A stretch of 64,000 nucleotides of DNA from Rhodocyclaceae bacterium (GTDB lineage Bacteria > Pseudomonadota > Gammaproteobacteria > Burkholderiales > Rhodocyclaceae). The number at the start of each line of letters is the position of its first letter. Within the stretch, counting starts at the first letter, position 1. Shown here in pieces: positions 1-64,000 of the stretch. Position numbers and translations under genes: made by a program. The stretch is from contig VBWA01000008.1 of assembly GCA_006218025.1 (NCBI GenBank), positions 1 to 64,000 on the forward strand. The letters run 5' to 3'. Under the pieces are notes generated by a model. The model was not told the DNA's origin. It saw nothing but the letters and a program-made list of their open reading frames with translations, and did not search any database.

Positions 1-69
1 CTGCGGCCCCGCGGCTACGCCCCGAAGGAAGTCCCCTTGGGGGACGATTTCTTCACAAGCTTTGATTCC

Positions 70-879
70 ATGCTGGTCGACACCCACTGCCATCTCGACG
101 CCGCCGAGTTCGATGGCGACCGTGACGCGGTGGCCGATGCGGCGACGCGGGCCGGAGTAGGGCTGATCGTGGTGCCGTCGGTAGAGCGCGCCAATTTCGG
201 TGCCGTCGCCTCGGTTTGCCGCGATTATTCGGGTTGTGTCGCGGCCTACGGTATTCATCCCATGTATGTCGCGCGAGCCCGTGAATCAGACCTCGACGCC
301 CTGCGAGAAACTGTCCTGCGCGAGCATCCTCTGGCCGTGGGCGAAATCGGACTCGATCGCTTTGTGGAGCCGCGCGATGACGCGCGGCAGGAGTTCTATT
401 TCACCGCCCAGTTGAAAATCGCCCGTGATGCCGGCCTGCCGGTCTTGCTGCATATCCGGCGTGCCATCGACCCGATATTGAAGCAGCTGCGGCTTTGTCC
501 GGTACCCGGCGGGATTGCCCATGCCTTCAACGGCAGCCGCCAGCAGGCCGACGAATTCATCAAGCTCGGCTTCAAGCTGGGCTTCGGCGGCGCGATGACT
601 TTTCCGCGCGCCAGCCGCATCCGCGAACTCGCGGCGACGCTGCCGCTCGATGCCATCGTGCTGGAAACCGATGCGCCGGACATCCCGCCGGAGTGGAAAG
701 TCGGCGCCCGCAACACGCCGGATCAACTGCCGCGCATTGCGCAAACGCTGGCCGACCTGCGCGGCATTGCCGTGCAGGAGATTGCCGAGGCCACCACGGC
801 CAATGCCGCCGCGGTGCTTCCCGGGCTTGCCTGCCCGCGAAGCGGAAGCCCAGGCAGGCAAAGCCCCCGGCTACACTAA
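70..879 (+). CDS. TatD-family metal-dependent hydrolase (DNase-like)
   Basis: Predicted metal-dependent hydrolase of the TatD family, a TIM-barrel group that includes 3'-5' exonucleases and D-aminoacyl-tRNA deacylase-like enzymes. The family signatures are visible: DTHCHLD at the N-terminus, YGIHP near residue 60, GEIGLD near 92, and LETDAPDI in the C-terminal third. The ATG at 70 is chosen because the conserved [10 protein letters not shown] begins there; an upstream in-frame start would add eleven residues unlike the family. No clear Shine-Dalgarno precedes it. The last ~15 residues (after LPGLA) are low-complexity and not family-like, so the 3' end may have been remodelled. Which TatD paralogue this is cannot be decided here. 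Confidence 0.88.
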
Positions 880-923
880 CGTTTTCCCAACCCCCCCCAA
901 CCAACCCCAATAAGGAGCGACCC

Positions 924-1427
924 ATGAGTACAACAATATCCCTGCGCGGAACCCCCGTTCGCGTCGATGGCGATTTGCCCGCTGCCGGATCGAAGGCCCC
1001 GGATTTCAAACTGACCAGCGCGGCGCTGGCCGATGTCTCGCTCAAGGACTTTGCCGGCAAGCGCAAGGTGATGAACATTTACCCGAGCATCGATACGCCG
1101 ACCTGCGCCACATCGACCCGCAAGTTCAACGAGGCCGCCGGAGACCTGCCCAACACGGTCGTGCTCTGCGTTTCCGGAGATCTGCCCTTTGCCGCCAAGC
1201 GTTTCTGCGAACTCGAAGGCCTGAAGAACGTCGCCCATCTGTCCACCTTCCGCCATCCGGAATTCCTCAAGGCCTGGGGTGTGGCCATGGCCGACGGCCC
1301 GATGGCGGGACTTACCGCGCGTGCCGTGGTCGTGCTGGACGAAAACGACAAGGTGATTCACGCCGAAATGGTGCCGGAGATCGCGCAGGAGCCCAACTAC
1401 GCGGCAGCGCTGAAGTCACTCGGCTAA
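924..1427 (+). CDS. tpx: Thiol peroxidase (atypical 2-Cys peroxiredoxin)
   Basis: Reduces hydrogen peroxide and alkyl hydroperoxides with thioredoxin as electron donor. The 167-residue length is normal for Tpx. The peroxidatic cysteine is C61 in the motif PSIDTPTCA and the resolving cysteine is C95 (KRFCE), the arrangement of the Tpx subfamily. A good Shine-Dalgarno (AAGGAG at 912-917) sits before the ATG. The gene is followed by a strong palindromic terminator shared with the convergent typA. It is probably transcribed alone or with the TatD gene, 44 bp upstream. Confidence 0.95.
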
Positions 1428-1475
1428 GTCGGAGCAAACTCGGCGCGCTGTCAGCGCCGACTCTGGCAAGTAAAA

Positions 1476-1499
1476 ACGGGAGCCGCGGCTCCCGTTTTT

Positions 1500-1501
<2 letters not shown>
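1476..1501. terminator. Bidirectional intrinsic terminator between tpx and typA
   Basis: A perfect 20-bp palindrome (ACGGGAGCCG/CGGCTCCCGT, 1476-1495) is preceded by AAAAA and followed by a T run, so it can stop transcription of tpx on the plus strand and typA on the minus strand. It overlaps the typA stop codon region. Confidence 0.9.
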
Positions 1502-3317
<1,816 letters not shown>

Positions 3318-3421
3318 AGTGGGGGGCAGTGGTTGTTTCGGTGGGTTGTTGCGACGCGGAATAACCGAATATTATATCACCCTTATGCTTGCATTTCTGT
3401 TGAATTTTCAGGGAATTATTT

Positions 3422-4159
3422 ATGCTCGGTATCATCGGCGGCAGCGGCTTGACCCAGCTGGCGAACCTGGATGTGTCCCACCGCGAGGTGGTGCGCACAC
3501 CCTATGGCGAGCCTTCCGGCCCGCTGACCTTCGGCCGCGTCGGTTGCCAGGACGTGGTTTTTGTCGCTCGCCACGGCTACGGGCATACCATCCCGCCGCA
3601 CATGGTGAATTACCGCGCCAATATGCACGCGCTGCAAACCTCGGGCGCGACGCAGGTCATCTCTATCGCATCGGTGGGCGGAATTCGAGGCGATCTCGGA
3701 CCCGGCACCCTCGTGGTACCGCACCAAATCATCGACTACACCTGGGGGCGAGAGATGACCTTCCAGTCGGGCGGTGAGGGCCCCGTGGTGCACGTGGATT
3801 TCACCGAACCTTATGATGGCGGCGTGCGCAAGCTGCTGCTCGATGTCGCACAGCGGATCGGCGAGGAAATGGTCGATGGCGCGGTGTATGCCACCACGCA
3901 GGGGCCGCGGCTGGAGACGGCGGCCGAGATTCAGCGCATGTGCGGAGATGGAGCCGACGTCGTCGGCATGACCGGCATGCCGGAGGCGGCCCTGGCGCGC
4001 GAACTGCAACTGCCCTATGCGGCGCTTTGCGTGGTTTCCAACTGGGCGGCAGGACGCGGAGACTCCTTGCATGCCATCAAGTTCGCCAGTGTCGAGTCCG
4101 TGCTGCACCTGGCCATGGGTCGGGTCCGCCGGGTCATCGAAGGAATTTGCCAAGCATAA
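3422..4159 (+). CDS. mtnP: S-methyl-5'-thioadenosine/thioinosine phosphorylase
   Basis: Purine nucleoside phosphorylase family 2 enzyme that phosphorolyses methylthio-nucleosides in polyamine/methionine salvage. Family features: N-terminal phosphate-binding [28 protein letters not shown], and the substrate-site segment [13 protein letters not shown] followed by [14 protein letters not shown]. At 245 residues it matches the shorter bacterial proteins, some of which act on methylthioinosine. Substrate choice (MTA or MTI) cannot be settled by eye. The stop codon overlaps the start of a small frame (4159-4311) that leads into def. Confidence 0.9.
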
Positions 4160-4311
4160 TGGCCCTCGCTTTGCGTACCTGGGATTCCGCTTTATGTCCC
4201 GAAGGGACGGTATCCCCTGGTGGGACGCGGGCAGGCAACGCTCGCAAACCCGGCTCGCTGCCCCCCACGAGGGGGCGCATTTCGCCTTGGGACGGCCCGG
4301 CGGCGAAATGA
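4159..4311 (+). CDS. Repeat-derived 50-residue bridge ORF between mtnP and def
   Basis: A complete small frame starts at an ATG overlapping the mtnP stop (TAATG) and ends in a TGA overlapping the def ATG (ATGA). The peptide is rich in Gly, Pro and Arg, and its DNA consists of two repeat elements, so no function is claimed for it as a protein. What can be seen is that it keeps ribosomes in continuous termination-reinitiation from mtnP to def, which lacks a Shine-Dalgarno of its own. The same arrangement occurs at padB/padC and padF/padG. Confidence 0.4.
4194..4222. repeat. GGGACGGTATCCCC-type short repeat
   Basis: Contains TCCCGAAGGGA followed by GGGACGGTATCCCC. The same GGGACGGTATCCC or its complement recurs near 25787-25880 and 44953-45038, always in non-coding or bridge sequence. 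Each copy pairs a short hairpin with the GACGGTATCCC block. Confidence 0.6.
4229..4307 (-). repeat. ~100-bp GC-rich intergenic repeat, short variant, inverted
   Basis: Read on the minus strand it carries GGGCCGTCCCAAGG followed by a CCCCCTCGTGGGGGG hairpin. This is a variant of the GGGCCGCCCCAAGG plus C-run/G-run hairpin element at padB/padC, lolD and ebfC/recR. It ends immediately before the def start codon. Confidence 0.65.
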
Positions 4312-4835
4312 TCCGCGACGTCTTGCGCATGGGCGATCCGCGGTTGCTGCGCGTGGCACGGCCGGTGACGGAGTTTGGCACGCCGCAGCTGGCCGCGCTG
4401 TTGCAGGACATGCGCGACACCATGGCGCATCTCGATGGCGCCGGACTCGCCGCTCCGCAGATCGGCGTCGATCTGCGTGTGGTGATTTTCGGGGGCATGG
4501 CGAATCCCCGTTACCCGGATTCGCCGGCGGTGCCTGATACCGTGCTGATCAATCCGGAACTCGTGCCGCTGAGCGATGAAGAGGAAGCGGGCTGGGAAGG
4601 CTGTCTCTCGGTACCCGGCCTGCGCGGCTGGGTGCCGCGCTGGAAGCGCCTGCGCTATGCCGGCTGCGACGAAACCGGGCGGCGTCTCGAGCGCACGGTG
4701 GACGGCTTCCATGCGCGGGTCGTGCAGCATGAGTGCGACCATCTTGACGGCATCCTGTACCCGATGCGAATCAGGGACTTTCGCCTGTTCGGCTTCACCG
4801 ATGTCCTGAATGTTCCCGGTATCGCCGAGGAATAG
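4308..4835 (+). CDS. def: Peptide deformylase
   Basis: Removes the N-formyl group from nascent proteins using a metal at the active site. All three signatures are present: [10 protein letters not shown] (motif I), EGCLSVPG (motif II, metal-binding Cys) and QHECDHLDG (motif III, HExxH). The start at 4308 is chosen because family similarity begins at [14 protein letters not shown]. It has no Shine-Dalgarno and instead overlaps the stop of an upstream repeat-derived frame (ATGA). The 175-residue length is normal. This copy is not next to fmt, so it is probably a second (def2-type) deformylase. Confidence 0.95.
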
Positions 4836-4893
4836 GCGGTTGCTGCCTGCCGCGGCGCGGTTTTCCACCGGGCCGGGCAAGCCCCTTTAGCTT

Positions 4894-4918
4894 AAAAGTC
4901 GGCGCCGGCGGGACGGCG
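4894..4918 (+). repeat. 24-bp dispersed repeat, copy 1 (variant)
   Basis: AAAAGTCGGCGCCGGCGGGA followed by CGGCG. It lies between def and the diguanylate cyclase gene, both of which end here. It differs from the family core GTCGGCGCTGGCGACACGG at a few positions. Confidence 0.65.
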
Positions 4919-4920
4919 AT

Positions 4921-6387
4921 TCAAGCCGGGTTTGGCCTTGCGGCCACTTCCACCCGGTTGCGCCCGCCATGCTTGGCCGCATACAGGGCGGTGTCGGCGC
5001 GATCCACTGTCTGATCGGAGGACTCGGCACCGTCATACTCGCTGACACCGACGCTGAGGGTCACGGCAATGCGCTGGCCATCGACCTCGATGGGCGTTGC
5101 CGCGATGCGTTGCCGCAGGGTCTCGGCGATGCGTTCCGCTTCATTTTGATCGCAGCCGCGCAACACCAGCAGGAATTCCTCGCCGCCCCAGCGCACCGCG
5201 ATGTCCGATTCGCGCAGTCCGGCCAGCAGCAGAGCGGCGACGCTCTCCAGTACCCGGTCGCCGGCCAGGTGGCCGTAGCGGTCATTGATTTCCTTGAAGT
5301 GGTCGATGTCGGCGAGCAGCATGGAAATCGGTTGCGGTACCCGGCGGTATTCGGCCAGCAGCTTTTCGATCAGGATGGTGAAGGCATGGCGATTGAGCAG
5401 GCCGGTGAGTTTGTCGGTCGAGGCCATTTCCTCGATGCGATGCTGGTAGCGCGACAGCACCAGGTGCGTCAGGAACAGCACTACCAGCGTCACGGCCAGG
5501 CTGATGGCGAGGTTGGCATACAGCGTGCGGCGGATGCCGGCGAGCGCCACCTCTTCGTTCTGCTCGACGAACAGATACCACTTCAGTTCGGGCAGGTAAT
5601 TGACATTGAGGATGTGGTTGTCGCCGTCGGACACGTACTGGTAGGAACCGGACTTCTCCTGGAGGATGCGGTCGACCAGCGGTCCCAGGCCCGGGGTGCT
5701 GCGCAAGTCGGGAGCGCGGTTGGTCTGGTTGCCGAAGACAACAACCCGTCCCTTGGCGTCGACAAAATAGATGGTGCGCTGAAACTGCTGCTGATACTCG
5801 GCAATCAGGCGGCGTACTGCATCCACGGTCAGGCCTATCCCCGTCGCGCCGATGTAGTTGCCCGAGAAATCGAAGACCCGGTAGTTGATGAAAATGGTCA
5901 GCGCGTCGGCGTTGGCGAGATCGGGGTCGACATTGATCTCGTAGTCCTGCTTCATGTCGCGTACGCGGTAATACCAGACATCGCGCGGTTCCTTGGGCGA
6001 GACGCGCTTGAGCACGCCTTCGCCGGTGTAGTAGATGCCGCTCTTCTCGGAAACGAAAAAGCTGCTGAAGGCGCCGTAGCGCTCTTTCATTTCGCGCAGA
6101 TAGCGGGCCATGTCGGCGATATTGCGCTCGCCCTTCAGCACCCAGTCGCGCAGAAAGGTGTCGTTCGCCATGGTCGAGGAAATCAGCACCGGCCGCACCA
6201 GGTCCTTCTGGATTTCGGAGTAGATGTTGCTCGCGGTGAGCGGCAGGTCCTGGCCGATGATGGCGCTGCGAATCGCCTGTTTCGACACGAAATAGCCGAA
6301 CAGCGTGGTCGCGAAGAAGCCGGTCGTCAGCAACAGGCCCAGGAGCAGCAGCAGGCCGCGCCGGTCGAAAATGCGAAATTTATTCAT
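4921..6387 (-). CDS. Membrane sensor diguanylate cyclase (Cache-GGDEF)
   Basis: Makes cyclic di-GMP in response to a periplasmic signal. Order of parts: N-terminal membrane helix (about residues 10-33), a roughly 240-residue periplasmic region with dCache-like features (YYTGEGVLKR, then a stretch ending GATGIGLTVD), a second membrane helix near residue 290, then a GGDEF domain with the active signature RWGGEEF. The product-inhibition I-site RESD lies exactly five residues before GGEEF, so feedback inhibition should operate. The start codon follows a short leader after the 24-bp repeat near 6412. The ligand is unknown. Confidence 0.92.
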   Translation of the reverse strand: MNKFRIFDRRGLLLLLGLLLTTGFFATTLFGYFVSKQAIRSAIIGQDLPLTASNIYSEIQKDLVRPVLISSTMANDTFLRDWVLKGERNIADMARYLREMKERYGAFSSFFVSEKSGIYYTGEGVLKRVSPKEPRDVWYYRVRDMKQDYEINVDPDLANADALTIFINYRVFDFSGNYIGATGIGLTVDAVRRLIAEYQQQFQRTIYFVDAKGRVVVFGNQTNRAPDLRSTPGLGPLVDRILQEKSGSYQYVSDGDNHILNVNYLPELKWYLFVEQNEEVALAGIRRTLYANLAISLAVTLVVLFLTHLVLSRYQHRIEEMASTDKLTGLLNRHAFTILIEKLLAEYRRVPQPISMLLADIDHFKEINDRYGHLAGDRVLESVAALLLAGLRESDIAVRWGGEEFLLVLRGCDQNEAERIAETLRQRIAATPIEVDGQRIAVTLSVGVSEYDGAESSDQTVDRADTALYAAKHGGRNRVEVAARPNPA

Positions 6388-6411
6388 GGGACCGGCATTC
6401 TATGGCATCCG

Positions 6412-6434
6412 CGCCGTATCACCAGCGCCGACTT
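6412..6434 (-). repeat. 24-bp dispersed repeat, copy 2
   Basis: CGCCGTATCACCAGCGCCGA followed by CTT, the reverse orientation of the family. It lies between the thioesterase stop and the diguanylate cyclase start. Confidence 0.75.
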
Positions 6435-6477
6435 CTGCGCCGGCCCTGGGGAAAATCGCCGGCGCTGCCCGCTCCGG

Positions 6478-6879
6478 TCAGCTTGCCTTGGCGAGTTTGG
6501 CCTTGAGTCTTTGCGCCGTCTTCTCGACGCCGACGATGAATCGGTTGTGTTTGCCGCGGGCAACTTCTTCGACGGCATCGCGTGCGGTAAAGCTGAAGGA
6601 TACGGCACCGCCATTGACTTCGTCGAGCGTGACCGTGATTTCCACCCACATGCCCAGCAGCGTGGCGCCGACGTGATCCAGCTCAACCCGGGTGCCTACC
6701 GAGTCCTTGCCCGGCTCGATGTGCTGCAGCAGCAGATCGCGGCAGGCCATTTCGATGTCATAGAGCAGGTTGGGGGTCGAGTAGACCCGGCAGTCCTCGC
6801 CCATGAAACTGATGGTGCGCTCGCGGTCGATATCGACGTGGCGGGTGGCCGTGAGACCGGCTTTAAGTGTTTCGCTCAT
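6478..6879 (-). CDS. Hot-dog fold acyl-CoA thioesterase (fluoroacetyl-CoA thioesterase-like)
   Basis: A 133-residue protein resembling FlK-type hot-dog thioesterases, with the typical STPNLLYDIEMACRDLL segment, a central HVGATLLGMWVEI strand/helix, and FSFTARDAVEEVARGKHNRFIV at the C-terminal half. The start MSETLKAGL is chosen because it matches the family; longer frames are unlike it. It is 29 bp downstream of the acyl-CoA synthetase-like gene on the same strand and is likely co-transcribed, suggesting both act on the same CoA ester. The natural substrate is not known. Confidence 0.75.
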   Translation of the reverse strand: MSETLKAGLTATRHVDIDRERTISFMGEDCRVYSTPNLLYDIEMACRDLLLQHIEPGKDSVGTRVELDHVGATLLGMWVEITVTLDEVNGGAVSFSFTARDAVEEVARGKHNRFIVGVEKTAQRLKAKLAKAS

Positions 6880-6908
6880 GATTGGTCCTTGATTGATGTG
6901 CTTATGTT

Positions 6909-9011
6909 TCAGTGACGGCTTCTGAGGGAGTCGGCGTAGAGGCGTGCCTCGACGTAGCGCACCAGCGCCCGGGTGCCGCGCGCGCAGTTGCGGAACACGC
7001 AGACGCCCTGGTCCATCAGGCCGGCGCACATGGCGTCGTAGAGCTGCCCGCCATCCACGATGCCGATCACCGGTTTGTCGTTGCGATCGACCAGCGGCGG
7101 CATCAGATGCACGGTGCTTTTCGGGTCCGTGATGTCGAAGCCGGGGCGCAGTGTGCTTTGCTGCAGCGCCCGCACGGCGGGCGCCGTCGGATCGAGTCCG
7201 ACCACGACAGCGTCGATTCCGGGATCCTGCAGAAAGGCCTCGACGATTTGCAGGTGGGCTTCGTCATCGGCGCCGGGGTTGATGTCGATCGGGTTTCTGA
7301 CCTCGACCAGGGCATTGAGCTTCTTGGCCAGCAGAATGTCTTCCAGGCGCTTGACCGTATCCTCCTCGAGGGCGCCCATGGTCATGGCGAAGGTATCCGA
7401 CTCGATGGAATCGGCCATGCCGACCGCTTCGAAGCCGGCGCCGCTGATGGCTCCCAGGCGATTGCCGCCGATCTTCTTGCTGTGCAGTGCGCCAGCGATG
7501 TAGAACAGGTCGTCGAAGCTGTTGAAGTCCTCGGCGACGATCGCTCCCGCCTGGCGCACCACCGATTCGAACAGGACCGGTCCGCCCGCGATCGAGGCGG
7601 TATGGCCCATGACGCCGCCCATGCCGGGAGCGGTCTTGCCGGATTTGTAGACCACCACCTGCTTGCCCTTGAGCACGGCCTTGCGCACTGCCCTGGCGAA
7701 GTCGAGCCCGTCGAGATCCTTGAAGCCCTCGATGTAGATGCCGATGGTTTCGATTTCGGGCAACTCGGCAAAATAGCCGAGCATGTCGCCGTGGGTGAGA
7801 TCGGTCTGGTTGCCCAAGGCCAGCATGTAGCGCGGATCCAGCCAGGGGTTCTGGCTGATGCGCGTGATCATGAAGGCGCCGCTCTGGCTCAGCATCACCG
7901 AGTTGCGCTCGGCCTTCTTCTGCGGCTTCGGCAGCCGCTCCAGCGGGATGAACCAGGAGTCGTAGGAGCCGGGATGCGAGACCACGCCGAGGCAGTTGGC
8001 GCCGAGGAAAACCGGGCCGCCGCCCGGTCTGGCGTGGGCGGCGTTGATGCGCCCGGCGAGTGCAGCGGCGGGCTCGCGGCTGGCCTTGGTTTCGCCCAGG
8101 CTGCCGGGGATCAGCATCACCGATTCGACCGAATCGGTTTCGATGATTTCATCGACCAGTTCGTAGACGGCGCTGGCCGCCACCGCGACGATCAGCAGGT
8201 CGAGCTTGTGGTCCAGCGCCTTCAGGCTTTCGACGCACTTGACGCCGTCGATCTCGGTCTCGCCGGGGCGGATGATGCACAGGCGCTCCTTGCTGTAGCC
8301 GCTACCCATCAGGTTGCGCAGAATGATGCGGCCGAAATTCATGTTGGAAGACGATACACCGATGATGCCGATCGAGGCCGGATGGATCAGCTTGTCGATC
8401 TTGTGAATCGGGCGGGGCAGGCGGCCCGCGGGCGGCGCGCCGAATTCGCAACGGGCAGCTTCAACCGTCAGTTGGTCACCCGGATGGACGGGATTGAGCT
8501 CCAGACTCTTGAGTACGAATGCGGCATCCGTGTTGCCCGGCGAGTGGCAGTTTGCCAGCGAGAGCATTTGTTCGAAGCAGCTTTCGAGTTGGCGGTCCGG
8601 GACGGGCTGGCCATCGTGCATGGCGACTGCGGCGAGTCGTTGATAGGCCAGCGTGCGTTTGAACAGGCCAAGGAAGTCGCTGGCACTGGTCAATTCGGCG
8701 GCGGCGTAGACTGACGCCCGATCCTTTTTGAAGTTGCCTTCATCGAGATCGGCATCCAGTCCGCCCAGCCCGGCGCTGATGACCATGCCGAATTCGCGGG
8801 TGTTGTTCAGGCTGATTCGGAGTTCGACCGCGTGCGAGCGTGGGGTCGGCGGCACATTCTGAGCGAATGCCATGTCCAGGCTGGCAAGCAGGGTAGCCAG
8901 TTCTGCCGGGTTCAGAGTGTCGCGCCCCGCGACGGCAGCTTGCCGGAACAATTCCGTCGTTACGGGCTTGTTGGCAACGGCGCGAGTCCTGGACTGTGAC
9001 GGATGCTGCAT
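6909..9011 (-). CDS. ADP-forming acyl-CoA synthetase-like protein with partial ATP-grasp region
   Basis: Large (700 aa) member of the succinyl-CoA synthetase superfamily. About residues 1-200 resemble only the later part of an ATP-grasp domain (an FGMVISAGLGG-like strand, then LELNPV). From about 215 comes a CoA-binding Rossmann domain (IGIIGVSSSNMNFG), then CoA-ligase domains with NSVMLSQSGAF and GVMGHTASIAGG, which contains the histidine phosphorylated in this family. The ATP-grasp region lacks the N-terminal ~60 residues usual for the domain and precedes the CoA-binding part, unlike standard acetate-CoA ligases (ADP-forming). A Shine-Dalgarno (AAGGGAG) precedes the ATG. It diverges from nothing but lies downstream of the PaaX-like gene; its promoter carries a putative operator. 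Confidence 0.75.
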   Translation of the reverse strand: MQHPSQSRTRAVANKPVTTELFRQAAVAGRDTLNPAELATLLASLDMAFAQNVPPTPRSHAVELRISLNNTREFGMVISAGLGGLDADLDEGNFKKDRASVYAAAELTSASDFLGLFKRTLAYQRLAAVAMHDGQPVPDRQLESCFEQMLSLANCHSPGNTDAAFVLKSLELNPVHPGDQLTVEAARCEFGAPPAGRLPRPIHKIDKLIHPASIGIIGVSSSNMNFGRIILRNLMGSGYSKERLCIIRPGETEIDGVKCVESLKALDHKLDLLIVAVAASAVYELVDEIIETDSVESVMLIPGSLGETKASREPAAALAGRINAAHARPGGGPVFLGANCLGVVSHPGSYDSWFIPLERLPKPQKKAERNSVMLSQSGAFMITRISQNPWLDPRYMLALGNQTDLTHGDMLGYFAELPEIETIGIYIEGFKDLDGLDFARAVRKAVLKGKQVVVYKSGKTAPGMGGVMGHTASIAGGPVLFESVVRQAGAIVAEDFNSFDDLFYIAGALHSKKIGGNRLGAISGAGFEAVGMADSIESDTFAMTMGALEEDTVKRLEDILLAKKLNALVEVRNPIDINPGADDEAHLQIVEAFLQDPGIDAVVVGLDPTAPAVRALQQSTLRPGFDITDPKSTVHLMPPLVDRNDKPVIGIVDGGQLYDAMCAGLMDQGVCVFRNCARGTRALVRYVEARLYADSLRSRH

Positions 9012-9059
9012 GCTTTGACTCCCTTGGTGCCGCGATCGACAGGGTGGTGCCGGGGAGCA

Positions 9060-9106
9060 ACTATAACAGATACAGAAATATCAATAAACATTACTATTAA
9101 TGTATC
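9060..9106 (-). promoter_or_regulatory. Promoter and paired GATACA/TGTATC sites upstream of the acyl-CoA synthetase-like gene
   Basis: GATACA at 9069-9074 and TGTATC at 9101-9106 form an inverted pair separated by 26 bp. On the minus strand a TATAGT -10-like box (9060-9065) with a weak TTTATT 17 bp upstream would place one half-site between -10 and -35, a position suited to repression. The same pair, 27 bp apart, occurs on the other side of the PaaX-like gene (10170-10208). Inference: operator of the PaaX-like regulator. Confidence 0.45.
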
Positions 9107-9146
9107 GTTTGATATCCATCAAGTCGGGCGTGAGCCGGAACCGGTA

Positions 9147-10082
9147 TCAGGCGGCGGGCGCCGCGAGGCCGCCGAAACGCTCGTAGAAGTATGGGGCAGC
9201 GGGGGGCAGGGGGCCATTTGCGGTCTCGCAGACTGCCAGCAAATGCTGCTGGGCCAGCGGGTAGGTGATGCTGTACAGGTCGCGGCAAAGCTGCCGGGCG
9301 ACGCCGCCGCTCCAGTTGGCGGGCAGCAGCTGGGATGGCAGTTGCGGATCGTGCAGCAGCGCTCGGCGGAAGTCGTGCATCAGCAGCGTCTGCACCAGGA
9401 AGCACTGCTCGGGATCGAGGTTGCCGGCGGCGCGCATGGTGCGCAATACAGGACGGAACAGTTCGACAAAGTCGTGGTATTTGGCTGCAAGTGCGTCGAG
9501 ATTCCAGCATTCATGCACCAGTTCCTGCAGCGGTTTGCTGGTCAGGGCGCTGATGTTGACGGCTTTCATGGCGACGACCTTGTCGTGCGCTCCCGTCTCC
9601 TGCAGGATGTCGAGCAGGGCGTCGGTATCGGCGGACGGCTGGCCGAGGATGCCTGAGGCCAGCGCGCCGTAGCCCGCCCAGGCCAGTTCCTTGCGCAGGG
9701 CGTCGCGTTGCGAGCCGCCCAGCGATCCGGGGATCATGACCAGTTGCCATTCGCCGGTCCAGGTGTCCTGCGGCGCGAAATAGATCCGGCGATAGGCGTG
9801 TTCGAAGCGGCGCCTGCCGGACGTGGTCAGGCTGTAATAACTCTTGCGGCCCATCTGCTCGGAGACCAGCCATTTTTCCTGGGACAGGCGATAGACGCTG
9901 GTGCGCACCATGCGCTCGTTGAGGCCCAGCGGTTCCACCAGCTTGATGAAGCTGCCGAGCCAGACTGTGCCGCCGTGAGGGGCGATGAAGTCGCCATAGA
10001 TCGTGATGATCAGCGAGTTGGCGCGGGCTGGATGCTGATCGAGGAAGTCCTTGATCCACTGGGTGATGTATCGGCTCTTCAC
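9147..10082 (-). CDS. PaaX-like GntR-superfamily transcriptional regulator
   Basis: Resembles PaaX, the phenylacetyl-CoA-responsive repressor of phenylacetate genes. Visible: N-terminal winged-helix region (SLIITIYGDFIAPHGG, VRTSVYRLSQEKWL, RKSYYSLTTSGRRRF) and the PaaX C-terminal domain ending LPANWSGGVARQLC...YFYERFGGL. The GTG at 10082 is chosen because family similarity begins just after it and AGGA lies a few bases upstream, giving 311 residues, close to E. coli PaaX. It sits between two transcription units carrying matching inverted half-sites, so it probably controls both the acyl-CoA synthetase/thioesterase pair and the fdhD-pad operon. PaaX is best known from the aerobic pathway; control of the anaerobic one here is inference. 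Confidence 0.85.
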   Translation of the reverse strand: MKSRYITQWIKDFLDQHPARANSLIITIYGDFIAPHGGTVWLGSFIKLVEPLGLNERMVRTSVYRLSQEKWLVSEQMGRKSYYSLTTSGRRRFEHAYRRIYFAPQDTWTGEWQLVMIPGSLGGSQRDALRKELAWAGYGALASGILGQPSADTDALLDILQETGAHDKVVAMKAVNISALTSKPLQELVHECWNLDALAAKYHDFVELFRPVLRTMRAAGNLDPEQCFLVQTLLMHDFRRALLHDPQLPSQLLPANWSGGVARQLCRDLYSITYPLAQQHLLAVCETANGPLPPAAPYFYERFGGLAAPAA

Positions 10083-10150
10083 ATTATTCCTAAAAGACGG
10101 ATCGGCGCGGTCGCGACGCTGCACATTGTATTGGATCGTCCGGCATACAG

Positions 10151-10168
10151 CATTAGACAACTCTAATG
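10151..10168. promoter_or_regulatory. 18-bp inverted repeat in the paaX-like/fdhD divergent region
   Basis: CATTAGA-CAAC-TCTAATG, perfect 7-bp arms around a 4-bp centre, without a T run. Its position in a divergent promoter region suggests a protein-binding site rather than a terminator. Confidence 0.45.
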
Positions 10169-10169
10169 T

Positions 10170-10208
10170 GATACAAAACCATTGCATCGATTGTGATCAA
10201 AGTGTATC
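10170..10208. promoter_or_regulatory. Paired GATACA/TGTATC sites upstream of fdhD-pad operon
   Basis: GATACA (10170-10175) and TGTATC (10203-10208), 27 bp apart, mirror the pair at 9069-9106. Together they flank the PaaX-like gene. Candidate operator for that regulator. Confidence 0.45.
10187..10200. promoter_or_regulatory. FNR/CRP-type binding site before the pad operon
   Basis: TCGAT-TGTG-ATCAA matches the FNR consensus TTGAT-N4-ATCAA at nine of ten fixed positions. A class II arrangement (site centre near -41) would put the start site near 10235, with TCAAAT at 10224-10229 as a possible -10 box. This fits anaerobic activation of an oxygen-independent pathway. Confidence 0.5.
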
Positions 10209-10260
10209 GTAACGTCAATAGGGTCAAATTTGGCCCCAATACGACCAGGCGAGGCGGGCA

Positions 10261-11076
10261 ATGCGACACGAGGCGGGTGTGGGCATCGAGGCACATAACA
10301 AGTACGGCGCGTACCGCTGGGCCGGCGCGGCCGGCACGCATTCGCACGAGACGGTGGCGGAAGAAGTTCCCGTGGCGCTGGTCTATAACGGCATCTCGCA
10401 TGCCGTGATGCTGGCGACGCCGCTGGACCTGGAAGATTTCGCCCTGGGTTTCAGCCTGAGCGAATGCATCGTCGGTCGCTCGGGTGAAATTCACGATCTG
10501 GAAATTGTCGAGCGGGACAACGGCATCGAAGTCCATATGCAGCTCTCCTCCGAGCGCGCCCATGTCCTCAAGGAACATCGGCGGACACTGGCCGGGCGCA
10601 CCGGCTGCGGTCTCTGCGGTTCGGAGAGCCTCGATCAGCTGGCCAAGCGGGCCGCTACCGTTCGCTCTTCCGCGGTGTTGAACCCGGGAGCATTGCCGCG
10701 TGCCTTGTCCGCGCTGCAGGAAATGCAGCACCTGTTCCATTTGACCGGGGCGGTGCATGCCGCCGCCTGGTGCGACTTCAACGGCGGAGTCCATCTGGTG
10801 CGGGAAGACGTGGGGCGTCACAACGCGCTCGACAAGGTGATCGGTTCCCTTGCGTCTCAGCGCCGGGCCTTCGACGACGGCTTCGTCCTCATGACCAGCC
10901 GCGCCAGTTACGAAATCGTGCAGAAGGCCGCGGCGGTCGGCATTGCGGTGGTCGCGGCGGTTTCTGCACCTACCGGCATGGCGGTCAGGGTGGCGATCGA
11001 CTCGGGGGTCACGCTCATCGGCTTTGCCCGCGGCGAGCGGCATTGCGTCTATTCGCATCCCGAGCGCGTTCAATAG
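10261..11076 (+). CDS. fdhD: Formate dehydrogenase accessory sulfurtransferase FdhD
   Basis: Sulfurtransferase that passes sulfur from IscS to the molybdenum cofactor so that bis-MGD enzymes become active. The redox-active motif CGLCG is present (C116, C119), with the family segments TPLDLEDFALGF, VREDVGRHNALDK and TSRASYEIVQKAA. The 271-residue length is normal. It is the first gene of the pad operon, 27 bp ahead of padB, which implies that it matures the molybdoenzyme PadB rather than a formate dehydrogenase; no formate dehydrogenase is encoded in the window. Confidence 0.93.
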   Translation: MRHEAGVGIEAHNKYGAYRWAGAAGTHSHETVAEEVPVALVYNGISHAVMLATPLDLEDFALGFSLSECIVGRSGEIHDLEIVERDNGIEVHMQLSSERAHVLKEHRRTLAGRTGCGLCGSESLDQLAKRAATVRSSAVLNPGALPRALSALQEMQHLFHLTGAVHAAAWCDFNGGVHLVREDVGRHNALDKVIGSLASQRRAFDDGFVLMTSRASYEIVQKAAAVGIAVVAAVSAPTGMAVRVAIDSGVTLIGFARGERHCVYSHPERVQ

Positions 11077-11103
11077 TCAGGGAAACAGGCGAGGAAAATC
11101 AGC

Positions 11104-13860
11104 ATGGCAGCAGCCCAATCGAAATCCGTCAAGCATGTTCCGACCCTTTGCTACAACTGCGTCTCCGGTCCCGACTTCATGACCGTCAAGGTGGTTGATG
11201 GCGTGGCGACCGAGATCGAACCCAATTTCGCTGCCGCCGAGGTGCATCCGGCGAAGGGGAAAGTCTGCGTCAAGGCCTACGGCCTGGTGCAGAAGACCTA
11301 CAACCCGAACCGCATCCTCACGCCGATGAAGCGCACCAACCCGAAGAAGGGGCGCAACGAGGATCCCGGCTTCGTGCCGATTTCCTGGGACGAAGCGCTC
11401 GACCTCGTCGCCGGCAAGCTCAATGCCGCGCGCGTCAAGGGTCTGGTCGATGAAGCCGGGCTCCCGCGGGTCGCCGTCAGCCTCGGCCACGGCGGTACGC
11501 CGTCCAATTACATGGGGACCTTCCCGGCCTTCCTGGCCGCTTGGGGCCCGGTGGATTTCAGCTTCGGGTCGGGTCAGGGCGTCAAGTGCGTGCATTCCGA
11601 GCATCTCTACGGCGAGTTCTGGCATCGCGGCTTCACCGTCGCCTCCGACACGCCCAACGCCCGCTACGTGATCGCCGTCGGCGCCAATGTTGAAGTGACG
11701 GGCGGTCCCTGCGCGGTGATCCGTCATGCCGACGCGCGCATTCGCGGCTACAAGCGCGTCCAGGTGGAGCCGAGCCTGACGGCGACCGGCGCCTGCTCCG
11801 CCGAATGGGTGCCGATCCGGCCCAAGACCGATCCGGCCTTTCTGTTCGCCCTGATCCATGTCCTGATGCAGGAGAACGGACTGGCCAGGCTCGACATTCC
11901 CTTCCTGCGCGACCGCACCGCTTCGCCCTACCTGATTGCACCGGACGGCCTCTATCTGCGCGATCCGCAAGGCGGCAAGCCGCTGGTATGGGACGAACTC
12001 ACGGGTACTGCCGTGCCGCACGATACGCCGGGCGCGCAACCCGCCGTGGCAGGTGTCTACCGCCTCGCTCATGCCGTCGTCGTCGATGCCGACAAGGAGC
12101 GCCGCGAGTATTCCGATGTCGAGGGCAAGACGGCCTACGAGATGCTTTTGCAGCACATTGCGAAGTACACGCCGGAGTGGGCCGAGACCATCTGCGACGT
12201 GAAGGCCGCGACCATCCGCCGCATCGCCAACGAGTACCTCGAAGCCGCCAGTATTGGCGAGACGATAGTGATCGACGGCAAGACCCTCGCTCTGCGGCCG
12301 GTGGCCGTGACGCTGGGCAAGTCGGTGAACAACGGCTGGGGCGCCTTCGAATGCTGCTGGGCGCGCACCGTGCTGGCTGCTTTGGTTGGCGCGCTGGAAA
12401 ACCCCGGCGGGCTGGTGGGCACCACGGTGCGACTCAACAAGTCGCGCGACAACCGCCACCTTTCCGTGGCGCCCGGCGAAGACGGCTTCATGGTCCAGTA
12501 CTTCAATCCGACCAGCAAGGAGGAATGGCAGTCGACGCCGTCCACCCGCAACCTGCACCAGACGCTGGTGCCGATCGTCGGTCACAACGGCGCCTGGAGC
12601 CAGGCGCTCGGCCCGACGCAACTGGCCTGGATGTTCCAGGGCGAGCGCCCGGACGACTGGTCGATGCCGATGCCGACGCTGCCGGACGTGTGGCTCGTCT
12701 ATCGCTCGAATCCGTCGATCTCCTTCTGGGACACGCGGCACCTGGCGGAGGTTGCGGCACGTTTTCCGTTCATGGCCTGCGTGGCCTACACGGTCGACGA
12801 GACCAATTACATGGCCGACGTGCTGCTGCCGGAGGCGACCGATCTCGAATCGACCCAGATGATCCGCATGGGCGGCACCAAGTACATGGAGCAGTTCTGG
12901 GACTACAAGGGCGTGGTGCTGCGGCAGAAGGCCGTCGAGCCGCAGGGCGAGGCGCGTGACTTCACCTGGATCACCACCGAGCTGGCCAGGCGCACCGGCC
13001 TGCTCGACCCGTATTTCGGCGCGATCAACAAGGGCATCTCCGGCGTTTCGCCGCTCAAGGGCGAGGGCTACGATTTCAGCCTGGATCCGGCAAGCGAACC
13101 GGCGCCCGAGCAGATATGGGACGCGGTCTGCCGCGCCGCCTCCGTCACGCTCTCGGAAGGCCGCGAGGAGCACGACCTGGAATGGTTCCGCGAAAACGGC
13201 TTCTTCGCCGTGCCGATGTCGCGGCTCGAGTGGTATCTGACGCCGACCATGGAAAAACTCGGGCTGCGCTACGAACTGCCCTACCAGGAACGCCTGCTGC
13301 GCGCCGGTCGCGAACTCGGCCGGCGGCTGCACGAGAAGAAGATGAACTGGTGGGACGAACAGCTTTCCGAATACACCGCGCTGCCGGAATGGCACGACGT
13401 GCCGGGGCGCTGGATCCGCAACCTGGAAAAATCGGGCGCCAAATTGGAGGACTTCCCCTTCTGGCTGCTCACCACCAAGAGCATGCAGTACCACGCCGGC
13501 GGCAATGCCGCGATCGAGGTGATGCACGAGGTGGCGCAGAACCTGCGCGGTCACGCCGGGGTGATCATGAATGCGAAGACCGCGGCCGGGCTCGGCATCG
13601 CAGAGGGCGATCGTGTCGAGGTGCGCTCCCACATCGGTGCCACCTACGGCAAGGCGTCCCTGATGCAGGGCATCCGGCCGGACACCCTGGTCATCATCGG
13701 CCAGTTCGACCACTGGGCGACGCCCTTCGCCAAGACCCTGGATGCGCCCAGCCTCAATACCATCGCGCCGATGTCGCTCGACCTCACCGACGCGACGGGT
13801 TCCGGTGCGGACATCGTGCGGGTGGGTGTGCGTCGCGTGGGCGAAGGAGCTACCGCATGA
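11104..13860 (+). CDS. padB: Phenylacetyl-CoA:acceptor oxidoreductase, molybdenum subunit PadB
   Basis: Catalytic subunit of the membrane-bound enzyme that oxidises phenylacetyl-CoA by four electrons to phenylglyoxylate (alpha-oxidation), reducing a quinone. It belongs to the DMSO reductase family with bis-MGD. Near the N-terminus only three cysteines are placed for the usual [4Fe-4S] cluster (C16, C19, C55); the position of the missing one is occupied by Pro-Asp. C162 (VKCVHSEHLYG) lies where a molybdenum-ligating residue is expected; that role is inferred. There is no Tat signal, consistent with a cytoplasmic-facing enzyme. Assignment rests on the fdhD-padBCDEFGHIJ order. The stop overlaps the start of a repeat-derived bridge frame (ATGA). 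Confidence 0.92.
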   Translation: MAAAQSKSVKHVPTLCYNCVSGPDFMTVKVVDGVATEIEPNFAAAEVHPAKGKVCVKAYGLVQKTYNPNRILTPMKRTNPKKGRNEDPGFVPISWDEALDLVAGKLNAARVKGLVDEAGLPRVAVSLGHGGTPSNYMGTFPAFLAAWGPVDFSFGSGQGVKCVHSEHLYGEFWHRGFTVASDTPNARYVIAVGANVEVTGGPCAVIRHADARIRGYKRVQVEPSLTATGACSAEWVPIRPKTDPAFLFALIHVLMQENGLARLDIPFLRDRTASPYLIAPDGLYLRDPQGGKPLVWDELTGTAVPHDTPGAQPAVAGVYRLAHAVVVDADKERREYSDVEGKTAYEMLLQHIAKYTPEWAETICDVKAATIRRIANEYLEAASIGETIVIDGKTLALRPVAVTLGKSVNNGWGAFECCWARTVLAALVGALENPGGLVGTTVRLNKSRDNRHLSVAPGEDGFMVQYFNPTSKEEWQSTPSTRNLHQTLVPIVGHNGAWSQALGPTQLAWMFQGERPDDWSMPMPTLPDVWLVYRSNPSISFWDTRHLAEVAARFPFMACVAYTVDETNYMADVLLPEATDLESTQMIRMGGTKYMEQFWDYKGVVLRQKAVEPQGEARDFTWITTELARRTGLLDPYFGAINKGISGVSPLKGEGYDFSLDPASEPAPEQIWDAVCRAASVTLSEGREEHDLEWFRENGFFAVPMSRLEWYLTPTMEKLGLRYELPYQERLLRAGRELGRRLHEKKMNWWDEQLSEYTALPEWHDVPGRWIRNLEKSGAKLEDFPFWLLTTKSMQYHAGGNAAIEVMHEVAQNLRGHAGVIMNAKTAAGLGIAEGDRVEVRSHIGATYGKASLMQGIRPDTLVIIGQFDHWATPFAKTLDAPSLNTIAPMSLDLTDATGSGADIVRVGVRRVGEGATA

Positions 13861-13976
13861 GCGCCGCCCGCAGGGCCGCCCCAAGGGCGGCGCAGCCAGC
13901 TATACGGAGCGAGCGACGCTCGCGAACCAACGTCACCCCCTTCCATGGGAAGGGGGATGGGGGGATGGTGCGATGA
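13857..13976 (+). CDS. Repeat-derived 39-residue bridge ORF between padB and padC
   Basis: The frame begins with an ATG overlapping the padB stop (ATGA at 13857-13860) and ends with a TGA overlapping the padC start (ATGA at 13973-13976). It is almost entirely one copy of the ~100-bp GC-rich repeat, and the peptide is basic and Ala/Arg/Gly-rich. It has no in-frame stop despite being made of repeat. Likely role: continuous coupled translation from padB to padC; a peptide function is not claimed. Confidence 0.45.
   Translation: MSAARRAAPRAAQPAIRSERRSRTNVTPFHGKGDGGMVR
13865..13970 (+). repeat. ~100-bp GC-rich repeat (padB/padC copy)
   Basis: Contains GGGCCGCCCCAAGG (13873-13886), then GCGAAC...GTCA, then a CCCCCTTCC/GGAAGGGGG hairpin (13936-13956) and GGGGGGATGG. 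The lolD copy (42600-42712) matches the same blocks in inverted orientation and the ebfC/recR copy in direct orientation. The G-rich end serves as ribosome-binding sequence for padC. Confidence 0.75.
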
Positions 13977-14620
13977 AGCGCTACGTGATGAGCATCGATC
14001 TGCGCCGCTGCGTCGGCTGCCAGACCTGCACCGCGGCCTGCAAGGGCGCCAACGCAACGCCGCCCGGGATTCAATGGCGCCGCGTGCTCGATATCGAGAC
14101 CGGCGAGTTTCCCGATGTGCAGCGGACCTTCTTGCCCATGGCCTGCATGCATTGCGCCAATCCTCCTTGCGAGAAAGTGTGTCCGACCCGGGCCACCACC
14201 AAGCGCGCCGACGGCCTGGTGGCGATCGACTACGAGCTTTGCATCGGCTGCGCCAATTGCGTCATGGCCTGTCCCTACGATGCCCGCTCCATCGTGCATG
14301 AGGCCCATTACGCCTATGGCGATACGCCGATGGCGTCCGAGGCCGCGCGCTTCGATCCGGACCGGATCGGGGTGTCGATGAAATGCAGCTTCTGCGTGGA
14401 TCGCATCGATCTCGCAGAACGCACCGGGCAGATTCCGGGCGTTGACCCCGAGGTGACTCCGGCCTGCGTCAATTCCTGCATCTCGGGCGCAATGGAATTT
14501 GGCGACATCGAGGATCCGGAAAGCAGCGTCAGCCGTTTGCTGGCGCAGACGCAGCACTACCGCATGCACGAGGAGCTGGGCACCGAGCCGGGCGTGTACT
14601 ACATTTGGGATCAGTCATGA
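13973..14620 (+). CDS. padC: Phenylacetyl-CoA:acceptor oxidoreductase, iron-sulfur subunit PadC
   Basis: Electron-transfer subunit between PadB and the membrane anchor PadD, of the DmsB/PhsB type. The 215-residue protein has four cysteine groups totalling sixteen cysteines, enough for four [4Fe-4S] clusters: C13-C16-C19-C23, then ACMHCANPPCEKVCP, LCIGCANCVMACP, and KCSFC with ACVNSC. Its stop overlaps padD (ATGA). Unlike the neighbouring junctions, padB to padC is separated by a repeat. Confidence 0.92.
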   Translation: MKRYVMSIDLRRCVGCQTCTAACKGANATPPGIQWRRVLDIETGEFPDVQRTFLPMACMHCANPPCEKVCPTRATTKRADGLVAIDYELCIGCANCVMACPYDARSIVHEAHYAYGDTPMASEAARFDPDRIGVSMKCSFCVDRIDLAERTGQIPGVDPEVTPACVNSCISGAMEFGDIEDPESSVSRLLAQTQHYRMHEELGTEPGVYYIWDQS

Positions 14621-15537
14621 AGAAACCCCTCCTTCGCGCCTCCAGCCTGGCTTCTCCCAAGCAGCAGCACAACTGGGATTGGCGCGCGGCAAGCAATTTC
14701 ATCGCCGGCGGCGCTGGCGGCGGACTGTTGCTGTGGGCATCGGTGGTCAATGCGTCAGCCGATGCCACCCGGATGGCGATCCTGCTGGGCCTGATCCTGA
14801 TCGGCAGCGGACTCACCTGCGTCTGGTTCGAGATCGGCCGGCCGTGGCGCGCATTGAACGTGTATCGGCATTTCGCCACCTCATGGATGACGCGCGAAGC
14901 GGTGGTGGCCCTGGGAGTGTTCGCCGCGGGCGGCCTGGCCTTGCTCACCGGCGCGTTCGCACTGAGCTTCCTCGCGGGCATTCTGGGTCTGACGTTTCTG
15001 TACAGCCAGGCGCGAATCCTGGCGGCCAACAAGGGGATTCCGGCATGGCGGCACCCGCGCAGTATCTCGCTGATGATCGCCACCGGCCTCGCTGAAGGTG
15101 CCGGCTTTCTCGTTTGCGTGCTGTCGCTGTCGTCCGCTGCAGTCGGCTTTCCGGTTCTCGCCGGCCTGATCGCGCTGATCGTCGTCCGGGCATTATTCTG
15201 GAAGAGCTATCTCGGCGCATTGGTGGCCGACGGTGCGCCCGACGCGACACTGAAGGTGCTGAGCGGGATTGCCCCGAGATTGCTGGTCGTCGGCCACATT
15301 CTGCCGGCACTTGCTGTCGTCGCAGCCATGGCGGGAATGCCGGGAGGGGCGGTACTGAGCTTTGCGGCAGGGATCCTGGTGGTCGCCGGTGGCTGGTTCC
15401 TGAAGTTCACCCTGGTCAGACGCGCGGCGTTTACGCAGGGCCTCGCACTGCTGCACTTGCCGGTACGCGGGCAGGGCACGGCCGGCGCGGCAACAAAGCC
15501 AGGCTGGAAAACCGTGCCAGGGGTCAAGGCGGGCTAG
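14617..15537 (+). CDS. padD: Phenylacetyl-CoA:acceptor oxidoreductase, membrane anchor PadD
   Basis: Integral membrane protein of about 306 residues with roughly eight hydrophobic segments, DmsC/NrfD-like. It would anchor PadBC to the cytoplasmic membrane and pass electrons to the quinone pool. Conserved-looking segment WFEIGRPWRALNVYRHFATSWMTREA resembles DmsC-type anchors. The ATG overlaps the padC stop, so translation is coupled. The C-terminal 25 residues are soluble and variable. Confidence 0.9.
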   Translation: MKKPLLRASSLASPKQQHNWDWRAASNFIAGGAGGGLLLWASVVNASADATRMAILLGLILIGSGLTCVWFEIGRPWRALNVYRHFATSWMTREAVVALGVFAAGGLALLTGAFALSFLAGILGLTFLYSQARILAANKGIPAWRHPRSISLMIATGLAEGAGFLVCVLSLSSAAVGFPVLAGLIALIVVRALFWKSYLGALVADGAPDATLKVLSGIAPRLLVVGHILPALAVVAAMAGMPGGAVLSFAAGILVVAGGWFLKFTLVRRAAFTQGLALLHLPVRGQGTAGAATKPGWKTVPGVKAG

Positions 15538-15599
15538 CCGGATTCAAGAAGAAAACAGGGAGTGGGGCCGGAGAGCCCCATCGAATCGGAGGAGACGGG

Positions 15600-16172
15600 A
15601 TGTACGAAGTACGCTTTCATGGCCGCGGCGGTCAAGGCGCCGTTACGGCGGCATCGATGCTCGCGTCGGCGCTGCTGGAAGAAGGCAAGTATGCGGTGTC
15701 GATCCCGTCCTTCGGTTTCGAGCGGCGCGGCGCGCCCGTGGTCTCCTTCCTGCGCTGCAGCGATCGCGAAATCCGCCAGCTGACGAACATCTACACGCCG
15801 GACTGCCTGATCTGCGTCGATCCGACGCTGGCGAAGTCGGTCGATATCTTCAGCGGCCTCAAGCCCGGCGGCACGCTGGTGCAGGCCACGCACAAGCCGC
15901 TGGCAGAGGTGGTGATCGCCGATACGGTCGGGGTGGTCGGCCTGTGCGACGCCATCGGCATCGCGCTCGAGGTTTTCAAGCGCCCGATCACCAATACCAT
16001 AATGCTCGGTGCATTTGCGAAGACGACCGGCGTCGTATCGTTGGGGGCGCTCAAGCGTTCGCTCGAAGACTCGGATTTTCGCGATGCCGGTCTGGCGCAG
16101 AACCTCATCGCACTCGAACGCGGCTACAACGAGACGACGGTGCACACCATAGAACGGAGGGTTGCGGCATGA
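15600..16172 (+). CDS. padE: Phenylglyoxylate dehydrogenase gamma subunit PadE
   Basis: Gamma subunit of a 2-oxoacid:acceptor oxidoreductase; the complex PadEFGHI decarboxylates phenylglyoxylate to benzoyl-CoA with NAD reduction. Family features: VRFHGRGGQGAVTAASMLA at the N-terminus, FGFERRGAPV, and the C-terminal GAFAKTTGVVSL. A Shine-Dalgarno (GGAGGAG) lies a few bases before the ATG. The stop overlaps padF (ATGA). The 190-residue size fits the subunit. Confidence 0.92.
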   Translation: MYEVRFHGRGGQGAVTAASMLASALLEEGKYAVSIPSFGFERRGAPVVSFLRCSDREIRQLTNIYTPDCLICVDPTLAKSVDIFSGLKPGGTLVQATHKPLAEVVIADTVGVVGLCDAIGIALEVFKRPITNTIMLGAFAKTTGVVSLGALKRSLEDSDFRDAGLAQNLIALERGYNETTVHTIERRVAA

Positions 16173-16468
16173 GCCGGCACGACAGCTATCCCCTGTTCGA
16201 CCTGGCCAAGGCGAATGTGCCGGACGATCTGTGTCCGGTCGCGACCGTGGTCAGTCCGATGCTCCCCGGCGACTGGCGCAGCATGCGACCGGTGGTCAAT
16301 CGCGACAAGTGCGTCAAATGCGCGGTGTGCTGGCTGTACTGCCCGGTGCAGTGCGTCGAGGAACACGCGGCCTGGTTCGATTTCAACCTCAAGACCTGCA
16401 AGGGTTGCGGCATCTGTGCCAACGAGTGCCCGCAACGCGCGATCACCATGATTGCGGAGGCGACATGA
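16169..16468 (+). CDS. padF: Phenylglyoxylate dehydrogenase delta subunit PadF (ferredoxin-like)
   Basis: Small 99-residue protein with two CxxCxxCxxxC-type groups (KCVKCAVCWLYCP and TCKGCGICANECP) for two [4Fe-4S] clusters, the delta subunit of the oxidoreductase. It passes electrons between the TPP-bearing subunits and PadH. It overlaps padE upstream; downstream it overlaps a 29-codon bridge frame that carries a 24-bp dispersed repeat. Confidence 0.92.
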   Translation: MSRHDSYPLFDLAKANVPDDLCPVATVVSPMLPGDWRSMRPVVNRDKCVKCAVCWLYCPVQCVEEHAAWFDFNLKTCKGCGICANECPQRAITMIAEAT

Positions 16469-16554
16469 GTCTCGCGAGTTCCCAGTCCGGCTCGAATCGC
16501 CGTGTCGCCAGCGCCGACTTTTGTACCTGCACCATGTTCGCGGAGACCAAATGA
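16465..16554 (+). CDS. 29-residue bridge ORF carrying the 24-bp repeat, between padF and padG
   Basis: Starts at an ATG overlapping the padF stop (16465-16468, ATGA) and stops at a TGA overlapping the padG start (16551-16554, ATGA). The centre encodes RRVASADF, the translation of the dispersed repeat, with two nearby cysteines (CTC). The perfect ATGA at both ends and absence of an internal stop argue that coupling is selected. A peptide function cannot be claimed. Confidence 0.45.
   Translation: MSLASSQSGSNRRVASADFCTCTMFAETK
16498..16522 (-). repeat. 24-bp dispersed repeat, copy 3
   Basis: CGCCGTGTCGCCAGCGCCGA followed by CTTTT, an exact family copy inside the padF/padG bridge frame. Confidence 0.85.
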
Positions 16555-17798
16555 CTACCGCCATTCTTGAAACGCCGAGCCAGACCCAGCCGGCGAAGCA
16601 GAAAGTCATGCTCTGCGAAGGCAACGAGGCCGCCGCACTGGGCGTCGCGCTGGCGCGTCCCGACATGGTTGCCGTGTATCCGATCACGCCGCAGTCCTCG
16701 CTGGTCGAGCACGTCGCCAAGCTGATCGCCGACGGCCGCATGGACGCCGACATCGTCGATGCCGAGGGCGAGCATTCGGTGCTCTCCGTCCTGCAAGGCG
16801 GCGCACTGGCCGGGGCGCGGACTTATACCGCGACCTGCGGCCCGGGCCTCGCTTTCATGTTCGAACCCTATTTCCGCACTTCCGGCATGCGCCTGCCGAT
16901 CGTCATGTCGATCGTCACGCGCGACGGCATCACACCGCAGTCGGTGTGGGGCGGGCATCAGGATGCGATGACGGTGCGCGAGGTCGGCTGGGTGCAGGTG
17001 TATTGCGAGACAGTGCAGGAGGTTCTCGACACCACGATCATGGCCTTCAAGATAGCCGAGCACCACGACGTCATGCTGCCGGTGAATGTCTGCCTCGACG
17101 GCAACTACCTTTCCTATGGCACCTCGCGCGTCGAACTGCCCGATCAGGCCGAAGTCGATGCCTTCATGGGCGTCAAGGACGTCAACTGGCACGTGGCCCT
17201 GGACCCGCTGCGGCCGATGGCGGTGGATCCGCTGACCGGAGGTTCGGGCGGCAAGGGACCATCGACTTTCGTTCGCTACCGCAAGGGGCAGTGCCGTGGC
17301 ATGCAGAACTCGCTGCGTGTCATCGAGGAGGTGCATGAGGAATGGGCGCAGCGTTTCGGCCGCCGCTTTGCGCCACTGGTCGAGGAGTACCGCCTCGACG
17401 GCGCCGACTACGCGATCATGACTCTGGGCAGCATGACCGGAGCTGCGAAGGATGCGATCGACGAGGCGCGCGACGCCGGCAAGAAGGTCGGGCTGATCAA
17501 GATAAAGACCTTCAGCCCCTTCCCGGTCGAAGCGCTGCTCAAGTCTTTGAACAAGGTTCAGGCGCTCGGCGTCGTCGATCGTTCGGTGGGCTTCCGCTGG
17601 AATTGCGGGCCGATGTATCAGGAAACCATGGGCGTCCTGTATCGCCTCGGGCGACACGTTCCTTCGATGAGCTTCATCGGCGGCCTCGCCGGCGCCGACA
17701 TCACGGTCGGACATTTCCACCGCGTCATCGAAGCGACGGAAAAACTGCTCAGCAGTCCCGCGCCGATCGAGCCGGTCTGGCTCAACGAGAAAGATTGA
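16551..17798 (+). CDS. padG: Phenylglyoxylate dehydrogenase alpha subunit PadG
   Basis: Alpha subunit of the pyruvate:ferredoxin oxidoreductase family, 415 residues. Typical segments are present: EGNEAAALGVALARPDMVAVYPITPQSS, DAEGEHSVLSVLQGGALAGARTYTATCGPGL and the C-terminal transketolase-like domain with KIKTFSPFP. With PadI it forms the thiamine diphosphate active site for phenylglyoxylate decarboxylation and CoA transfer. No strong Shine-Dalgarno precedes it; translation probably depends on the upstream 29-codon frame. Confidence 0.93.
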   Translation: MTTAILETPSQTQPAKQKVMLCEGNEAAALGVALARPDMVAVYPITPQSSLVEHVAKLIADGRMDADIVDAEGEHSVLSVLQGGALAGARTYTATCGPGLAFMFEPYFRTSGMRLPIVMSIVTRDGITPQSVWGGHQDAMTVREVGWVQVYCETVQEVLDTTIMAFKIAEHHDVMLPVNVCLDGNYLSYGTSRVELPDQAEVDAFMGVKDVNWHVALDPLRPMAVDPLTGGSGGKGPSTFVRYRKGQCRGMQNSLRVIEEVHEEWAQRFGRRFAPLVEEYRLDGADYAIMTLGSMTGAAKDAIDEARDAGKKVGLIKIKTFSPFPVEALLKSLNKVQALGVVDRSVGFRWNCGPMYQETMGVLYRLGRHVPSMSFIGGLAGADITVGHFHRVIEATEKLLSSPAPIEPVWLNEKD

Positions 17799-17809
17799 GG
17801 GACCAAGCG

Positions 17810-19069
17810 ATGGAACACACCAAATACCTTGTGGTCGGCAGCAGCCACGCCGCGCTCGAAGCCGTGACGGCAATCCGCATGCACGATGCCAAAGGCAGCC
17901 TGACGCTGCTGACGCGCGATCCGCATCTGCCTTACTCGCCGACCGTCTTGCCCTATGTTGTTTCCGGGCGCTCCTCACCCGACGGCATCTTCTTGCGCGA
18001 TGAGAAATTCTTTGCCGACAACCGGGTCCAGTTGAAGCGCGGCACCGCACTGAAGGCCCTGCATGTCGAGCGCAATGCGGCGGAGCTCGCCGATGGCAGC
18101 GAGATCGCCTACGAGAAGATCCTGCTGGCAACCGGCGCGTCCCCGGCGATTCCGCCGATTCCGGGAATCGATACGGTGTCGTACCACGTGCTGCGCACGC
18201 TAGACGATGCGACGAAGCTGAATGCCGCGATCAAGCAGTCGAAACAGGCCGTGGTGCTCGGCGCCGGGCTGGTCGGCATGCACGCCGCCGAGAACCTGGT
18301 GAAAGTCGGCGCTGGCGTTACGGTGGTGGAAATGGCGAAACAACTGACCGACGGCTATTTTGATGCCACGGCGGCGGCGCTGATCGAAAAGGCCTTCACC
18401 GACAACGGCGCGACCATTCTTACCGGCAGCCGCGTGGTCAAGCTCGCGCCGTCGTCGAAGGGCGTCACGCTGACGCTGGAGAACGGCACGACGCTGGAAG
18501 CCGACCTGCTGCTGGTCGCCACCGGCGTCAGGCCGAACATGGCCTACCTGAATGGATCCGGCCAGCTCGTCCTTCACGACAAGGGCATTCTCGTCAGCGA
18601 CAGCATGCAAACCAGCGTCGCCAATGTCTGGGCGGCCGGCGATTGCGCGCAGGCCAAGGGATTCTTCACGGACAGTAAGGTGATGAACGCGATCCTGCCC
18701 GACGCGACAGAGCAGGGACGCATCGCCGGCATGGCGATGGCAGGCGACCCAGGCCTGAAGACCTACCCGGGCGGCGTACCGCTGAACACCTACCATTTCT
18801 TCGGCCGCCATGCGATCTCCGTCGGCAGCAGCAAGGTTCCCGAAGGCGCCGAAGTCGTGACGCGGTTCGACGAAGCCAGCGGCCGCTATCTCAAGGCGAT
18901 CTTCAAGGATGGCTGCCTGCTCGGCATCTACGGCGTCAACGAATTCTTCGACGCCGGCGTCATGTGCCAGTTGATCCTGCGCCGGATCGACCTGTCGGCG
19001 GTGAAGCAGCGCTTCCTCGCCGAGCCGATGAAAGTGGGCCGCGAAATCATGTCGAAGACGTGGAGATAA
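17810..19069 (+). CDS. padH: Phenylglyoxylate dehydrogenase NAD(P)H:acceptor subunit PadH
   Basis: FAD-dependent pyridine-nucleotide oxidoreductase, 419 residues, which hands electrons from the iron-sulfur subunits to NAD+. The N-terminal dinucleotide-binding motif is atypical (VVGSSHAALEA); the second is regular (VVLGAGLVGMHAAE). The FAD-binding segment VWAAGDCAQAKGF is present near residue 275. A stretch in the second nucleotide-binding domain (about 18302-18325, KVGAGVTVVE) is one base from the 24-bp dispersed repeat but is also what the fold requires. The start follows padG by 11 bp. Confidence 0.92.
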   Translation: MEHTKYLVVGSSHAALEAVTAIRMHDAKGSLTLLTRDPHLPYSPTVLPYVVSGRSSPDGIFLRDEKFFADNRVQLKRGTALKALHVERNAAELADGSEIAYEKILLATGASPAIPPIPGIDTVSYHVLRTLDDATKLNAAIKQSKQAVVLGAGLVGMHAAENLVKVGAGVTVVEMAKQLTDGYFDATAAALIEKAFTDNGATILTGSRVVKLAPSSKGVTLTLENGTTLEADLLLVATGVRPNMAYLNGSGQLVLHDKGILVSDSMQTSVANVWAAGDCAQAKGFFTDSKVMNAILPDATEQGRIAGMAMAGDPGLKTYPGGVPLNTYHFFGRHAISVGSSKVPEGAEVVTRFDEASGRYLKAIFKDGCLLGIYGVNEFFDAGVMCQLILRRIDLSAVKQRFLAEPMKVGREIMSKTWR

Positions 19070-19071
19070 GC

Positions 19072-20424
19072 ATGGCAATGTTTGGAGGGGCCTACAACAC
19101 CATCGCCTTCGACGCCGCGAAATGCGACGGCTGCGGCGACTGCATGACGGCTTGCGCGACGGCCAAGACGGGTACTGTCGATCAGTCACGCTCGCGCATC
19201 CAGATCGTCGGCAGCGAGCATGACGGCTTCGAACTCGCCCTCTGCCGCCAGTGCGGCGATCCCAAGTGCGTCACGGTCTGTCCAGCCGCGGCGCTGACCA
19301 AGAATGGCGACAGCGGTGTCATCGAGTGGAATGCATCGAAATGCGTCGATTGCCTGCTGTGCACGGTGGGCTGCGCCTACGCCGGCATTGCCCTCGATGC
19401 GGGCAGCGGCCACGTCGCCAAGTGCGATACCTGCGATGGCGCCCCGGCTTGCGTGCCGGCCTGTCCACACCAAGCGCTGACCTACATTACGACCTCGCGC
19501 ATTTACAACGAAGTCGGCGACTGGGAGGATCTCTTCGCTCCGGGTCTCGCCGGCTGCCAAGGCTGCAACACCGAACTCCTGATGCGCCACACGCTGCGCC
19601 GGGTCGGCCCGGAGACCGTGCTGGCGACGCCGCCGGGCTGCGTTCCCGGCATGGGCTCGGTCGGTTTCAACGGCACCACCGGCACCAAGGTCCCGGTTTT
19701 CCATCCGCTGCTGACCAATACCGCGGCCATGCTGGCCGGGATCAAGCGCCAGTACAGGCGTGTCGGCCGCGAAGTCAATGCGCTGGCCATTGCCGGTGAC
19801 GGCGGCGCCTCGGACGTGGGTTTCCAGTCGCTGTCCGGCGCCGCCGAGCGCAATGAACAGATACTTTTCATGGTGGTCGACAACGAGGGCTACATGAACA
19901 CTGGCATGCAGCGTTCGAGCTGCACGCCCTATGGCGCCTGGACCTCGACCACGCCGATCGGCAAGGGTTCGGGCGGCATGCCGTCCCAGGGCAAGACACA
20001 GGATGCCAAGAACCTGCCCCTGATCATGGTCAACCATCGCTGCGAGTATGTCGCGACCGCATCGACGGCCTACATGCAAGACCTCTACGACAAGCTCGAC
20101 AAGGCGATTCAGGCCTCCAAGCGCGGCTTTGCCTATCTGCACGTCTATTCGCCCTGTACCACGGGCTGGCGCTTCCCGACCGACCAGAACATGGAGGTCG
20201 CGCGCAAGGCGGTCGAAACCAACTTCGTGATGCTCTGGGAGTACAACCCGAAGGATGGCCTGGAGTTCACGCGGCCGGTGGATGATCCGCTGCCGGTGAC
20301 CGAGTATCTGAAGGCGATGGGACGCTTCCGCCATCTGAGTCCGGATCAGATTTCACACATACAGGGCAAGGTCGTGGAAAATCTCGCTTTCGTCAAACAA
20401 ATGGCTCATCGACAGAGCGCATAG
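19072..20424 (+). CDS. padI: Phenylglyoxylate dehydrogenase beta subunit PadI with polyferredoxin N-terminus
   Basis: TPP-binding beta subunit, 450 residues, fused to an N-terminal polyferredoxin. The first 140 residues hold four cysteine groups (KCDGCGDCMTACA, LCRQCGDPKCVTVCP, KCVDCLLCTVGCA, KCDTCDGAPACVPACP). The C-terminal part has the TPP motif GDGGASDVGFQSLSGAAERNE and VDNEGYMNTGMQ. This fusion is characteristic of phenylglyoxylate dehydrogenase. The gene starts 2 bp after the padH stop. Confidence 0.93.
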   Translation: MAMFGGAYNTIAFDAAKCDGCGDCMTACATAKTGTVDQSRSRIQIVGSEHDGFELALCRQCGDPKCVTVCPAAALTKNGDSGVIEWNASKCVDCLLCTVGCAYAGIALDAGSGHVAKCDTCDGAPACVPACPHQALTYITTSRIYNEVGDWEDLFAPGLAGCQGCNTELLMRHTLRRVGPETVLATPPGCVPGMGSVGFNGTTGTKVPVFHPLLTNTAAMLAGIKRQYRRVGREVNALAIAGDGGASDVGFQSLSGAAERNEQILFMVVDNEGYMNTGMQRSSCTPYGAWTSTTPIGKGSGGMPSQGKTQDAKNLPLIMVNHRCEYVATASTAYMQDLYDKLDKAIQASKRGFAYLHVYSPCTTGWRFPTDQNMEVARKAVETNFVMLWEYNPKDGLEFTRPVDDPLPVTEYLKAMGRFRHLSPDQISHIQGKVVENLAFVKQMAHRQSA

Positions 20425-20434
20425 GGGGAGCAAC

Positions 20435-21745
20435 ATGAGCGAGCAGGATGGCAGTCTGGAACCAATCGAGAAGGCAAGCCGGGACGAGTTGCAGGCGTTG
20501 CAGTTGCAGCGCATGAAGTGGTCCTTGCAGCACGTCTATGACAACGTGCCGCACTATCGCAAGAAGTACGACGCCGCCGGAGTGCACCCGAACGATCTGA
20601 AGCAGCTGTCGGATCTGGCGAAATTTCCCTTCACGACCAAGCTCGACCTGCGTGACACCTATCCCTACGGCATGTTCGCGACGCCGATGCGCGACGTGGT
20701 GCGCATTCATGCTTCCTCGGGCACGACCGGCAAGCCCACCGTGGTCGGCTACACCAAGAACGACATCGCCATGTGGGCAAACCTGATGGCCCGCTCGCTG
20801 CGCGCCGCAGGATGCTCTGCCGACGACATCATCCTCAACTCCTATGGCTACGGACTATTTACCGGCGGCCTCGGCGCGCACTACGGCGGAGAGGCCCTGG
20901 GCGCCACGGTGATCCCGATGTCCGGCGGCCAGACCGAAAAGCAGGTGCAGCTGATTCAGGATTTCAAGCCCACGGTGATTCTGTGCACGCCGTCCTATGT
21001 GCTGACCATCGCCGATGAGATGATCAAGCTGGGCATCAAGCCGAACCAGACCAGCCTGCGCGTGGGTGTCTTCGGCGCCGAACCGTGGACCAACGAAATG
21101 CGTCGCGAGATCGAGGAGCGCCTGGGCATCGATGCCGTGGATATCTATGGCTTGTCGGAAGTCATGGGGCCCGGAGTGTCCTGCGAATGCGTCGAGACCA
21201 AGGACGGCCCGCACATCTGGGAAGACCATTTCTACCCGGAGATCATCAATCCGGAAACCGGCGAAGTGCTGCCGGACGGCGAAATGGGCGAACTGGTGTT
21301 TACCTCGCTGTCCAAGGAGGCGCTGCCGATCATCCGCTACCGTACGCGCGACCTGACGCGGCTTCTGCCGGGAACGGCGCGCAGCATGCGGCGCATGGAA
21401 AAGATCACCGGCCGCAGCGACGACATGCTGATCATTCGCGGCGTGAATGTCTTCCCGACGCAGATCGAGGAGATCTTGCTGAAGAACCCCAGCCTGTGCG
21501 CCCAGTACCAACTGCAAGTCTCGCGCGAAGGCCACCTCGACCAGCTGGATGTCTATGTCGAGGTACGGGCCGACCTGTCGAACTCGATCAGCGAAGCCAG
21601 GCGCCGTGAAATCGGCGCCGAGGTGAAACACCACATCAAGTCCCTGGTCGGGGTCAGCGCAGACGTTCATGTGGTCGAAACCGACAAGGTCGAAAGAACC
21701 TTGGTAGGGAAGGCCAGACGGGTCATCGATCGGCGGCCGAAATAG
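20435..21745 (+). CDS. padJ: Phenylacetate-CoA ligase PadJ (AMP-forming)
   Basis: Activates phenylacetate to phenylacetyl-CoA using ATP, the first step of the pathway encoded upstream. Family features of PaaK-type ligases: HASSGTTGKPTVVGYT (residues 92-107), YGLSEVMGPG, and the C-terminal RSDDMLIIRGVNVFPTQIE. The length of 436 is typical. The start has a GGGGGAGC Shine-Dalgarno and lies 10 bp after padI, so it is the last gene of the fdhD-pad operon. Confidence 0.95.
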   Translation: MSEQDGSLEPIEKASRDELQALQLQRMKWSLQHVYDNVPHYRKKYDAAGVHPNDLKQLSDLAKFPFTTKLDLRDTYPYGMFATPMRDVVRIHASSGTTGKPTVVGYTKNDIAMWANLMARSLRAAGCSADDIILNSYGYGLFTGGLGAHYGGEALGATVIPMSGGQTEKQVQLIQDFKPTVILCTPSYVLTIADEMIKLGIKPNQTSLRVGVFGAEPWTNEMRREIEERLGIDAVDIYGLSEVMGPGVSCECVETKDGPHIWEDHFYPEIINPETGEVLPDGEMGELVFTSLSKEALPIIRYRTRDLTRLLPGTARSMRRMEKITGRSDDMLIIRGVNVFPTQIEEILLKNPSLCAQYQLQVSREGHLDQLDVYVEVRADLSNSISEARRREIGAEVKHHIKSLVGVSADVHVVETDKVERTLVGKARRVIDRRPK

Positions 21746-21937
21746 AGATACGATGATTGATTTGCCCGACTACAAGTAATGTATTATTTTTCCGTTCAGC
21801 ACCTCAGAGTGGATGCACTATAGTTCACAGGCGGTCTGGGGAGTCTAGAACCTTAGATATACGAGCAGGCTGATTTTCGCTGTACCCATGCAATTTCAAT
21901 AAGGCTTTTTTAATAGCCAACCTAAGAGGAGATGCAG

Positions 21938-22969
21938 ATGAAGAAGCTACTGGCAAAAACACTGATCGCCGCATCAATGGCAGGAACTGCTTTGGCAGTT
22001 CAGGCCCAGGAAGTGACATTGAAGGTGCATCACTTTCTTTCGCCGACGACATTCATCCAGGTAGGTGTATTCGAGCCCTGGTGCGCCAAACTGGGCAAGG
22101 AATCCAACAACCGGATCAAGTGCCAGATCTACCCGGCGATGCAACTCGGTGGCACTCCGCCGCAGCTCTTCGACCAGGCCAAGGACGGCATTGCCGATGT
22201 AGTGTGGACCGTTCTCGGCTATTCGGCCAACCGCTTCCCGATGTCGGAAGTCTTCGAACTGCCCTTCACGATGACCAACGCCGAGGCGACCAGCCGTGCC
22301 GCCTGGGACTTCACGCAAACCTACGCCAAGCATGAGTTCAAGGACGTCCATGTGCTTGCCGTGCATGTCCACGGCCCCGGTTACCTGTTCACCACCAAGA
22401 AGCAGATGAACACGATGGCCGATTTCAAGGGCATGAAGTTCCGTGCGCCGACCCGCCTGACCAACAAGATGCTGGCCGCAATGGGCGCGACCCCGGTAGG
22501 CATGCCGGTACCCGCGGTGCCGGAAGCGCTGTCCAAGGGCGTGATCGAAGGTGCCGTGATTCCTTACCAGGTGGTGCCGAGCATCAAGGTCAATGAGCTG
22601 GTCAAGTACGCGGCCGAGACTGATCCCAAGTACAACGCCTTGTACACCACGGTGTTCACCATCGCCATGAACAAGGCCAAGTACGACTCGCTGCCGGCCG
22701 ACCTGAAGAAAGTCATCGACAACAACTCGGGCCAGGAGTTCTCGGCCATGGCCGGTCGGGTGCAGGAAGCCGACGATGGTCCCGGACGCGAAAAGGTCAA
22801 GGCCTCCGGCGTGACCATCAACGTGATCCCCGCCGCCGAGCTCGACAAGTGGAAGAAGGCCACCGACAGCCTCGACGACGAGTGGGCGGCCAGCATGACC
22901 AAGGCCGGTCATGACGGGCCCAAGCTGCTGAAGGCGGCGCAGGATCTGATCAAGAAGTACACCAAGTAA
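21938..22969 (+). CDS. TRAP transporter periplasmic solute-binding protein (DctP family)
   Basis: Periplasmic receptor of a tripartite ATP-independent transporter. A signal peptide is evident (MKKLLAKTLIAASMAG..., cleavage likely after VQA near residue 23). The family segments QLFDQAKDGIADVVWT and MKFRAPTRLTNKMLAAMG are present; the arginine in FRAPTR normally binds the substrate carboxylate. The ATG at 21938 is preferred because AGGAG is correctly spaced; an ATG six bases upstream is too close. Position directly after padJ suggests uptake of phenylacetate or a related aromatic acid, an inference. Confidence 0.9.
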   Translation: MKKLLAKTLIAASMAGTALAVQAQEVTLKVHHFLSPTTFIQVGVFEPWCAKLGKESNNRIKCQIYPAMQLGGTPPQLFDQAKDGIADVVWTVLGYSANRFPMSEVFELPFTMTNAEATSRAAWDFTQTYAKHEFKDVHVLAVHVHGPGYLFTTKKQMNTMADFKGMKFRAPTRLTNKMLAAMGATPVGMPVPAVPEALSKGVIEGAVIPYQVVPSIKVNELVKYAAETDPKYNALYTTVFTIAMNKAKYDSLPADLKKVIDNNSGQEFSAMAGRVQEADDGPGREKVKASGVTINVIPAAELDKWKKATDSLDDEWAASMTKAGHDGPKLLKAAQDLIKKYTK

Positions 22970-22985
22970 GTCTGGCGTCACCATG

Positions 22986-23018
22986 CCGGGTACCGATTCG
23001 CTTCGGTACCCGGTTTTT
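22986..23018 (+). terminator. Hairpin terminator/attenuator between dctP and dctQ genes
   Basis: CCGGGTACCG / CGGTACCCGG perfect 10-bp stem, 8-base loop, then TTTTT. Located inside the TRAP operon it probably lowers expression of the membrane subunits relative to the abundant binding protein. Confidence 0.85.
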
Positions 23019-23070
23019 CTGCGCGGCTGCGGCTGATGCAGGATGAATTGTTCCATTTCGGGAGTTCCTG

Positions 23071-23595
23071 ATGGCAGAAGCACTGTTTGTCGACACCGAT
23101 GCGCGACCTGACGCCCTGATCGGCCGGGTGCTGCACAAGCTCTGCCGTTTTTTCGCGGTATGCGCCGGCATCACGCTGATCCTGATGGCGCTGATGTCGT
23201 TGACCAGCATCGTCGGCCGCGCCTTGTTCGACAAGCCGATACTCGGCGATTACGAACTGGTGCAGATGCTGTCGGCGGTTGCCGTCACCATGTCGCTGCC
23301 CTTCTGCCAGATGATCCGCGGCCACATCATTGTCGATTTCTTTACCACGGCGCTGCCTTCCCGCATCAACAAGAGGCTCGATATCTTCGCCAGCCTGGTG
23401 ATGGCTGTTGCGGCCTTCATTTTTTGCTGGCGCATCACCCTGGGCATGATCGATCTGTACGGCAACGGCGATGCCTCCATGCTGCTCAATCTGCAAACAT
23501 GGTGGGGCTACGCCCCCATGGTGCCGTCCTTCTTCCTGCTGGGCTGCGCCGCGCTGTATACGGCCTGGGTCGATTTCACCGGAGCCCGAGCATGA
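23071..23595 (+). CDS. TRAP transporter small membrane subunit (DctQ family)
   Basis: 174 residues with four predicted membrane helices, including the family pattern GRALFDKPILGDYELVQM and CQMIRGHIIVDFF. It forms the membrane unit with DctM. Its stop overlaps the DctM start (ATGA), so the two are made together. Confidence 0.9.
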   Translation: MAEALFVDTDARPDALIGRVLHKLCRFFAVCAGITLILMALMSLTSIVGRALFDKPILGDYELVQMLSAVAVTMSLPFCQMIRGHIIVDFFTTALPSRINKRLDIFASLVMAVAAFIFCWRITLGMIDLYGNGDASMLLNLQTWWGYAPMVPSFFLLGCAALYTAWVDFTGARA

Positions 23596-24908
23596 CCGGT
23601 ATCGAACAGGGCATGCTGATCGGCGGCCTGATGCTGCTGCTGATGGCCATGCGCATGCACATCGCCATGGCCATGCTGGTCGCCGGTTCCATCGGCTATG
23701 TCTGGATCGCCGGGCCGGCGACGCTGCTGAACTACATGAAGACCGCGGCCTGGGCGCGCTACTCGATCTACGATCTTTCGGTGGTGCCGCTGTTCCTGCT
23801 GATGGGGCAGTTCGCCACCCATGGCGGTCTTTCCAAGGCGCTGTTTCGCGCCGGCAACACCCTGATCGGGCACTGGCGCGGCGGCATGGCCATGGCGGCA
23901 GTGGGCGCCTGCGCCGGCTTCGGCGCGATCTGCGGCTCCTCGCTGGCGACGGCAGCCACCATGGGCCAGGTCGCGCTGCCGGAACTGCGCAACCACAAGT
24001 ACTCGGGGCGGCTGGCCACCGCGGCGATTGCGGCCGGCGGAACGCTGGGCATCCTGATCCCGCCCTCGGTGCCGCTGGTGATCTACGCCATCCTGACCGA
24101 ACAGAACATCGCCAAGTTGTTCGTTTCGGCATTCATCCCGGGTCTGATCGCGATGTTCGGCTACATGCTGGTGATCGGCATCATGGCCCGCGTCGATCCG
24201 ACCTCGGCACCTGCGGGCGATCGCGCCACCTGGACCGAGAGACTGGCCGCGCTGATGGACACCTGGCCCGTGCTGCTGATCTTCACCGTCGTGATCGGCG
24301 GCATCTACGGCGGCTTCTTCACGCCCACCGAAGCCGCGTCGATCGGTACGCTCGCCACCGGCTACGTCGCCTGGAAATCCGGCGGGCTGCGCAAGCATGG
24401 CTTCATCGAATGCCTCTACGGAACCGCACAGGCGACGGCGATGATCTTCCTGATCCTGCTCGGCGCGGACATCATGAACGTGTTCCTGGCGCTGACCCAG
24501 ATGCCGGCGGAGTTATCCAAATGGGTGGTGGGCCTCGGTCTTTCGCCGCTCCTGGTTCTTTTCGTGATCCTCTGCATCTACCTGATGCTCGGCTGCATCA
24601 TGGACAGCCTGTCGATGATCCTGCTCACGGTGCCGATATTCTTTCCCATCGTCATGGGGCTGGATTATTGGGGTCTTGACGCGGAATCCAAGGCGATCTG
24701 GTTCGGCATTCTCACGCTGATGGCGGTCGAGGTCGGCATGATCACACCGCCGGTTGGGCTCAACGTGTTCATCATCAGCAGCATGGCCAAGGAAACGAGC
24801 ATGAAGGAAACCTTCATCGGCATCGTGCCCTTCCTCGCCTCGGATTTCCTGAGGATTGCGCTGCTGGTCTTCGTTCCCTCGATCGCGCTGATTGCCCTGA
24901 AACTATAG
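23592..24908 (+). CDS. TRAP transporter large membrane subunit (DctM family)
   Basis: 438-residue permease with about twelve hydrophobic segments. Family signatures include GAICGSSLATAATMGQVALPEL, GILIPPSVPLVIYA and GFFTPTEAASIG. It imports substrate with a sodium or proton gradient. The gene ends at 24908; a 24-bp repeat and then a strong terminator follow immediately. Confidence 0.93.
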   Translation: MTGIEQGMLIGGLMLLLMAMRMHIAMAMLVAGSIGYVWIAGPATLLNYMKTAAWARYSIYDLSVVPLFLLMGQFATHGGLSKALFRAGNTLIGHWRGGMAMAAVGACAGFGAICGSSLATAATMGQVALPELRNHKYSGRLATAAIAAGGTLGILIPPSVPLVIYAILTEQNIAKLFVSAFIPGLIAMFGYMLVIGIMARVDPTSAPAGDRATWTERLAALMDTWPVLLIFTVVIGGIYGGFFTPTEAASIGTLATGYVAWKSGGLRKHGFIECLYGTAQATAMIFLILLGADIMNVFLALTQMPAELSKWVVGLGLSPLLVLFVILCIYLMLGCIMDSLSMILLTVPIFFPIVMGLDYWGLDAESKAIWFGILTLMAVEVGMITPPVGLNVFIISSMAKETSMKETFIGIVPFLASDFLRIALLVFVPSIALIALKL

Positions 24909-24932
24909 AAAGTCGGCGCTGGCAGGACGGTG
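24908..24932 (+). repeat. 24-bp dispersed repeat, copy 4 (variant)
   Basis: GAAAGTCGGCGCTGGCAGGA followed by CGGTG, starting at the last base of the DctM stop codon. Confidence 0.75.
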
Positions 24933-24935
24933 TCC

Positions 24936-24974
24936 GCAATGAAAAAGCCCGCTACACGCGGGCTTTTTCATTGC
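24936..24974. terminator. Strong terminator after TRAP operon
   Basis: A perfect 17-bp stem (GCAATGAAAAAGCCCGC and its complement) with loop TACAC. A/T runs within the stem make it work in both directions. Confidence 0.92.
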
Positions 24975-24999
24975 AGACCGGCCGGTGATCAATACGTCT

Positions 25000-25257
25000 C
25001 TACGTGGTAGCGGCCCTGTTGCAGGAGCTTCGTCCGTAGTGATTTCCAGTCGAGTCCATGGATGCCGCGGCAATCCGCTCCACATCGTCGGGAAGGGAAA
25101 CCGCCGTGTCGCCAGCGCCGACTTTCGGGCTTTCGTCGAGAACGGCCTGCGCTGGCAGCGAGTCGTGGCTGATCGCGTCGACCGGACAGGTCTCCTCGCA
25201 GGTGTTGCAGCGAATGCAGATCTCGGGGTCGATCAGATGCTGGCGCATGATCGTCAT
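25000..25257 (-). pseudogene. boxA: boxA remnant (benzoyl-CoA epoxidase reductase, N-terminal fragment)
   Basis: The first ~33 residues ([21 protein letters not shown]...) match the N-terminal ferredoxin region of BoxA, the reductase of aerobic benzoyl-CoA epoxidation. The expected second cluster and the flavin domain are missing. The homology runs to about 25126, where a 24-bp dispersed repeat (25102-25125) follows and the frame reads on as KVGAGDT and an unrelated tail. Intact BoxA has roughly 400 residues; this frame has 85. It is a truncated relic. Confidence 0.75.
25102..25125 (-). repeat. 24-bp dispersed repeat, copy 5
   Basis: CGCCGTGTCGCCAGCGCCGA followed by CTTT, at the truncation point of the boxA fragment. 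Confidence 0.85.
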
Positions 25258-25302
25258 TGCCTATTCCTTAACGTGAAGCACTTTGTGCGGAGTCCCTTCT
25301 GA

Positions 25303-25365
25303 TGGACGCGCGCAGCGCGCTGACTGGTAAGCCCCCGCGAGGGGGGAAGGGGGCGGGCGAACAAA
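25303..25365 (+). repeat. GC-rich hairpin repeat between boxA and boxB remnants
   Basis: Contains GCGCGCAGCGCGC and CCCCCGCGAGGGGGG, hairpins like those of the ~100-bp repeat family. It separates the two box gene fragments. Confidence 0.5.
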
Positions 25366-25417
25366 TGGCTTTTTCGCGGGTTTCATCTTCGGCGGGTGAT
25401 GCTCTGTGCCATGAGCG

Positions 25418-25748
25418 TTAACTGAAGCGGACGTACTCGAAGTCTATCGGCTGATTGTTGATGCCGCGTGCGGGCGGTGCGATCCAGTTGGCGTACTTGC
25501 CCGGCTCCGCGACCCGGCCCATCAGCGAGCTGACGAAGGCGCGATCCTCGACCGAGGGCAGCCATTCGAGGTGATGGTGCGTCCATTCGGCTTCGGAGAG
25601 GATTGAAGGCCTTATGCGGTGCCGTGAGTGTGAAGGGAATGCCCTGCTTCTGGAGGATATTGTCCCAGCGCTCGATGCCGGCGACGGCATCGCGAACGTA
25701 GTCGTCCCGCAGGCGCTCGTTGAGGGCGTTGAGATAGGGCGCCTGTCC
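25418..25748 (-). pseudogene. boxB: boxB remnant (benzoyl-CoA epoxidase, C-terminal fragment)
   Basis: Two frames together encode the C-terminus of BoxB, the diiron benzoyl-CoA 2,3-epoxidase. The first (25748 to about 25601) gives LNALNERLRDDYVRDA... to TAPHKAFN. The second (25597 to 25418) gives LSEAEWTHHHLEWLP... ending in the typical INNQPIDFEYVRF. About 20 codons are lost and the frame shifts between them. Upstream sequence is replaced by a terminator and repeats, so only ~110 of ~470 residues remain. With boxA nearby this marks loss of the aerobic benzoyl-CoA route at this locus. Confidence 0.8.
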
Positions 25749-25760
25749 GGCTAAGGGAGA

Positions 25761-25786
25761 AGCCCGCTTCGTGCGGGCTTTTTTTA
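25761..25786 (+). terminator. Intrinsic terminator at boxB breakpoint
   Basis: AGCCCGC-TTCGT-GCGGGCT stem followed by seven T. It begins just outside the boxB homology and resembles the core of the terminator at 24936-24974. Confidence 0.8.
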
Positions 25787-25882
25787 TGTCCCCGGCGGCA
25801 CGCCGGGGACGGTATCCCAGCGACAGGTTCCCATCCCTTTGGTCGGGTGACGGTATCCCGGTGAATGGGGCGGTATCCGGTG
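25787..25882. repeat. GGGACGGTATCCC-type repeat cluster
   Basis: GTCCCCGGCGGCACGCCGGGGAC hairpin followed by GGTATCCC, then two more GACGGTATCCC/GCGGTATCC units within 95 bp. Related to 4194-4222 and 44953-45038. Confidence 0.65.
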
Positions 25883-26278
25883 TGGCCCAGGCAAGCGCTG
25901 TGATTCCTCGGTCCTTCGCAGTCAGCATGCGAGCAATAGGGTGACTGTGCTGAATCATCGGGCTCGACCCATTCCGTTGGAAGACGCCCGGACATGCCGC
26001 AGGCATTTGTCGTATGGTTATGGCATTGTGCCGGGGCTGCCTGGTCATGATGGGCCGTCAGGCAACGGCACATGAGCACCTGTTGCAAGCCGTTTCGGTG
26101 ACGGCCCCGGCGGCATCATGGGCCGCCGCTCTGCGCGGCCCGGCCTTCCTTGCCTATTCGGTCAGCGACCTGATCGATCTCAAGACAGGTCCCGCGCAAT
26201 TGCAGTGGCAACCTGGACGACTGCCGGGGCGCCCTCGCGCCCTTTGTGCCGCTGGCGTACCTGCGATGGTCATATGCG

Positions 26279-26304
26279 CTTACAAACGGCCGCCTCGGCT
26301 TACA
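26279..26304 (+). promoter_or_regulatory. CTTACA direct repeats upstream of YXWGXW-like gene
   Basis: CTTACA at 26279 and 26299 (20 bp apart). The Spy-like gene has CTTACA at 55821 and 55852 with GTCACA at 55841. Spacing near whole helical turns is typical of OmpR-type regulators. Candidate shared envelope-stress site. Confidence 0.35.
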
Positions 26305-26394
26305 GTTTTGCGTGTGACCCGGAGGGTGCCTGTGCGTTACTTTATTCATCAGCGCGTGGTTCCTGTACTGCGCGCGATTTACGAGGAGAGCCAC

Positions 26395-26850
26395 ATGAAA
26401 ACCACCAAGTATCTTCCAGCCGTTGCAGCCGTCGTAGGCGCGTTGGTTTCGCCAGCATCCTTCGCGGACAACGCGGACATTCGCTTTCGCATCGGCGATG
26501 GATCGTTCGCCATCGCCATCGGGGCGCCGCCGCCGGTACGCGTCGTTGCGTATGTACCCGTGGCCATGCCCGGCCATGTCTGGGTGCCGGGTTACTGGGC
26601 ATGGAATGGCCACCGACAGATCTGGAACAGCGGTGCATGGGAAAGGCCGCGGCAGCACTACCGGCAGGCGGCCGGACATTGGGAGCAGCGCAACGAGCCC
26701 CGGCGCTTCGAGTCGCCGCGGTGGGAATCGCGCCAGGCTGTCGAGCGCCACAGTCAGACGCGCGACTACGGCCGGCAGGTGCGATACGAGGATCGTCGTG
26801 ATCTGGCCTTCTTCCGTGGCCGGGATGCGCGGCGCGAACATTCCCGGTAA
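26395..26850 (+). CDS. Exported YXWGXW-repeat-type protein of unknown function
   Basis: 151 residues with a clear signal peptide (MKTTKYLPAVAAVVGALVSPASFA). The middle has tandem aromatic units (HVWVPGYWAWNGHRQIW, then GAWERPRQHYRQAAGHWE) as in YXWGXW repeat proteins; the C-terminal half is rich in Arg, Glu and Gln. A good Shine-Dalgarno (GAGGAG) precedes the ATG. It is likely periplasmic or outer-membrane associated. It stands alone among decayed genes but itself looks intact. Confidence 0.7.
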   Translation: MKTTKYLPAVAAVVGALVSPASFADNADIRFRIGDGSFAIAIGAPPPVRVVAYVPVAMPGHVWVPGYWAWNGHRQIWNSGAWERPRQHYRQAAGHWEQRNEPRRFESPRWESRQAVERHSQTRDYGRQVRYEDRRDLAFFRGRDARREHSR

Positions 26851-26876
26851 GCGCCGCCCTTGCTTCGGGCAGCGGG

Positions 26877-27557
<681 letters not shown>

Positions 27558-27632
27558 CAGGCGACCGGCGGTGAAGCTGGCGGGGCGATTGGTCGCGAGT
27601 GTCGCGGCTAATCATCGCCATTGTCAGCTTGA

Positions 27633-27656
27633 AGCCGGCTCGCGCCGGCTTTTTTT
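27633..27656 (+). terminator. Intrinsic terminator
   Basis: AGCCGGC-TCGC-GCCGGCT followed by seven T. No intact plus-strand gene lies just upstream, so it probably served a lost gene. Confidence 0.8.
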
Positions 27657-27684
27657 GTGTACTTGGATATCGAAGGGAAGAATC

Positions 27685-28116
27685 ATGTCGGCAACAAGCA
27701 GCCTGAGGTCATTGGCTGCGAAGGTCGTGGCAGCAGCAGCCCTGTTTGCGCCGTTGGCACATGCGGCCGACGAATCGAGCGTGACGCTGATTTGCGAAGC
27801 CGTACGCAGCAAGTATCCAGACCTCGCGCCCTATTGCGGACTGGCGGATGCGGAAAGAAGACCGATTGTCGTTGGCACGACGATGCAGCTGGCCGGTGAC
27901 AGAAAGGTTTCCGACCCTTTTGTGTCAGGTGCACAAGCCGGATCAAGGCTACGCAAGGATTGCGGATTGGGTGCTACGCCCCCAGTCGTCGCACGGGCCA
28001 TCAAGGCCTTCGGTGCCTTTCTCAATCAGGTATTGCTCACGCTGTCGGGTGTCGCCAACGTGCGCACCAGCGTGGTCCTGCGCGAACTGAAATACGAGAC
28101 GGCGCTGCCGGTCTGA
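27685..28116 (+). pseudogene. Chimeric ORF: exported N-terminus joined to Lrp/AsnC C-terminal fragment
   Basis: The first ~30 residues form a signal peptide (MSATSSLRSLAAKVVAAAALFAPLAHA), followed by an unrecognised cysteine-containing stretch. The last 35 residues (28009-28116, FGAFLNQVLLTLSGVANVRTSV... ending ALPV) match the C-terminal strand of Lrp/AsnC regulators, which have no business in an exported protein. The likeliest reading is two unrelated fragments fused by deletion. Lrp genes often neighbour indolepyruvate oxidoreductase genes, whose remnant lies just upstream. Confidence 0.6.
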
Positions 28117-28230
28117 ACGTGTCGGGAGAGGATGCTGGGTGTTGTCGGGCTGCCGGCGTGGCGATCGGCGATGGGTAGAATGCAGGTATCCGGATCGACG
28201 GGCATCTTTTTCCAGAAGGGACAGGTATTC

Positions 28231-28920
28231 ATGAAACTCTTTGTTGCCGTGTTTATGCTTCTTTGCGCCAGCGCTGGCTGGAGTGCCGATCAGCCGGCTG
28301 CTTCCCAGGCCACAGTGCTCAAGGGCGAGGTGCTGGAAGTCAAGGATGTCGATACTTATACCTATGTTCGTCTCAAGACTGCGGACGGGGAAACGTGGGC
28401 CGCGGTTGGCAGGGCGCCGTTGAAAAAAGGGGCAAAGGTCGTCATTGAAGATGTGACGGTCATGAACAATTTCGAGAGCAAGGCCCTGAAAAGAACCTTC
28501 CCGAAAATAGTGTTCGGCACCCTGGCCGGCACCGGGGCAGCGAGCGGAATGCCCGCGGGGCATTCGGGCATGCCGAAGGTCGAGCATGCCGGCGACGTCA
28601 AGGTGCCGAAGGCCAGTGGTGCCGATGCGCGAACCGTTGCGGAAGTCATCGGGAAGAGTGCCGAGCTCAAGGACAAGACTGTGCTGATTCGGGGCAAGGT
28701 CGTGAAATACTCGCCGGGGATCATGGGCAAGAACTGGATCCATTTGCGCGATGGATCGGGTTCCGCCGCGGACAATACGAATGACCTGCTGGTGACGACC
28801 ACCGATCAGACCAAGGTCGGCGATGTCGTTGTGGTGAAGGGTCTGGTGCACACCGACCGCGACTTCGGTTCCGGCTATGCGTACAAGGTGCTCGTCGAAG
28901 AGGCCAGGCTGCAGCAGTGA
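28231..28920 (+). CDS. Exported OB-fold-like protein, NrfJ-related
   Basis: 229 residues with a signal peptide (MKLFVAVFMLLCASAGWSA). Two similar halves, each with a GEVLEVKDVDTYTYVRLKTADG- or RGKVVKYSPGIMGKNWIHLRDG-type segment, suggest two OB-fold-like domains as in NrfJ-related and nucleic-acid-binding OB proteins. A His/Met/Gly-rich linker (GMPAGHSGMPKVEH) between them could bind metal. The stop overlaps the lytic transglycosylase start (ATGA), so the two are co-translated. Confidence 0.65.
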   Translation: MKLFVAVFMLLCASAGWSADQPAASQATVLKGEVLEVKDVDTYTYVRLKTADGETWAAVGRAPLKKGAKVVIEDVTVMNNFESKALKRTFPKIVFGTLAGTGAASGMPAGHSGMPKVEHAGDVKVPKASGADARTVAEVIGKSAELKDKTVLIRGKVVKYSPGIMGKNWIHLRDGSGSAADNTNDLLVTTTDQTKVGDVVVVKGLVHTDRDFGSGYAYKVLVEEARLQQ

Positions 28921-29789
28921 GTTGTCGCCTGCCCGAACGGGGCCGGCGCTGGCAGGCGCTCGGCGTGTGCCTGCTGGCGGGCTTCGCTTTGCTGCTCCCG
29001 GCAGTCGCGGTGCGTGCCGAAGCCCTCCACGAGGAAGCGCCGCGCGTGGTGGCGGCGCTGGAGCAGGGACTGGCTGCCGAATCGGGAGCCGGCCTGAGAA
29101 AGAATCCGCGACTGGCCTTGGCGCTCTATTGCGATGCCGGCGTCATGGGCAGTCCCGAGGGGTTCTTCCGTGTCGGCCGCATTCTCGCCAAGGGCCCCGT
29201 GTTCGTGCGCAATCCGGCGCTGGCCAATGCCTATTTCGCCCTGGCGGCGAAACTCGGGCATCGCGATGCGTTCGATCACTACGATGAAAGCATCGGCAGC
29301 ACGCCGCTCGGCGACGAGTGCGGCAATTTCGAAGCCAGCCTGGTGGCGGGACACTTCGACCTCGATGGCTATCTGTCCGCGCTCTCGCCGGCAAAACGAA
29401 AAGTTTCAGACTTGATCCGCCGTCATGCGGCGCGCTACGGCGTCGATGTGCGCATCGCCCTGGCGGTGGCGCTGGCCGAGTCGAATCTCGATTCGCGGGC
29501 GGTTTCGCCGAAAAACGCACAGGGTGTGATGCAACTGATACCGGGGACGCAGGAGCGCTTTGGCGTGAAGCATCCCTTCGATGCCGAGGCCAACATCAAG
29601 GGTGGACTGGCCTACCTGAAATGGCTGAAGGCGCGCTTTGGCGGCGACTGGGCGCTGGTCGCTGCGGCCTACAATTCAGGGGAAGGCGCAGTCGAGCGGC
29701 ACGGTGGAATCCCGCCGTTCCGCGAAACCCAGGCCTATGTGCGGCGGGTGCTGTTCTTCGCGGGCTTTGCGCTGCGTAAGAACACTTGA
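28917..29789 (+). CDS. Lytic transglycosylase (SLT domain) with N-terminal Sel1-like region
   Basis: Cleaves peptidoglycan in the periplasm. N-terminal hydrophobic segment, then a helical part with Sel1-like pieces (KNPRLALALYCDAG, NPALANAYFALAAKLGHRDA), then an SLT domain with catalytic glutamate in ALAESNLDSRAVSPKNAQGVMQLIP and later AYNSGEGAVERHGGIPPFRETQAYV. 290 residues. The ATG overlaps the upstream gene's stop. Confidence 0.88.
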   Translation: MSCRLPERGRRWQALGVCLLAGFALLLPAVAVRAEALHEEAPRVVAALEQGLAAESGAGLRKNPRLALALYCDAGVMGSPEGFFRVGRILAKGPVFVRNPALANAYFALAAKLGHRDAFDHYDESIGSTPLGDECGNFEASLVAGHFDLDGYLSALSPAKRKVSDLIRRHAARYGVDVRIALAVALAESNLDSRAVSPKNAQGVMQLIPGTQERFGVKHPFDAEANIKGGLAYLKWLKARFGGDWALVAAAYNSGEGAVERHGGIPPFRETQAYVRRVLFFAGFALRKNT

Positions 29790-29810
29790 GGCCTTGCCGG
29801 GCGCGTGGCC

Positions 29811-30296
29811 TCAGCCGAACCGGCGGGAGATCAAGTGATCCAGGGAGAAGACTCCCGGCCCCCTGGCGATGAGGAAGACCAGGACGGCGGCCCAGACGCC
29901 ATGGGTCGGCCAGGCGCCGGGATAGACCAGAACCTGGATCACCAGGGTCATCCCCAGCAGCGCGAGCGCCGAAAAGCGGGTTGCCAGTCCGAGCAGGATC
30001 AGCAGCGGAAACAGGTGCTCGGCGAATGCTGCCAGCGGCGCCGCCAGTTCGGGAGCGATCAGCGGCAGCCGGTATTCGTCGCGAAACAGGGTAATCGCCG
30101 AATCGGCAAGGTGCGGCAGGCCAAGCGAGAATTCGCCGCCGATGATATCGATGGCGAAGCCCTGTACCTTGGTCTGGCCCGACTTCCAGAAAACCGCGGC
30201 GATCGAGAATCGCCCGAGCAGGGCGATCAACGAGTCGGGGATGACACCCATCAGGTCGATGCCTTGCTCGACCCTATTTTTCAGTTTGGCGATCAT
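29811..30296 (-). CDS. DoxX-family membrane protein in the bufferin operon
   Basis: 161-residue protein with four hydrophobic segments, family pattern LLGRFSIAAVFWKSGQTKVQGF and FAEHLFPLLILLGLATRFSA. DoxX-like proteins commonly end bufferin (bufA-bufB-bufC) operons; the role is unknown. The start overlaps the bufC stop by 4 bp. Confidence 0.85.
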   Translation of the reverse strand: MIAKLKNRVEQGIDLMGVIPDSLIALLGRFSIAAVFWKSGQTKVQGFAIDIIGGEFSLGLPHLADSAITLFRDEYRLPLIAPELAAPLAAFAEHLFPLLILLGLATRFSALALLGMTLVIQVLVYPGAWPTHGVWAAVLVFLIARGPGVFSLDHLISRRFG

Positions 30297-31060
30297 GGAG
30301 CAAGTCCGGTAATTGCGCCGCAGCGCAGCAGCAGGCCGAGCGCGTCGCTCAACTCGAAGCCTGGATCGGCCGCCAGCGCCTGTTCGGAGGCATCGCCTAG
30401 ACAGCAGACGGCTTGCAGTCGCTGAACGAAGGCGGCCGTTCCCGCCGTGACAAGGTAGGTCTCCACCTCCAGTCCGGCACGCAAAACAAGGGCGGATTCC
30501 GGCTGCGCGGTGTTTACCGCTTCCAGCGCTGAACCGATGTCGTCTTCCTGATGCGCGGCCCAGAGCGACACCACGGCATGCGTTGAAAGCAGAATTCGCA
30601 GCGAAGGATGCAGCGTGAAGCGCACGGTCGGCAGCCGCGCGGGGTCGGCCAGCAGCCGGGCAAATCGTTCGGGCGGAACCGGATCGGCATCGGCGGCATG
30701 GCAGGCCTGAACCCGCAGCATTTCGAGGCGCGCAACGTCGGCCAGGTAGGGCAGGCTTGCTGCGGGTTGAAAATCCTCGATGAAGCCGGGGAAGCCATCC
30801 CCGTAGTGCGCCATGACCGGCGAGCGCGGCGGGTGCGCACGGGCGAAGAGGCTGGCCATGGCGCGGAAAAACTCCTCGCCGACCAGCGCCTGAGTCACCG
30901 GAAACGTGTCGGCCAGGGCGTCGATCAGCGACACCATGACGTTGTTGCGATAGACGGCGAAGCGCCGCGCCGGGTCGGAGCGGTTCCAGGCCGTCAGTCC
31001 GGGCGGGCAGGCCGGCGGCATCGCCAGCAGGCTGTCGGCGAAGGCCTGGTGATGGCTCAT
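30293..31060 (-). CDS. bufC1: BufC/HvfC-type DUF2063 RiPP partner protein
   Basis: 255 residues. The N-terminal domain matches DUF2063 ([33 protein letters not shown], followed by [12 protein letters not shown]), the partner protein that presents precursor to the DUF692 enzyme. It overlaps bufB upstream and doxX downstream by 4 bp each. Confidence 0.88.
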
Positions 31061-31944
31061 GCGGCCATCTCCAGCGGGCGGCGCGTCTTCACCGCGGCCA
31101 TGATCGCCTCGGCCTGATGCGCCTCGGCAAGCAATACGGGGAAGGCCGGGATATCGTTGTCGCGTTCGATCAGGGTCGGCGTGGGTCCCAGCAGACCCAG
31201 TGTGCAGGCATACAGATCCCAGACCGCCTGCGCCACGGGCGAGCCGTGGCTGTCGATCAGCAGGGGATCGCCGGCGGCGTCGGTGTCGCGCGCAAAACCC
31301 GCCAGGTGGATTTGTCCGACCGCGTTCAAAGGCAGCGAGCTGATGTAGGCAAGGGGGTCGCGGTGATGATTGACGCAGGCGACATGAACATTGTTCACGT
31401 CGAGCAGCAGGCCGCAGCCGGTTCGCCGCACGACCTCGGCGATGAAATCCGTCTCCGCCATCGTCGAGGCGGCGAATTCGACGTAAGTCGCCGGGTTCTC
31501 CAGCAGCATGCGGCGCTTGAGCCGGTCCTGTACCTGGCTGACATGTGCGCAGACGCGGGCAAGCGTTTCGGCGTGATAGGGCACGGGCAGCAGATCGTTG
31601 AGGAACACACCGCCGTGACTGGCCCAGGCCAGATGTTCGGAGAACGATTCCGGCTGGTAGCGGTCGAGCAGATGGGCGAGGCGATTCAGGTGTTGCTCAT
31701 CCAGAGGAGACTCGCTGCCGATGGACAGGCCCACGCCATGGATCGAGAGGCAATAGTCAGCGCGGATGCGGCCCAGATAGTGGTGGAAGGGGCCGCCGTC
31801 CACCATGTAGTTCTCCGCATGGACCTCGAAGAAGCCTATGTCCGGCCTGTCGACGAGGATCTCGCGAAAGTGTTCCGGCTTCAGGCCGACCCCGCCCCGG
31901 GCGGGGAGCCCCGGGGCGCGGCGGGCGCCGGCCGACGTTGTCAT
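31057..31944 (-). CDS. bufB1: BufB/HvfB-type DUF692 multinuclear iron oxygenase (MNIO)
   Basis: 295-residue member of the DUF692 family, TIM-barrel enzymes with two or three iron ions that oxidise cysteine residues in precursor peptides. Seen: [60 protein letters not shown] and HLAGF, which hold the His/Glu/Asp metal ligands. It lies 36 bp downstream of bufA and would convert BufA cysteines to thiooxazole or similar groups. Confidence 0.92.
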
Positions 31945-31980
31945 GGCGACGTGGTGGCGTGATGCGCGGACGTCGGGCGA

Positions 31981-32283
31981 TCAGGCCTTCTTTTCCTTGA
32001 ACTCCATGAGTTGCCCCTTGCCGGTCGGCGAGGTCGTCGACGCGGTTTTTTCGCAGGTGCCCTTGGGCACCAGCGACCAGGCGTTGCCCTGATGATCCAT
32101 CTTCGAACTTCCGGCGCAGGACGTTCCCGCGCCCGCCTTGCAGTCGTTCTTGCCCTTCATGGCCACGCCGTAGCACTTTTCCTTGTCGGCCATCTTGTCC
32201 TGCGCAGCGACGGGCGTCGCTGCGACCGTCAGAGCAGCGCCCAGGGCGAAGGCGAGCGAAGCGGCGGTCATTGTCTTGTTCAT
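31981..32283 (-). CDS. bufA1: Bufferin precursor BufA (DUF2282)
   Basis: 100-residue exported precursor with a signal peptide (to about A27, VAAQ). Four conserved cysteines, C37, C48, C56 and C77, fall in the family pattern [14 protein letters not shown]...SCAGSS...VPKGTCEK. Bufferins are copper-buffering peptides matured by BufB and BufC. On the minus strand a stretch TTGTAAGGAACC about 85-100 bp before the start resembles an ECF-type -35 element. A Shine-Dalgarno (AAGGAG) precedes the ATG. Confidence 0.92.
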
Positions 32284-32406
32284 GATGTATCTCCTTGATC
32301 TGTCGAGGTTGAGGATGTTGCGTCGCGGGCTCGCGAATTCGATTCGTGCCTGCTGCAAGGGTAGTCGGGGCGACTGCCGGTTCCTTACAACCTAAAGGAG
32401 ATTTTG

Positions 32407-33981
<1,575 letters not shown>

Positions 33982-34030
33982 GGCGGCGGGGAGATCGATG
34001 CGAAGGGCCGCGATTATACGGTGCCGGCCG

Positions 34031-34054
34031 GAAGTCGGCGCTGGTGATACGGTG
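34031..34054 (+). repeat. 24-bp dispersed repeat, copy 7
   Basis: GAAGTCGGCGCTGGTGATAC followed by GGTG, upstream of prfC in the gap to the ribbon-helix-helix gene. Confidence 0.8.
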
Positions 34055-34074
34055 ACGGGAACTGCCTTTTGGGC

Positions 34075-34488
34075 TCAGCGCCCCGCTTGCGCCATCCCGA
34101 TACGTTGTGGCTGCACGGCAAAGGTGCCGGCGCGCGCGGCCTTTTCGCCCGCCAGAACCCAGTCCGGGTCGAGCGAGCGGATCGGCACCCCGGTATCGGC
34201 CGGTATGCGGCCGGATACCTGCAAGGCCAGATAACGCCCGCAACTGACGCGCAGGAAAGACGTGAAGTTGGCGCTGTCGTTGTCACTCTGGCCGCCGGCC
34301 TCGGCCAGTTCGTCGTAAAGGCGGGTGATCAGCTGAGCCACGCTGAGGCCGTCGCGGGTGCCGATTTCTTCGAGCACCTGCCAGAACAGGTTCTCCAGCC
34401 GGATGCTGGTGGCGACGCCGGAAAGCCGCAGGGAACGCGAGCGGCAGCGATACAACTCGGGGTCGGCGCTGATGAAGATTTTGCACAT
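34075..34488 (-). CDS. Ribbon-helix-helix domain protein
   Basis: 137 residues. The segment RSRSLRLSGVATSIRLENLFWQVLEEIGTRDGLSVAQLITRLYDE has the strand-helix-helix layout of RHH_4/Arc-like DNA-binding domains and is followed by TSFLRVSCGRYLAL, seen in these proteins. The start MCKIFISADPELY is chosen because a Shine-Dalgarno-like GGAGAAAAGG lies upstream. Target genes unknown. Confidence 0.75.
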   Translation of the reverse strand: MCKIFISADPELYRCRSRSLRLSGVATSIRLENLFWQVLEEIGTRDGLSVAQLITRLYDELAEAGGQSDNDSANFTSFLRVSCGRYLALQVSGRIPADTGVPIRSLDPDWVLAGEKAARAGTFAVQPQRIGMAQAGR

Positions 34489-34574
34489 CGCCTTTTCTCC
34501 TCGGAAAGGTCGGCGAGGATGCGAATGCATCCTCGCCGTGCAATGTAGCACCGCTGCCGTACTGAGCGAAAGTA

Positions 34575-35156
34575 TCAGAGCTCGATGCGGGTGCCGAGCA
34601 AACTGAGGAACTGGCTGATCCAGGCCGGATGCGCGGGCCAGGCCGGCGCCGTGACCAGGTTGCCGTCGGTGACGGCGGCGTCGATCGCGATCTCGGCGAA
34701 TTTTCCTTCGGCCAGCACGACCTCGGCGCTGCAGGCCGGATAGGCCGAGCAGCTTCTGCCCTTGAGCACACCGGCTGCGGCGAGAATCTGTGCGCCGTGG
34801 CAAATCGCGGCGACCGGCTTGTTGGCACTGAAGAAGTGACGCACGATGTCGAGTACCACGGGATTGAGCCGCAGGTATTCCGGGGCGCGGCCGCCGGGGA
34901 TCACCAGCGCGTCGTAGTTTTCGGCCCTGACGTCGGCAAAGCTGGCATTCAGTGCGAAATTGTGGCCGCGTTTCTCCGAATAGGTCTGTTGCCCCTCGAA
35001 ATCGTGAATAGCCGTGGCAACGCTGTCGCCGGCGTTCTTGTCCGGGCAGACCGCATGCACGCTGTGGCCGACTGCCAGCAGGGCCTGGAAGGGCACCATG
35101 ACTTCGTAATCCTCGACGTAGTCGCCGACCAGCATCAGTATCTTCTTGGCTGCCAT
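34575..35156 (-). CDS. DJ-1/PfpI family protein
   Basis: 193 residues with the class I glutamine amidotransferase-like fold. The N-terminal GDYVEDYE and the nucleophile elbow AICHGAQIL (cysteine) are visible. Members are proteases, glyoxalases or deglycases; which this is cannot be told. A strong Shine-Dalgarno (AAGGAG) precedes the ATG. Transcribed divergently from the large CHASE-GGDEF-EAL gene. Confidence 0.88.
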
Positions 35157-35377
35157 CTCTCTCTCCTTGTAGTGGTGGGGGCATGCAGTGCACGCCTGCG
35201 ATGCATTCTTGCCGCGGTGCGGTGGTGGCGGGTAGTAACCGGCTAACTCATCGAGTACGTTGCTGCGGCGCAGCAGGAGTAGTTGCGTGCCGCAAAGGGT
35301 TTTTGGATGGGGCGGTGTAACATCCTCCTCGCCACGATTCCGCGATACCCCACCGATGCCGACAGCCGTGCTTACCG

Positions 35378-38300
35378 ATGCCGACAGCCGCGCCCTCTGA
35401 AGTGACCGCGCGCCTGTTTCCATTCCGGGCGGGCCTCTGGCCGGCCTGGATTGCGCTCGCCAGTTCGCTTGCGTTGACGCTGGTCGCCTGGCGCTATACC
35501 CAGCAGGATATCGAGCGCGAGATGCGTCGTGAATTCGATAACGAGGTCAGCGAACTGAGGGGCGAGATCAAGGCCCGCATTGCCGGCTATACGCAGGCCT
35601 TGCGTAGCGCCGCGGCGCTGTTTGCCGCCAGCGACGAAGTGACCCGCAGGGACTGGAGCGACTATGTCGCCAGGCTCAGCCTGGAGCGCGACTATCCGGC
35701 GATCCAGGCGCTGGCGTTTGCGCGTGCCGTGAGCGCTTCCGACCTCGGCGCGCTCGTCCGTGAAATGCGCAAGAGTGGTGCGGCCGATTTCGCCGTGCGT
35801 CCGCCGGGTAAGCGCGAGCGCTATGTCGTGAATGTCTTTGCCGAGCCCTACCGCGGACTCAACATCAAAGCGCTCGGCTATGACATGTGGCAGGATCCGG
35901 ATCGGCGCGAGGCCATGCAAAGGGCGCGTGACACCGGCGAGCCCGTGATCACGCGCAAGGTCACGCTGAAGATCGACGAGCAAGGCAACCCGACACCGGC
36001 GTTCATCATGTATCTGCCGGTGGTGTCCAAGTCGCGCAGCGGCGTCTACGGCTACGTGCTCAGCCCTGTTCGCATGCCGCTGCTGATGGGCGATCTGCTC
36101 AATCGCGGGCTCCATGCCGTATCCCTCGACATCCACGACGGCACCGATCCGGGTCCCCAAAGCCTCCTCTATCGCAGTACCGGGGAAGACCGCCCGGTGA
36201 CCGCGAAACTGGTCCACAGCGAAACCCTGATGGTCGGTGGGCGACCATGGACCCTGAACTTTGCCAGCCACCCGGAACTCGAAGCGCGGGCTGAGGTGGG
36301 GCGTTCGTTTCAGGTGCTGGCGGGAGGCCTGCTCACCAGCCTGCTGCTGTTCAGCATCGTCTGGTCGCTGGCCACCACCCGCGACCGTGCCCTGCGCCTG
36401 GCGCGTGAGATGACCGGTTCGCTGCGCGAGAGTGAGGCCCGCTTCAGGACGCTGGTCGAGCAGGCGCCCGATGCCATTGTGGTGTACGACATGGACGAGA
36501 GCCGCTTCGTCGATGCCAATGCACAGGCAGAGAGGCTGTTCGGTTGCGCGCGCGAGGAACTGCTGCAGGCCGGGCCGGAGCGGTTCTATCCGTCCGGCGA
36601 GTTCAGCGGAAAAACCGCGGCGGAGAACGTTCGGGAAATGCTCGAGCGGGCACTGACCGGGGAGCAAGTCTTCTTCGAGCGCACCCTTCGCAACGCGCTT
36701 GGCAGGCTTGTGCGCTGCGAATTGCGGCTGATCCGTTTGCCTTCAGCCGATCGCCGACTGATTCGCGGCAGTTTTGTCGACATCACCGAGCGCAAGAACG
36801 CGGAAGAAGTCCTGGCGCGCCAGCAAGCCGCACAGCGGGAGAGCGAGGAACGGCTGCGCCTGCTGTTGAATTCGACCGGCGAAGCGATCTACGGCATCGA
36901 CCTGGATGGCCGCTGCACATTCTGCAATCCGGCAGGGCTGCGCATGCTCGGCTGGGGTAGCGAGCACGATCTTCTCGGTCGCGACATGCACGCCACGACC
37001 CACTACCGGAAACCTGACGGTTCGCCGTATCCGGCGGATGCATGCCCGCTATGCAGCGTGCTCGAAACCGGTGCGGAGGTATCGGTAGATGATGACGTCT
37101 TTCTCCGTGCCGATGGCAGCAGTTTCCCGGTGCGCTACGGCGCACATCCGATCCGGCGCGACGGAGAAATCATCGGCGCGGTGGTGACGTTTACCGACGC
37201 AACGCGGCGCAAGGCGGCAGAGGACGAAATCAGGAACCTGGCGTTCTACGATCCGCTGACGCGGCTGCCCAACCGGCGGCTGATGCACGATCGCCTCGAG
37301 CGCGCCCTGACCGGCAGTGCGCGGCACACGCGTCATGGAGCCCTGATGCTGTTCGATCTGGACGACTTCAAGACGCTCAACGACACGCTGGGGCATGCGG
37401 TGGGCGACCAGTTTTTGATCGAAGTGGCTACCCGCATCGAGTCCTGCATCCGCGAAGGCGATACCGTTGCGCGGCTGGGTGGCGACGAGTTCGTGGTGAT
37501 TCTCGAAGATCTCGATGCCGAAGCCGTCGCCGCGATGCAGGCGGAGAGCGTGGCGGTAAAGATTCAGGCCGCACTGACCCAGCCTTACCTGTTCGATCTG
37601 AGTCTGGTCGGGGGAGACAGCGACACGCGCAGCTACCACTGCACCGCGAGCATCGGCATTGCGCTGTTTCGCGATCAATCGCTGTCGGTCGAGGAGTTGA
37701 TGAAGCGAGCCGACACGGCCATGTACCAGGCCAAGGCGGCGGGCCGCAACACGCTGCGCTTCTTCGACCCCGACATGCAGGCGGTGGTCACCGCCCGCGC
37801 CACGCTGACGGCGGACCTGCGCGCGGCCATCCGCGAGAGCCAGTTCCTGCTCCACTATCAATCGCAGTTCGATGACGAAGGCCGCATGACCGGCGCCGAA
37901 GCGCTGGTGCGCTGGCAGCATCCGCGGCGCGGTCTGGTATTCCCCGCCGAGTTCATTCCGCTGGCAGAGGACAGCGGCCTGATCCTGCCCCTGGGCCACT
38001 GGGTGCTGGAAACGGCCTGCCGGCAATTGCTGGCCTGGGCGCAGCAGCCCGACATGGCTCATCTCACCGTTGCCGTAAATGTCAGCGGCCGCCAGTTCTA
38101 CCAGAGCGATTTCGTCGAGCAGGTGCTCGCGGTGCTGCACGAGACCGGTGCCGATCCGCGGAAACTCAAGCTGGAAGTCACCGAGAGCCTGTTGTTGCAC
38201 GACATGAAGGACATCATTGCCAAGATGGCCGTGCTGAAGGAAGAGGGGGTGACGTTCGCCCTCGACGATTTCGGCATCGGCTATTCGTCCCTGTCCTACC

Positions 38301-38563
38301 TGAAACGCCTGCCTCTGGCCCAGTTGAAGATCGACCAGTCATTCGTGCGCGACGTGCTCACCGACGGCAACGATGCAGCGATTGTCCGCACCATCATCGC
38401 CCTTGGCCGGAGTCTCGGCCTGGACGTGATCGCAGAGGGAGTGGAAACCGAGGGGCAGCGCGAGTTTCTGGCCCGGCAGGGCTGTCACGCCTACCAGGGC
38501 AATCTGTTCGGCAGGCCGGGGCCGGCGGAGATGCTGCAGGGGACACGGCCGCTGGCCGTGTAG
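35378..38563 (+). CDS. CHASE-PAS-PAS-GGDEF-EAL membrane sensor for cyclic di-GMP
   Basis: 1061 residues. Order: membrane helix (about 20-40), periplasmic CHASE domain (about 70-300) with [13 protein letters not shown], second helix near 310-325, two PAS domains (about 355-490 and 490-615), GGDEF (RLGGDEF, near 705) and EAL ([18 protein letters not shown]). Both catalytic signatures are present, though the last EAL motif is altered (YQGNLFGRP rather than QGYLFG). It may make or break down c-di-GMP. A 21-bp tandem duplication (35357 and 35378, ATGCCGACAGCCG) gives two possible start codons; only the second is in frame. Confidence 0.92.
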
Positions 38564-38583
38564 GCTCATCAGGCGGCCCGGAT

Positions 38584-40296
38584 TCAGGCCGCTTCGAAAT
38601 GCTCCAGCATCAGTTGCACGGTCTGCGTGCCGTTCCATTCGTTGATATCGACGCGGAACGCGGCGCGGATGCGCCCTGGTGCGCTTTCAGCAAAGTTGAA
38701 CTGGATCGCGTCGAAGCGCTGGCCGCCTTTTTGCAGCTTGAGCTTGAGGTGCTTGTCTTTCAGGACGCGCTGGTTCAGCACCTCGAAGCTGTCGGCGAAC
38801 AGCGGCGCAGGGAAAGCCTGGCCCCAGACTTCCTGCTGCATCAGGCGCACGGCTTCGAGCGAAAAGTAGCCGGATTCGAGCGGGCCGTCGGTTTCCAGCG
38901 TGCGCATGAGTTCCGCCGGAGAGAGCAGTTCACGGCAGACCTTTTCGAAGCCGGCCTCGAATTCGGCGAGACGATCTTCGTTGAGCGTCAGGCCGGCCGC
39001 TGCCGCGTGGCCGCCGAAGCGCAGCAGCAGGCCCGGGTGCCGCTTGGCGACGAGGTCCAGCGCATCGCGCAGATGCAGGCCGGGAATCGATCGGCCGGAA
39101 GCCTTCAGTTCTCCCGCGTTGCCGCGGGCGAAGGCGAAGGTCGGGCGGTGGAGTTTTTCCTTGACCCGGCCGGCGAGGATGCCGATCACGCCCTGATGCC
39201 AGCCGGGGTCGAACAAGGTGAGGCTGGCCCGATTGCCGGCGTCGAGCGAGGCCAGCAGCAGTTCGGCGTCCTCGCGCATGTCGGTTTCGATCACGCGCCG
39301 CTCGCGGTTGATGGTGTCCAGTTGCTGGGCGATGTTCATCGCGCGGCCGGGGTCGTCGGTGACCAGGCATTCGATGCCCAGCGACATGTCGGCCAGGCGC
39401 CCGGCCGCATTGAGGCGCGGGCCGAGGGCAAAGCCGAGATCGAAGGTCGCAGCGCGGCTTGGCTCGCGGCCGGCGACGGAAAACAGCGCACGCACGCCGG
39501 CCTGCATCTGGCCGCCGCGAATGCGCGCCAGGCCCTGGGCGACGAGGATGCGGTTGTTGCGGTCCAGCGGCACCACGTCGGCCACGGTGCCCAGCGCCAC
39601 CAGATCGAGCAGGCCGGCCAGATTCGGCTCCGGCTGCGCGGCATAGGCGCCGCGGCTACGCAGTTCGGCGCGCAAGGCCAGCGCGACGTAGAACATCACG
39701 CCGACGCCGGCCAGCGCCTTGCTCGGAAAATCGCAGCCCGGCTGGTTGGGGTTCACGATCACGTCGGCGTCAGGCAACTCCTCATTTGCCAAATTCGCCG
39801 GCAGATGGTGATCGGTAATCAGCGTTGCGATGCCGTGACGCTTGAGCTCGGCCACGCCTTCGACGCTGGCGATGCCGTTGTCGACCGTGATCACCAGATC
39901 GGGCTGCCGTGTCGCCGCCAGTTGTGCGACCTCGGGCGAGAGTCCATAGCCGAGCGTGAAGCGGTCGGGCACCAGGTAATCGACCGTGGCGCCCATCGTG
40001 CGCAGTGCGCGCAGGCCGACGGCGCAGGCGGTGGCGCCGTCGCAGTCGTAGTCGGCGACGATCAGCATCTTGCGGCCGGCGGCGATGGCATCGGCGAGCA
40101 GCATCGCTGCTTCCGCGGCGCCCTTGAGGCGGTCGGGGGCAAGCAGGGCGCTGCTGCGCGTATCGAGTTCGTCCATGCCGCGGATGCCGCGCGCGGCGTA
40201 CAGCCTCGCCAGCAGCGGATGCAGGCCGCCCTGTTCCAGCGTCCAGGTGGCGCGGGGCGGAATGTCGCGCACGGTAATGCGGGTCGCGTGCGTCAT
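38584..40296 (-). CDS. recJ: Single-stranded-DNA-specific exonuclease RecJ
   Basis: 5'-3' exonuclease of recombination and mismatch repair. DHH-family motifs: VADYDCDGATA, TVDNGIAS, and ITDHHLP, then DHHA1 segments FGGHAAAAGLTL. 570 residues, normal length. The start MTHATRITVRD overlaps the upstream gene's stop by 4 bp and is preferred over a longer frame. Confidence 0.95.
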   Translation of the reverse strand: MTHATRITVRDIPPRATWTLEQGGLHPLLARLYAARGIRGMDELDTRSSALLAPDRLKGAAEAAMLLADAIAAGRKMLIVADYDCDGATACAVGLRALRTMGATVDYLVPDRFTLGYGLSPEVAQLAATRQPDLVITVDNGIASVEGVAELKRHGIATLITDHHLPANLANEELPDADVIVNPNQPGCDFPSKALAGVGVMFYVALALRAELRSRGAYAAQPEPNLAGLLDLVALGTVADVVPLDRNNRILVAQGLARIRGGQMQAGVRALFSVAGREPSRAATFDLGFALGPRLNAAGRLADMSLGIECLVTDDPGRAMNIAQQLDTINRERRVIETDMREDAELLLASLDAGNRASLTLFDPGWHQGVIGILAGRVKEKLHRPTFAFARGNAGELKASGRSIPGLHLRDALDLVAKRHPGLLLRFGGHAAAAGLTLNEDRLAEFEAGFEKVCRELLSPAELMRTLETDGPLESGYFSLEAVRLMQQEVWGQAFPAPLFADSFEVLNQRVLKDKHLKLKLQKGGQRFDAIQFNFAESAPGRIRAAFRVDINEWNGTQTVQLMLEHFEAA

Positions 40297-41303
40297 GGCG
40301 GGCCCAGTTCCGTCAATGCACGCGGTTTGCGCCAGAACTTCCACAGATCACGGCGGCTGACATTCAGTTCGGCCGCGGCGAGCTCGCCGGGAGCAAGCAG
40401 GCGCAAGGCGTCGAGCCGGCCGCTGCGCAGCGCGTCGAGCGCGGGCGCCAGCCAGTCGGCTTCGAGGCGTTCCAGTTGCTCGCGCCAGACTATCGCATCG
40501 CCGCTGCGGGCCGGCTGCTCCAGTGCATCGTGGAGCGCCAGCGCGCTGCGCGTCGCCGAGTTGCCGAAGCCGGCCGGCAAGGCATCGGATTCGATCTCCA
40601 GCAGGCGGGCGATGCCTTGGGCGACGGGGTCGTTGCTCCAGAGCGCGTCATGCGGGCTGGCACCGGCGCGCCTGTCGCGTGTGGGCAGGCGTCCGCCGCC
40701 CCAGGGCCAGAGCGAATTCACCACCGGCCGTCCGGCCGCGGCGCGCGCCTGATTCAGCGGGTGGGCGTGCAGGATCATCTGCGCCTCGTTGATGGCGTGG
40801 CGCCACGGCGCGTAAGCGTCTTCAAGCGGCAGCGCCGAGACGGAGCGACCGGCGGCCTCGGGCAGGGTCTGAAAGGCCGGAACACTGACGGACAGGCGCA
40901 GATTCCAGGCGTGCGGCGAGATGAGTTCCAGCTGACCGAGTGCCGCAAAAGTCGGCGCCAGCGCGACGGCGAGCGCCGCGGCTTCTTCGCCGGTCAGTTC
41001 CAGTCGCTGCGGATCATCGACGATCAGCGAGCGCTCCTGGACACGCAGTTGCACCGGATCGAGACAAAGCCAGTCCGCCTCGCCGGGATGTTCCTGCAGC
41101 GCGAACCAGCGCAAGGCCGCCGCGGGAAGCCGAGCGGGCAGTCCTGAAATTTCGGCGAGGATCGCAGCGCTGTCCTGCGGGGGGCGGTGACGCAGCCGGC
41201 CGCGACCCAGGAGGGTGGCAAAGGCGGGCAGGGGCAGGTCACAGGTGAGATCCGCGAGCGCCTGGCGCGTCCAGATGAGGCCAGGCACGATGAGCGTCAG
41301 CAT
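40293..41303 (-). CDS. Uncharacterised protein (annotated in relatives as phosphoglycerate mutase-like)
   Basis: 336 residues, commonly found directly upstream of recJ in betaproteobacteria. It has RPVVNSLWPWGGGRLP, which is a feature of this uncharacterised family, sometimes called a regulatory or phosphoglycerate mutase-like protein. No catalytic motif can be confirmed. The start lies 2 bp from a 20-bp palindrome and is divergent from lolC. Confidence 0.7.
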   Translation of the reverse strand: MLTLIVPGLIWTRQALADLTCDLPLPAFATLLGRGRLRHRPPQDSAAILAEISGLPARLPAAALRWFALQEHPGEADWLCLDPVQLRVQERSLIVDDPQRLELTGEEAAALAVALAPTFAALGQLELISPHAWNLRLSVSVPAFQTLPEAAGRSVSALPLEDAYAPWRHAINEAQMILHAHPLNQARAAAGRPVVNSLWPWGGGRLPTRDRRAGASPHDALWSNDPVAQGIARLLEIESDALPAGFGNSATRSALALHDALEQPARSGDAIVWREQLERLEADWLAPALDALRSGRLDALRLLAPGELAAAELNVSRRDLWKFWRKPRALTELGPP

Positions 41304-41304
41304 G

Positions 41305-41324
41305 GGCGCATGTTAACATGCGCC
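41305..41324. promoter_or_regulatory. 20-bp perfect palindrome between recJ-linked gene and lolC
   Basis: GGCGCATGTTAACATGCGCC reads identically on both strands and fills most of the 39-bp gap between two divergent genes. Possible operator or shared promoter element. Confidence 0.55.
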
Positions 41325-41342
41325 GCCAACCCAATTTATCGA

Positions 41343-42596
41343 ATGAACTACGAACTCCTTATCGGACTGCGCTACACGCGCGCCCAGCCGCGCGAAGGCG
41401 TCGCCAACCGCTTCATCTCCTTCATCGCGCTGATTTCCATGGCCGGGCTGGCGCTCGGCGTGGCGGCGCTGATTGTCGTGCTGTCGGTGATGAACGGCTT
41501 CCAGAAGGAACTGCGCGAGCGGATACTGGGCGTTGTCTCCCACGTCCAGGTCAGCAGCGAAAGCGGCGAGCTGGCCGACTGGAGCAAGGTGGTGCAGGGC
41601 GTGGCGCGGCATCCCCGCGTGAAGGCCGCCGCACCCTACGTGCAGGCCCAGGGCATGCTGACCTTCGACGGCCAGGTGCGCGGCGTCATGGTGCGCGGCA
41701 TCCTGCCCGAAGCCGAAGACAAGGTCGCCGACTTCGCCCGGCACATGAAGTCGGGCAAGCTCGATCAACTGAGGCCGGACGAGTTCGGCATCGTGCTCGG
41801 CAGCGAACTGGCCCGCGCGCTGCGCGCCCGAAGCGGCGACAAGGTCACCCTGCTGGCGCCGCAAGGGCTGGTCACGCCGGCCGCGATCCTGCCGCGGGTC
41901 AAGCAGTTCCGCGTGGTAGGCATCTTCGAAGCGGGCATGTTCGAGTTCGATTCCGGCCTCGCCCTGATCCACATGTCAGACGCGCAAAAGCTCTATCGCA
42001 TGGACGAACGGGTCTCCGGCGTGCGGCTCAAGGTCGATGACCTTTTCGCCGCGCCGCAGATCGGCCGCGAACTGCTGCGCTATCTCGACATGGATGCCTG
42101 GGTCAGCGACTGGACGCGTAGCCACGCCAACTTCTTTCGCGCCGTCGAAATCGAAAAACGCATGATGTTCCTGATCCTGCTCCTGATCGTTGCCGTCGCA
42201 GCCTTCAACATCGTGTCGACCCTGGTCATGGCGGTGACCGACAAGCGCGCCGACATCGCGATCCTGCGCACCCTCGGCGCGAGCCCGCGCAGCATCATGG
42301 CCATTTTCATCGTGCAGGGCGTCCTGATCGGGGCTGTCGGGCTGGCTGCCGGAATCGGCGGGGGCGTGGCTCTGGCGCTCAACATCGACGTCGTGGTGCC
42401 GGCCCTCGAACGCGTGCTGGGCATGCAATTCCTGGCCAAGGACGTGTATTACATCAGCGAGCTGCCTTCCGACCTGCACTGGTCGGACGTCGGAACGATC
42501 GGCGTGGTTTCCTTCGTCCTCACCCTGCTGGCGACGCTGTACCCTAGCTGGCGCGCCTCGCGCACGCAACCGGCGGAGGCGCTGCGCTATGAGTGA
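41343..42596 (+). CDS. lolC: Lipoprotein-releasing system permease LolC/LolE
   Basis: Inner-membrane subunit of the LolCDE ABC transporter, which extracts outer-membrane lipoproteins. Four membrane helices (near residues 25-50 and in the last 150) and a large periplasmic domain. Typical segments: [30 protein letters not shown] and [23 protein letters not shown]. 417 residues. Its stop overlaps the lolD start by 8 bp. Confidence 0.93.
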
Positions 42597-43374
42597 CACG
42601 CTTGGCCATCCCCCCGGCCCCCTTCCCGGGGAAGGGGGTGACGGTGGTTCGCCGCTGCGCGGCTCCGGGGCGAACGATGGCCGCGCCTTGGGGCGGCCCA
42701 GCGGCGCGGCTATTCTCGAATGCAGCGGCCTGAGCAAGATCTTCCGGCAAGGAGCGGCCGAGGTGCCGGTTCTCACCGGCGTCGATCTGAAAGTCGGCGC
42801 TGGCGATACGGTGGCCATCGTCGGTACCAGCGGTTCGGGCAAGAGCACCTTGCTGCATCTCCTGGGCGGCCTGGACAAACCGACTGCGGGCCAGATCCTG
42901 CTGCATGGCAGGGACCTGGCGCAGGTCGGCGAGGCGGAGCGCGGTCAGCTGCGCAACCAGTCGCTCGGCTTCGTCTATCAGTTCCACCATCTGCTGATGG
43001 AATTCACCGCCGTGGAAAACGTCGCCATGCCGCTCCTGATCCGGCGCCTGCCGCGCGCCGAAGCCGAGCGGCAGGCCACTGCGGTACTCAATCGCGTCGG
43101 TCTCGGACATCGCCTGACTCATCGGCCCGGCGAATTGTCCGGGGGTGAGCGCCAGCGCGTGGCGGTGGCTCGTGCCCTGGTCACCGAACCGGCCTGCCTG
43201 CTGGCCGATGAGCCGACCGGCAACCTGGATCGCAGCGCCGCCAATGCCGTATTCGGCCTGCTGCTGGAACTGTGTCGCGAGCATCATGCGGCGCTGGTGC
43301 TGGTGACCCACGACCTCGACCTGGCGGCGCGCGCTGCCAGGGTGATGCGCCTGCAGGACGGGGTGCTGGTTTAG
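42589..43374 (+). CDS. lolD: Lipoprotein-releasing system ATP-binding protein LolD with repeat-derived N-terminal extension
   Basis: ABC ATPase of LolCDE: Walker [10 protein letters not shown], signature [15 protein letters not shown], Walker [12 protein letters not shown] and VTHD. Family similarity begins at [11 protein letters not shown], about residue 42. The preceding ~40 residues ([14 protein letters not shown]... to [10 protein letters not shown]) are the in-frame translation of an inverted ~100-bp repeat; no other start codon exists before the domain. A 24-bp dispersed repeat matches the strand [13 protein letters not shown] just before Walker A. Total 261 residues against about 225 usual. 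Confidence 0.93.
42600..42712 (-). repeat. ~100-bp GC-rich repeat inside lolD (inverted)
   Basis: On the minus strand: GGGCCGCCCCAAGG, then GCGAAC...GTCA, then CCCCCTTCCC/GGGAAGGGGG hairpin and GGGGGGATGG. Blocks and order match the padB/padC copy. Confidence 0.8.
42603..42640. other. Hairpin encoded inside lolD N-terminal extension
   Basis: GCCCCCTTCCC/GGGAAGGGGG stem within the lolD coding region, five to seventeen codons from the start. It would form in the mRNA and could reduce ribosome passage. Confidence 0.5.
42790..42813 (+). repeat. 24-bp dispersed repeat, copy 8 (in lolD coding sequence)
   Basis: AAAGTCGGCGCTGGCGATAC followed by GGTG, encoding KVGAGDTV. The protein fold would accept similar residues, so a selected or coincidental match is possible. 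Confidence 0.65.
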
Positions 43375-43383
43375 CCGTTGCGC

Positions 43384-43431
43384 TGTGGGGCCGGCTTCAG
43401 CCGGCCATGGCAGACTGAAGTCTGCCCCACA
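43384..43431. repeat. Three-armed inverted repeat (REP-like) between lolD and DUF2062 gene
   Basis: Outer stem TGTGGGG/CCCCACA encloses two hairpins, GCCGGCTTCAGCCGGC and GCAGACTGAAGTCTGC. It lies between two convergent genes and could act as a bidirectional terminator or REP element. Confidence 0.75.
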
Positions 43432-43977
43432 TCATGTGGCGCGGTGGCGCTGGCGCCGGCGATGCCAGGCGCGTATCAGGTATGCCCGCCAGATCACGCG
43501 AACCAGGACATAGCCGGCCAGCGCCAGTCCTGAGGCGAGCAGTACCAGGCCCAGCGCCAGCGGCGCGCCGAGGCCGATCATCCAGTCGCTCAATGCATGC
43601 ATCCAGGCGATCAGGCCGTCCGCGCCGGGCTCGGGTGGCGCGACAAAGTGCCGGCTCTCACCGGGCAGCGCCCATTGTCCGACTGTGTAGGCGACGATGT
43701 AGAGCGGGACGATGGTGAAGGGGTTGGTGTAAAACGTGGTCAGCATGGCCAACGGCAGATTGACACGGAAGACCACGGCGCAGATCGCCGCACCCAGCAT
43801 CTGGAATGGTCCAGGGATCAGTCCGCAAAACAGGCCGGCCGCCGCCGCTCCCGCCACCGAATGACGATTGAGATGCCACAGGCGCGGATGCAGCAGGGTA
43901 TTCTGGAAAGGTGCCAGCCAGCGGTTGGCCAGAATCAATTCATGGTCGGGCAGGAAATTGCGGAGCTTGCGGCGCAT
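43432..43977 (-). CDS. DUF2062 membrane protein
   Basis: 181 residues with a hydrophobic central region and the DUF2062 pattern RHSVAGAAAAGLFCGLIPGPFQMLGA...NPFTIVPLYIVAYTVG. The family is uncharacterised, membrane-bound, and widespread in proteobacteria. Convergent with lolD. Confidence 0.85.
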   Translation of the reverse strand: MRRKLRNFLPDHELILANRWLAPFQNTLLHPRLWHLNRHSVAGAAAAGLFCGLIPGPFQMLGAAICAVVFRVNLPLAMLTTFYTNPFTIVPLYIVAYTVGQWALPGESRHFVAPPEPGADGLIAWMHALSDWMIGLGAPLALGLVLLASGLALAGYVLVRVIWRAYLIRAWHRRRQRHRAT

Positions 43978-44284
43978 GCCGACATTCTAACGGAGCTCGG
44001 GTGGGGACTCCTTCCCGATCAGACGATGCGGATCGACAGTTCGCTGAATACGGCCACGCCGCCGGCGACGTCCCTGTCGCGCTTGCCAATGGCGACCACC
44101 GGTGATTGTCGATCGATGGTCGTGCATATACGCGGGGCACAGGTTTTGGCGGACCGGGCAAGTTTCCAGGTGCATGAATGCCCCTATCAAAAAATTGGTT
44201 TGGACTTCAAACGCTTATCGGGCGAAGAATGCGGCAAACCTTCCCAAAGAGGCGGGCCCGCAACGATTCGAAGGAGGAAACAGG
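43978..44284. other. 307-bp intergenic region, no gene recognised
   Basis: Lies between the divergent DUF2062 and CBS-domain genes. Open frames are present but none has a recognisable start signal or family match. The last 15 bases hold the strong ribosome site (AAGGAGG) of the CBS gene. Confidence 0.5.
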
Positions 44285-44875
44285 ATGCGCCAGTATTCCG
44301 CTTTGCCCAATCGGCCGCTGCAGTCACGCACCGGCGTCCATAGTCCATGCCAGGTATTGCCGCCCAAGGTCACGCTCGATGACCCGGCGCTGGCGGTGAT
44401 GACCGATTTCCAGAAAGTCACCGCCTTCACCGTCGATCCGGATGTCAGCGTCGATACCGCCGCGCGCGTCATGCGCAGGCGCAACGTGCATCTGCTGCTG
44501 GTGATGAGCGGAGAGAGCCATGTGATCGGCATCATCACTTCAAACGATATTCTCGGCGAAAAAACCTTGAAGTGCATCTCTGCCCGCGGCATTCCGCGTG
44601 CCGATGCCCTGGTGCGCGACATCATGACGCCCGAGAGCCAGCTCGAAGTCATCAGCATGGACGACGTGCGGTACGCGCATGTCGGGCATGTCGTGGCGAC
44701 GCTCAAGGGCAAGGGGCGGCAGCATGCGGCCGTGGTGGACGAGGATGCCTCCGGCAATCAGATCCTGCGTGGGTTGTTCGCCTGCTCCCAGATTTCGCGC
44801 CAGTTGGGCGTGCCGGTAGAGACCCCGGAGATTGCCCAGACCTTCGCCGAGATCAGCGTCGCACTGAAGGCTTGA
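44285..44875 (+). CDS. CBS-domain protein
   Basis: 196 residues with a pair of CBS motifs (DPDVSVDTAARVMRRRNVHLLLVMSGESHVIGIITSNDIL and a second beginning VRDIMTPESQLEVI). CBS pairs bind adenosine nucleotides and regulate partner proteins. The start is set by AAGGAGG seven bases upstream; longer frames are unlike the family. Partner unknown. Confidence 0.85.
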   Translation: MRQYSALPNRPLQSRTGVHSPCQVLPPKVTLDDPALAVMTDFQKVTAFTVDPDVSVDTAARVMRRRNVHLLLVMSGESHVIGIITSNDILGEKTLKCISARGIPRADALVRDIMTPESQLEVISMDDVRYAHVGHVVATLKGKGRQHAAVVDEDASGNQILRGLFACSQISRQLGVPVETPEIAQTFAEISVALKA

Positions 44876-44952
44876 GCCTGTTTCTGCAGGAGTCACGCGC
44901 CCGCACCGGCGGGTGTTGATCTGCCGCACCACCGGATGATGCCGGGCGCATG

Positions 44953-45038
44953 GTCTATCCCACCGGGGGATACCGTCCCCAGCCTTCGCCGGGGACATAC
45001 CCCGCAAGGGGATACCGTCCCGGGCAGGCGCCCGGGAC
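44953..45038. repeat. GGGGATACCGTCCC repeat cluster upstream of comEC
   Basis: Two units of GGGGATACCGTCCC each followed by a GGGACAT block (… GCCGGGGACAT …CGCCCGGGACAT). Complement of the GACGGTATCCC elements at 4194-4222 and 25787-25882. The cluster ends near the comEC start. Confidence 0.7.
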
Positions 45039-45050
45039 ATAATGCGGGCC

Positions 45051-47390
45051 ATGCGCATTTTTGTCCTCGGTTTCGCGTTCGGTGTCTGGCTGTTGCAACA
45101 GCAGGCGGAACTGCCGTCGGTGCCGTGGCTTGCCGGAGTGGGGGCGGTCGTGGTGCTGCTGCTGGCACTGCGAAAGTCGGTGCTGGCGACACGGCGGCTC
45201 ATTCGATCTGCAATGCTTGTTTTGGCAGCGGCGGCTCTCGGTTTCTTCTGGGCGTCCGGCTTCGCGCATTTTCGCCTGGCAGAGGAACTGCCGGCAGCGA
45301 TCGAGGGTCGCGACATCGAGCTGACCGGCGTCGTCGCCAGTCTGCCTCAGGCGCTGGAACGCGGCGTGCGCTTCGAGTTCGATGTCGAACAGGCGGCGCC
45401 CGGCGTCCCGCCGCATATATCGCTGGCATGGTATCGCGGCCGCGACGAAGCCGGCGACGACGCGTCGCCGCTGATCCCCGTCCGCGCCGGGGAGCGCTGG
45501 CGCTTCACGGTGCGGCTGAAGCGGCCGCACGGCAACCTCAATCCGCATGGCTTCGACTATGAGGCATGGCTGTTCGAGCGCGGCATCCGCGCCACCGGTT
45601 ATGTGCGTCCGCACAGCGCCGGGCGCATCGATGCGCAGGTGTGGCGACCGGCCTATGCGGTGGAAATGTTGCGCGAAACAATCCGCGACCGCTTTCGCGC
45701 GGCGCTGCCCGATGCCCCCTATGCAGGAGTTCTGATCGCGCTGGCGGTCGGCGACCAGCAGGCAATCGATGCCGAATTGTGGCAAAGCTTCGCGCGCACC
45801 GGGATCACCCATCTGATGAGCATCTCCGGCCTGCACGTGACCATGTTCGCGGGGCTGGCGTACGCGCTGATCGGCTGGCTGTGGCGACGCTCGGCAATCT
45901 TGCCCTTGCGCCTGCCGGCGCAGCATGCGGCCGCGGCCGGAGGCTTCATCGCGGCATTCCTGTATTGCCTGCTGGCCGGTTTTGCGGTGCCGGCGCAGCG
46001 AACGCTCTACATGCTCGGCGTGGTGGCCGTCGCGCGCCTGTCGGGGCGCGAGCTTGCGGCCTCGCGCGTGCTGCTGCTGGCTTTGCTGCTGGTGCTGCTG
46101 CTCGATCCGTGGGCGGTGCTGGCGGCCGGCTTCTGGCTTTCCTTCGGCGCGGTGGCGCTGCTGTTCCATATCGGCAGCGGGCGGTTGGGTCCGGCGCACT
46201 GGGTCATCGAATGGGGTCGCGCCCAATGGGCTGTCACGCTGGGCATGCTGCCGGCGCTGCTGGCCCTGTTCCAGCAGTTCTCGCTGGTCTCGCCGCTGGC
46301 CAACGCCGTGGCAATTCCGCTGGTCAGCTTCGTCATCACGCCTCTGGCGCTGGCCGGGACTCTGCCCGGGCTCGATCCGCTGCTGTCGCTGGCGCATTTC
46401 GTCACGGTAGGGATGATGGTTTTCATCGACTGGCTCGCGGCGCTGCCGCTGGCCATGTGGCAGCAGGCAGCGCCGCCGCCCTGGTCGGTGCTGCTGGCGC
46501 TGGGCGGTGGTGTCTGGCTGTTGCTGCCGCGCGGCTTCCCGGCGCGCTGGCTGGGAGTGCTGGCGTTTCTGCCGCTGCTGACCGTGGTGCCGCCGCGCCC
46601 TGAACCCGGCGCGGCCGCAGTCACGGTGCTGGACGTCGGCCAGGGGCTGTCCGTGCATGTGCAGACGGCCACGCACGATTTGCTGTTCGATGCCGGGCCG
46701 GCCTTCTCGGCGGATGCCGACAGCGGCAATCGCATCATCGCGCCCTACCTGCGGGCCATGGGCGTGCGCGGCCTCGATGCTCTGGTGATCAGCCATGCCG
46801 ACAAGGATCACGAGGGCGGCGCGGCATCGGTACTGGCGGCGCTGCCAGTGGCGATCCTTAAAAGTTCGCTGCCTTTCGAGCATGCCCTGTCGGCGCAGCC
46901 CGTGCCGCAAGAGCCCTGCCGTGATGGCGACGAATGGAACTGGGATGGCGTGCGCCTTGCGATGCTGCATCCCGGTGCCGATCCGCTTTCGCGCAAAACC
47001 AACGACTTGAGCTGCGTGCTGCGCGTCACCACGGCCGGCAAGTCGGTGTTGCTGACCTCGGACATCGAGGCAGTTTCGGAAGACGCGCTGCTCAAGGACC
47101 ATGCCGGCGATCTGGCCGCCGATGTGATGACGGTGCCGCATCACGGCAGCCGCACCTCATCGACGCCGGGCTTCATCGCCGCTGTGGCGGCGCGCGACGT
47201 GATCTTCCCGGTCGGCTATCGCAACCGCTTCGGCCATCCCAAGGATGACGTGGTGGCGCGCTACGTCGAAAGCGGCGCCCGACGGCATCGCACCGACGTC
47301 GACGGTGCGGTGCGGGTCGGTCTGGGCCGCGCGGGCATCGCCTTCCGTCACGAGCGCGAGGAACGGCGCCGTTACTGGCACTCCCGGTAG
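45051..47390 (+). CDS. comEC: DNA internalisation protein ComEC/Rec2
   Basis: Inner-membrane channel for single-stranded DNA uptake in natural transformation. 779 residues: N-terminal DUF4131 region with an OB-like part, the Competence membrane domain (GVLIALAVGDQQAI, THLMSISGLHVTMFAGLAY) and a C-terminal metallo-beta-lactamase domain (VLDVGQGLSVHV, ISHADKDHEGG, PHHGS). A second ATG 9 bp upstream is possible. A 24-bp dispersed repeat lies in the coding sequence at 45172-45196. Genome-wide competence cannot be judged from here. Confidence 0.93.
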   Translation: MRIFVLGFAFGVWLLQQQAELPSVPWLAGVGAVVVLLLALRKSVLATRRLIRSAMLVLAAAALGFFWASGFAHFRLAEELPAAIEGRDIELTGVVASLPQALERGVRFEFDVEQAAPGVPPHISLAWYRGRDEAGDDASPLIPVRAGERWRFTVRLKRPHGNLNPHGFDYEAWLFERGIRATGYVRPHSAGRIDAQVWRPAYAVEMLRETIRDRFRAALPDAPYAGVLIALAVGDQQAIDAELWQSFARTGITHLMSISGLHVTMFAGLAYALIGWLWRRSAILPLRLPAQHAAAAGGFIAAFLYCLLAGFAVPAQRTLYMLGVVAVARLSGRELAASRVLLLALLLVLLLDPWAVLAAGFWLSFGAVALLFHIGSGRLGPAHWVIEWGRAQWAVTLGMLPALLALFQQFSLVSPLANAVAIPLVSFVITPLALAGTLPGLDPLLSLAHFVTVGMMVFIDWLAALPLAMWQQAAPPPWSVLLALGGGVWLLLPRGFPARWLGVLAFLPLLTVVPPRPEPGAAAVTVLDVGQGLSVHVQTATHDLLFDAGPAFSADADSGNRIIAPYLRAMGVRGLDALVISHADKDHEGGAASVLAALPVAILKSSLPFEHALSAQPVPQEPCRDGDEWNWDGVRLAMLHPGADPLSRKTNDLSCVLRVTTAGKSVLLTSDIEAVSEDALLKDHAGDLAADVMTVPHHGSRTSSTPGFIAAVAARDVIFPVGYRNRFGHPKDDVVARYVESGARRHRTDVDGAVRVGLGRAGIAFRHEREERRRYWHSR
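45172..45196 (+). repeat. 24-bp dispersed repeat, copy 9 (in comEC coding sequence)
   Basis: GAAAGTCGGTGCTGGCGACA followed by CGGCG, encoding KSVLATRR, a frame different from other coding copies. One base from the consensus. Confidence 0.75.
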
Positions 47391-47425
47391 GCGATAATCG
47401 ACGCCTGAACCTTGCGGCGCTTGCC

Positions 47426-48415
47426 ATGACTCACAGCGATTCCATCCCCTTTGCCGGCCTCCGGCCGGAGCGCATTCTCGATGCGGTGGAGAGCCTCGGC
47501 TACCGCTGCGACGGCGCCCTGATGGCGCTCAACAGTTACGAGAACCGCGTCTGGCAGATTGGCATCGACGACGGTCCGCCGCTGATTGCCAAGTTCTACC
47601 GGCCGGAACGCTGGAGCGACGCGCAGATCGCGGAGGAGCATGCCTTCAGCGCGGCCATGGTGGCGGTTGAACTGCCGGTGGTGGCGCCCCTCGTGATCGG
47701 CGGCAAGACGCTGTTCGTCCATGGCGGTTTCCGCTTTTCGCTTTTTCCGCGGCAGGGCGGGCGCGCGCCGGAATTCGCCGAACCGGAGATACTGGAATGG
47801 ATGGGGCGCTTGATGGCACGCATCCACCTGGTGGGCGCGCGCGAACCGTTCGTAGTGCGCGAGACCCTCGACATACAGCGCTTCGGCATCGATTCGCGCG
47901 ACTGGCTGCTGGCCAACCATGTGATTCCGCCGGAACTGGAGCCGGTATGGCAGGGCGTTGCCGACCAGGCGCTGGAGGGCGTGCGCCATTGCTACGCGCG
48001 AGCCGGGCAGGTCCAGCACCTGCGTCTGCACGGCGACTGCCACGCCGGCAACGTGCTATGGACGCAGGACGGCCCGCACTTCGTCGACTTCGACGATGCC
48101 CGCATGGGCCCGGCAATACAGGACCTGTGGATGCTGCTCTCGGGCGACGCGGAGGAGATGGGGCTGCAGTTCGGCCATGTGCTGGCCGGCTACGAGACTT
48201 TCCGCGAATTCGACGATCGCGAACTGCAACTGGTCGAGGCCCTGCGTACGCTGCGCCTGCTGCATCATTCGGCATGGCTGGCGCGGCGCTGGAACGATCC
48301 GGCTTTCCCGGCGGCGTTTCCCTGGTTCGCCACGAATCGCTATTGGGAGGAACGCATACTCGAACTGCGCGAGCAGATCGCAGCGATGCAGGAGTCGGCG
48401 CTCGTACCACGGTGA
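47426..48415 (+). CDS. srkA: Stress response kinase SrkA (YihE/RdoA)
   Basis: Ser/Thr protein kinase of the APH/choline-kinase fold, linked to Cpx stress response in E. coli. Motifs: SYENRVWQIGIDDGPPLIAKFYRPERW, LRLHGDCHAGNVLW (catalytic loop) and VDFDDARMGPAIQDLWML. 329 residues, normal length. Confidence 0.9.
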   Translation: MTHSDSIPFAGLRPERILDAVESLGYRCDGALMALNSYENRVWQIGIDDGPPLIAKFYRPERWSDAQIAEEHAFSAAMVAVELPVVAPLVIGGKTLFVHGGFRFSLFPRQGGRAPEFAEPEILEWMGRLMARIHLVGAREPFVVRETLDIQRFGIDSRDWLLANHVIPPELEPVWQGVADQALEGVRHCYARAGQVQHLRLHGDCHAGNVLWTQDGPHFVDFDDARMGPAIQDLWMLLSGDAEEMGLQFGHVLAGYETFREFDDRELQLVEALRTLRLLHHSAWLARRWNDPAFPAAFPWFATNRYWEERILELREQIAAMQESALVPR

Positions 48416-48461
48416 GTGGCGGGCTTTGAGCTCAGACAACAAACAACTAGGAACGAATCAA

Positions 48462-49316
48462 ATGCGTGAAGGAAAAGTGAAGTGTCTCAGTGCGGCGGGC
48501 TTTCATCACATGGCCTATGTCGAGTGGGGTGATGCGGCGAATCCGAAGGTACTGGTTTGCGTACATGGGCTGACGCGCTGTTCGCGCGACTTCGATTTCT
48601 TCGCGCAGGCGATGGCGGACGAGTACCGCGTGGTCTGCCCGGACGTGGTGGGGCGCGGGCGCAGCGACTGGCTGCGCAACAAGTCGCTGTACGCGATCCC
48701 GCAGTATTGCAGCGACATGACGGCGCTGCTGGCGAAACTCAACGTCGAGACGGTGCATTGGGTGGGAACCTCGATGGGAGGTCTGATCGGCATGGCGCTC
48801 GCCAGCCAGCGGGAAACTCCTATCACGAGGCTGGTGCTCAACGACGTCGGCCCGGTGATCACCTCGGCGTCGCTGGAGCGGATCGGAACCTACCTCGGCC
48901 AGGCGCCGCGCTTCGACGGCATCGAGCAGGCGGAGGCCTTCGTCCGCTTCGTATCGACGACCTTCGGCAAGCTCACCGACGCGCAGTGGCGGCACCTGAC
49001 CGTGCATACGACGCGTACCGCCGCCGACGGCAAGGTGGAATTCGCCTACGACCCCGGCATTGCCCAGGCCCTTCGAGAAGCGCACGCGGCCGGCGGCGGC
49101 AAGGATCTGGAAATGTGGCCGGTTTACGACGCCATCGCCTGTCCGACGCTGCTGCTGCGCGGGGTGACATCCGATCTGCTGCCGCACGATGCGGCGCTGC
49201 AAATGAGCCAGCGCGGACCGCGCGCGAAACTGATCGAAGTGCCCGGTGTCGGCCACGCGCCGATGCTGATGGATACGGCGCAAGTGGCGCCGGTGCGGGA
49301 GTTTCTGCTCGGCTAA
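48462..49316 (+). CDS. Alpha/beta hydrolase
   Basis: 284 residues with the alpha/beta hydrolase fold: VHGLTRCSRDF (oxyanion region), nucleophile elbow GTSMGG and catalytic histidine in GVGHAPML. The substrate is unknown. It lies directly upstream of the aor operon, with 171 bp between. Confidence 0.85.
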   Translation: MREGKVKCLSAAGFHHMAYVEWGDAANPKVLVCVHGLTRCSRDFDFFAQAMADEYRVVCPDVVGRGRSDWLRNKSLYAIPQYCSDMTALLAKLNVETVHWVGTSMGGLIGMALASQRETPITRLVLNDVGPVITSASLERIGTYLGQAPRFDGIEQAEAFVRFVSTTFGKLTDAQWRHLTVHTTRTAADGKVEFAYDPGIAQALREAHAAGGGKDLEMWPVYDAIACPTLLLRGVTSDLLPHDAALQMSQRGPRAKLIEVPGVGHAPMLMDTAQVAPVREFLLG

Positions 49317-49487
49317 GCGAGGGATGCTGCTCTGCAGCATCGAAAGTTCTTATATCAACATTTTTCACGACATAGAATAGGTACTCGTTCGCATATACCG
49401 GATCCAATCCAAACGCATATTCAATCAACACCGACGCCGGCCCCACCGACGTCAACCGTAGCAGCTGCAAATTAAACAGGAGGCATC

Positions 49488-49967
49488 ATGCAGAAATCGC
49501 TGCACATCGACCCCAGCAAATGCACAGGCTGTCTGCAATGCGAAATGGCCTGTTCCTACGAGAACTACGGAGTGTTCAACATCTCCAAATCGCGCATCAA
49601 GGTCTTCAACTTCGAGCACGAGGGGCGCAAGGTACCCTACACCTGCACCCAGTGCGCCGAAGCCTGGTGCATGAATGCCTGTCCGGTCGATGCTATCCGC
49701 ATTGATGCCGCCACCGGTGCCAAGGTTGTACACGAAGATGCGTGCGTCGGCTGCAAGGTATGCACCATCGCCTGCCCGTTCGGCACGGTCAACTACGTGG
49801 CCGATACGGGCAAAGTGCAGAAGTGCGACCTCTGCGGCGGCGATCCCGCGTGCGTCACGGCCTGTCCCACCGCTGCCATCACCTACGTCGATGCCGACTG
49901 GACCGGGCTCGACAAGATGCGCCAGTGGGCCGGCAAGACCAACACTCAACCGCGCGCCAGCGCCTAA
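49488..49967 (+). CDS. aorA: Aldehyde oxidoreductase polyferredoxin subunit AorA
   Basis: 159-residue electron-transfer subunit with sixteen cysteines in four groups (KCTGCLQCEMACS, TCTQCAEAWCMNACP, ACVGCKVCTIACP, KCDLCGGDPACVTACP), enough for four [4Fe-4S] clusters. It links the tungsten subunit AorB to the flavin subunit AorC. Strong AGGAGG ribosome site. First gene of the aor operon. Confidence 0.92.
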   Translation: MQKSLHIDPSKCTGCLQCEMACSYENYGVFNISKSRIKVFNFEHEGRKVPYTCTQCAEAWCMNACPVDAIRIDAATGAKVVHEDACVGCKVCTIACPFGTVNYVADTGKVQKCDLCGGDPACVTACPTAAITYVDADWTGLDKMRQWAGKTNTQPRASA

Positions 49968-49977
49968 GGAGACGGAC

Positions 49978-51825
49978 ATGGGATGGACACGGAAAATCCT
50001 GCGCGTTGACCTGAGCAAGGGCACCTGCAAGTCGGAGCCCCTCAACATGGAGTGGGCGCAGCAATATCTGGGTCAGCGCGGACTGGCCACCAAGTATTTC
50101 GTCGAGGAAGTCGACCCGAAGGTCGATCCGCTTGCGCCGGGCAACAAGCTGATCATGGCCACCGGACCGCTCACCGGCACCATGGCTTCGACCGGCGGCC
50201 GCTATTCGGTGATCACCAAGGGGCCGCTGACCGGCGCCATCGCCTGCTCGAATTCCGGCGGCTATTTCGGCGCAGAACTCAAGTTCGCCGGCTGGGACAT
50301 GGTGATCTTCGAGGGCAAGTCGCCCAAGCCCGTCTATCTGTCGATCCAGGACGATGTCGTCGAATTGCGCGATGCCTCGCACCTGTGGGGGAAAACCACA
50401 TGGGATACCGAGGAGATTATCAAGTCCAGCCACCACGATCCGCAGGTCCGCGTGGCCTCGATCGGCCGCGCCGGCGAGAATCAGGTCCTCTACGCCTGCG
50501 TCGTCAACGACCTGCACCGCGCTGCAGGCAGGTCCGGCGTCGGTGCCGTGATGGGCTCGAAGAACCTCAAGGCCGTGGCGATTCGCGGCACGGTAGGCGT
50601 TTCCGGGATTCGCGACTTCAAGGCCTTCATGACGGCGACCACGGCCGCGAAAAAGGTGCTGGCCGACAACGCCGTCACGGGGCAGGGACTGCCCAAGTTT
50701 GGCACTCAGGTGTTAATGAACGTCATCAACGAAATGGGCGCGCTGCCCACCCACAACGCCAAGGATGTGCAATTCGAGGGCGCACGCAAGATTTCCGGCG
50801 AGGCCATGCACGAGAAGCGGCTCTCCGACGGCAAGGCCAACCTGATCACCAATGCCGCGTGCTTCGGCTGCACCATTGCCTGCGGACGCATTTCGCAGGT
50901 AGACAAGAACCATTGGAGCGTGGTCAACAGCCCGAAGTACTGGGGCGCCACGGGCGGACTCGAATACGAAGCGGCGTGGTCGCTGGGCGCCGCCGACGGG
51001 GTGGATGACCTCGACGCGCTGACCGTTGCCAACATGATCTGCAACGAAGACGGCTTCGATCCGATCACTTTCGGCGCCACCGTCGGTGCGGTGATGGAAA
51101 TGTACTCGATGGGTGTGTTGACCAAGGAACAGATCGGCATCGAATCGCCCTTCGGTTCGGCGCAGGCCTTGCTCGAGATTGCGCACATGACGGCGGAGGG
51201 ACGCGGCTTCGGCAAGGAAATGGCCCTCGGTTCGGCGCGCCTGACCGCCAAGTACGGCCATCCGGAATTGTCGATGTCGGTCAAGGGTCAGGAGTTCCCG
51301 GCCTATGACCCGCGCGGCATACAGGGCATGGGCCTGACCTACGCCACGTCCAATCGTGGCGCCTGCCATCTGCGCTCCTATACCGTGGCTTCGGAAGTTC
51401 TCGGCATTCCGGTCAAGACCGATCCGCTGGTGACGGAAGGAAAGCCGGCACTGGTCATGGCTTTCCAGGATGCGACGGCTGCCTTCGATTCTTCCGGCAC
51501 CTGCATCTTCACCACGTTTGCGTGGTCGCTGGGCGACCTGGCGCCGCAGATCGACGCCGCCTGTGACGGCGGCTGGTCGGTCGAGCGCCTGGCCGAGCTC
51601 GGCGAGCGTATCTGGAACATGGAGCGCTTGTTCAACAACGCTGCCGGCTTTACCGCCAAGGACGACGATCTGCCGGCGCGACTGAAGACCGAGCCGGCCA
51701 AGACCGGTCCGGCCAAGGGGCTGGTCAGCGGCATCGACAAGATGGTGCCGGAGTACTATCAACTGCGTGGCTGGAACAAGGCTGGCGAGCCGGACAAGGA
51801 AACCCTGGCGCGTCTGGGGCTCTAG
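49978..51825 (+). CDS. aorB: Tungsten-containing aldehyde oxidoreductase catalytic subunit AorB
   Basis: Oxidises aldehydes to acids at a tungsto-bispyranopterin. 615 residues; N-terminal AOR domain (ATGPLTGTMASTGGRYSVITKGPLTGAIACSNSGG), then cluster cysteines ACFGCTIAC (CxxCxxxC) with the fourth in SSGTCIF. The cytoplasmic AorABC enzyme of Aromatoleum oxidises phenylacetaldehyde and passes electrons to NAD+; here it would supply phenylacetate to PadJ. It starts 10 bp after aorA. Confidence 0.93.
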   Translation: MGWTRKILRVDLSKGTCKSEPLNMEWAQQYLGQRGLATKYFVEEVDPKVDPLAPGNKLIMATGPLTGTMASTGGRYSVITKGPLTGAIACSNSGGYFGAELKFAGWDMVIFEGKSPKPVYLSIQDDVVELRDASHLWGKTTWDTEEIIKSSHHDPQVRVASIGRAGENQVLYACVVNDLHRAAGRSGVGAVMGSKNLKAVAIRGTVGVSGIRDFKAFMTATTAAKKVLADNAVTGQGLPKFGTQVLMNVINEMGALPTHNAKDVQFEGARKISGEAMHEKRLSDGKANLITNAACFGCTIACGRISQVDKNHWSVVNSPKYWGATGGLEYEAAWSLGAADGVDDLDALTVANMICNEDGFDPITFGATVGAVMEMYSMGVLTKEQIGIESPFGSAQALLEIAHMTAEGRGFGKEMALGSARLTAKYGHPELSMSVKGQEFPAYDPRGIQGMGLTYATSNRGACHLRSYTVASEVLGIPVKTDPLVTEGKPALVMAFQDATAAFDSSGTCIFTTFAWSLGDLAPQIDAACDGGWSVERLAELGERIWNMERLFNNAAGFTAKDDDLPARLKTEPAKTGPAKGLVSGIDKMVPEYYQLRGWNKAGEPDKETLARLGL

Positions 51826-51838
51826 ACACGGCACTTGC

Positions 51839-51877
51839 ACGCCAAGGCGGCCGGGCGGCTGCCTTGGCGTTCTTGTT
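51839..51877 (+). terminator. Hairpin between aorB and the first aorC
   Basis: ACGCCAAGGC/GCCTTGGCGT stem (10 bp, extendable inward) followed by TCTTGTTT. A likely partial terminator that lowers aorC relative to aorAB. Confidence 0.65.
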
Positions 51878-51957
51878 TCGGCCGCTGCTTGACCTTTGCG
51901 CAGGCGACGCCGACAGGAGCCTTCACTGAAGCTTCGCTGCCATTCGAGGAGTCCGCT

Positions 51958-53202
51958 ATGAAACACGTCATCATCGGCAACGGTCCGGCGGGGGTGGTCG
52001 CCGCCGAGACATTGCGCCGCAATGATCCCCAGGCCGATATCACGCTCATCGGCGAGGAGGCCGAGGCCCCCTATTCGCGCATGGCGATTCCCTATTTCCT
52101 GAACGGCAGCATTCCGGATCAGGGCACGCATCTGCGCAAGGCCGGCGATCATTACGAGCGACACGGCATCCACCTGCATCAGGGGCGTGTGGTCCGGGTC
52201 GAGCCGGAAAGCCAGACCGTGGTTTTCGAGGACGACAGCGAACTCGGCTATGACCGCCTGCTTGTCGCCAGCGGTTGCTATCCGGTGCATCCGTCGCTGC
52301 CGGGCATAGACCTGCCTGGCGTCCATACGTGCTGGACCCTGGCCGATGCTCGCGCCATTGCCGCGCGAGCATTGCCGGGCAGCCGCGTGCTGCAGATCGG
52401 CGCCGGCTTCATCGGCTGCATCATCATGGAGGCGCTTTGTGCCCGCGGCGTCAAGCTGACCGTGGTCGAGATGGGCGACCGCATGGTGCCGCGCATGATG
52501 ACGCCCAAGGCCGGTACGATGATTCGGCACTGGGTGGAAAAGAAGGGCGTGACGGTGCATGTGAATGCGGGCGTGACGCAGATCGTTGCCAAGGGCGAGG
52601 CCCTGGTGGCAACGCTCTCCGACGGCGCCACGGTCGAGGCCGATGTGGTCATCTGTGCGGCCGGTGTGAGGCCCAATGTCGCTTTCCTCGCCGGTAGCGG
52701 CATCGCGGTCGGCCACGGCGTTCATGTCGATGAACACATGCGCACCGACGTGCGCAACATTTTTGCGGCCGGCGATGTCACCGAGGCCTCCGGCTTCCAC
52801 ACCGGCGAGCGCGAACTCAACGCCATACAGCCGAATGCCGCCGACCAGGCGCGCGTCGCCGCGATCAACATGGCCGGCGGCGAAGCGCACTTCCAGGGGG
52901 CTCTGGCGATCAACGTGCTGGACACGCTGGGCATGATCTCGACCTCCTTCGGTCAGTGGTGGGGCGTGGAAGGCGGGGAGGGCGTCGAGAGGGCTGACGA
53001 GAAAAACTTCCATTACCTGTCCCTGCAATTCAAGGACGACATACTGGTGGGCGCCACCAGCATCGGTCGCACCGATCATGTCGGCGCCTTGCGCGGCCTT
53101 GTCCAGGGCCGCCTGCGTTTGGGGGCGTGGAAGGACAGGTTGCTGGAGGATCCGACCCAGTTCATGACGGCGTATATTTCACAGACGCAAAAGACCTCCT
53201 GA
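51958..53202 (+). CDS. aorC: Aldehyde oxidoreductase FAD/NADH subunit AorC, first copy
   Basis: 414-residue pyridine-nucleotide-disulphide-like oxidoreductase. FAD motif GNGPAGVVAAETLRR, NAD motif IGAGFIGCIIMEAL, and IFAAGDVTEASGFH. It transfers electrons from AorA to NAD+. The next gene is a clear paralogue of identical length. Confidence 0.9.
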   Translation: MKHVIIGNGPAGVVAAETLRRNDPQADITLIGEEAEAPYSRMAIPYFLNGSIPDQGTHLRKAGDHYERHGIHLHQGRVVRVEPESQTVVFEDDSELGYDRLLVASGCYPVHPSLPGIDLPGVHTCWTLADARAIAARALPGSRVLQIGAGFIGCIIMEALCARGVKLTVVEMGDRMVPRMMTPKAGTMIRHWVEKKGVTVHVNAGVTQIVAKGEALVATLSDGATVEADVVICAAGVRPNVAFLAGSGIAVGHGVHVDEHMRTDVRNIFAAGDVTEASGFHTGERELNAIQPNAADQARVAAINMAGGEAHFQGALAINVLDTLGMISTSFGQWWGVEGGEGVERADEKNFHYLSLQFKDDILVGATSIGRTDHVGALRGLVQGRLRLGAWKDRLLEDPTQFMTAYISQTQKTS

Positions 53203-53241
53203 GTGGGTGCTATCAGTCCCGCAGACGGCAGCGGAGAGCAT

Positions 53242-54486
53242 ATGAGACATGTCATCATCGGTGCCGGCCCCGCCGGCATCACGGCCGCCGAGACGCTGCG
53301 CAAGCTCGACGCGGAGGCCAGTATTACCGTGCTCGATGGCGAGGGCGAGGTGCCATACGCGCGCATGGCGATTCCCTATCTGCTGTCCGATCAGATCGGC
53401 GAAGACGGCACGCACCTGAGCCGCGATGCCGACCACTACAGCGCGTTGCGCATCGACATCGAGAAGGCGCGCGCTGCGGCAGTGGACACGGCGACGGGTG
53501 CGGTGCGGCTCACCGACGGTCGCGTGATCCCCTACGATCGCCTGCTGATTGCGAGCGGATCGGTGCCGAGCAGGGAGAGCATCGAGGGCATCGATCTGCC
53601 CGGCGTGCATACCTGCTGGACGCTGGCCGATGCGCGCGCGATAGTGGATGAGATTCATCCGGGCGCTCGCATCGTGCAGATGGGGGCCGGCTTCGTCGGC
53701 TGCATCATCATGCATGGCCTGGTGTCGCGCGGTGCCCAACTGACGGTTCTGGTACGCAGCGGTCGCGTGGTGTCGCGCATGATGCCCCCCAAGGCCAGCG
53801 AGATGATCGCGCGCTGGTGCGAAGCCAAGGGCGTGCATATCATGGGCAAGACCCAGGCGGCGCGGATCGATCGCGACGGCGAGGCGCTCAAGGTGACGCT
53901 GACCACGGGCGAAGTCCTGCCGGCGGATATTTACCTCAGCGTCGTAGGCGTTAAGCCGGGCATAGATTTTCTGACCGGCAGCGGCATCGCTGTCGAAACC
54001 GGCATCGTGGTCGACGAACACCTGCGCACCAATGTGCCCGGCGTTTATGCGGTCGGCGACGCGGCCGAATCGCGCGACCGTCTTTACGGCAAATTGCAGA
54101 TGAACGCCATTCAGCCCAACGCCGTGGAACAGGCGCGCATCGCCGCGATGAACATGGCGGGGGGCGATACGGAATTCCTCGGCAGCCTTGCCATCAACGT
54201 GCTCGACACCATGGGCCTCATTTCCTGCTCTTTCGGGCAGTGGCAGGGCGAACCGGGCGGCGAGAGCGTCGAGCAGGTGGATGAGGCCGACTATCGTTAC
54301 CTGTCGCTGCAATTCGGCGGCGAATGCCTGGTCGGTGCGACCACGGTCGGCTTCACGGATCATGTCGGTGCGCTGCGTGGTCTGATTCAGGGCAAGGTGA
54401 AGCTCGGTGCATGGCGCGAGCGCCTGTTGGCCGATCCGTCGTTGTTCATGTCGGCGCACCTGGCGATGGCCGAAAAGCTGGCATGA
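53242..54486 (+). CDS. Aldehyde oxidoreductase FAD/NADH subunit AorC, second copy
   Basis: 414 residues, aligned with the first AorC over the full length (shared VHTCWTLADARAI, LAINVLDTxGxIS, DHVGALRGLxQG). FAD motif GAGPAGITAAETLRK, NAD motif MGAGFVGCIIMHGL. Start ATG at 53242 after GGAGAGCAT; a longer GTG start is less likely. Standard aor operons have one aorC; here a tandem pair exists. The stop overlaps the MoaD-like gene. Confidence 0.88.
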   Translation: MRHVIIGAGPAGITAAETLRKLDAEASITVLDGEGEVPYARMAIPYLLSDQIGEDGTHLSRDADHYSALRIDIEKARAAAVDTATGAVRLTDGRVIPYDRLLIASGSVPSRESIEGIDLPGVHTCWTLADARAIVDEIHPGARIVQMGAGFVGCIIMHGLVSRGAQLTVLVRSGRVVSRMMPPKASEMIARWCEAKGVHIMGKTQAARIDRDGEALKVTLTTGEVLPADIYLSVVGVKPGIDFLTGSGIAVETGIVVDEHLRTNVPGVYAVGDAAESRDRLYGKLQMNAIQPNAVEQARIAAMNMAGGDTEFLGSLAINVLDTMGLISCSFGQWQGEPGGESVEQVDEADYRYLSLQFGGECLVGATTVGFTDHVGALRGLIQGKVKLGAWRERLLADPSLFMSAHLAMAEKLA

Positions 54487-54737
54487 AAATCACCTTCAAG
54501 CTGTTCGCCAGCTTGCAGGACTATCTTCCGGCGGAGGCGAAAAGGACCAACGCTCTCAGTCTCGAAGTCGCTGACGCCACGACGGTGGCGCAGATCGTCG
54601 AACGCTTCGCTCTGCCGCAGAAACTGGTTCATCTGGTGCTGATCGACGGCACTTTCGTGCCGTTCGCCGAGCGGGCGGGCCGCACGCTCCGTGAAGGGGA
54701 AACACTGGCCATCTGGCCACCTGTCGCCGGCGGATGA
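54483..54737 (+). CDS. aorD: MoaD/ThiS-like sulfur carrier protein
   Basis: 84-residue ubiquitin-fold carrier ending in VAGG, the Gly-Gly tail that is thiocarboxylated to supply sulfur for the pterin cofactor. It starts at an ATGA overlap with aorC2 and ends overlapping the next gene. In this operon it likely serves the tungsten cofactor of AorB. Confidence 0.88.
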   Translation: MKITFKLFASLQDYLPAEAKRTNALSLEVADATTVAQIVERFALPQKLVHLVLIDGTFVPFAERAGRTLREGETLAIWPPVAGG

Positions 54738-55009
54738 GATTCCCCTTGGCGTATGACGCGACGACAACGCGTCAAGAGTTTGTTCGACTGCTTCCGCAAG
54801 CGAGCGGAGAGGCGGAACTTCGTGAAATCGACGGCAGGTTCTGTGGCAAGGGTTGGTCCGTCCGCCTGACCCCGATTCCGCCGCTGGCAATTGGCATGGT
54901 GCGACTGGAGCGCCATCGCGTTAGGATCGAATTCGATGGATTGACGGCAGAAGAGCAGGATCGATTCATGCAGCGCTTTACTCTGCATTATCAGCGCGGC
55001 GGCGGGTGA
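54734..55009 (+). CDS. Small protein of unknown function at the end of the aor operon
   Basis: 91 residues; not recognised. Start overlaps the MoaD-like stop (ATGA), so it is translationally coupled. The sequence has ELREIDGRFCGKGWSVRLTPIPPLAIGMVRLERHRVRIEF and ends in GGG. A cofactor-assembly role is possible from position (aor operons of relatives also carry a further small gene), but the sequence does not show it. Confidence 0.6.
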   Translation: MRFPLAYDATTTRQEFVRLLPQASGEAELREIDGRFCGKGWSVRLTPIPPLAIGMVRLERHRVRIEFDGLTAEEQDRFMQRFTLHYQRGGG

Positions 55010-55180
55010 CTGCCTATCGAGTCCGAACAATACCGGGATTGTGGTATATCGAAGTCGTTTTTTGTGTCCCATACTGGAAAAGAAGGTGAGATTTGCGCCT
55101 GCGGTTGCTCATGGTTCTTGCCGCCAAATTAAGGAGGCGCATGTATTTTTGTCCGCTTGATTCGTCAATGGGAGACTGAA

Positions 55181-55624
55181 ATGAAAAACACGTCGATAGC
55201 AATACTCGTCGCTGCGGCACTGATGATGGGAGCCAACGGTGTTGCCGTTGCCGCCGATAAGAAAGTGAAGGTAGATCTCGGGAAGCGCGAATATATAAAT
55301 AGTTGTGTCTTGTGCCATGGGGCAGATGGCAAAGGTAACGGCTCGGTTGTTGAACTGCTCAAGAAGAAGCCGACTGATCTGACCACCCTTTCCAAGAAGA
55401 ATAGTGGCGTGTTTCCGTTCGATCGGGTCTATGCAATGGTCGACGGCCGCGAGATGGTCATGGGGCATGGAGATCGCGATATGCCGGCGTGGGGCAACAG
55501 GTACAGTACGGATGCGACCAAGGCAGCCGAGTACTATGTCGATGTGCCTTACGACATGGAAATGTACGCGCGGAGCCGGATTCTTGCCTTGATCGATTAT
55601 CTGAACCGCATTCAGGCCAAGTAA
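55181..55624 (+). CDS. Monohaem cytochrome c
   Basis: 147 residues with a signal peptide (MKNTSIAILVAAALMMGANGVAVA) and one haem-binding CVLCH near residue 43, followed by ADGKGNG, typical of class I cytochromes c. A methionine-rich stretch (MVMGHGDRDMPAWG) may supply the axial ligand. It is separated by 171 bp from the aor operon and may have its own promoter. Partner unknown. Confidence 0.85.
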   Translation: MKNTSIAILVAAALMMGANGVAVAADKKVKVDLGKREYINSCVLCHGADGKGNGSVVELLKKKPTDLTTLSKKNSGVFPFDRVYAMVDGREMVMGHGDRDMPAWGNRYSTDATKAAEYYVDVPYDMEMYARSRILALIDYLNRIQAK

Positions 55625-55685
55625 GCGACCGGGCTCGCGGCGGTAGCTACGACGGCCCGGCGGCGAAAGCTGCTAAAATTCTTCT

Positions 55686-55785
55686 GCGGCGGGTCTCCCC
55701 GCATTGCGGGGTGGTGAATCTGGTCAGGTCCGGAAGGAAGCAGCCACAGCCGTTTTCCGCAAGTGCCGGGGGTCAGGCTCGCCGC
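55686..55785 (+). ncRNA. ffs: Signal recognition particle RNA (4.5S, small bacterial type)
   Basis: The conserved domain IV core GGTCAGGTCCGGAAGGAAGC is present (55722-55742 region), with flanking arms AAT-CTGGTCAGG and GCAGCCACAGC and GTGCCGGGGGTCAGG. The ends GCGGCGGG and CTCGCCGC pair to close the stem. Located upstream of dnaX, as in many proteobacteria. Confidence 0.95.
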
Positions 55786-55820
55786 ACCCCATCCCGTCCG
55801 ACGCCGTGCCGTAATCTTCC

Positions 55821-55857
55821 CTTACAAACTTCGTCCCCCTGTCACATCCGGCTTACA
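55821..55857 (+). promoter_or_regulatory. CTTACA repeats upstream of the Spy-like gene
   Basis: CTTACA at 55821 and 55852 with GTCACA at 55841, near-helical spacing, similar to 26279-26304 before the YXWGXW-like gene. Possible site for an envelope-stress response regulator. Confidence 0.35.
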
Positions 55858-55909
55858 GCCATCGGATGAAATGCAACCTGCCATGAGGCATTCACGACAG
55901 GAGCACACC

Positions 55910-56449
55910 ATGAAACTGAATCGAAAAATTATTGCGGGCTTTCTCGCTGCCAGCGCCGTCATGTTCGGCGTCGCCTATGCGCAGGGTCCGGGCTGCGGCC
56001 CCGACGGCAGGCCGGGCATGATGCGCAGCGCAATGCAGGGCGGCATGATGGATCCGGGCGCCCGGGTCGACCAGCGCCTGAGCCGGCTCAAGAGCGATCT
56101 TAACGTCACGGCCCAGCAGGAGCCGATGTGGTTGGCTTTCGCCGAGAAGTCGAAGGCCGAGGCGGGCAAGGGCATTCAGGCCATGCGCGAGCGCATGAAA
56201 GACGACAAGCAAGTCACCGCGCCGGAACGCTTCACGCAGATGCAGGACGGTATGAAACAGCGCCTTGCCGCGATGGAGTCGGTCAACGAATCCTTCAATC
56301 GCCTCTACGCCGCCCTGACGCCGGAGCAGAAAGCCGCCGCGGACAAGCATTTCAGCAGCGCCGAACGGTATAAGCGTGGCCCCGGTCGCGGCGCACCGTT
56401 GCGCGACGGGCAGGGGGGGGCCGGAGCACCGGAACCGCGCAAGGGATAA
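55910..56449 (+). CDS. Spy/LTXXQ-type periplasmic protein
   Basis: 179 residues with a signal peptide (MKLNRKIIAGFLAASAVMFGVAYA). The helical body has two LTxxQ-like motifs, LNVTAQQEPMW and LTPEQKAAADKHF, as in Spy/CpxP. The tail is Arg/Gly/Pro-rich. Probably a periplasmic chaperone induced by envelope stress. Confidence 0.85.
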   Translation: MKLNRKIIAGFLAASAVMFGVAYAQGPGCGPDGRPGMMRSAMQGGMMDPGARVDQRLSRLKSDLNVTAQQEPMWLAFAEKSKAEAGKGIQAMRERMKDDKQVTAPERFTQMQDGMKQRLAAMESVNESFNRLYAALTPEQKAAADKHFSSAERYKRGPGRGAPLRDGQGGAGAPEPRKG

Positions 56450-56533
56450 AGGCCTCCGGCCAGATGCAACGCGGGGCAGCCTATCTGCAGAGGGCTGCCC
56501 CGTTTGTCTTGAACGGCCTGATAAAATCGCTCC

Positions 56534-58162
56534 ATGAGCTATCAGGTCCTTGCCCGCAAGTGGCGCCCCAAGTCCTTTGCTACCTTGGTCGGCCAGGAGC
56601 ATGTCGTGCGGGCGCTGACCCATGCGCTGGACCAGAACCGGCTGCACCACGCCTATCTGTTCACCGGCACCCGCGGGGTGGGCAAGACGACGCTGGCGCG
56701 CATCATGGCCAAGGCCCTCAACTGCGAAGCCGGCGTCAGTTCCACCCCCTGCGGCGTCTGTTCGGCCTGCACAGCGATCGACAGCGGACGCTTCGTCGAT
56801 TACATCGAGCTCGACGCGGCCTCGAATCGCGGCGTCGATGACATGACCCAGTTGCTCGAACGCGCCACCTATGCGCCGACCATCGGCCGCTACAAGGTGT
56901 ATGTGATCGACGAAGTCCACCAGCTCTCCGGCCACGCCTTCAATGCGATGCTGAAGACGCTGGAAGAGCCGCCGGAACACGTCAAGTTCATCCTCGCCAC
57001 CACCGACCCGCAAAAGATTCCCGTCACGGTGCTGTCGCGCTGCCTGCAGTTCAACCTGAAGCAGATGCCGTTGACGCATATCGTCGATCATCTGTCGCGA
57101 GTGCTGGAGGCCGAGGGCGTGGCCTTCGAGCCGGCCGCCCTGCGTCATCTGGCCAAGGGAGCCGCCGGCAGCATGCGCGATGCCCTGTCGCTGCTCGATC
57201 AGGCCATCGCCCACGGCGCCGGCAAAGTCGAAGACGAGGGTGTGCGCGCCATGCTGGGCACGGTGGGCGACGAACACCTGTTTGCGCTGCTCGACGGTCT
57301 GGTGGCGCAGGACGTACAGGCCATGCTCGAGGTGGCCAAGCTGATGGATGCGCGCAGCCTGTCGTTCGACGGCGGCCTGCAGGAACTGGCCACCCTGTTC
57401 CATCGCATCGCGCTGATCCAGTTCGCTCCCGAAGCGCTGCTCGACGAGACCGAGCGCAACCGCCTGGAACACTATGCGCAGGCGCTGGACGCCGAGTATC
57501 TGCAACTCGCCTACCAGATCGCCATTCACGGACGCGACGAGTTGTCGCTGGCGCCGGACGACTATTCCGGCTTCGTTATGACGCTGCTGCGCCTGCACGC
57601 CTTTCGGCCGGAGCGCGCCGGCATGGCCAAGTCGGCGACGAATGCGACGGCGAAACCGAGAGCGGCAGCTGCGCCAGTGCGCGCGGCGGCACCTGCCGCG
57701 AACCGGCCCCCAATCGCCGTCCCACCAGCGCCGACTCTTGCCGCAGCACCTGCGCCTGCGCCCGCGGCGCCTGCAGCTGCTCCGGTTGATGAGGACTGGC
57801 ATGCGCTCGTGGCGCGCCTGCCTCTGACCGGCATGGCCAAGCAACTGGCCCAGCACTGCGAGTTGTCGGAACGCACCGAGTCGGCCATCAACTTGCGCCT
57901 GTCGCCGGTGCATAAGCATTTGCTCGGCAAGCCCCAGCAGGACAAGCTGCAAAGCGAACTGCAGGTCTTTTACGGCCGCCCGTTGCGGCTGGAGATCGAT
58001 GTGGCGGAAGTGGCAAGCGAAACTCCGGCCGAGCGCAGCCGCAATCAGCAGCGCGAACGCCAGGAACGCGCCATTGCCTCGATTGAACAGGATCCCTTCG
58101 TGCGTGACGTGGTGGACCTGTTCGACGCGAGCATCGACGAATCAACGATCAAACCCGTTTAA
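56534..58162 (+). CDS. dnaX: DNA polymerase III subunit tau/gamma
   Basis: Clamp-loader ATPase. Motifs: [22 protein letters not shown] (Walker A), zinc-binding cysteines CEAG...CGVCSAC, and [20 protein letters not shown] (Walker B). 542 residues with an Ala/Pro-rich linker and a tau C-terminus. No A-rich slippery site was seen for gamma production. The linker contains a match to the 24-bp dispersed repeat at 57714-57739. Confidence 0.95.
57714..57739 (-). repeat. 24-bp dispersed repeat, copy 10 (in dnaX linker)
   Basis: CGCCGTCCCACCAGCGCCGA followed by CTCTT, in the variable linker of DnaX, two to three bases from consensus. Confidence 0.6.
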
Positions 58163-58176
58163 GGAGTGCTGGAAAA

Positions 58177-58500
58177 ATGATGAAGGGTGGCATAGCCGGA
58201 CTGATGAAGCAGGCGCAGCAGATGCAGGCCAACATGGAGAAGGCCCAGGAACAGCTGGCGCAGCTCGAAGTGGAGGGCCAGTCGGGCGCCGGCGCGGTCA
58301 AAGTGGTGATGACCTGCAAGCATGACGTCAAGCGCGTCACCATCGATCCGTCGGTGATGGACGACAAGGAAATGCTGGAGGACCTGATCGCCGCCGCAAT
58401 GAACGATGCCAACCGGCGCGTGGAAGCGACCACTGCCGAAAAGATGGGCGGCTTCGCCGCGGGGCTGAACCTTCCGCCCGGAATGAAACTGCCGTTCTGA
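58177..58500 (+). CDS. ebfC: YbaB/EbfC nucleoid-associated protein
   Basis: 107 residues, DNA-binding protein usually found between dnaX and recR. The family pattern [40 protein letters not shown] is complete. Shine-Dalgarno AAGGAG 58162-58167. Start at 58177 or 58180. Confidence 0.95.
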
Positions 58501-58600
58501 GTCCTTCCGCCGGGCCGCCCCAAGGAGGGACAGTGTTGAACTTCGAGCGTAGCGAGCACGCAAGCTCCCCCTCTCTTGGGAGGGGGTTGGGGGGAGGTCG
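58501..58600 (+). repeat. ~100-bp GC-rich repeat (ebfC/recR copy)
   Basis: GGGCCGCCCCAAGG (58513-58526), CGAGCGTAGCGAGC inverted repeat, then CCCCCTCTCTTGGGAGGGGG and GGGGGGAGG. Same order as the padB/padC copy. Confidence 0.8.
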
Positions 58601-58607
58601 TCAGTGA
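58533..58607 (+). CDS. Repeat-derived 24-residue leader ORF upstream of recR
   Basis: Starts at GTG 58533 with a near-perfect Shine-Dalgarno (AAGGAGG, 58522-58528 region) and stops at a TGA overlapping the recR GTG (GTGA). The reading frame crosses the repeat's hairpin with no stop. recR itself has a weak start (GTG), so reinitiation from this frame may drive its translation. Confidence 0.4.
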
Positions 58608-59203
58608 CGCCGTCGTCGAGTCTCGATGAGCTTATCGAGGCATTGCGTTGCCTTCCCGGCGTCGGCCCGAAGTCGGCGCAGCGCATGGCCTATCACCTGC
58701 TGCAGCGGGACCGGCGCGGTGCCGATCGTCTGGCGCGCGGGCTCGATGCCGCGTTGAAGCTGCTGCATCACTGCGCACGCTGCAACAACTTTACCGAAGC
58801 GGAGATTTGCGAACGCTGCCTCTCGTCGCGTCGCGATGCGTCGCAGCTGTGCATCGTCGAAATGCCTATCGATGCAATCAGCATGGAGCAGACGCATGCC
58901 TACAACGGCCTCTATTACGTGCTGATGGGCCGGCTGAGCCCGCTCGACGGCATAGGGCCGAAGGAACTGGCCTTCGAGCGCCTGTTTGCGCGCGCTACGG
59001 ACGGCGTGGTCAAGGAAGTGATTCTCGCCACCAATTTCACCAACGAGGGCGAGGCGACCGCCCATTACCTCTCCGAGTTGCTGCATGAGCGCGGCCTCAA
59101 GGTCAGCCGCATCGCGCGCGGCCTGCCGGTGGGCGGCGAACTGGAATTTTCGGACGCCGCGACGGTGGCACAGGCGCTGCGCGAGCGGCGCGACTTCGTT
59201 TGA
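58604..59203 (+). CDS. recR: Recombination protein RecR
   Basis: 199 residues, RecFOR pathway. Helix-hairpin-helix [16 protein letters not shown], zinc finger [16 protein letters not shown] and Toprim [13 protein letters not shown] are present. GTG start. Confidence 0.95.
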
Positions 59204-59250
59204 TAGCTTGTGAATAAATTTACTGCGCGTGCCGGATCGGGGCTTGGGCG

Positions 59251-60546
59251 GTGCTCGCTATCCTCATGTACAAGAGCGTACATTCCGGTAGCTGCGCTCC
59301 GGCCGCGCCCCGCTGCGGCCCGCTCGCTACGATTTTGAACTCTTCCGCCCAGCCGCTCGCTGGCGTCAAGGTCGTCGAATTCGGCACGCTGATTGCCGGG
59401 CCGTTCTGTTCGCGCATCCTCGGCGAGTTTGGAGCGGAGGTGATCAAGATCGAGGCCCCGGGCGAGGGCGATCCCTTGCGCAAGTGGCGCAAGCTGTACC
59501 CGACCGCGGACGGCGAAACATCCCTTTGGTGGTTCGTGCAATCGCGCAACAAGCAGTCGGTGACGCTCAATCTGAAGCATCCCAAAGGTATCGAGATTGC
59601 GCGCAAGCTGGTGCAGGAAGCCGATATCGTGGTCGAGAATTTTCGTCCCGGCGTCATGGAAAAGCTGGGGCTGGGGTGGGATGCGCTCGCTGCGATCAAT
59701 CCGGGCCTGGTCATGGTGCGCCTTTCCGGCTTCGGCCAGACCGGGCCGATGGCCGCGCAACCAGGCTTCGGCGCGATAGGCGAATCCATGGGCGGCCTGC
59801 GCTACGTCACGGGCTTCGCCGATCGTCCACCGGTGAAGACCGGAATTTCCATCGGCGACTCGATCGCGGCGTTGTGGGGTGCGCTGGGCGCCCTGATGGC
59901 CTTGCGCCATCGCGAAGTCAGTGGCGGAAATGGGCAGGTGGTCGATGTCGCCTTGTATGAAGCGGTATTCGCCATGATGGAAAGCCTGGTGCCGGAGTTC
60001 GACGTCTTCGGCTTCATCCGCGAACGCACCGGCAATGTGATGCCGGGCATCACGCCGTCGAACACGCATACGACGAAAGACGGCAAACACCTCATCATCG
60101 GTGCCAACGGCGATGCGATCTTCAGGCGCCTGATGCTGGCCATCGGTCGCGTCGATCTGGCGGATGATCCGCAACTCGGCACCAATGCCGGGCGCGATGC
60201 GCGGGCAGACGAAATTTACGGCGTAATCGACGCCTGGGTGGCCGCCAATGATGCGGAAGCCGTTTTGCGCACCGCCGCGGAAGCCCAGGTGCCCGCGAGC
60301 CGTATTTATTCGGCGGCAGACATGTTTGCCGACCCCCAGTTCCTTGCCCGGCAGATGATCGAGACTGCGCAACTCCCTGATGGGAAAGAGTTTAGTGTTC
60401 CGGGCATCGTGCCAAAGCTGTCGCTCACGCCGGGGGAGACCCGTTGGGTGGGGCCGGCATTGGGCGAACATACGGAAAAGATCCTCGCTCGCCTCGGTTA
60501 CCCCCCCGAGGAGATAGTTGGTTTTCGGAGTGACGGAGTTATCTAG
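59251..60546 (+). CDS. Class III CoA-transferase (CaiB/BaiF family)
   Basis: 431 residues; moves CoA between acyl groups. Motifs: PLAGVKVVEFGTLIAGPFCSRILGEFGAEVIKIE, ENFRPGVMEKLGLG and the catalytic aspartate in TGISIGDSIAALWGA. The family start is expected near 59340, so the first ~30 residues are a variable or repeat-derived extension; a TTG at 59335 is a possible alternative start. Substrate cannot be inferred. Confidence 0.88.
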   Translation: MLAILMYKSVHSGSCAPAAPRCGPLATILNSSAQPLAGVKVVEFGTLIAGPFCSRILGEFGAEVIKIEAPGEGDPLRKWRKLYPTADGETSLWWFVQSRNKQSVTLNLKHPKGIEIARKLVQEADIVVENFRPGVMEKLGLGWDALAAINPGLVMVRLSGFGQTGPMAAQPGFGAIGESMGGLRYVTGFADRPPVKTGISIGDSIAALWGALGALMALRHREVSGGNGQVVDVALYEAVFAMMESLVPEFDVFGFIRERTGNVMPGITPSNTHTTKDGKHLIIGANGDAIFRRLMLAIGRVDLADDPQLGTNAGRDARADEIYGVIDAWVAANDAEAVLRTAAEAQVPASRIYSAADMFADPQFLARQMIETAQLPDGKEFSVPGIVPKLSLTPGETRWVGPALGEHTEKILARLGYPPEEIVGFRSDGVI

Positions 60547-60609
60547 ATGATTAATATAGGTTTATTTCGTTGCAACAGTCAGCACCGATAAGTCGGCTCA
60601 GTTCAGGGC

Positions 60610-60638
60610 TTTAATCGCCGCGCGAGATTCGCTACAAT
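60610..60638 (+). promoter_or_regulatory. Candidate promoter of the petABC operon
   Basis: TACAAT (60633-60638) with a weak TTTAAT at 60610-60615, 17-bp spacer. About 125 bp before petA. Confidence 0.35.
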
Positions 60639-60762
60639 TGCGGTCTTTTAGTTACGGCCGCTGCGCTTAACGTCGATAGAACCGACGTTAGCCTTCACTG
60701 AAACTCCGTTTTATTGAAACTCCGTTTTCGAATTCGCATTTGAGCATTCAGGGACTATCACC

Positions 60763-61356
60763 ATGAGTTGTGACGACAAAGTCGATTGCGGTCGACGGCG
60801 TCTGCTGGTTGCCACGGCAGCCGCGGGCGGGGTGGCCGGGGTCGCGGTGGCTGTGCCCTTCGTGGCCAGCATGCTGCCTTCCGAGCGCGCGAAGGCGGCC
60901 GGTGCGCCGGTGGAAGTGGACATCAGCAAGCTCGCTCCCGGTCAGATGATGACTGTCGAGTGGCGCGGCAAGCCGGTCTGGATCATCAACCGCACCAAGG
61001 AACAACTCGAGTCCCTGGCAAAGGTCGCCGACAAGCTGGCTGATCCCAAGTCCGACAAGAACATGCAGCCCGATTACGCGAAAAACGAGACTCGTTCGAT
61101 CAAGCCGGAGATCCTGGTGGCGGTCGGCATCTGTACCCACCTCGGCTGTTCGCCTACCGAAAAGTTCAAGACCGGTGCCGAGTCCGGCATCGAGGCCGAT
61201 TGGCAAGGGGGTTTCTTCTGTCCCTGCCATGGTTCCACCTTCGACCTGGCCGGTCGCGTCTACAAGAGCAAGCCGGCGCCGGACAACCTCGAAATTCCGC
61301 CGCACATGTATCTTGGCGATGCCAAGCTGATCATTGGCGAAGACAAGAAGGCCTGA
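60763..61356 (+). CDS. petA: Ubiquinol-cytochrome c reductase Rieske iron-sulfur subunit
   Basis: 197 residues with a Tat-type signal anchor (GRRRLLVATAAAGG). The [2Fe-2S] ligands are in CTHLGC and CPCHGS. First gene of the bc1 operon. Confidence 0.97.
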   Translation: MSCDDKVDCGRRRLLVATAAAGGVAGVAVAVPFVASMLPSERAKAAGAPVEVDISKLAPGQMMTVEWRGKPVWIINRTKEQLESLAKVADKLADPKSDKNMQPDYAKNETRSIKPEILVAVGICTHLGCSPTEKFKTGAESGIEADWQGGFFCPCHGSTFDLAGRVYKSKPAPDNLEIPPHMYLGDAKLIIGEDKKA

Positions 61357-61360
61357 TGCG

Positions 61361-62638
61361 ATGAGCAAAGTTAACGCGATATTGCAGGGGACGCTGAACT
61401 GGGTTGATGAGCGCTTTCCTCTCACTACCCTCTGGAAAGAGCACCTCGCCGAATACTACGCGCCGAAGAACTTCAACTTCTGGTACTTCTTCGGTTCGTT
61501 GGCGATGCTGGTGCTGGTGATCCAGATCGTTACCGGCATCCTGCTGACCATGCACTTCAAGCCCGACGCCTCGCTGAATGCTTCCGGCGTGCCGGTGGCG
61601 TTTGCCAGCGTCGAGTACATCATGCGTGATGTGCCCTGGGGCTGGCTGATCCGCTACATGCACTCGACCGGGGCCTCGGCCTTCTTCCTCGTCGTCTATC
61701 TGCACATGTTCCGCGGCATGCTCTACGGTTCCTACCGCAAGCCGCGCGAACTGATCTGGATCTTCGGCATGATCATCTTCCTCGCGTTGATGGCCGAGGC
61801 CTTCTTCGGCTACCTGTTGCCTTGGGGCCAGATGTCGTTCTGGGGTGCGCAGGTGATCGTGAACCTGTTTTCTGCGATTCCCCTGATCGGGCCGGACCTC
61901 TCGCTCTGGTTGCGCGGTGATTACGTTGTCGGTGACGCCACGCTCAACCGCTTCTTCGCCTTCCACGTCGTCGCGGTGCCGATGGTGCTGCTGGGACTGG
62001 TGGCAGCGCATATCATCGCGCTGCACGAAGTCGGCTCCAACAACCCGGACGGCGTCGAGATCAAGAAAAAGAAGGACGCGAATGGCATTCCGCTCGACGG
62101 CATTCCCTTTCATCCCTACTACACGGTCAAGGACATCGTCGGCGTCATCGTCTTCCTGATGGTGTTCTCGATCATCGTCTTCTTCATGCCGGAGTTCGGC
62201 GGCTACTTCCTCGAATACAACAACTTCTTCCCGGCTGACCCGTTGGTGACCCCGCCGCACATCGCGCCGGTATGGTATTTCACGCCCTACTACTCGATCC
62301 TGCGTGCCGTAAACTTTTCAGTGTTCGGTCTCGAAGCCAAGTTCTTGGGCGTCATGGCAATGGGTGCCTCAACCCTGATCATCGCCTTGCTGCCCTGGCT
62401 GGATCGCAGCCCGGTGAAGTCGATTCGTTATCGCGGCCCCCTCTACAAGGGTTTCCTCGCGGCGTTCGTGATTTCCTTCTTCATCCTGGGGTATCTGGGG
62501 ATGCTGGGCCCGACACCGATGCGCACCATCGTGGCGCAGATTTGTTCGGTGATCTACTTTGCCTTCTTCCTCCTGATGCCGATTTACAGCAGCCTCGACA
62601 AGTGCCAGCCGGAGCCGGACAGGGTGACATCGAAATGA
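61361..62638 (+). CDS. petB: Ubiquinol-cytochrome c reductase cytochrome b
   Basis: 425 residues, eight or nine helices. Haem ligands lie in RYMHSTGASAFFLVVYLHMFRGM and FHVVAVPMVLLGLVAAHIIALH. The Qo-site motif is PVWY (betaproteobacterial variant of PEWY). Start MSKVNAIL at 61361. Stop overlaps petC. Confidence 0.97.
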   Translation: MSKVNAILQGTLNWVDERFPLTTLWKEHLAEYYAPKNFNFWYFFGSLAMLVLVIQIVTGILLTMHFKPDASLNASGVPVAFASVEYIMRDVPWGWLIRYMHSTGASAFFLVVYLHMFRGMLYGSYRKPRELIWIFGMIIFLALMAEAFFGYLLPWGQMSFWGAQVIVNLFSAIPLIGPDLSLWLRGDYVVGDATLNRFFAFHVVAVPMVLLGLVAAHIIALHEVGSNNPDGVEIKKKKDANGIPLDGIPFHPYYTVKDIVGVIVFLMVFSIIVFFMPEFGGYFLEYNNFFPADPLVTPPHIAPVWYFTPYYSILRAVNFSVFGLEAKFLGVMAMGASTLIIALLPWLDRSPVKSIRYRGPLYKGFLAAFVISFFILGYLGMLGPTPMRTIVAQICSVIYFAFFLLMPIYSSLDKCQPEPDRVTSK

Positions 62639-63345
62639 AGAAATTCCTTACCGCAATCCTGTTCGCGCCGGTCCTGGCGTTCGCCGCAGGAGCCACGCTG
62701 CATCTGGACAGTGCTCCGGACAAGGCCAACGACATGGCCGCCCTGCAAAACGGCGCCAAGATCTTTGTCAATTACTGCCTGAACTGCCATTCGGCGTCCT
62801 ACATGCGCTACAACCGCCTGAAGGATATCGGCCTCACCGATGCGCAGATCAAGGACAATCTTCTGTTCACCGCCGAAAAGGTCGGCGAGCCGATGAAGAT
62901 TGCCATGCAGCGCGCCGACGCCAAGGTCTGGTTTGGCGTTGCGCCGCCGGATCTCACTATCATCGCGCGGGCGCGAGCTTCGGAATTCGGCAGCGGAGCA
63001 GACTGGCTTTACACCTATTTGCGCACCTTCTATCGCGACGAGCAGCGTCCGACCGGGTGGAACAACGTGGTGTTCGAAAACGTCGGCATGCCGCATGTGC
63101 TCTGGGAACTGCAGGGCGAGCAGGTCATGGGCCCGGACCACAAGCTGAAACTGGTCAAGCCGGGCAAGCTCAAGCCGCAGGAGTTCGATGCGGCGGTAGG
63201 TGATCTGGTTGGCTTTCTCAAGTACATGGGCGAGCCGGTGGCCGAGTTCCGCAAGCAGTTGGGTGTGATTGTGCTGATCTTCCTGGCCGTATTCTTTGTC
63301 TTTGCCTACGCGCTGAAACGCGAGTACTGGAAAGACGTCCATTAA
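62635..63345 (+). CDS. petC: Ubiquinol-cytochrome c reductase cytochrome c1
   Basis: 236 residues with a signal peptide and C-terminal membrane anchor (GVIVLIFLAVFFVFAYALKREYW). Haem site CLNCH near residue 46. ATGA overlap with petB. Confidence 0.96.
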   Translation: MKKFLTAILFAPVLAFAAGATLHLDSAPDKANDMAALQNGAKIFVNYCLNCHSASYMRYNRLKDIGLTDAQIKDNLLFTAEKVGEPMKIAMQRADAKVWFGVAPPDLTIIARARASEFGSGADWLYTYLRTFYRDEQRPTGWNNVVFENVGMPHVLWELQGEQVMGPDHKLKLVKPGKLKPQEFDAAVGDLVGFLKYMGEPVAEFRKQLGVIVLIFLAVFFVFAYALKREYWKDVH

Positions 63346-63381
63346 ACCAATAAGTGAATGCAAATTATGGGGCATCGAGAA

Positions 63382-64000
63382 ATGAACGCACCACCCGTCC
63401 GCAAAGTGGTGCGTGATGCCGACTATTCCTGGGGCACCAGCGCCATGATGAACCTGTACTCGGGCACCACGTGTCCGTTCAGCCATCGCTGCCGCATCGT
63501 CCTGTACGAAAAGCAGATGGACTTTCAGGTGATCGACGTCGATCTCTTCAACAAGCCTGAAGATATCGCCATCATCAATCCGTACAACCGTGTTCCGGTA
63601 CTGGTTGATCGCGATCTGGTGCTCTACGAGTCGAACATCATCAACGAATACATCGACGAGCGCTTCCCGCATCCGCAACTGATGCCGCCCGATCCGCAAA
63701 CGCGGGCCAAGGCGCGCCAGTTGCTGTTTACGATGGAGCACGAGTTGTTCAGCTACATCGACGCCCTCGAAAAGAACCTCAAGTCGGCCGACAAGTCGCG
63801 GATGCACATTCGCGACCGCCTGGTTGAACTGGCCCCGATGTTCAACAAGCAGAAGTTCCTGCTCGGTGACGACTTCTCGATGCTCGACGTGGCGATCGCG
63901 CCGCTGCTGTGGCGCCTCGACCATTACGCCATCGAACTGCCGAAGAGTGCGGCACCGCTGATGAAGTTTGCCGAGCGCATCTTCTCGCGCCAGGGCTTCA
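63382..64000 (+). CDS. sspA: Stringent starvation protein A (partial, runs off the window)
   Basis: Glutathione-S-transferase-like RNA polymerase-associated protein. MMNLYSGTTCPFSHRCRIVLYEKQ... and YESNIINEYIDERFPHPQLMP match SspA. Family start is likely ATG 63445/63448; an in-frame ATG at 63382 would add 21 residues. The frame is open to the last base. It follows petABC as in other betaproteobacteria. Confidence 0.92.
   Translation, partial: MNAPPVRKVVRDADYSWGTSAMMNLYSGTTCPFSHRCRIVLYEKQMDFQVIDVDLFNKPEDIAIINPYNRVPVLVDRDLVLYESNIINEYIDERFPHPQLMPPDPQTRAKARQLLFTMEHELFSYIDALEKNLKSADKSRMHIRDRLVELAPMFNKQKFLLGDDFSMLDVAIAPLLWRLDHYAIELPKSAAPLMKFAERIFSRQGF

Follow-up and report, generated by a model that had tools for sequence, protein, structure and literature searches.

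The window analyzed here, a 64,000-nucleotide stretch of DNA from a member of the Rhodocyclaceae, harbors a pad (phenylacetate) operon, whose features given with coordinates below are located on the plus strand. Within this operon, padB (positions 11104 to 13860) is an ORF of 918 amino acids, the 3′ end of which reads GC-ATGA and whose product, with orthologs in 58 pad loci, is assigned as the catalytic subunit of a molybdopterin oxidoreductase. The ORF designated padC (positions 13973 to 14620), with 61 related loci, is assigned as the iron-sulfur electron-transfer subunit. As the matches of PadB to molybdopterin models and of PadC to Fe-S subunit models fell below the respective cut-offs, these names are presumptive, being based on the operon and on what is known of pad operons in general.

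Direct reading and translation of the sequence between these genes revealed a bridge ORF of 39 codons (positions 13857 to 13976), which specifies MSAARRAAPRAAQPAIRSERRSRTNVTPFHGKGDGGMVR followed by a stop codon. Its ATG at position 13857 lies in the ATGA of padB (positions 13857 to 13860), where the padB stop and the bridge start overlap, and its TGA, ending at position 13976, lies in the ATGA of padC (positions 13973 to 13976), where the bridge stop and the padC start overlap. The original prediction had described a 39-codon frame joining padB and padC with ATGA at both ends, and its coordinates proved exact. The criterion for translational coupling, namely, a stop/start overlap or a separation of a few nucleotides, is met by the ATGA at each end of the bridge. 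The frame of the bridge differs from those of both neighbors, and the criterion for a Rickettsia palindromic element (RPE), being in frame and inside a gene, is therefore not met.

The two ATGA motifs flank a 112-nt insert (positions 13861 to 13972) belonging to a repeat family designated F1, in which three hairpins are predicted. Hairpin 1 (positions 13861 to 13893, with arms at 13861 to 13869 and 13885 to 13893) is based on the fold and on the comparison of 20 copies, while hairpin 2 (positions 13909 to 13923, with arms at 13909 to 13914 and 13918 to 13923) and hairpin 3 (positions 13936 to 13956; CCCCCTTCC-ATG-GGAAGGGGG) are based on the fold, for which −72.8 kcal/mol was calculated over 151 nt (z, −2.7). 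F1 is dispersed: a search of G000, the genome to which the window belongs, gave 36 matches, and the density was approximately 16 to 19 copies per Mb in the surveyed stretches. It meets the criterion for REP/MITE-type elements in being short, palindromic, and present in many genomic copies. The length of its core ranged from 95 to 107 nt among the copies compared, with differing remainders modulo 3. The arms of hairpin 1 differ in sequence between copies with their complementarity kept, as exemplified by GCGCCGCCC/GGGCGGCGC and GCGACATCC/GGATGTCGC; across copies L001 to L020, the outer arm changes and still pairs with the inner arm, as if the stem were renewed or selected pairwise.

Within the genus, the nearest named relatives being Sulfuritalea, each of the 31 genomes searched contained F1, which was also present at high copy number in G035, which represents one further genus of the family and in which copies were often located at convergent sites and two bridges were found. 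Three other genera of the family each yielded a single weak match, and no F1 copy was detected in 24 genomes from other families. An Rfam search of window positions 10000 to 24000 returned no match up to an E value of 0.1, and a search of the window's own genome for a transposase (RAYT or that of a parent insertion sequence) returned one Y1_Tnp match, located at a contig end and without an established link to F1.

A second bridge ORF, consisting of 29 codons as determined by translation (positions 16465 to 16554), joins padF and padG, which encode subunits of phenylglyoxylate dehydrogenase according to curated models. The earlier claim that this bridge derives from another repeat was borne out: it contains a copy of F2 (positions 16499 to 16519; GCCGTGTCGCCAGCGCCGACT), identified by a search of the window's own genome and a scan of the window, and this repeat is both shorter and more abundant than that of the padB-padC bridge. 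A genome-wide survey (described below) identified three bridge-forming families, namely, F1 (in either orientation), the short repeat F2, and F3, the bridges of which have one frame in common, reading DPQISPIDAD...LRNLRHLRIE.

Both the insert and the corresponding empty site are directly observed at the padB-padC junction. Among the related loci in which both genes could be read, 47 of 58 carry a bare 4-nt ATGA overlap at this junction, in agreement with the original prediction that an ancestral overlap would be apparent in related pad operons. The closest relative, L071, whose PadC is 98% identical, is empty at padB-padC as well as at padC-padD, padE-padF, and padF-padG. Comparison of the empty site (GC-ATGA-AGCGC) with the occupied site (GC-ATGA-[112]-ATGA-AGCGC) shows that ATGA was duplicated around the insert, the second ATGA being a copy of the single ancestral one. 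The same duplication was apparent at fdnHI and pdhAB, and the empty-site criterion for REP/MITE elements, in this case one ATGA in empty and two in occupied sites, was met at all three junctions. The padF-padG insert is common to the window and more distant relatives, yet it is missing from L071, which implies precise loss or replacement by recombination in the latter.

Inserts of at least 25 nt following an ATGA or GTGA stop were counted across the pad loci, including the window (n = 33). Exact bridges, defined as open frames ending on the ATGA of the next gene, accounted for 31 of these inserts, and both non-bridging inserts belong to L074, a more distant metagenome-assembled genome. At padB-padC, inserts were present in four other loci, three of which carry an element distinct from that of the window (element A, 112 nt) and one a 76-nt element, and all of these bridge; a frame-breaking change at this junction in close relatives, which would have refuted the original prediction, was sought and not found. 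Based on a FastTree tree of PadB and PadC (window included), in which the inserts lie on separate branches, the sequences suggest that at least four separate insertion events may have occurred at this junction, an estimate made by eye without a formal test. At padF-padG, 22 of 23 inserts are exact bridges, and the 13 distinct insert lengths (49, 52, 61, 64, 70, 82, 112, 139, 151, 166, 172, 208, and 241 nt) all equal 1 modulo 3. Inserts at padC-padD and padE-padF likewise keep the frame. The padD-padE spacer, where no overlap exists, was distributed over the three length classes without bias (14/8/16 by our own count). Many loci share ancestry, and the bridge counts are therefore inflated and not all independent.

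Similar arrangements were evident in other operons. At fdnHI, 17 junctions were bare and three carried inserts (118, 118, and 190 nt), all three being exact bridges; the L234 bridge exceeds that of L222 by 72 nt, a multiple of three, its F1 copy containing additional palindromic sequence, and the frame is still open. At pdhAB, seven bare junctions, three 4-nt mini-bridges (MTP followed by a stop), and one F1 insert forming an exact bridge were found. At nuoAB, three 133-nt inserts are all exact bridges, and seventeen 22-nt gaps can be read as nine-codon mini-bridges, one of them after a CTGA stop. Such a nine-codon mini-bridge, variable in sequence and fixed in frame, occurs at nuoA-nuoB (L192 to L219) in most of the genus, and some loci possess a 7-nt gap with a four-codon version. 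The nuoAB inserts in L198 and L211 are out of frame from the nuoA stop, such that initiation at an internal site would be required; by eye, each contains an ORF running from an internal ATG to the ATGA of nuoB.

The genome-wide survey employed a simple home-made gene finder and covered 2.06 Mb, of which 1.26 Mb came from G000 and 0.80 Mb from a congener with a complete genome, G002, with repeat-bearing gaps of 25 to 400 nt being sorted by the upstream stop ([AG]TGA versus other). Following [AG]TGA stops, 14 of 22 gaps in G000 and 8 of 12 in G002 were exact bridges (22/34), as opposed to 3 of 55 and 5 of 44, respectively, following other stops (8/99; Fisher P = 1.7e-10). The length class which permits bridging was overrepresented after [AG]TGA stops (25/34; P = 2e-6), with no bias after other stops (37/99; P = 0.23); gene starts in this survey were predicted, and the length class depends on the reading frame alone. 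Since 12 of the 34 repeat gaps following [AG]TGA were not exact bridges, the bridging rule is strong rather than absolute. The strict ATGA-to-ATGA criterion undercounts bridges which start a few nucleotides past the stop (e.g., copy L002), and a less strict test based on simulated indels was therefore performed: F1 occurs in 24 codirectional gaps, 17 of which were bridged, and a simulated deletion of 1 or 2 nt left 2 of 24. The control genome, G040, had few [AG]TGA pairs and no repeat-bearing gaps, and it could consequently serve as a background check only.

Several further repeat copies were noted in the course of this work. Within the window, a reverse-orientation F1 copy (positions 42606 to 42710) lies in frame inside the N-terminus of a lolD-like gene, representing a fusion rather than a relay from one gene to the next. 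Another F1 copy (positions 58500 to 58603), located between ybaB-like and recR-like genes, has an open frame of bridge length, and because its upstream stop is CTGA, a relay there would need a CUG start. Two adjoining 42-bp units of another GC-rich repeat (positions 44956 to 45039) directly precede a gene. In L010 (positions 1480 to 1640), the frame of an F1 copy between metX-like and metW-like genes enters metW as an N-terminal extension, without an ATGA end.

From two repeat families with the same double-ATGA outcome, the original prediction had inferred a selected outcome rather than one odd insertion. This inference is supported by the several unrelated inserts which keep the frame at padB-padC; by the preservation of frame at padF-padG, padC-padD, padE-padF, fdnHI, pdhAB, and nuoAB; and by bridge counts, both at the pad loci and genome-wide, which exceed chance. 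The frame and the exact stop are observed to be kept across many inserts.

Whether ribosomes completing one gene can cover long distances on the mRNA before reaching the next, or must re-initiate at once, is a matter of debate. That dozens of inserts bridge in these related bacteria suggests that the transfer of ribosomes between consecutive genes has to be uninterrupted. In native E. coli gene pairs, a spacing of +14 nt reduced reinitiation by 40 to 80% and one of +38 nt almost abolished it (PMC10666635), on the basis of which a folded 112-nt insert at ATGA would be expected to uncouple the genes, although coupling across longer gaps has been reported in other studies (PMC12548453). We propose that a mobile-type repeat entered the ATGA stop/start overlap of padB-padC, with an ATGA remaining at either end. 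If not translated, a strongly folded spacer of 112 nt would be expected to abolish termination-reinitiation and uncouple the genes, and it is for this reason that mainly inserts readable as a relay are presumed to persist. Ribosomes ending padB would start anew at the AUG within the overlap, read through the hairpins for 39 codons, stop at the second AUGA, and then re-initiate on padC, such that the translated bridge would restore the −4 spacing at both ends. In the absence of profiling, proteomic, or reporter data, we consider it probable that coupled operons tolerate repeats chiefly when these can be translated as a termination-reinitiation relay. Translation of the bridge by ribosomes is itself inferred, as is any dependence of the downstream gene on upstream translation; what has been demonstrated is conservation of the frame. 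Pending expression data, the comparisons point to a padB-padC coupling that is kept rather than modified, and an altered or tuned PadB:PadC stoichiometry is conjecture only.

It is also inferred that selection operates once an insert is in place and that the elements do not target such sites. The elements may instead be compatible by construction, in length, open frame, and Shine-Dalgarno (SD) exit, or may aim for ATGA, in which case no site-by-site selection would be required and the relay would still operate. This remains a tenable, if less favored, explanation: neither the orientation nor the frame of element A differed between its insertions (L033, L035, L038, L045, L051, and L086), F3 bridges are all in one frame, and the inserts are flanked by ATGA on both sides. 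It is, similarly, conceivable rather than likely that several unrelated families are specialized relay elements which enter ATGA overlaps with their own frame, SD exit, and stop/start. Construction of this kind is at odds with the variable F1 core, whose lengths and differing remainders favor selection at each site, and with the formation of F1 bridges in both orientations, the padF-padG lengths which differ by multiples of three, and the lack of class bias in repeat gaps after other stops.

A further inference is that selection maintains reinitiation and not simply the covering of the mRNA by ribosomes. According to the latter explanation, the bridge would be kept only because translating ribosomes protect the mRNA against Rho-dependent termination, RNase, and hairpins, with padC starting from its own SD sequence. 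The strong folding of the insert is compatible with such a role, and of 68 bridges, 53 have an SD-like 4-mer ahead of the second ATGA (the corresponding figures being 101 of 212 for ordinary −4 overlaps and 166 of 1,270 for random ATGA sites), making independent initiation possible. Cover alone would, however, allow early stops near the 3′ end, none of which was found in the unfiltered pad and fdnHI inserts outside L074, and it does not call for a bridge stop exactly on the start codon. In the other two frames, 16 and 18 of the 68 bridges, respectively, have a stop within the final 36 nt; exact bridges are stop-free by construction, and these counts are therefore supportive only, with the unfiltered tables carrying the argument. 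Ribosome cover against Rho and RNases is thus improbable as the sole explanation, while it is a serious rival which may contribute.

That the bridge encodes a functional small protein is hardly credible, even though its open frame is conserved and SD-like sites are present. When homologous bridges were compared in pairs, differences were spread evenly over codon positions 1, 2, and 3 (253/272/219, the pairs not being independent), 468 of 545 codon differences were nonsynonymous, and the same position is filled by unrelated repeats. The even spread indicates selection on the frame and not on the peptide; the criterion for a functional small protein, a conserved peptide or codon-position bias, is not met, and a functional peptide was rejected for want of such a bias. 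A PadB-bridge-PadC fusion produced by −1 frameshifting at each AUGA, for which the same length classes would be kept because the three frames represent successive −1 steps (an inference), is very unlikely, as at the ATGA motifs no slippery sequence was seen and the AUGA overlap has been documented as a signal for reinitiation (PMC6728339, PMC10666635). A termination-reinitiation relay best accounts for the frame, the exact position of the stop, and the absence of peptide-level constraint.

Understood as relays, the bridges constitute a repeated natural experiment, in which most of the inserts (approximately 40 to 260 nt) retained between coupled genes have translatable forms ending on the next start codon. 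They provide comparative evidence for the importance of close coupling in ordinary operons (pad, nuo, fdn, and pdh) and natural constructs with which coupling may be tested, and they serve as a warning for annotation, since such small ORFs are probably relays and not proteins. In the literature searched, which mostly excluded subscription papers, no description of dispersed repeats as translated relays in operons was found, nor any paper on Sulfuritalea repeats or on repeats which preserve coupling.

The mechanism is, by analogy, of a known kind. Termination-reinitiation at ATGA overlaps (PMC6728339, PMC10666635) relies on the same signal and has the same need for a short distance, and in the bridges it would operate twice in series; known ATGA coupling joins two real genes directly, whereas in the present case an ORF derived from a repeat and free of peptide constraint lies between them and would sustain the relay. 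Synthetic bicistronic designs likewise couple a small leader ORF to the start codon of the following gene (e.g., PMC10367133), in which the leader is engineered, the bridge being an insertion inside a natural operon. REP, MITE, and ERIC elements are, like F1, short, palindromic, and dispersed, but they are usually reported as intergenic or at 3′ ends (PMC10969869, PMC3733652), and the papers searched describe no function for them as translational relays. RPEs resemble the bridges in that repeats are tolerated when translatable in a suitable frame; they insert within genes and join the protein, whereas the bridge ORF is separate and flanked by stop/start overlaps (PMC10969869). The nearest described analogue, judged on likeness, is the short ORF of integron attI1 and attC sites (ORF-11, ORF-17, and attC ORFs), a translated ORF within a structured element, located between two genes, which ribosomes pass by termination-reinitiation, translation relieving stem-loop barriers and permitting reinitiation, and in which, as in the bridges, the peptide sequence hardly matters (PMC8876359). 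The integron ORFs belong to recombination sites, whereas the bridges are formed by dispersed chromosomal repeats, genus-wide and in ordinary operons such as pad, fdn, nuo, and pdh.
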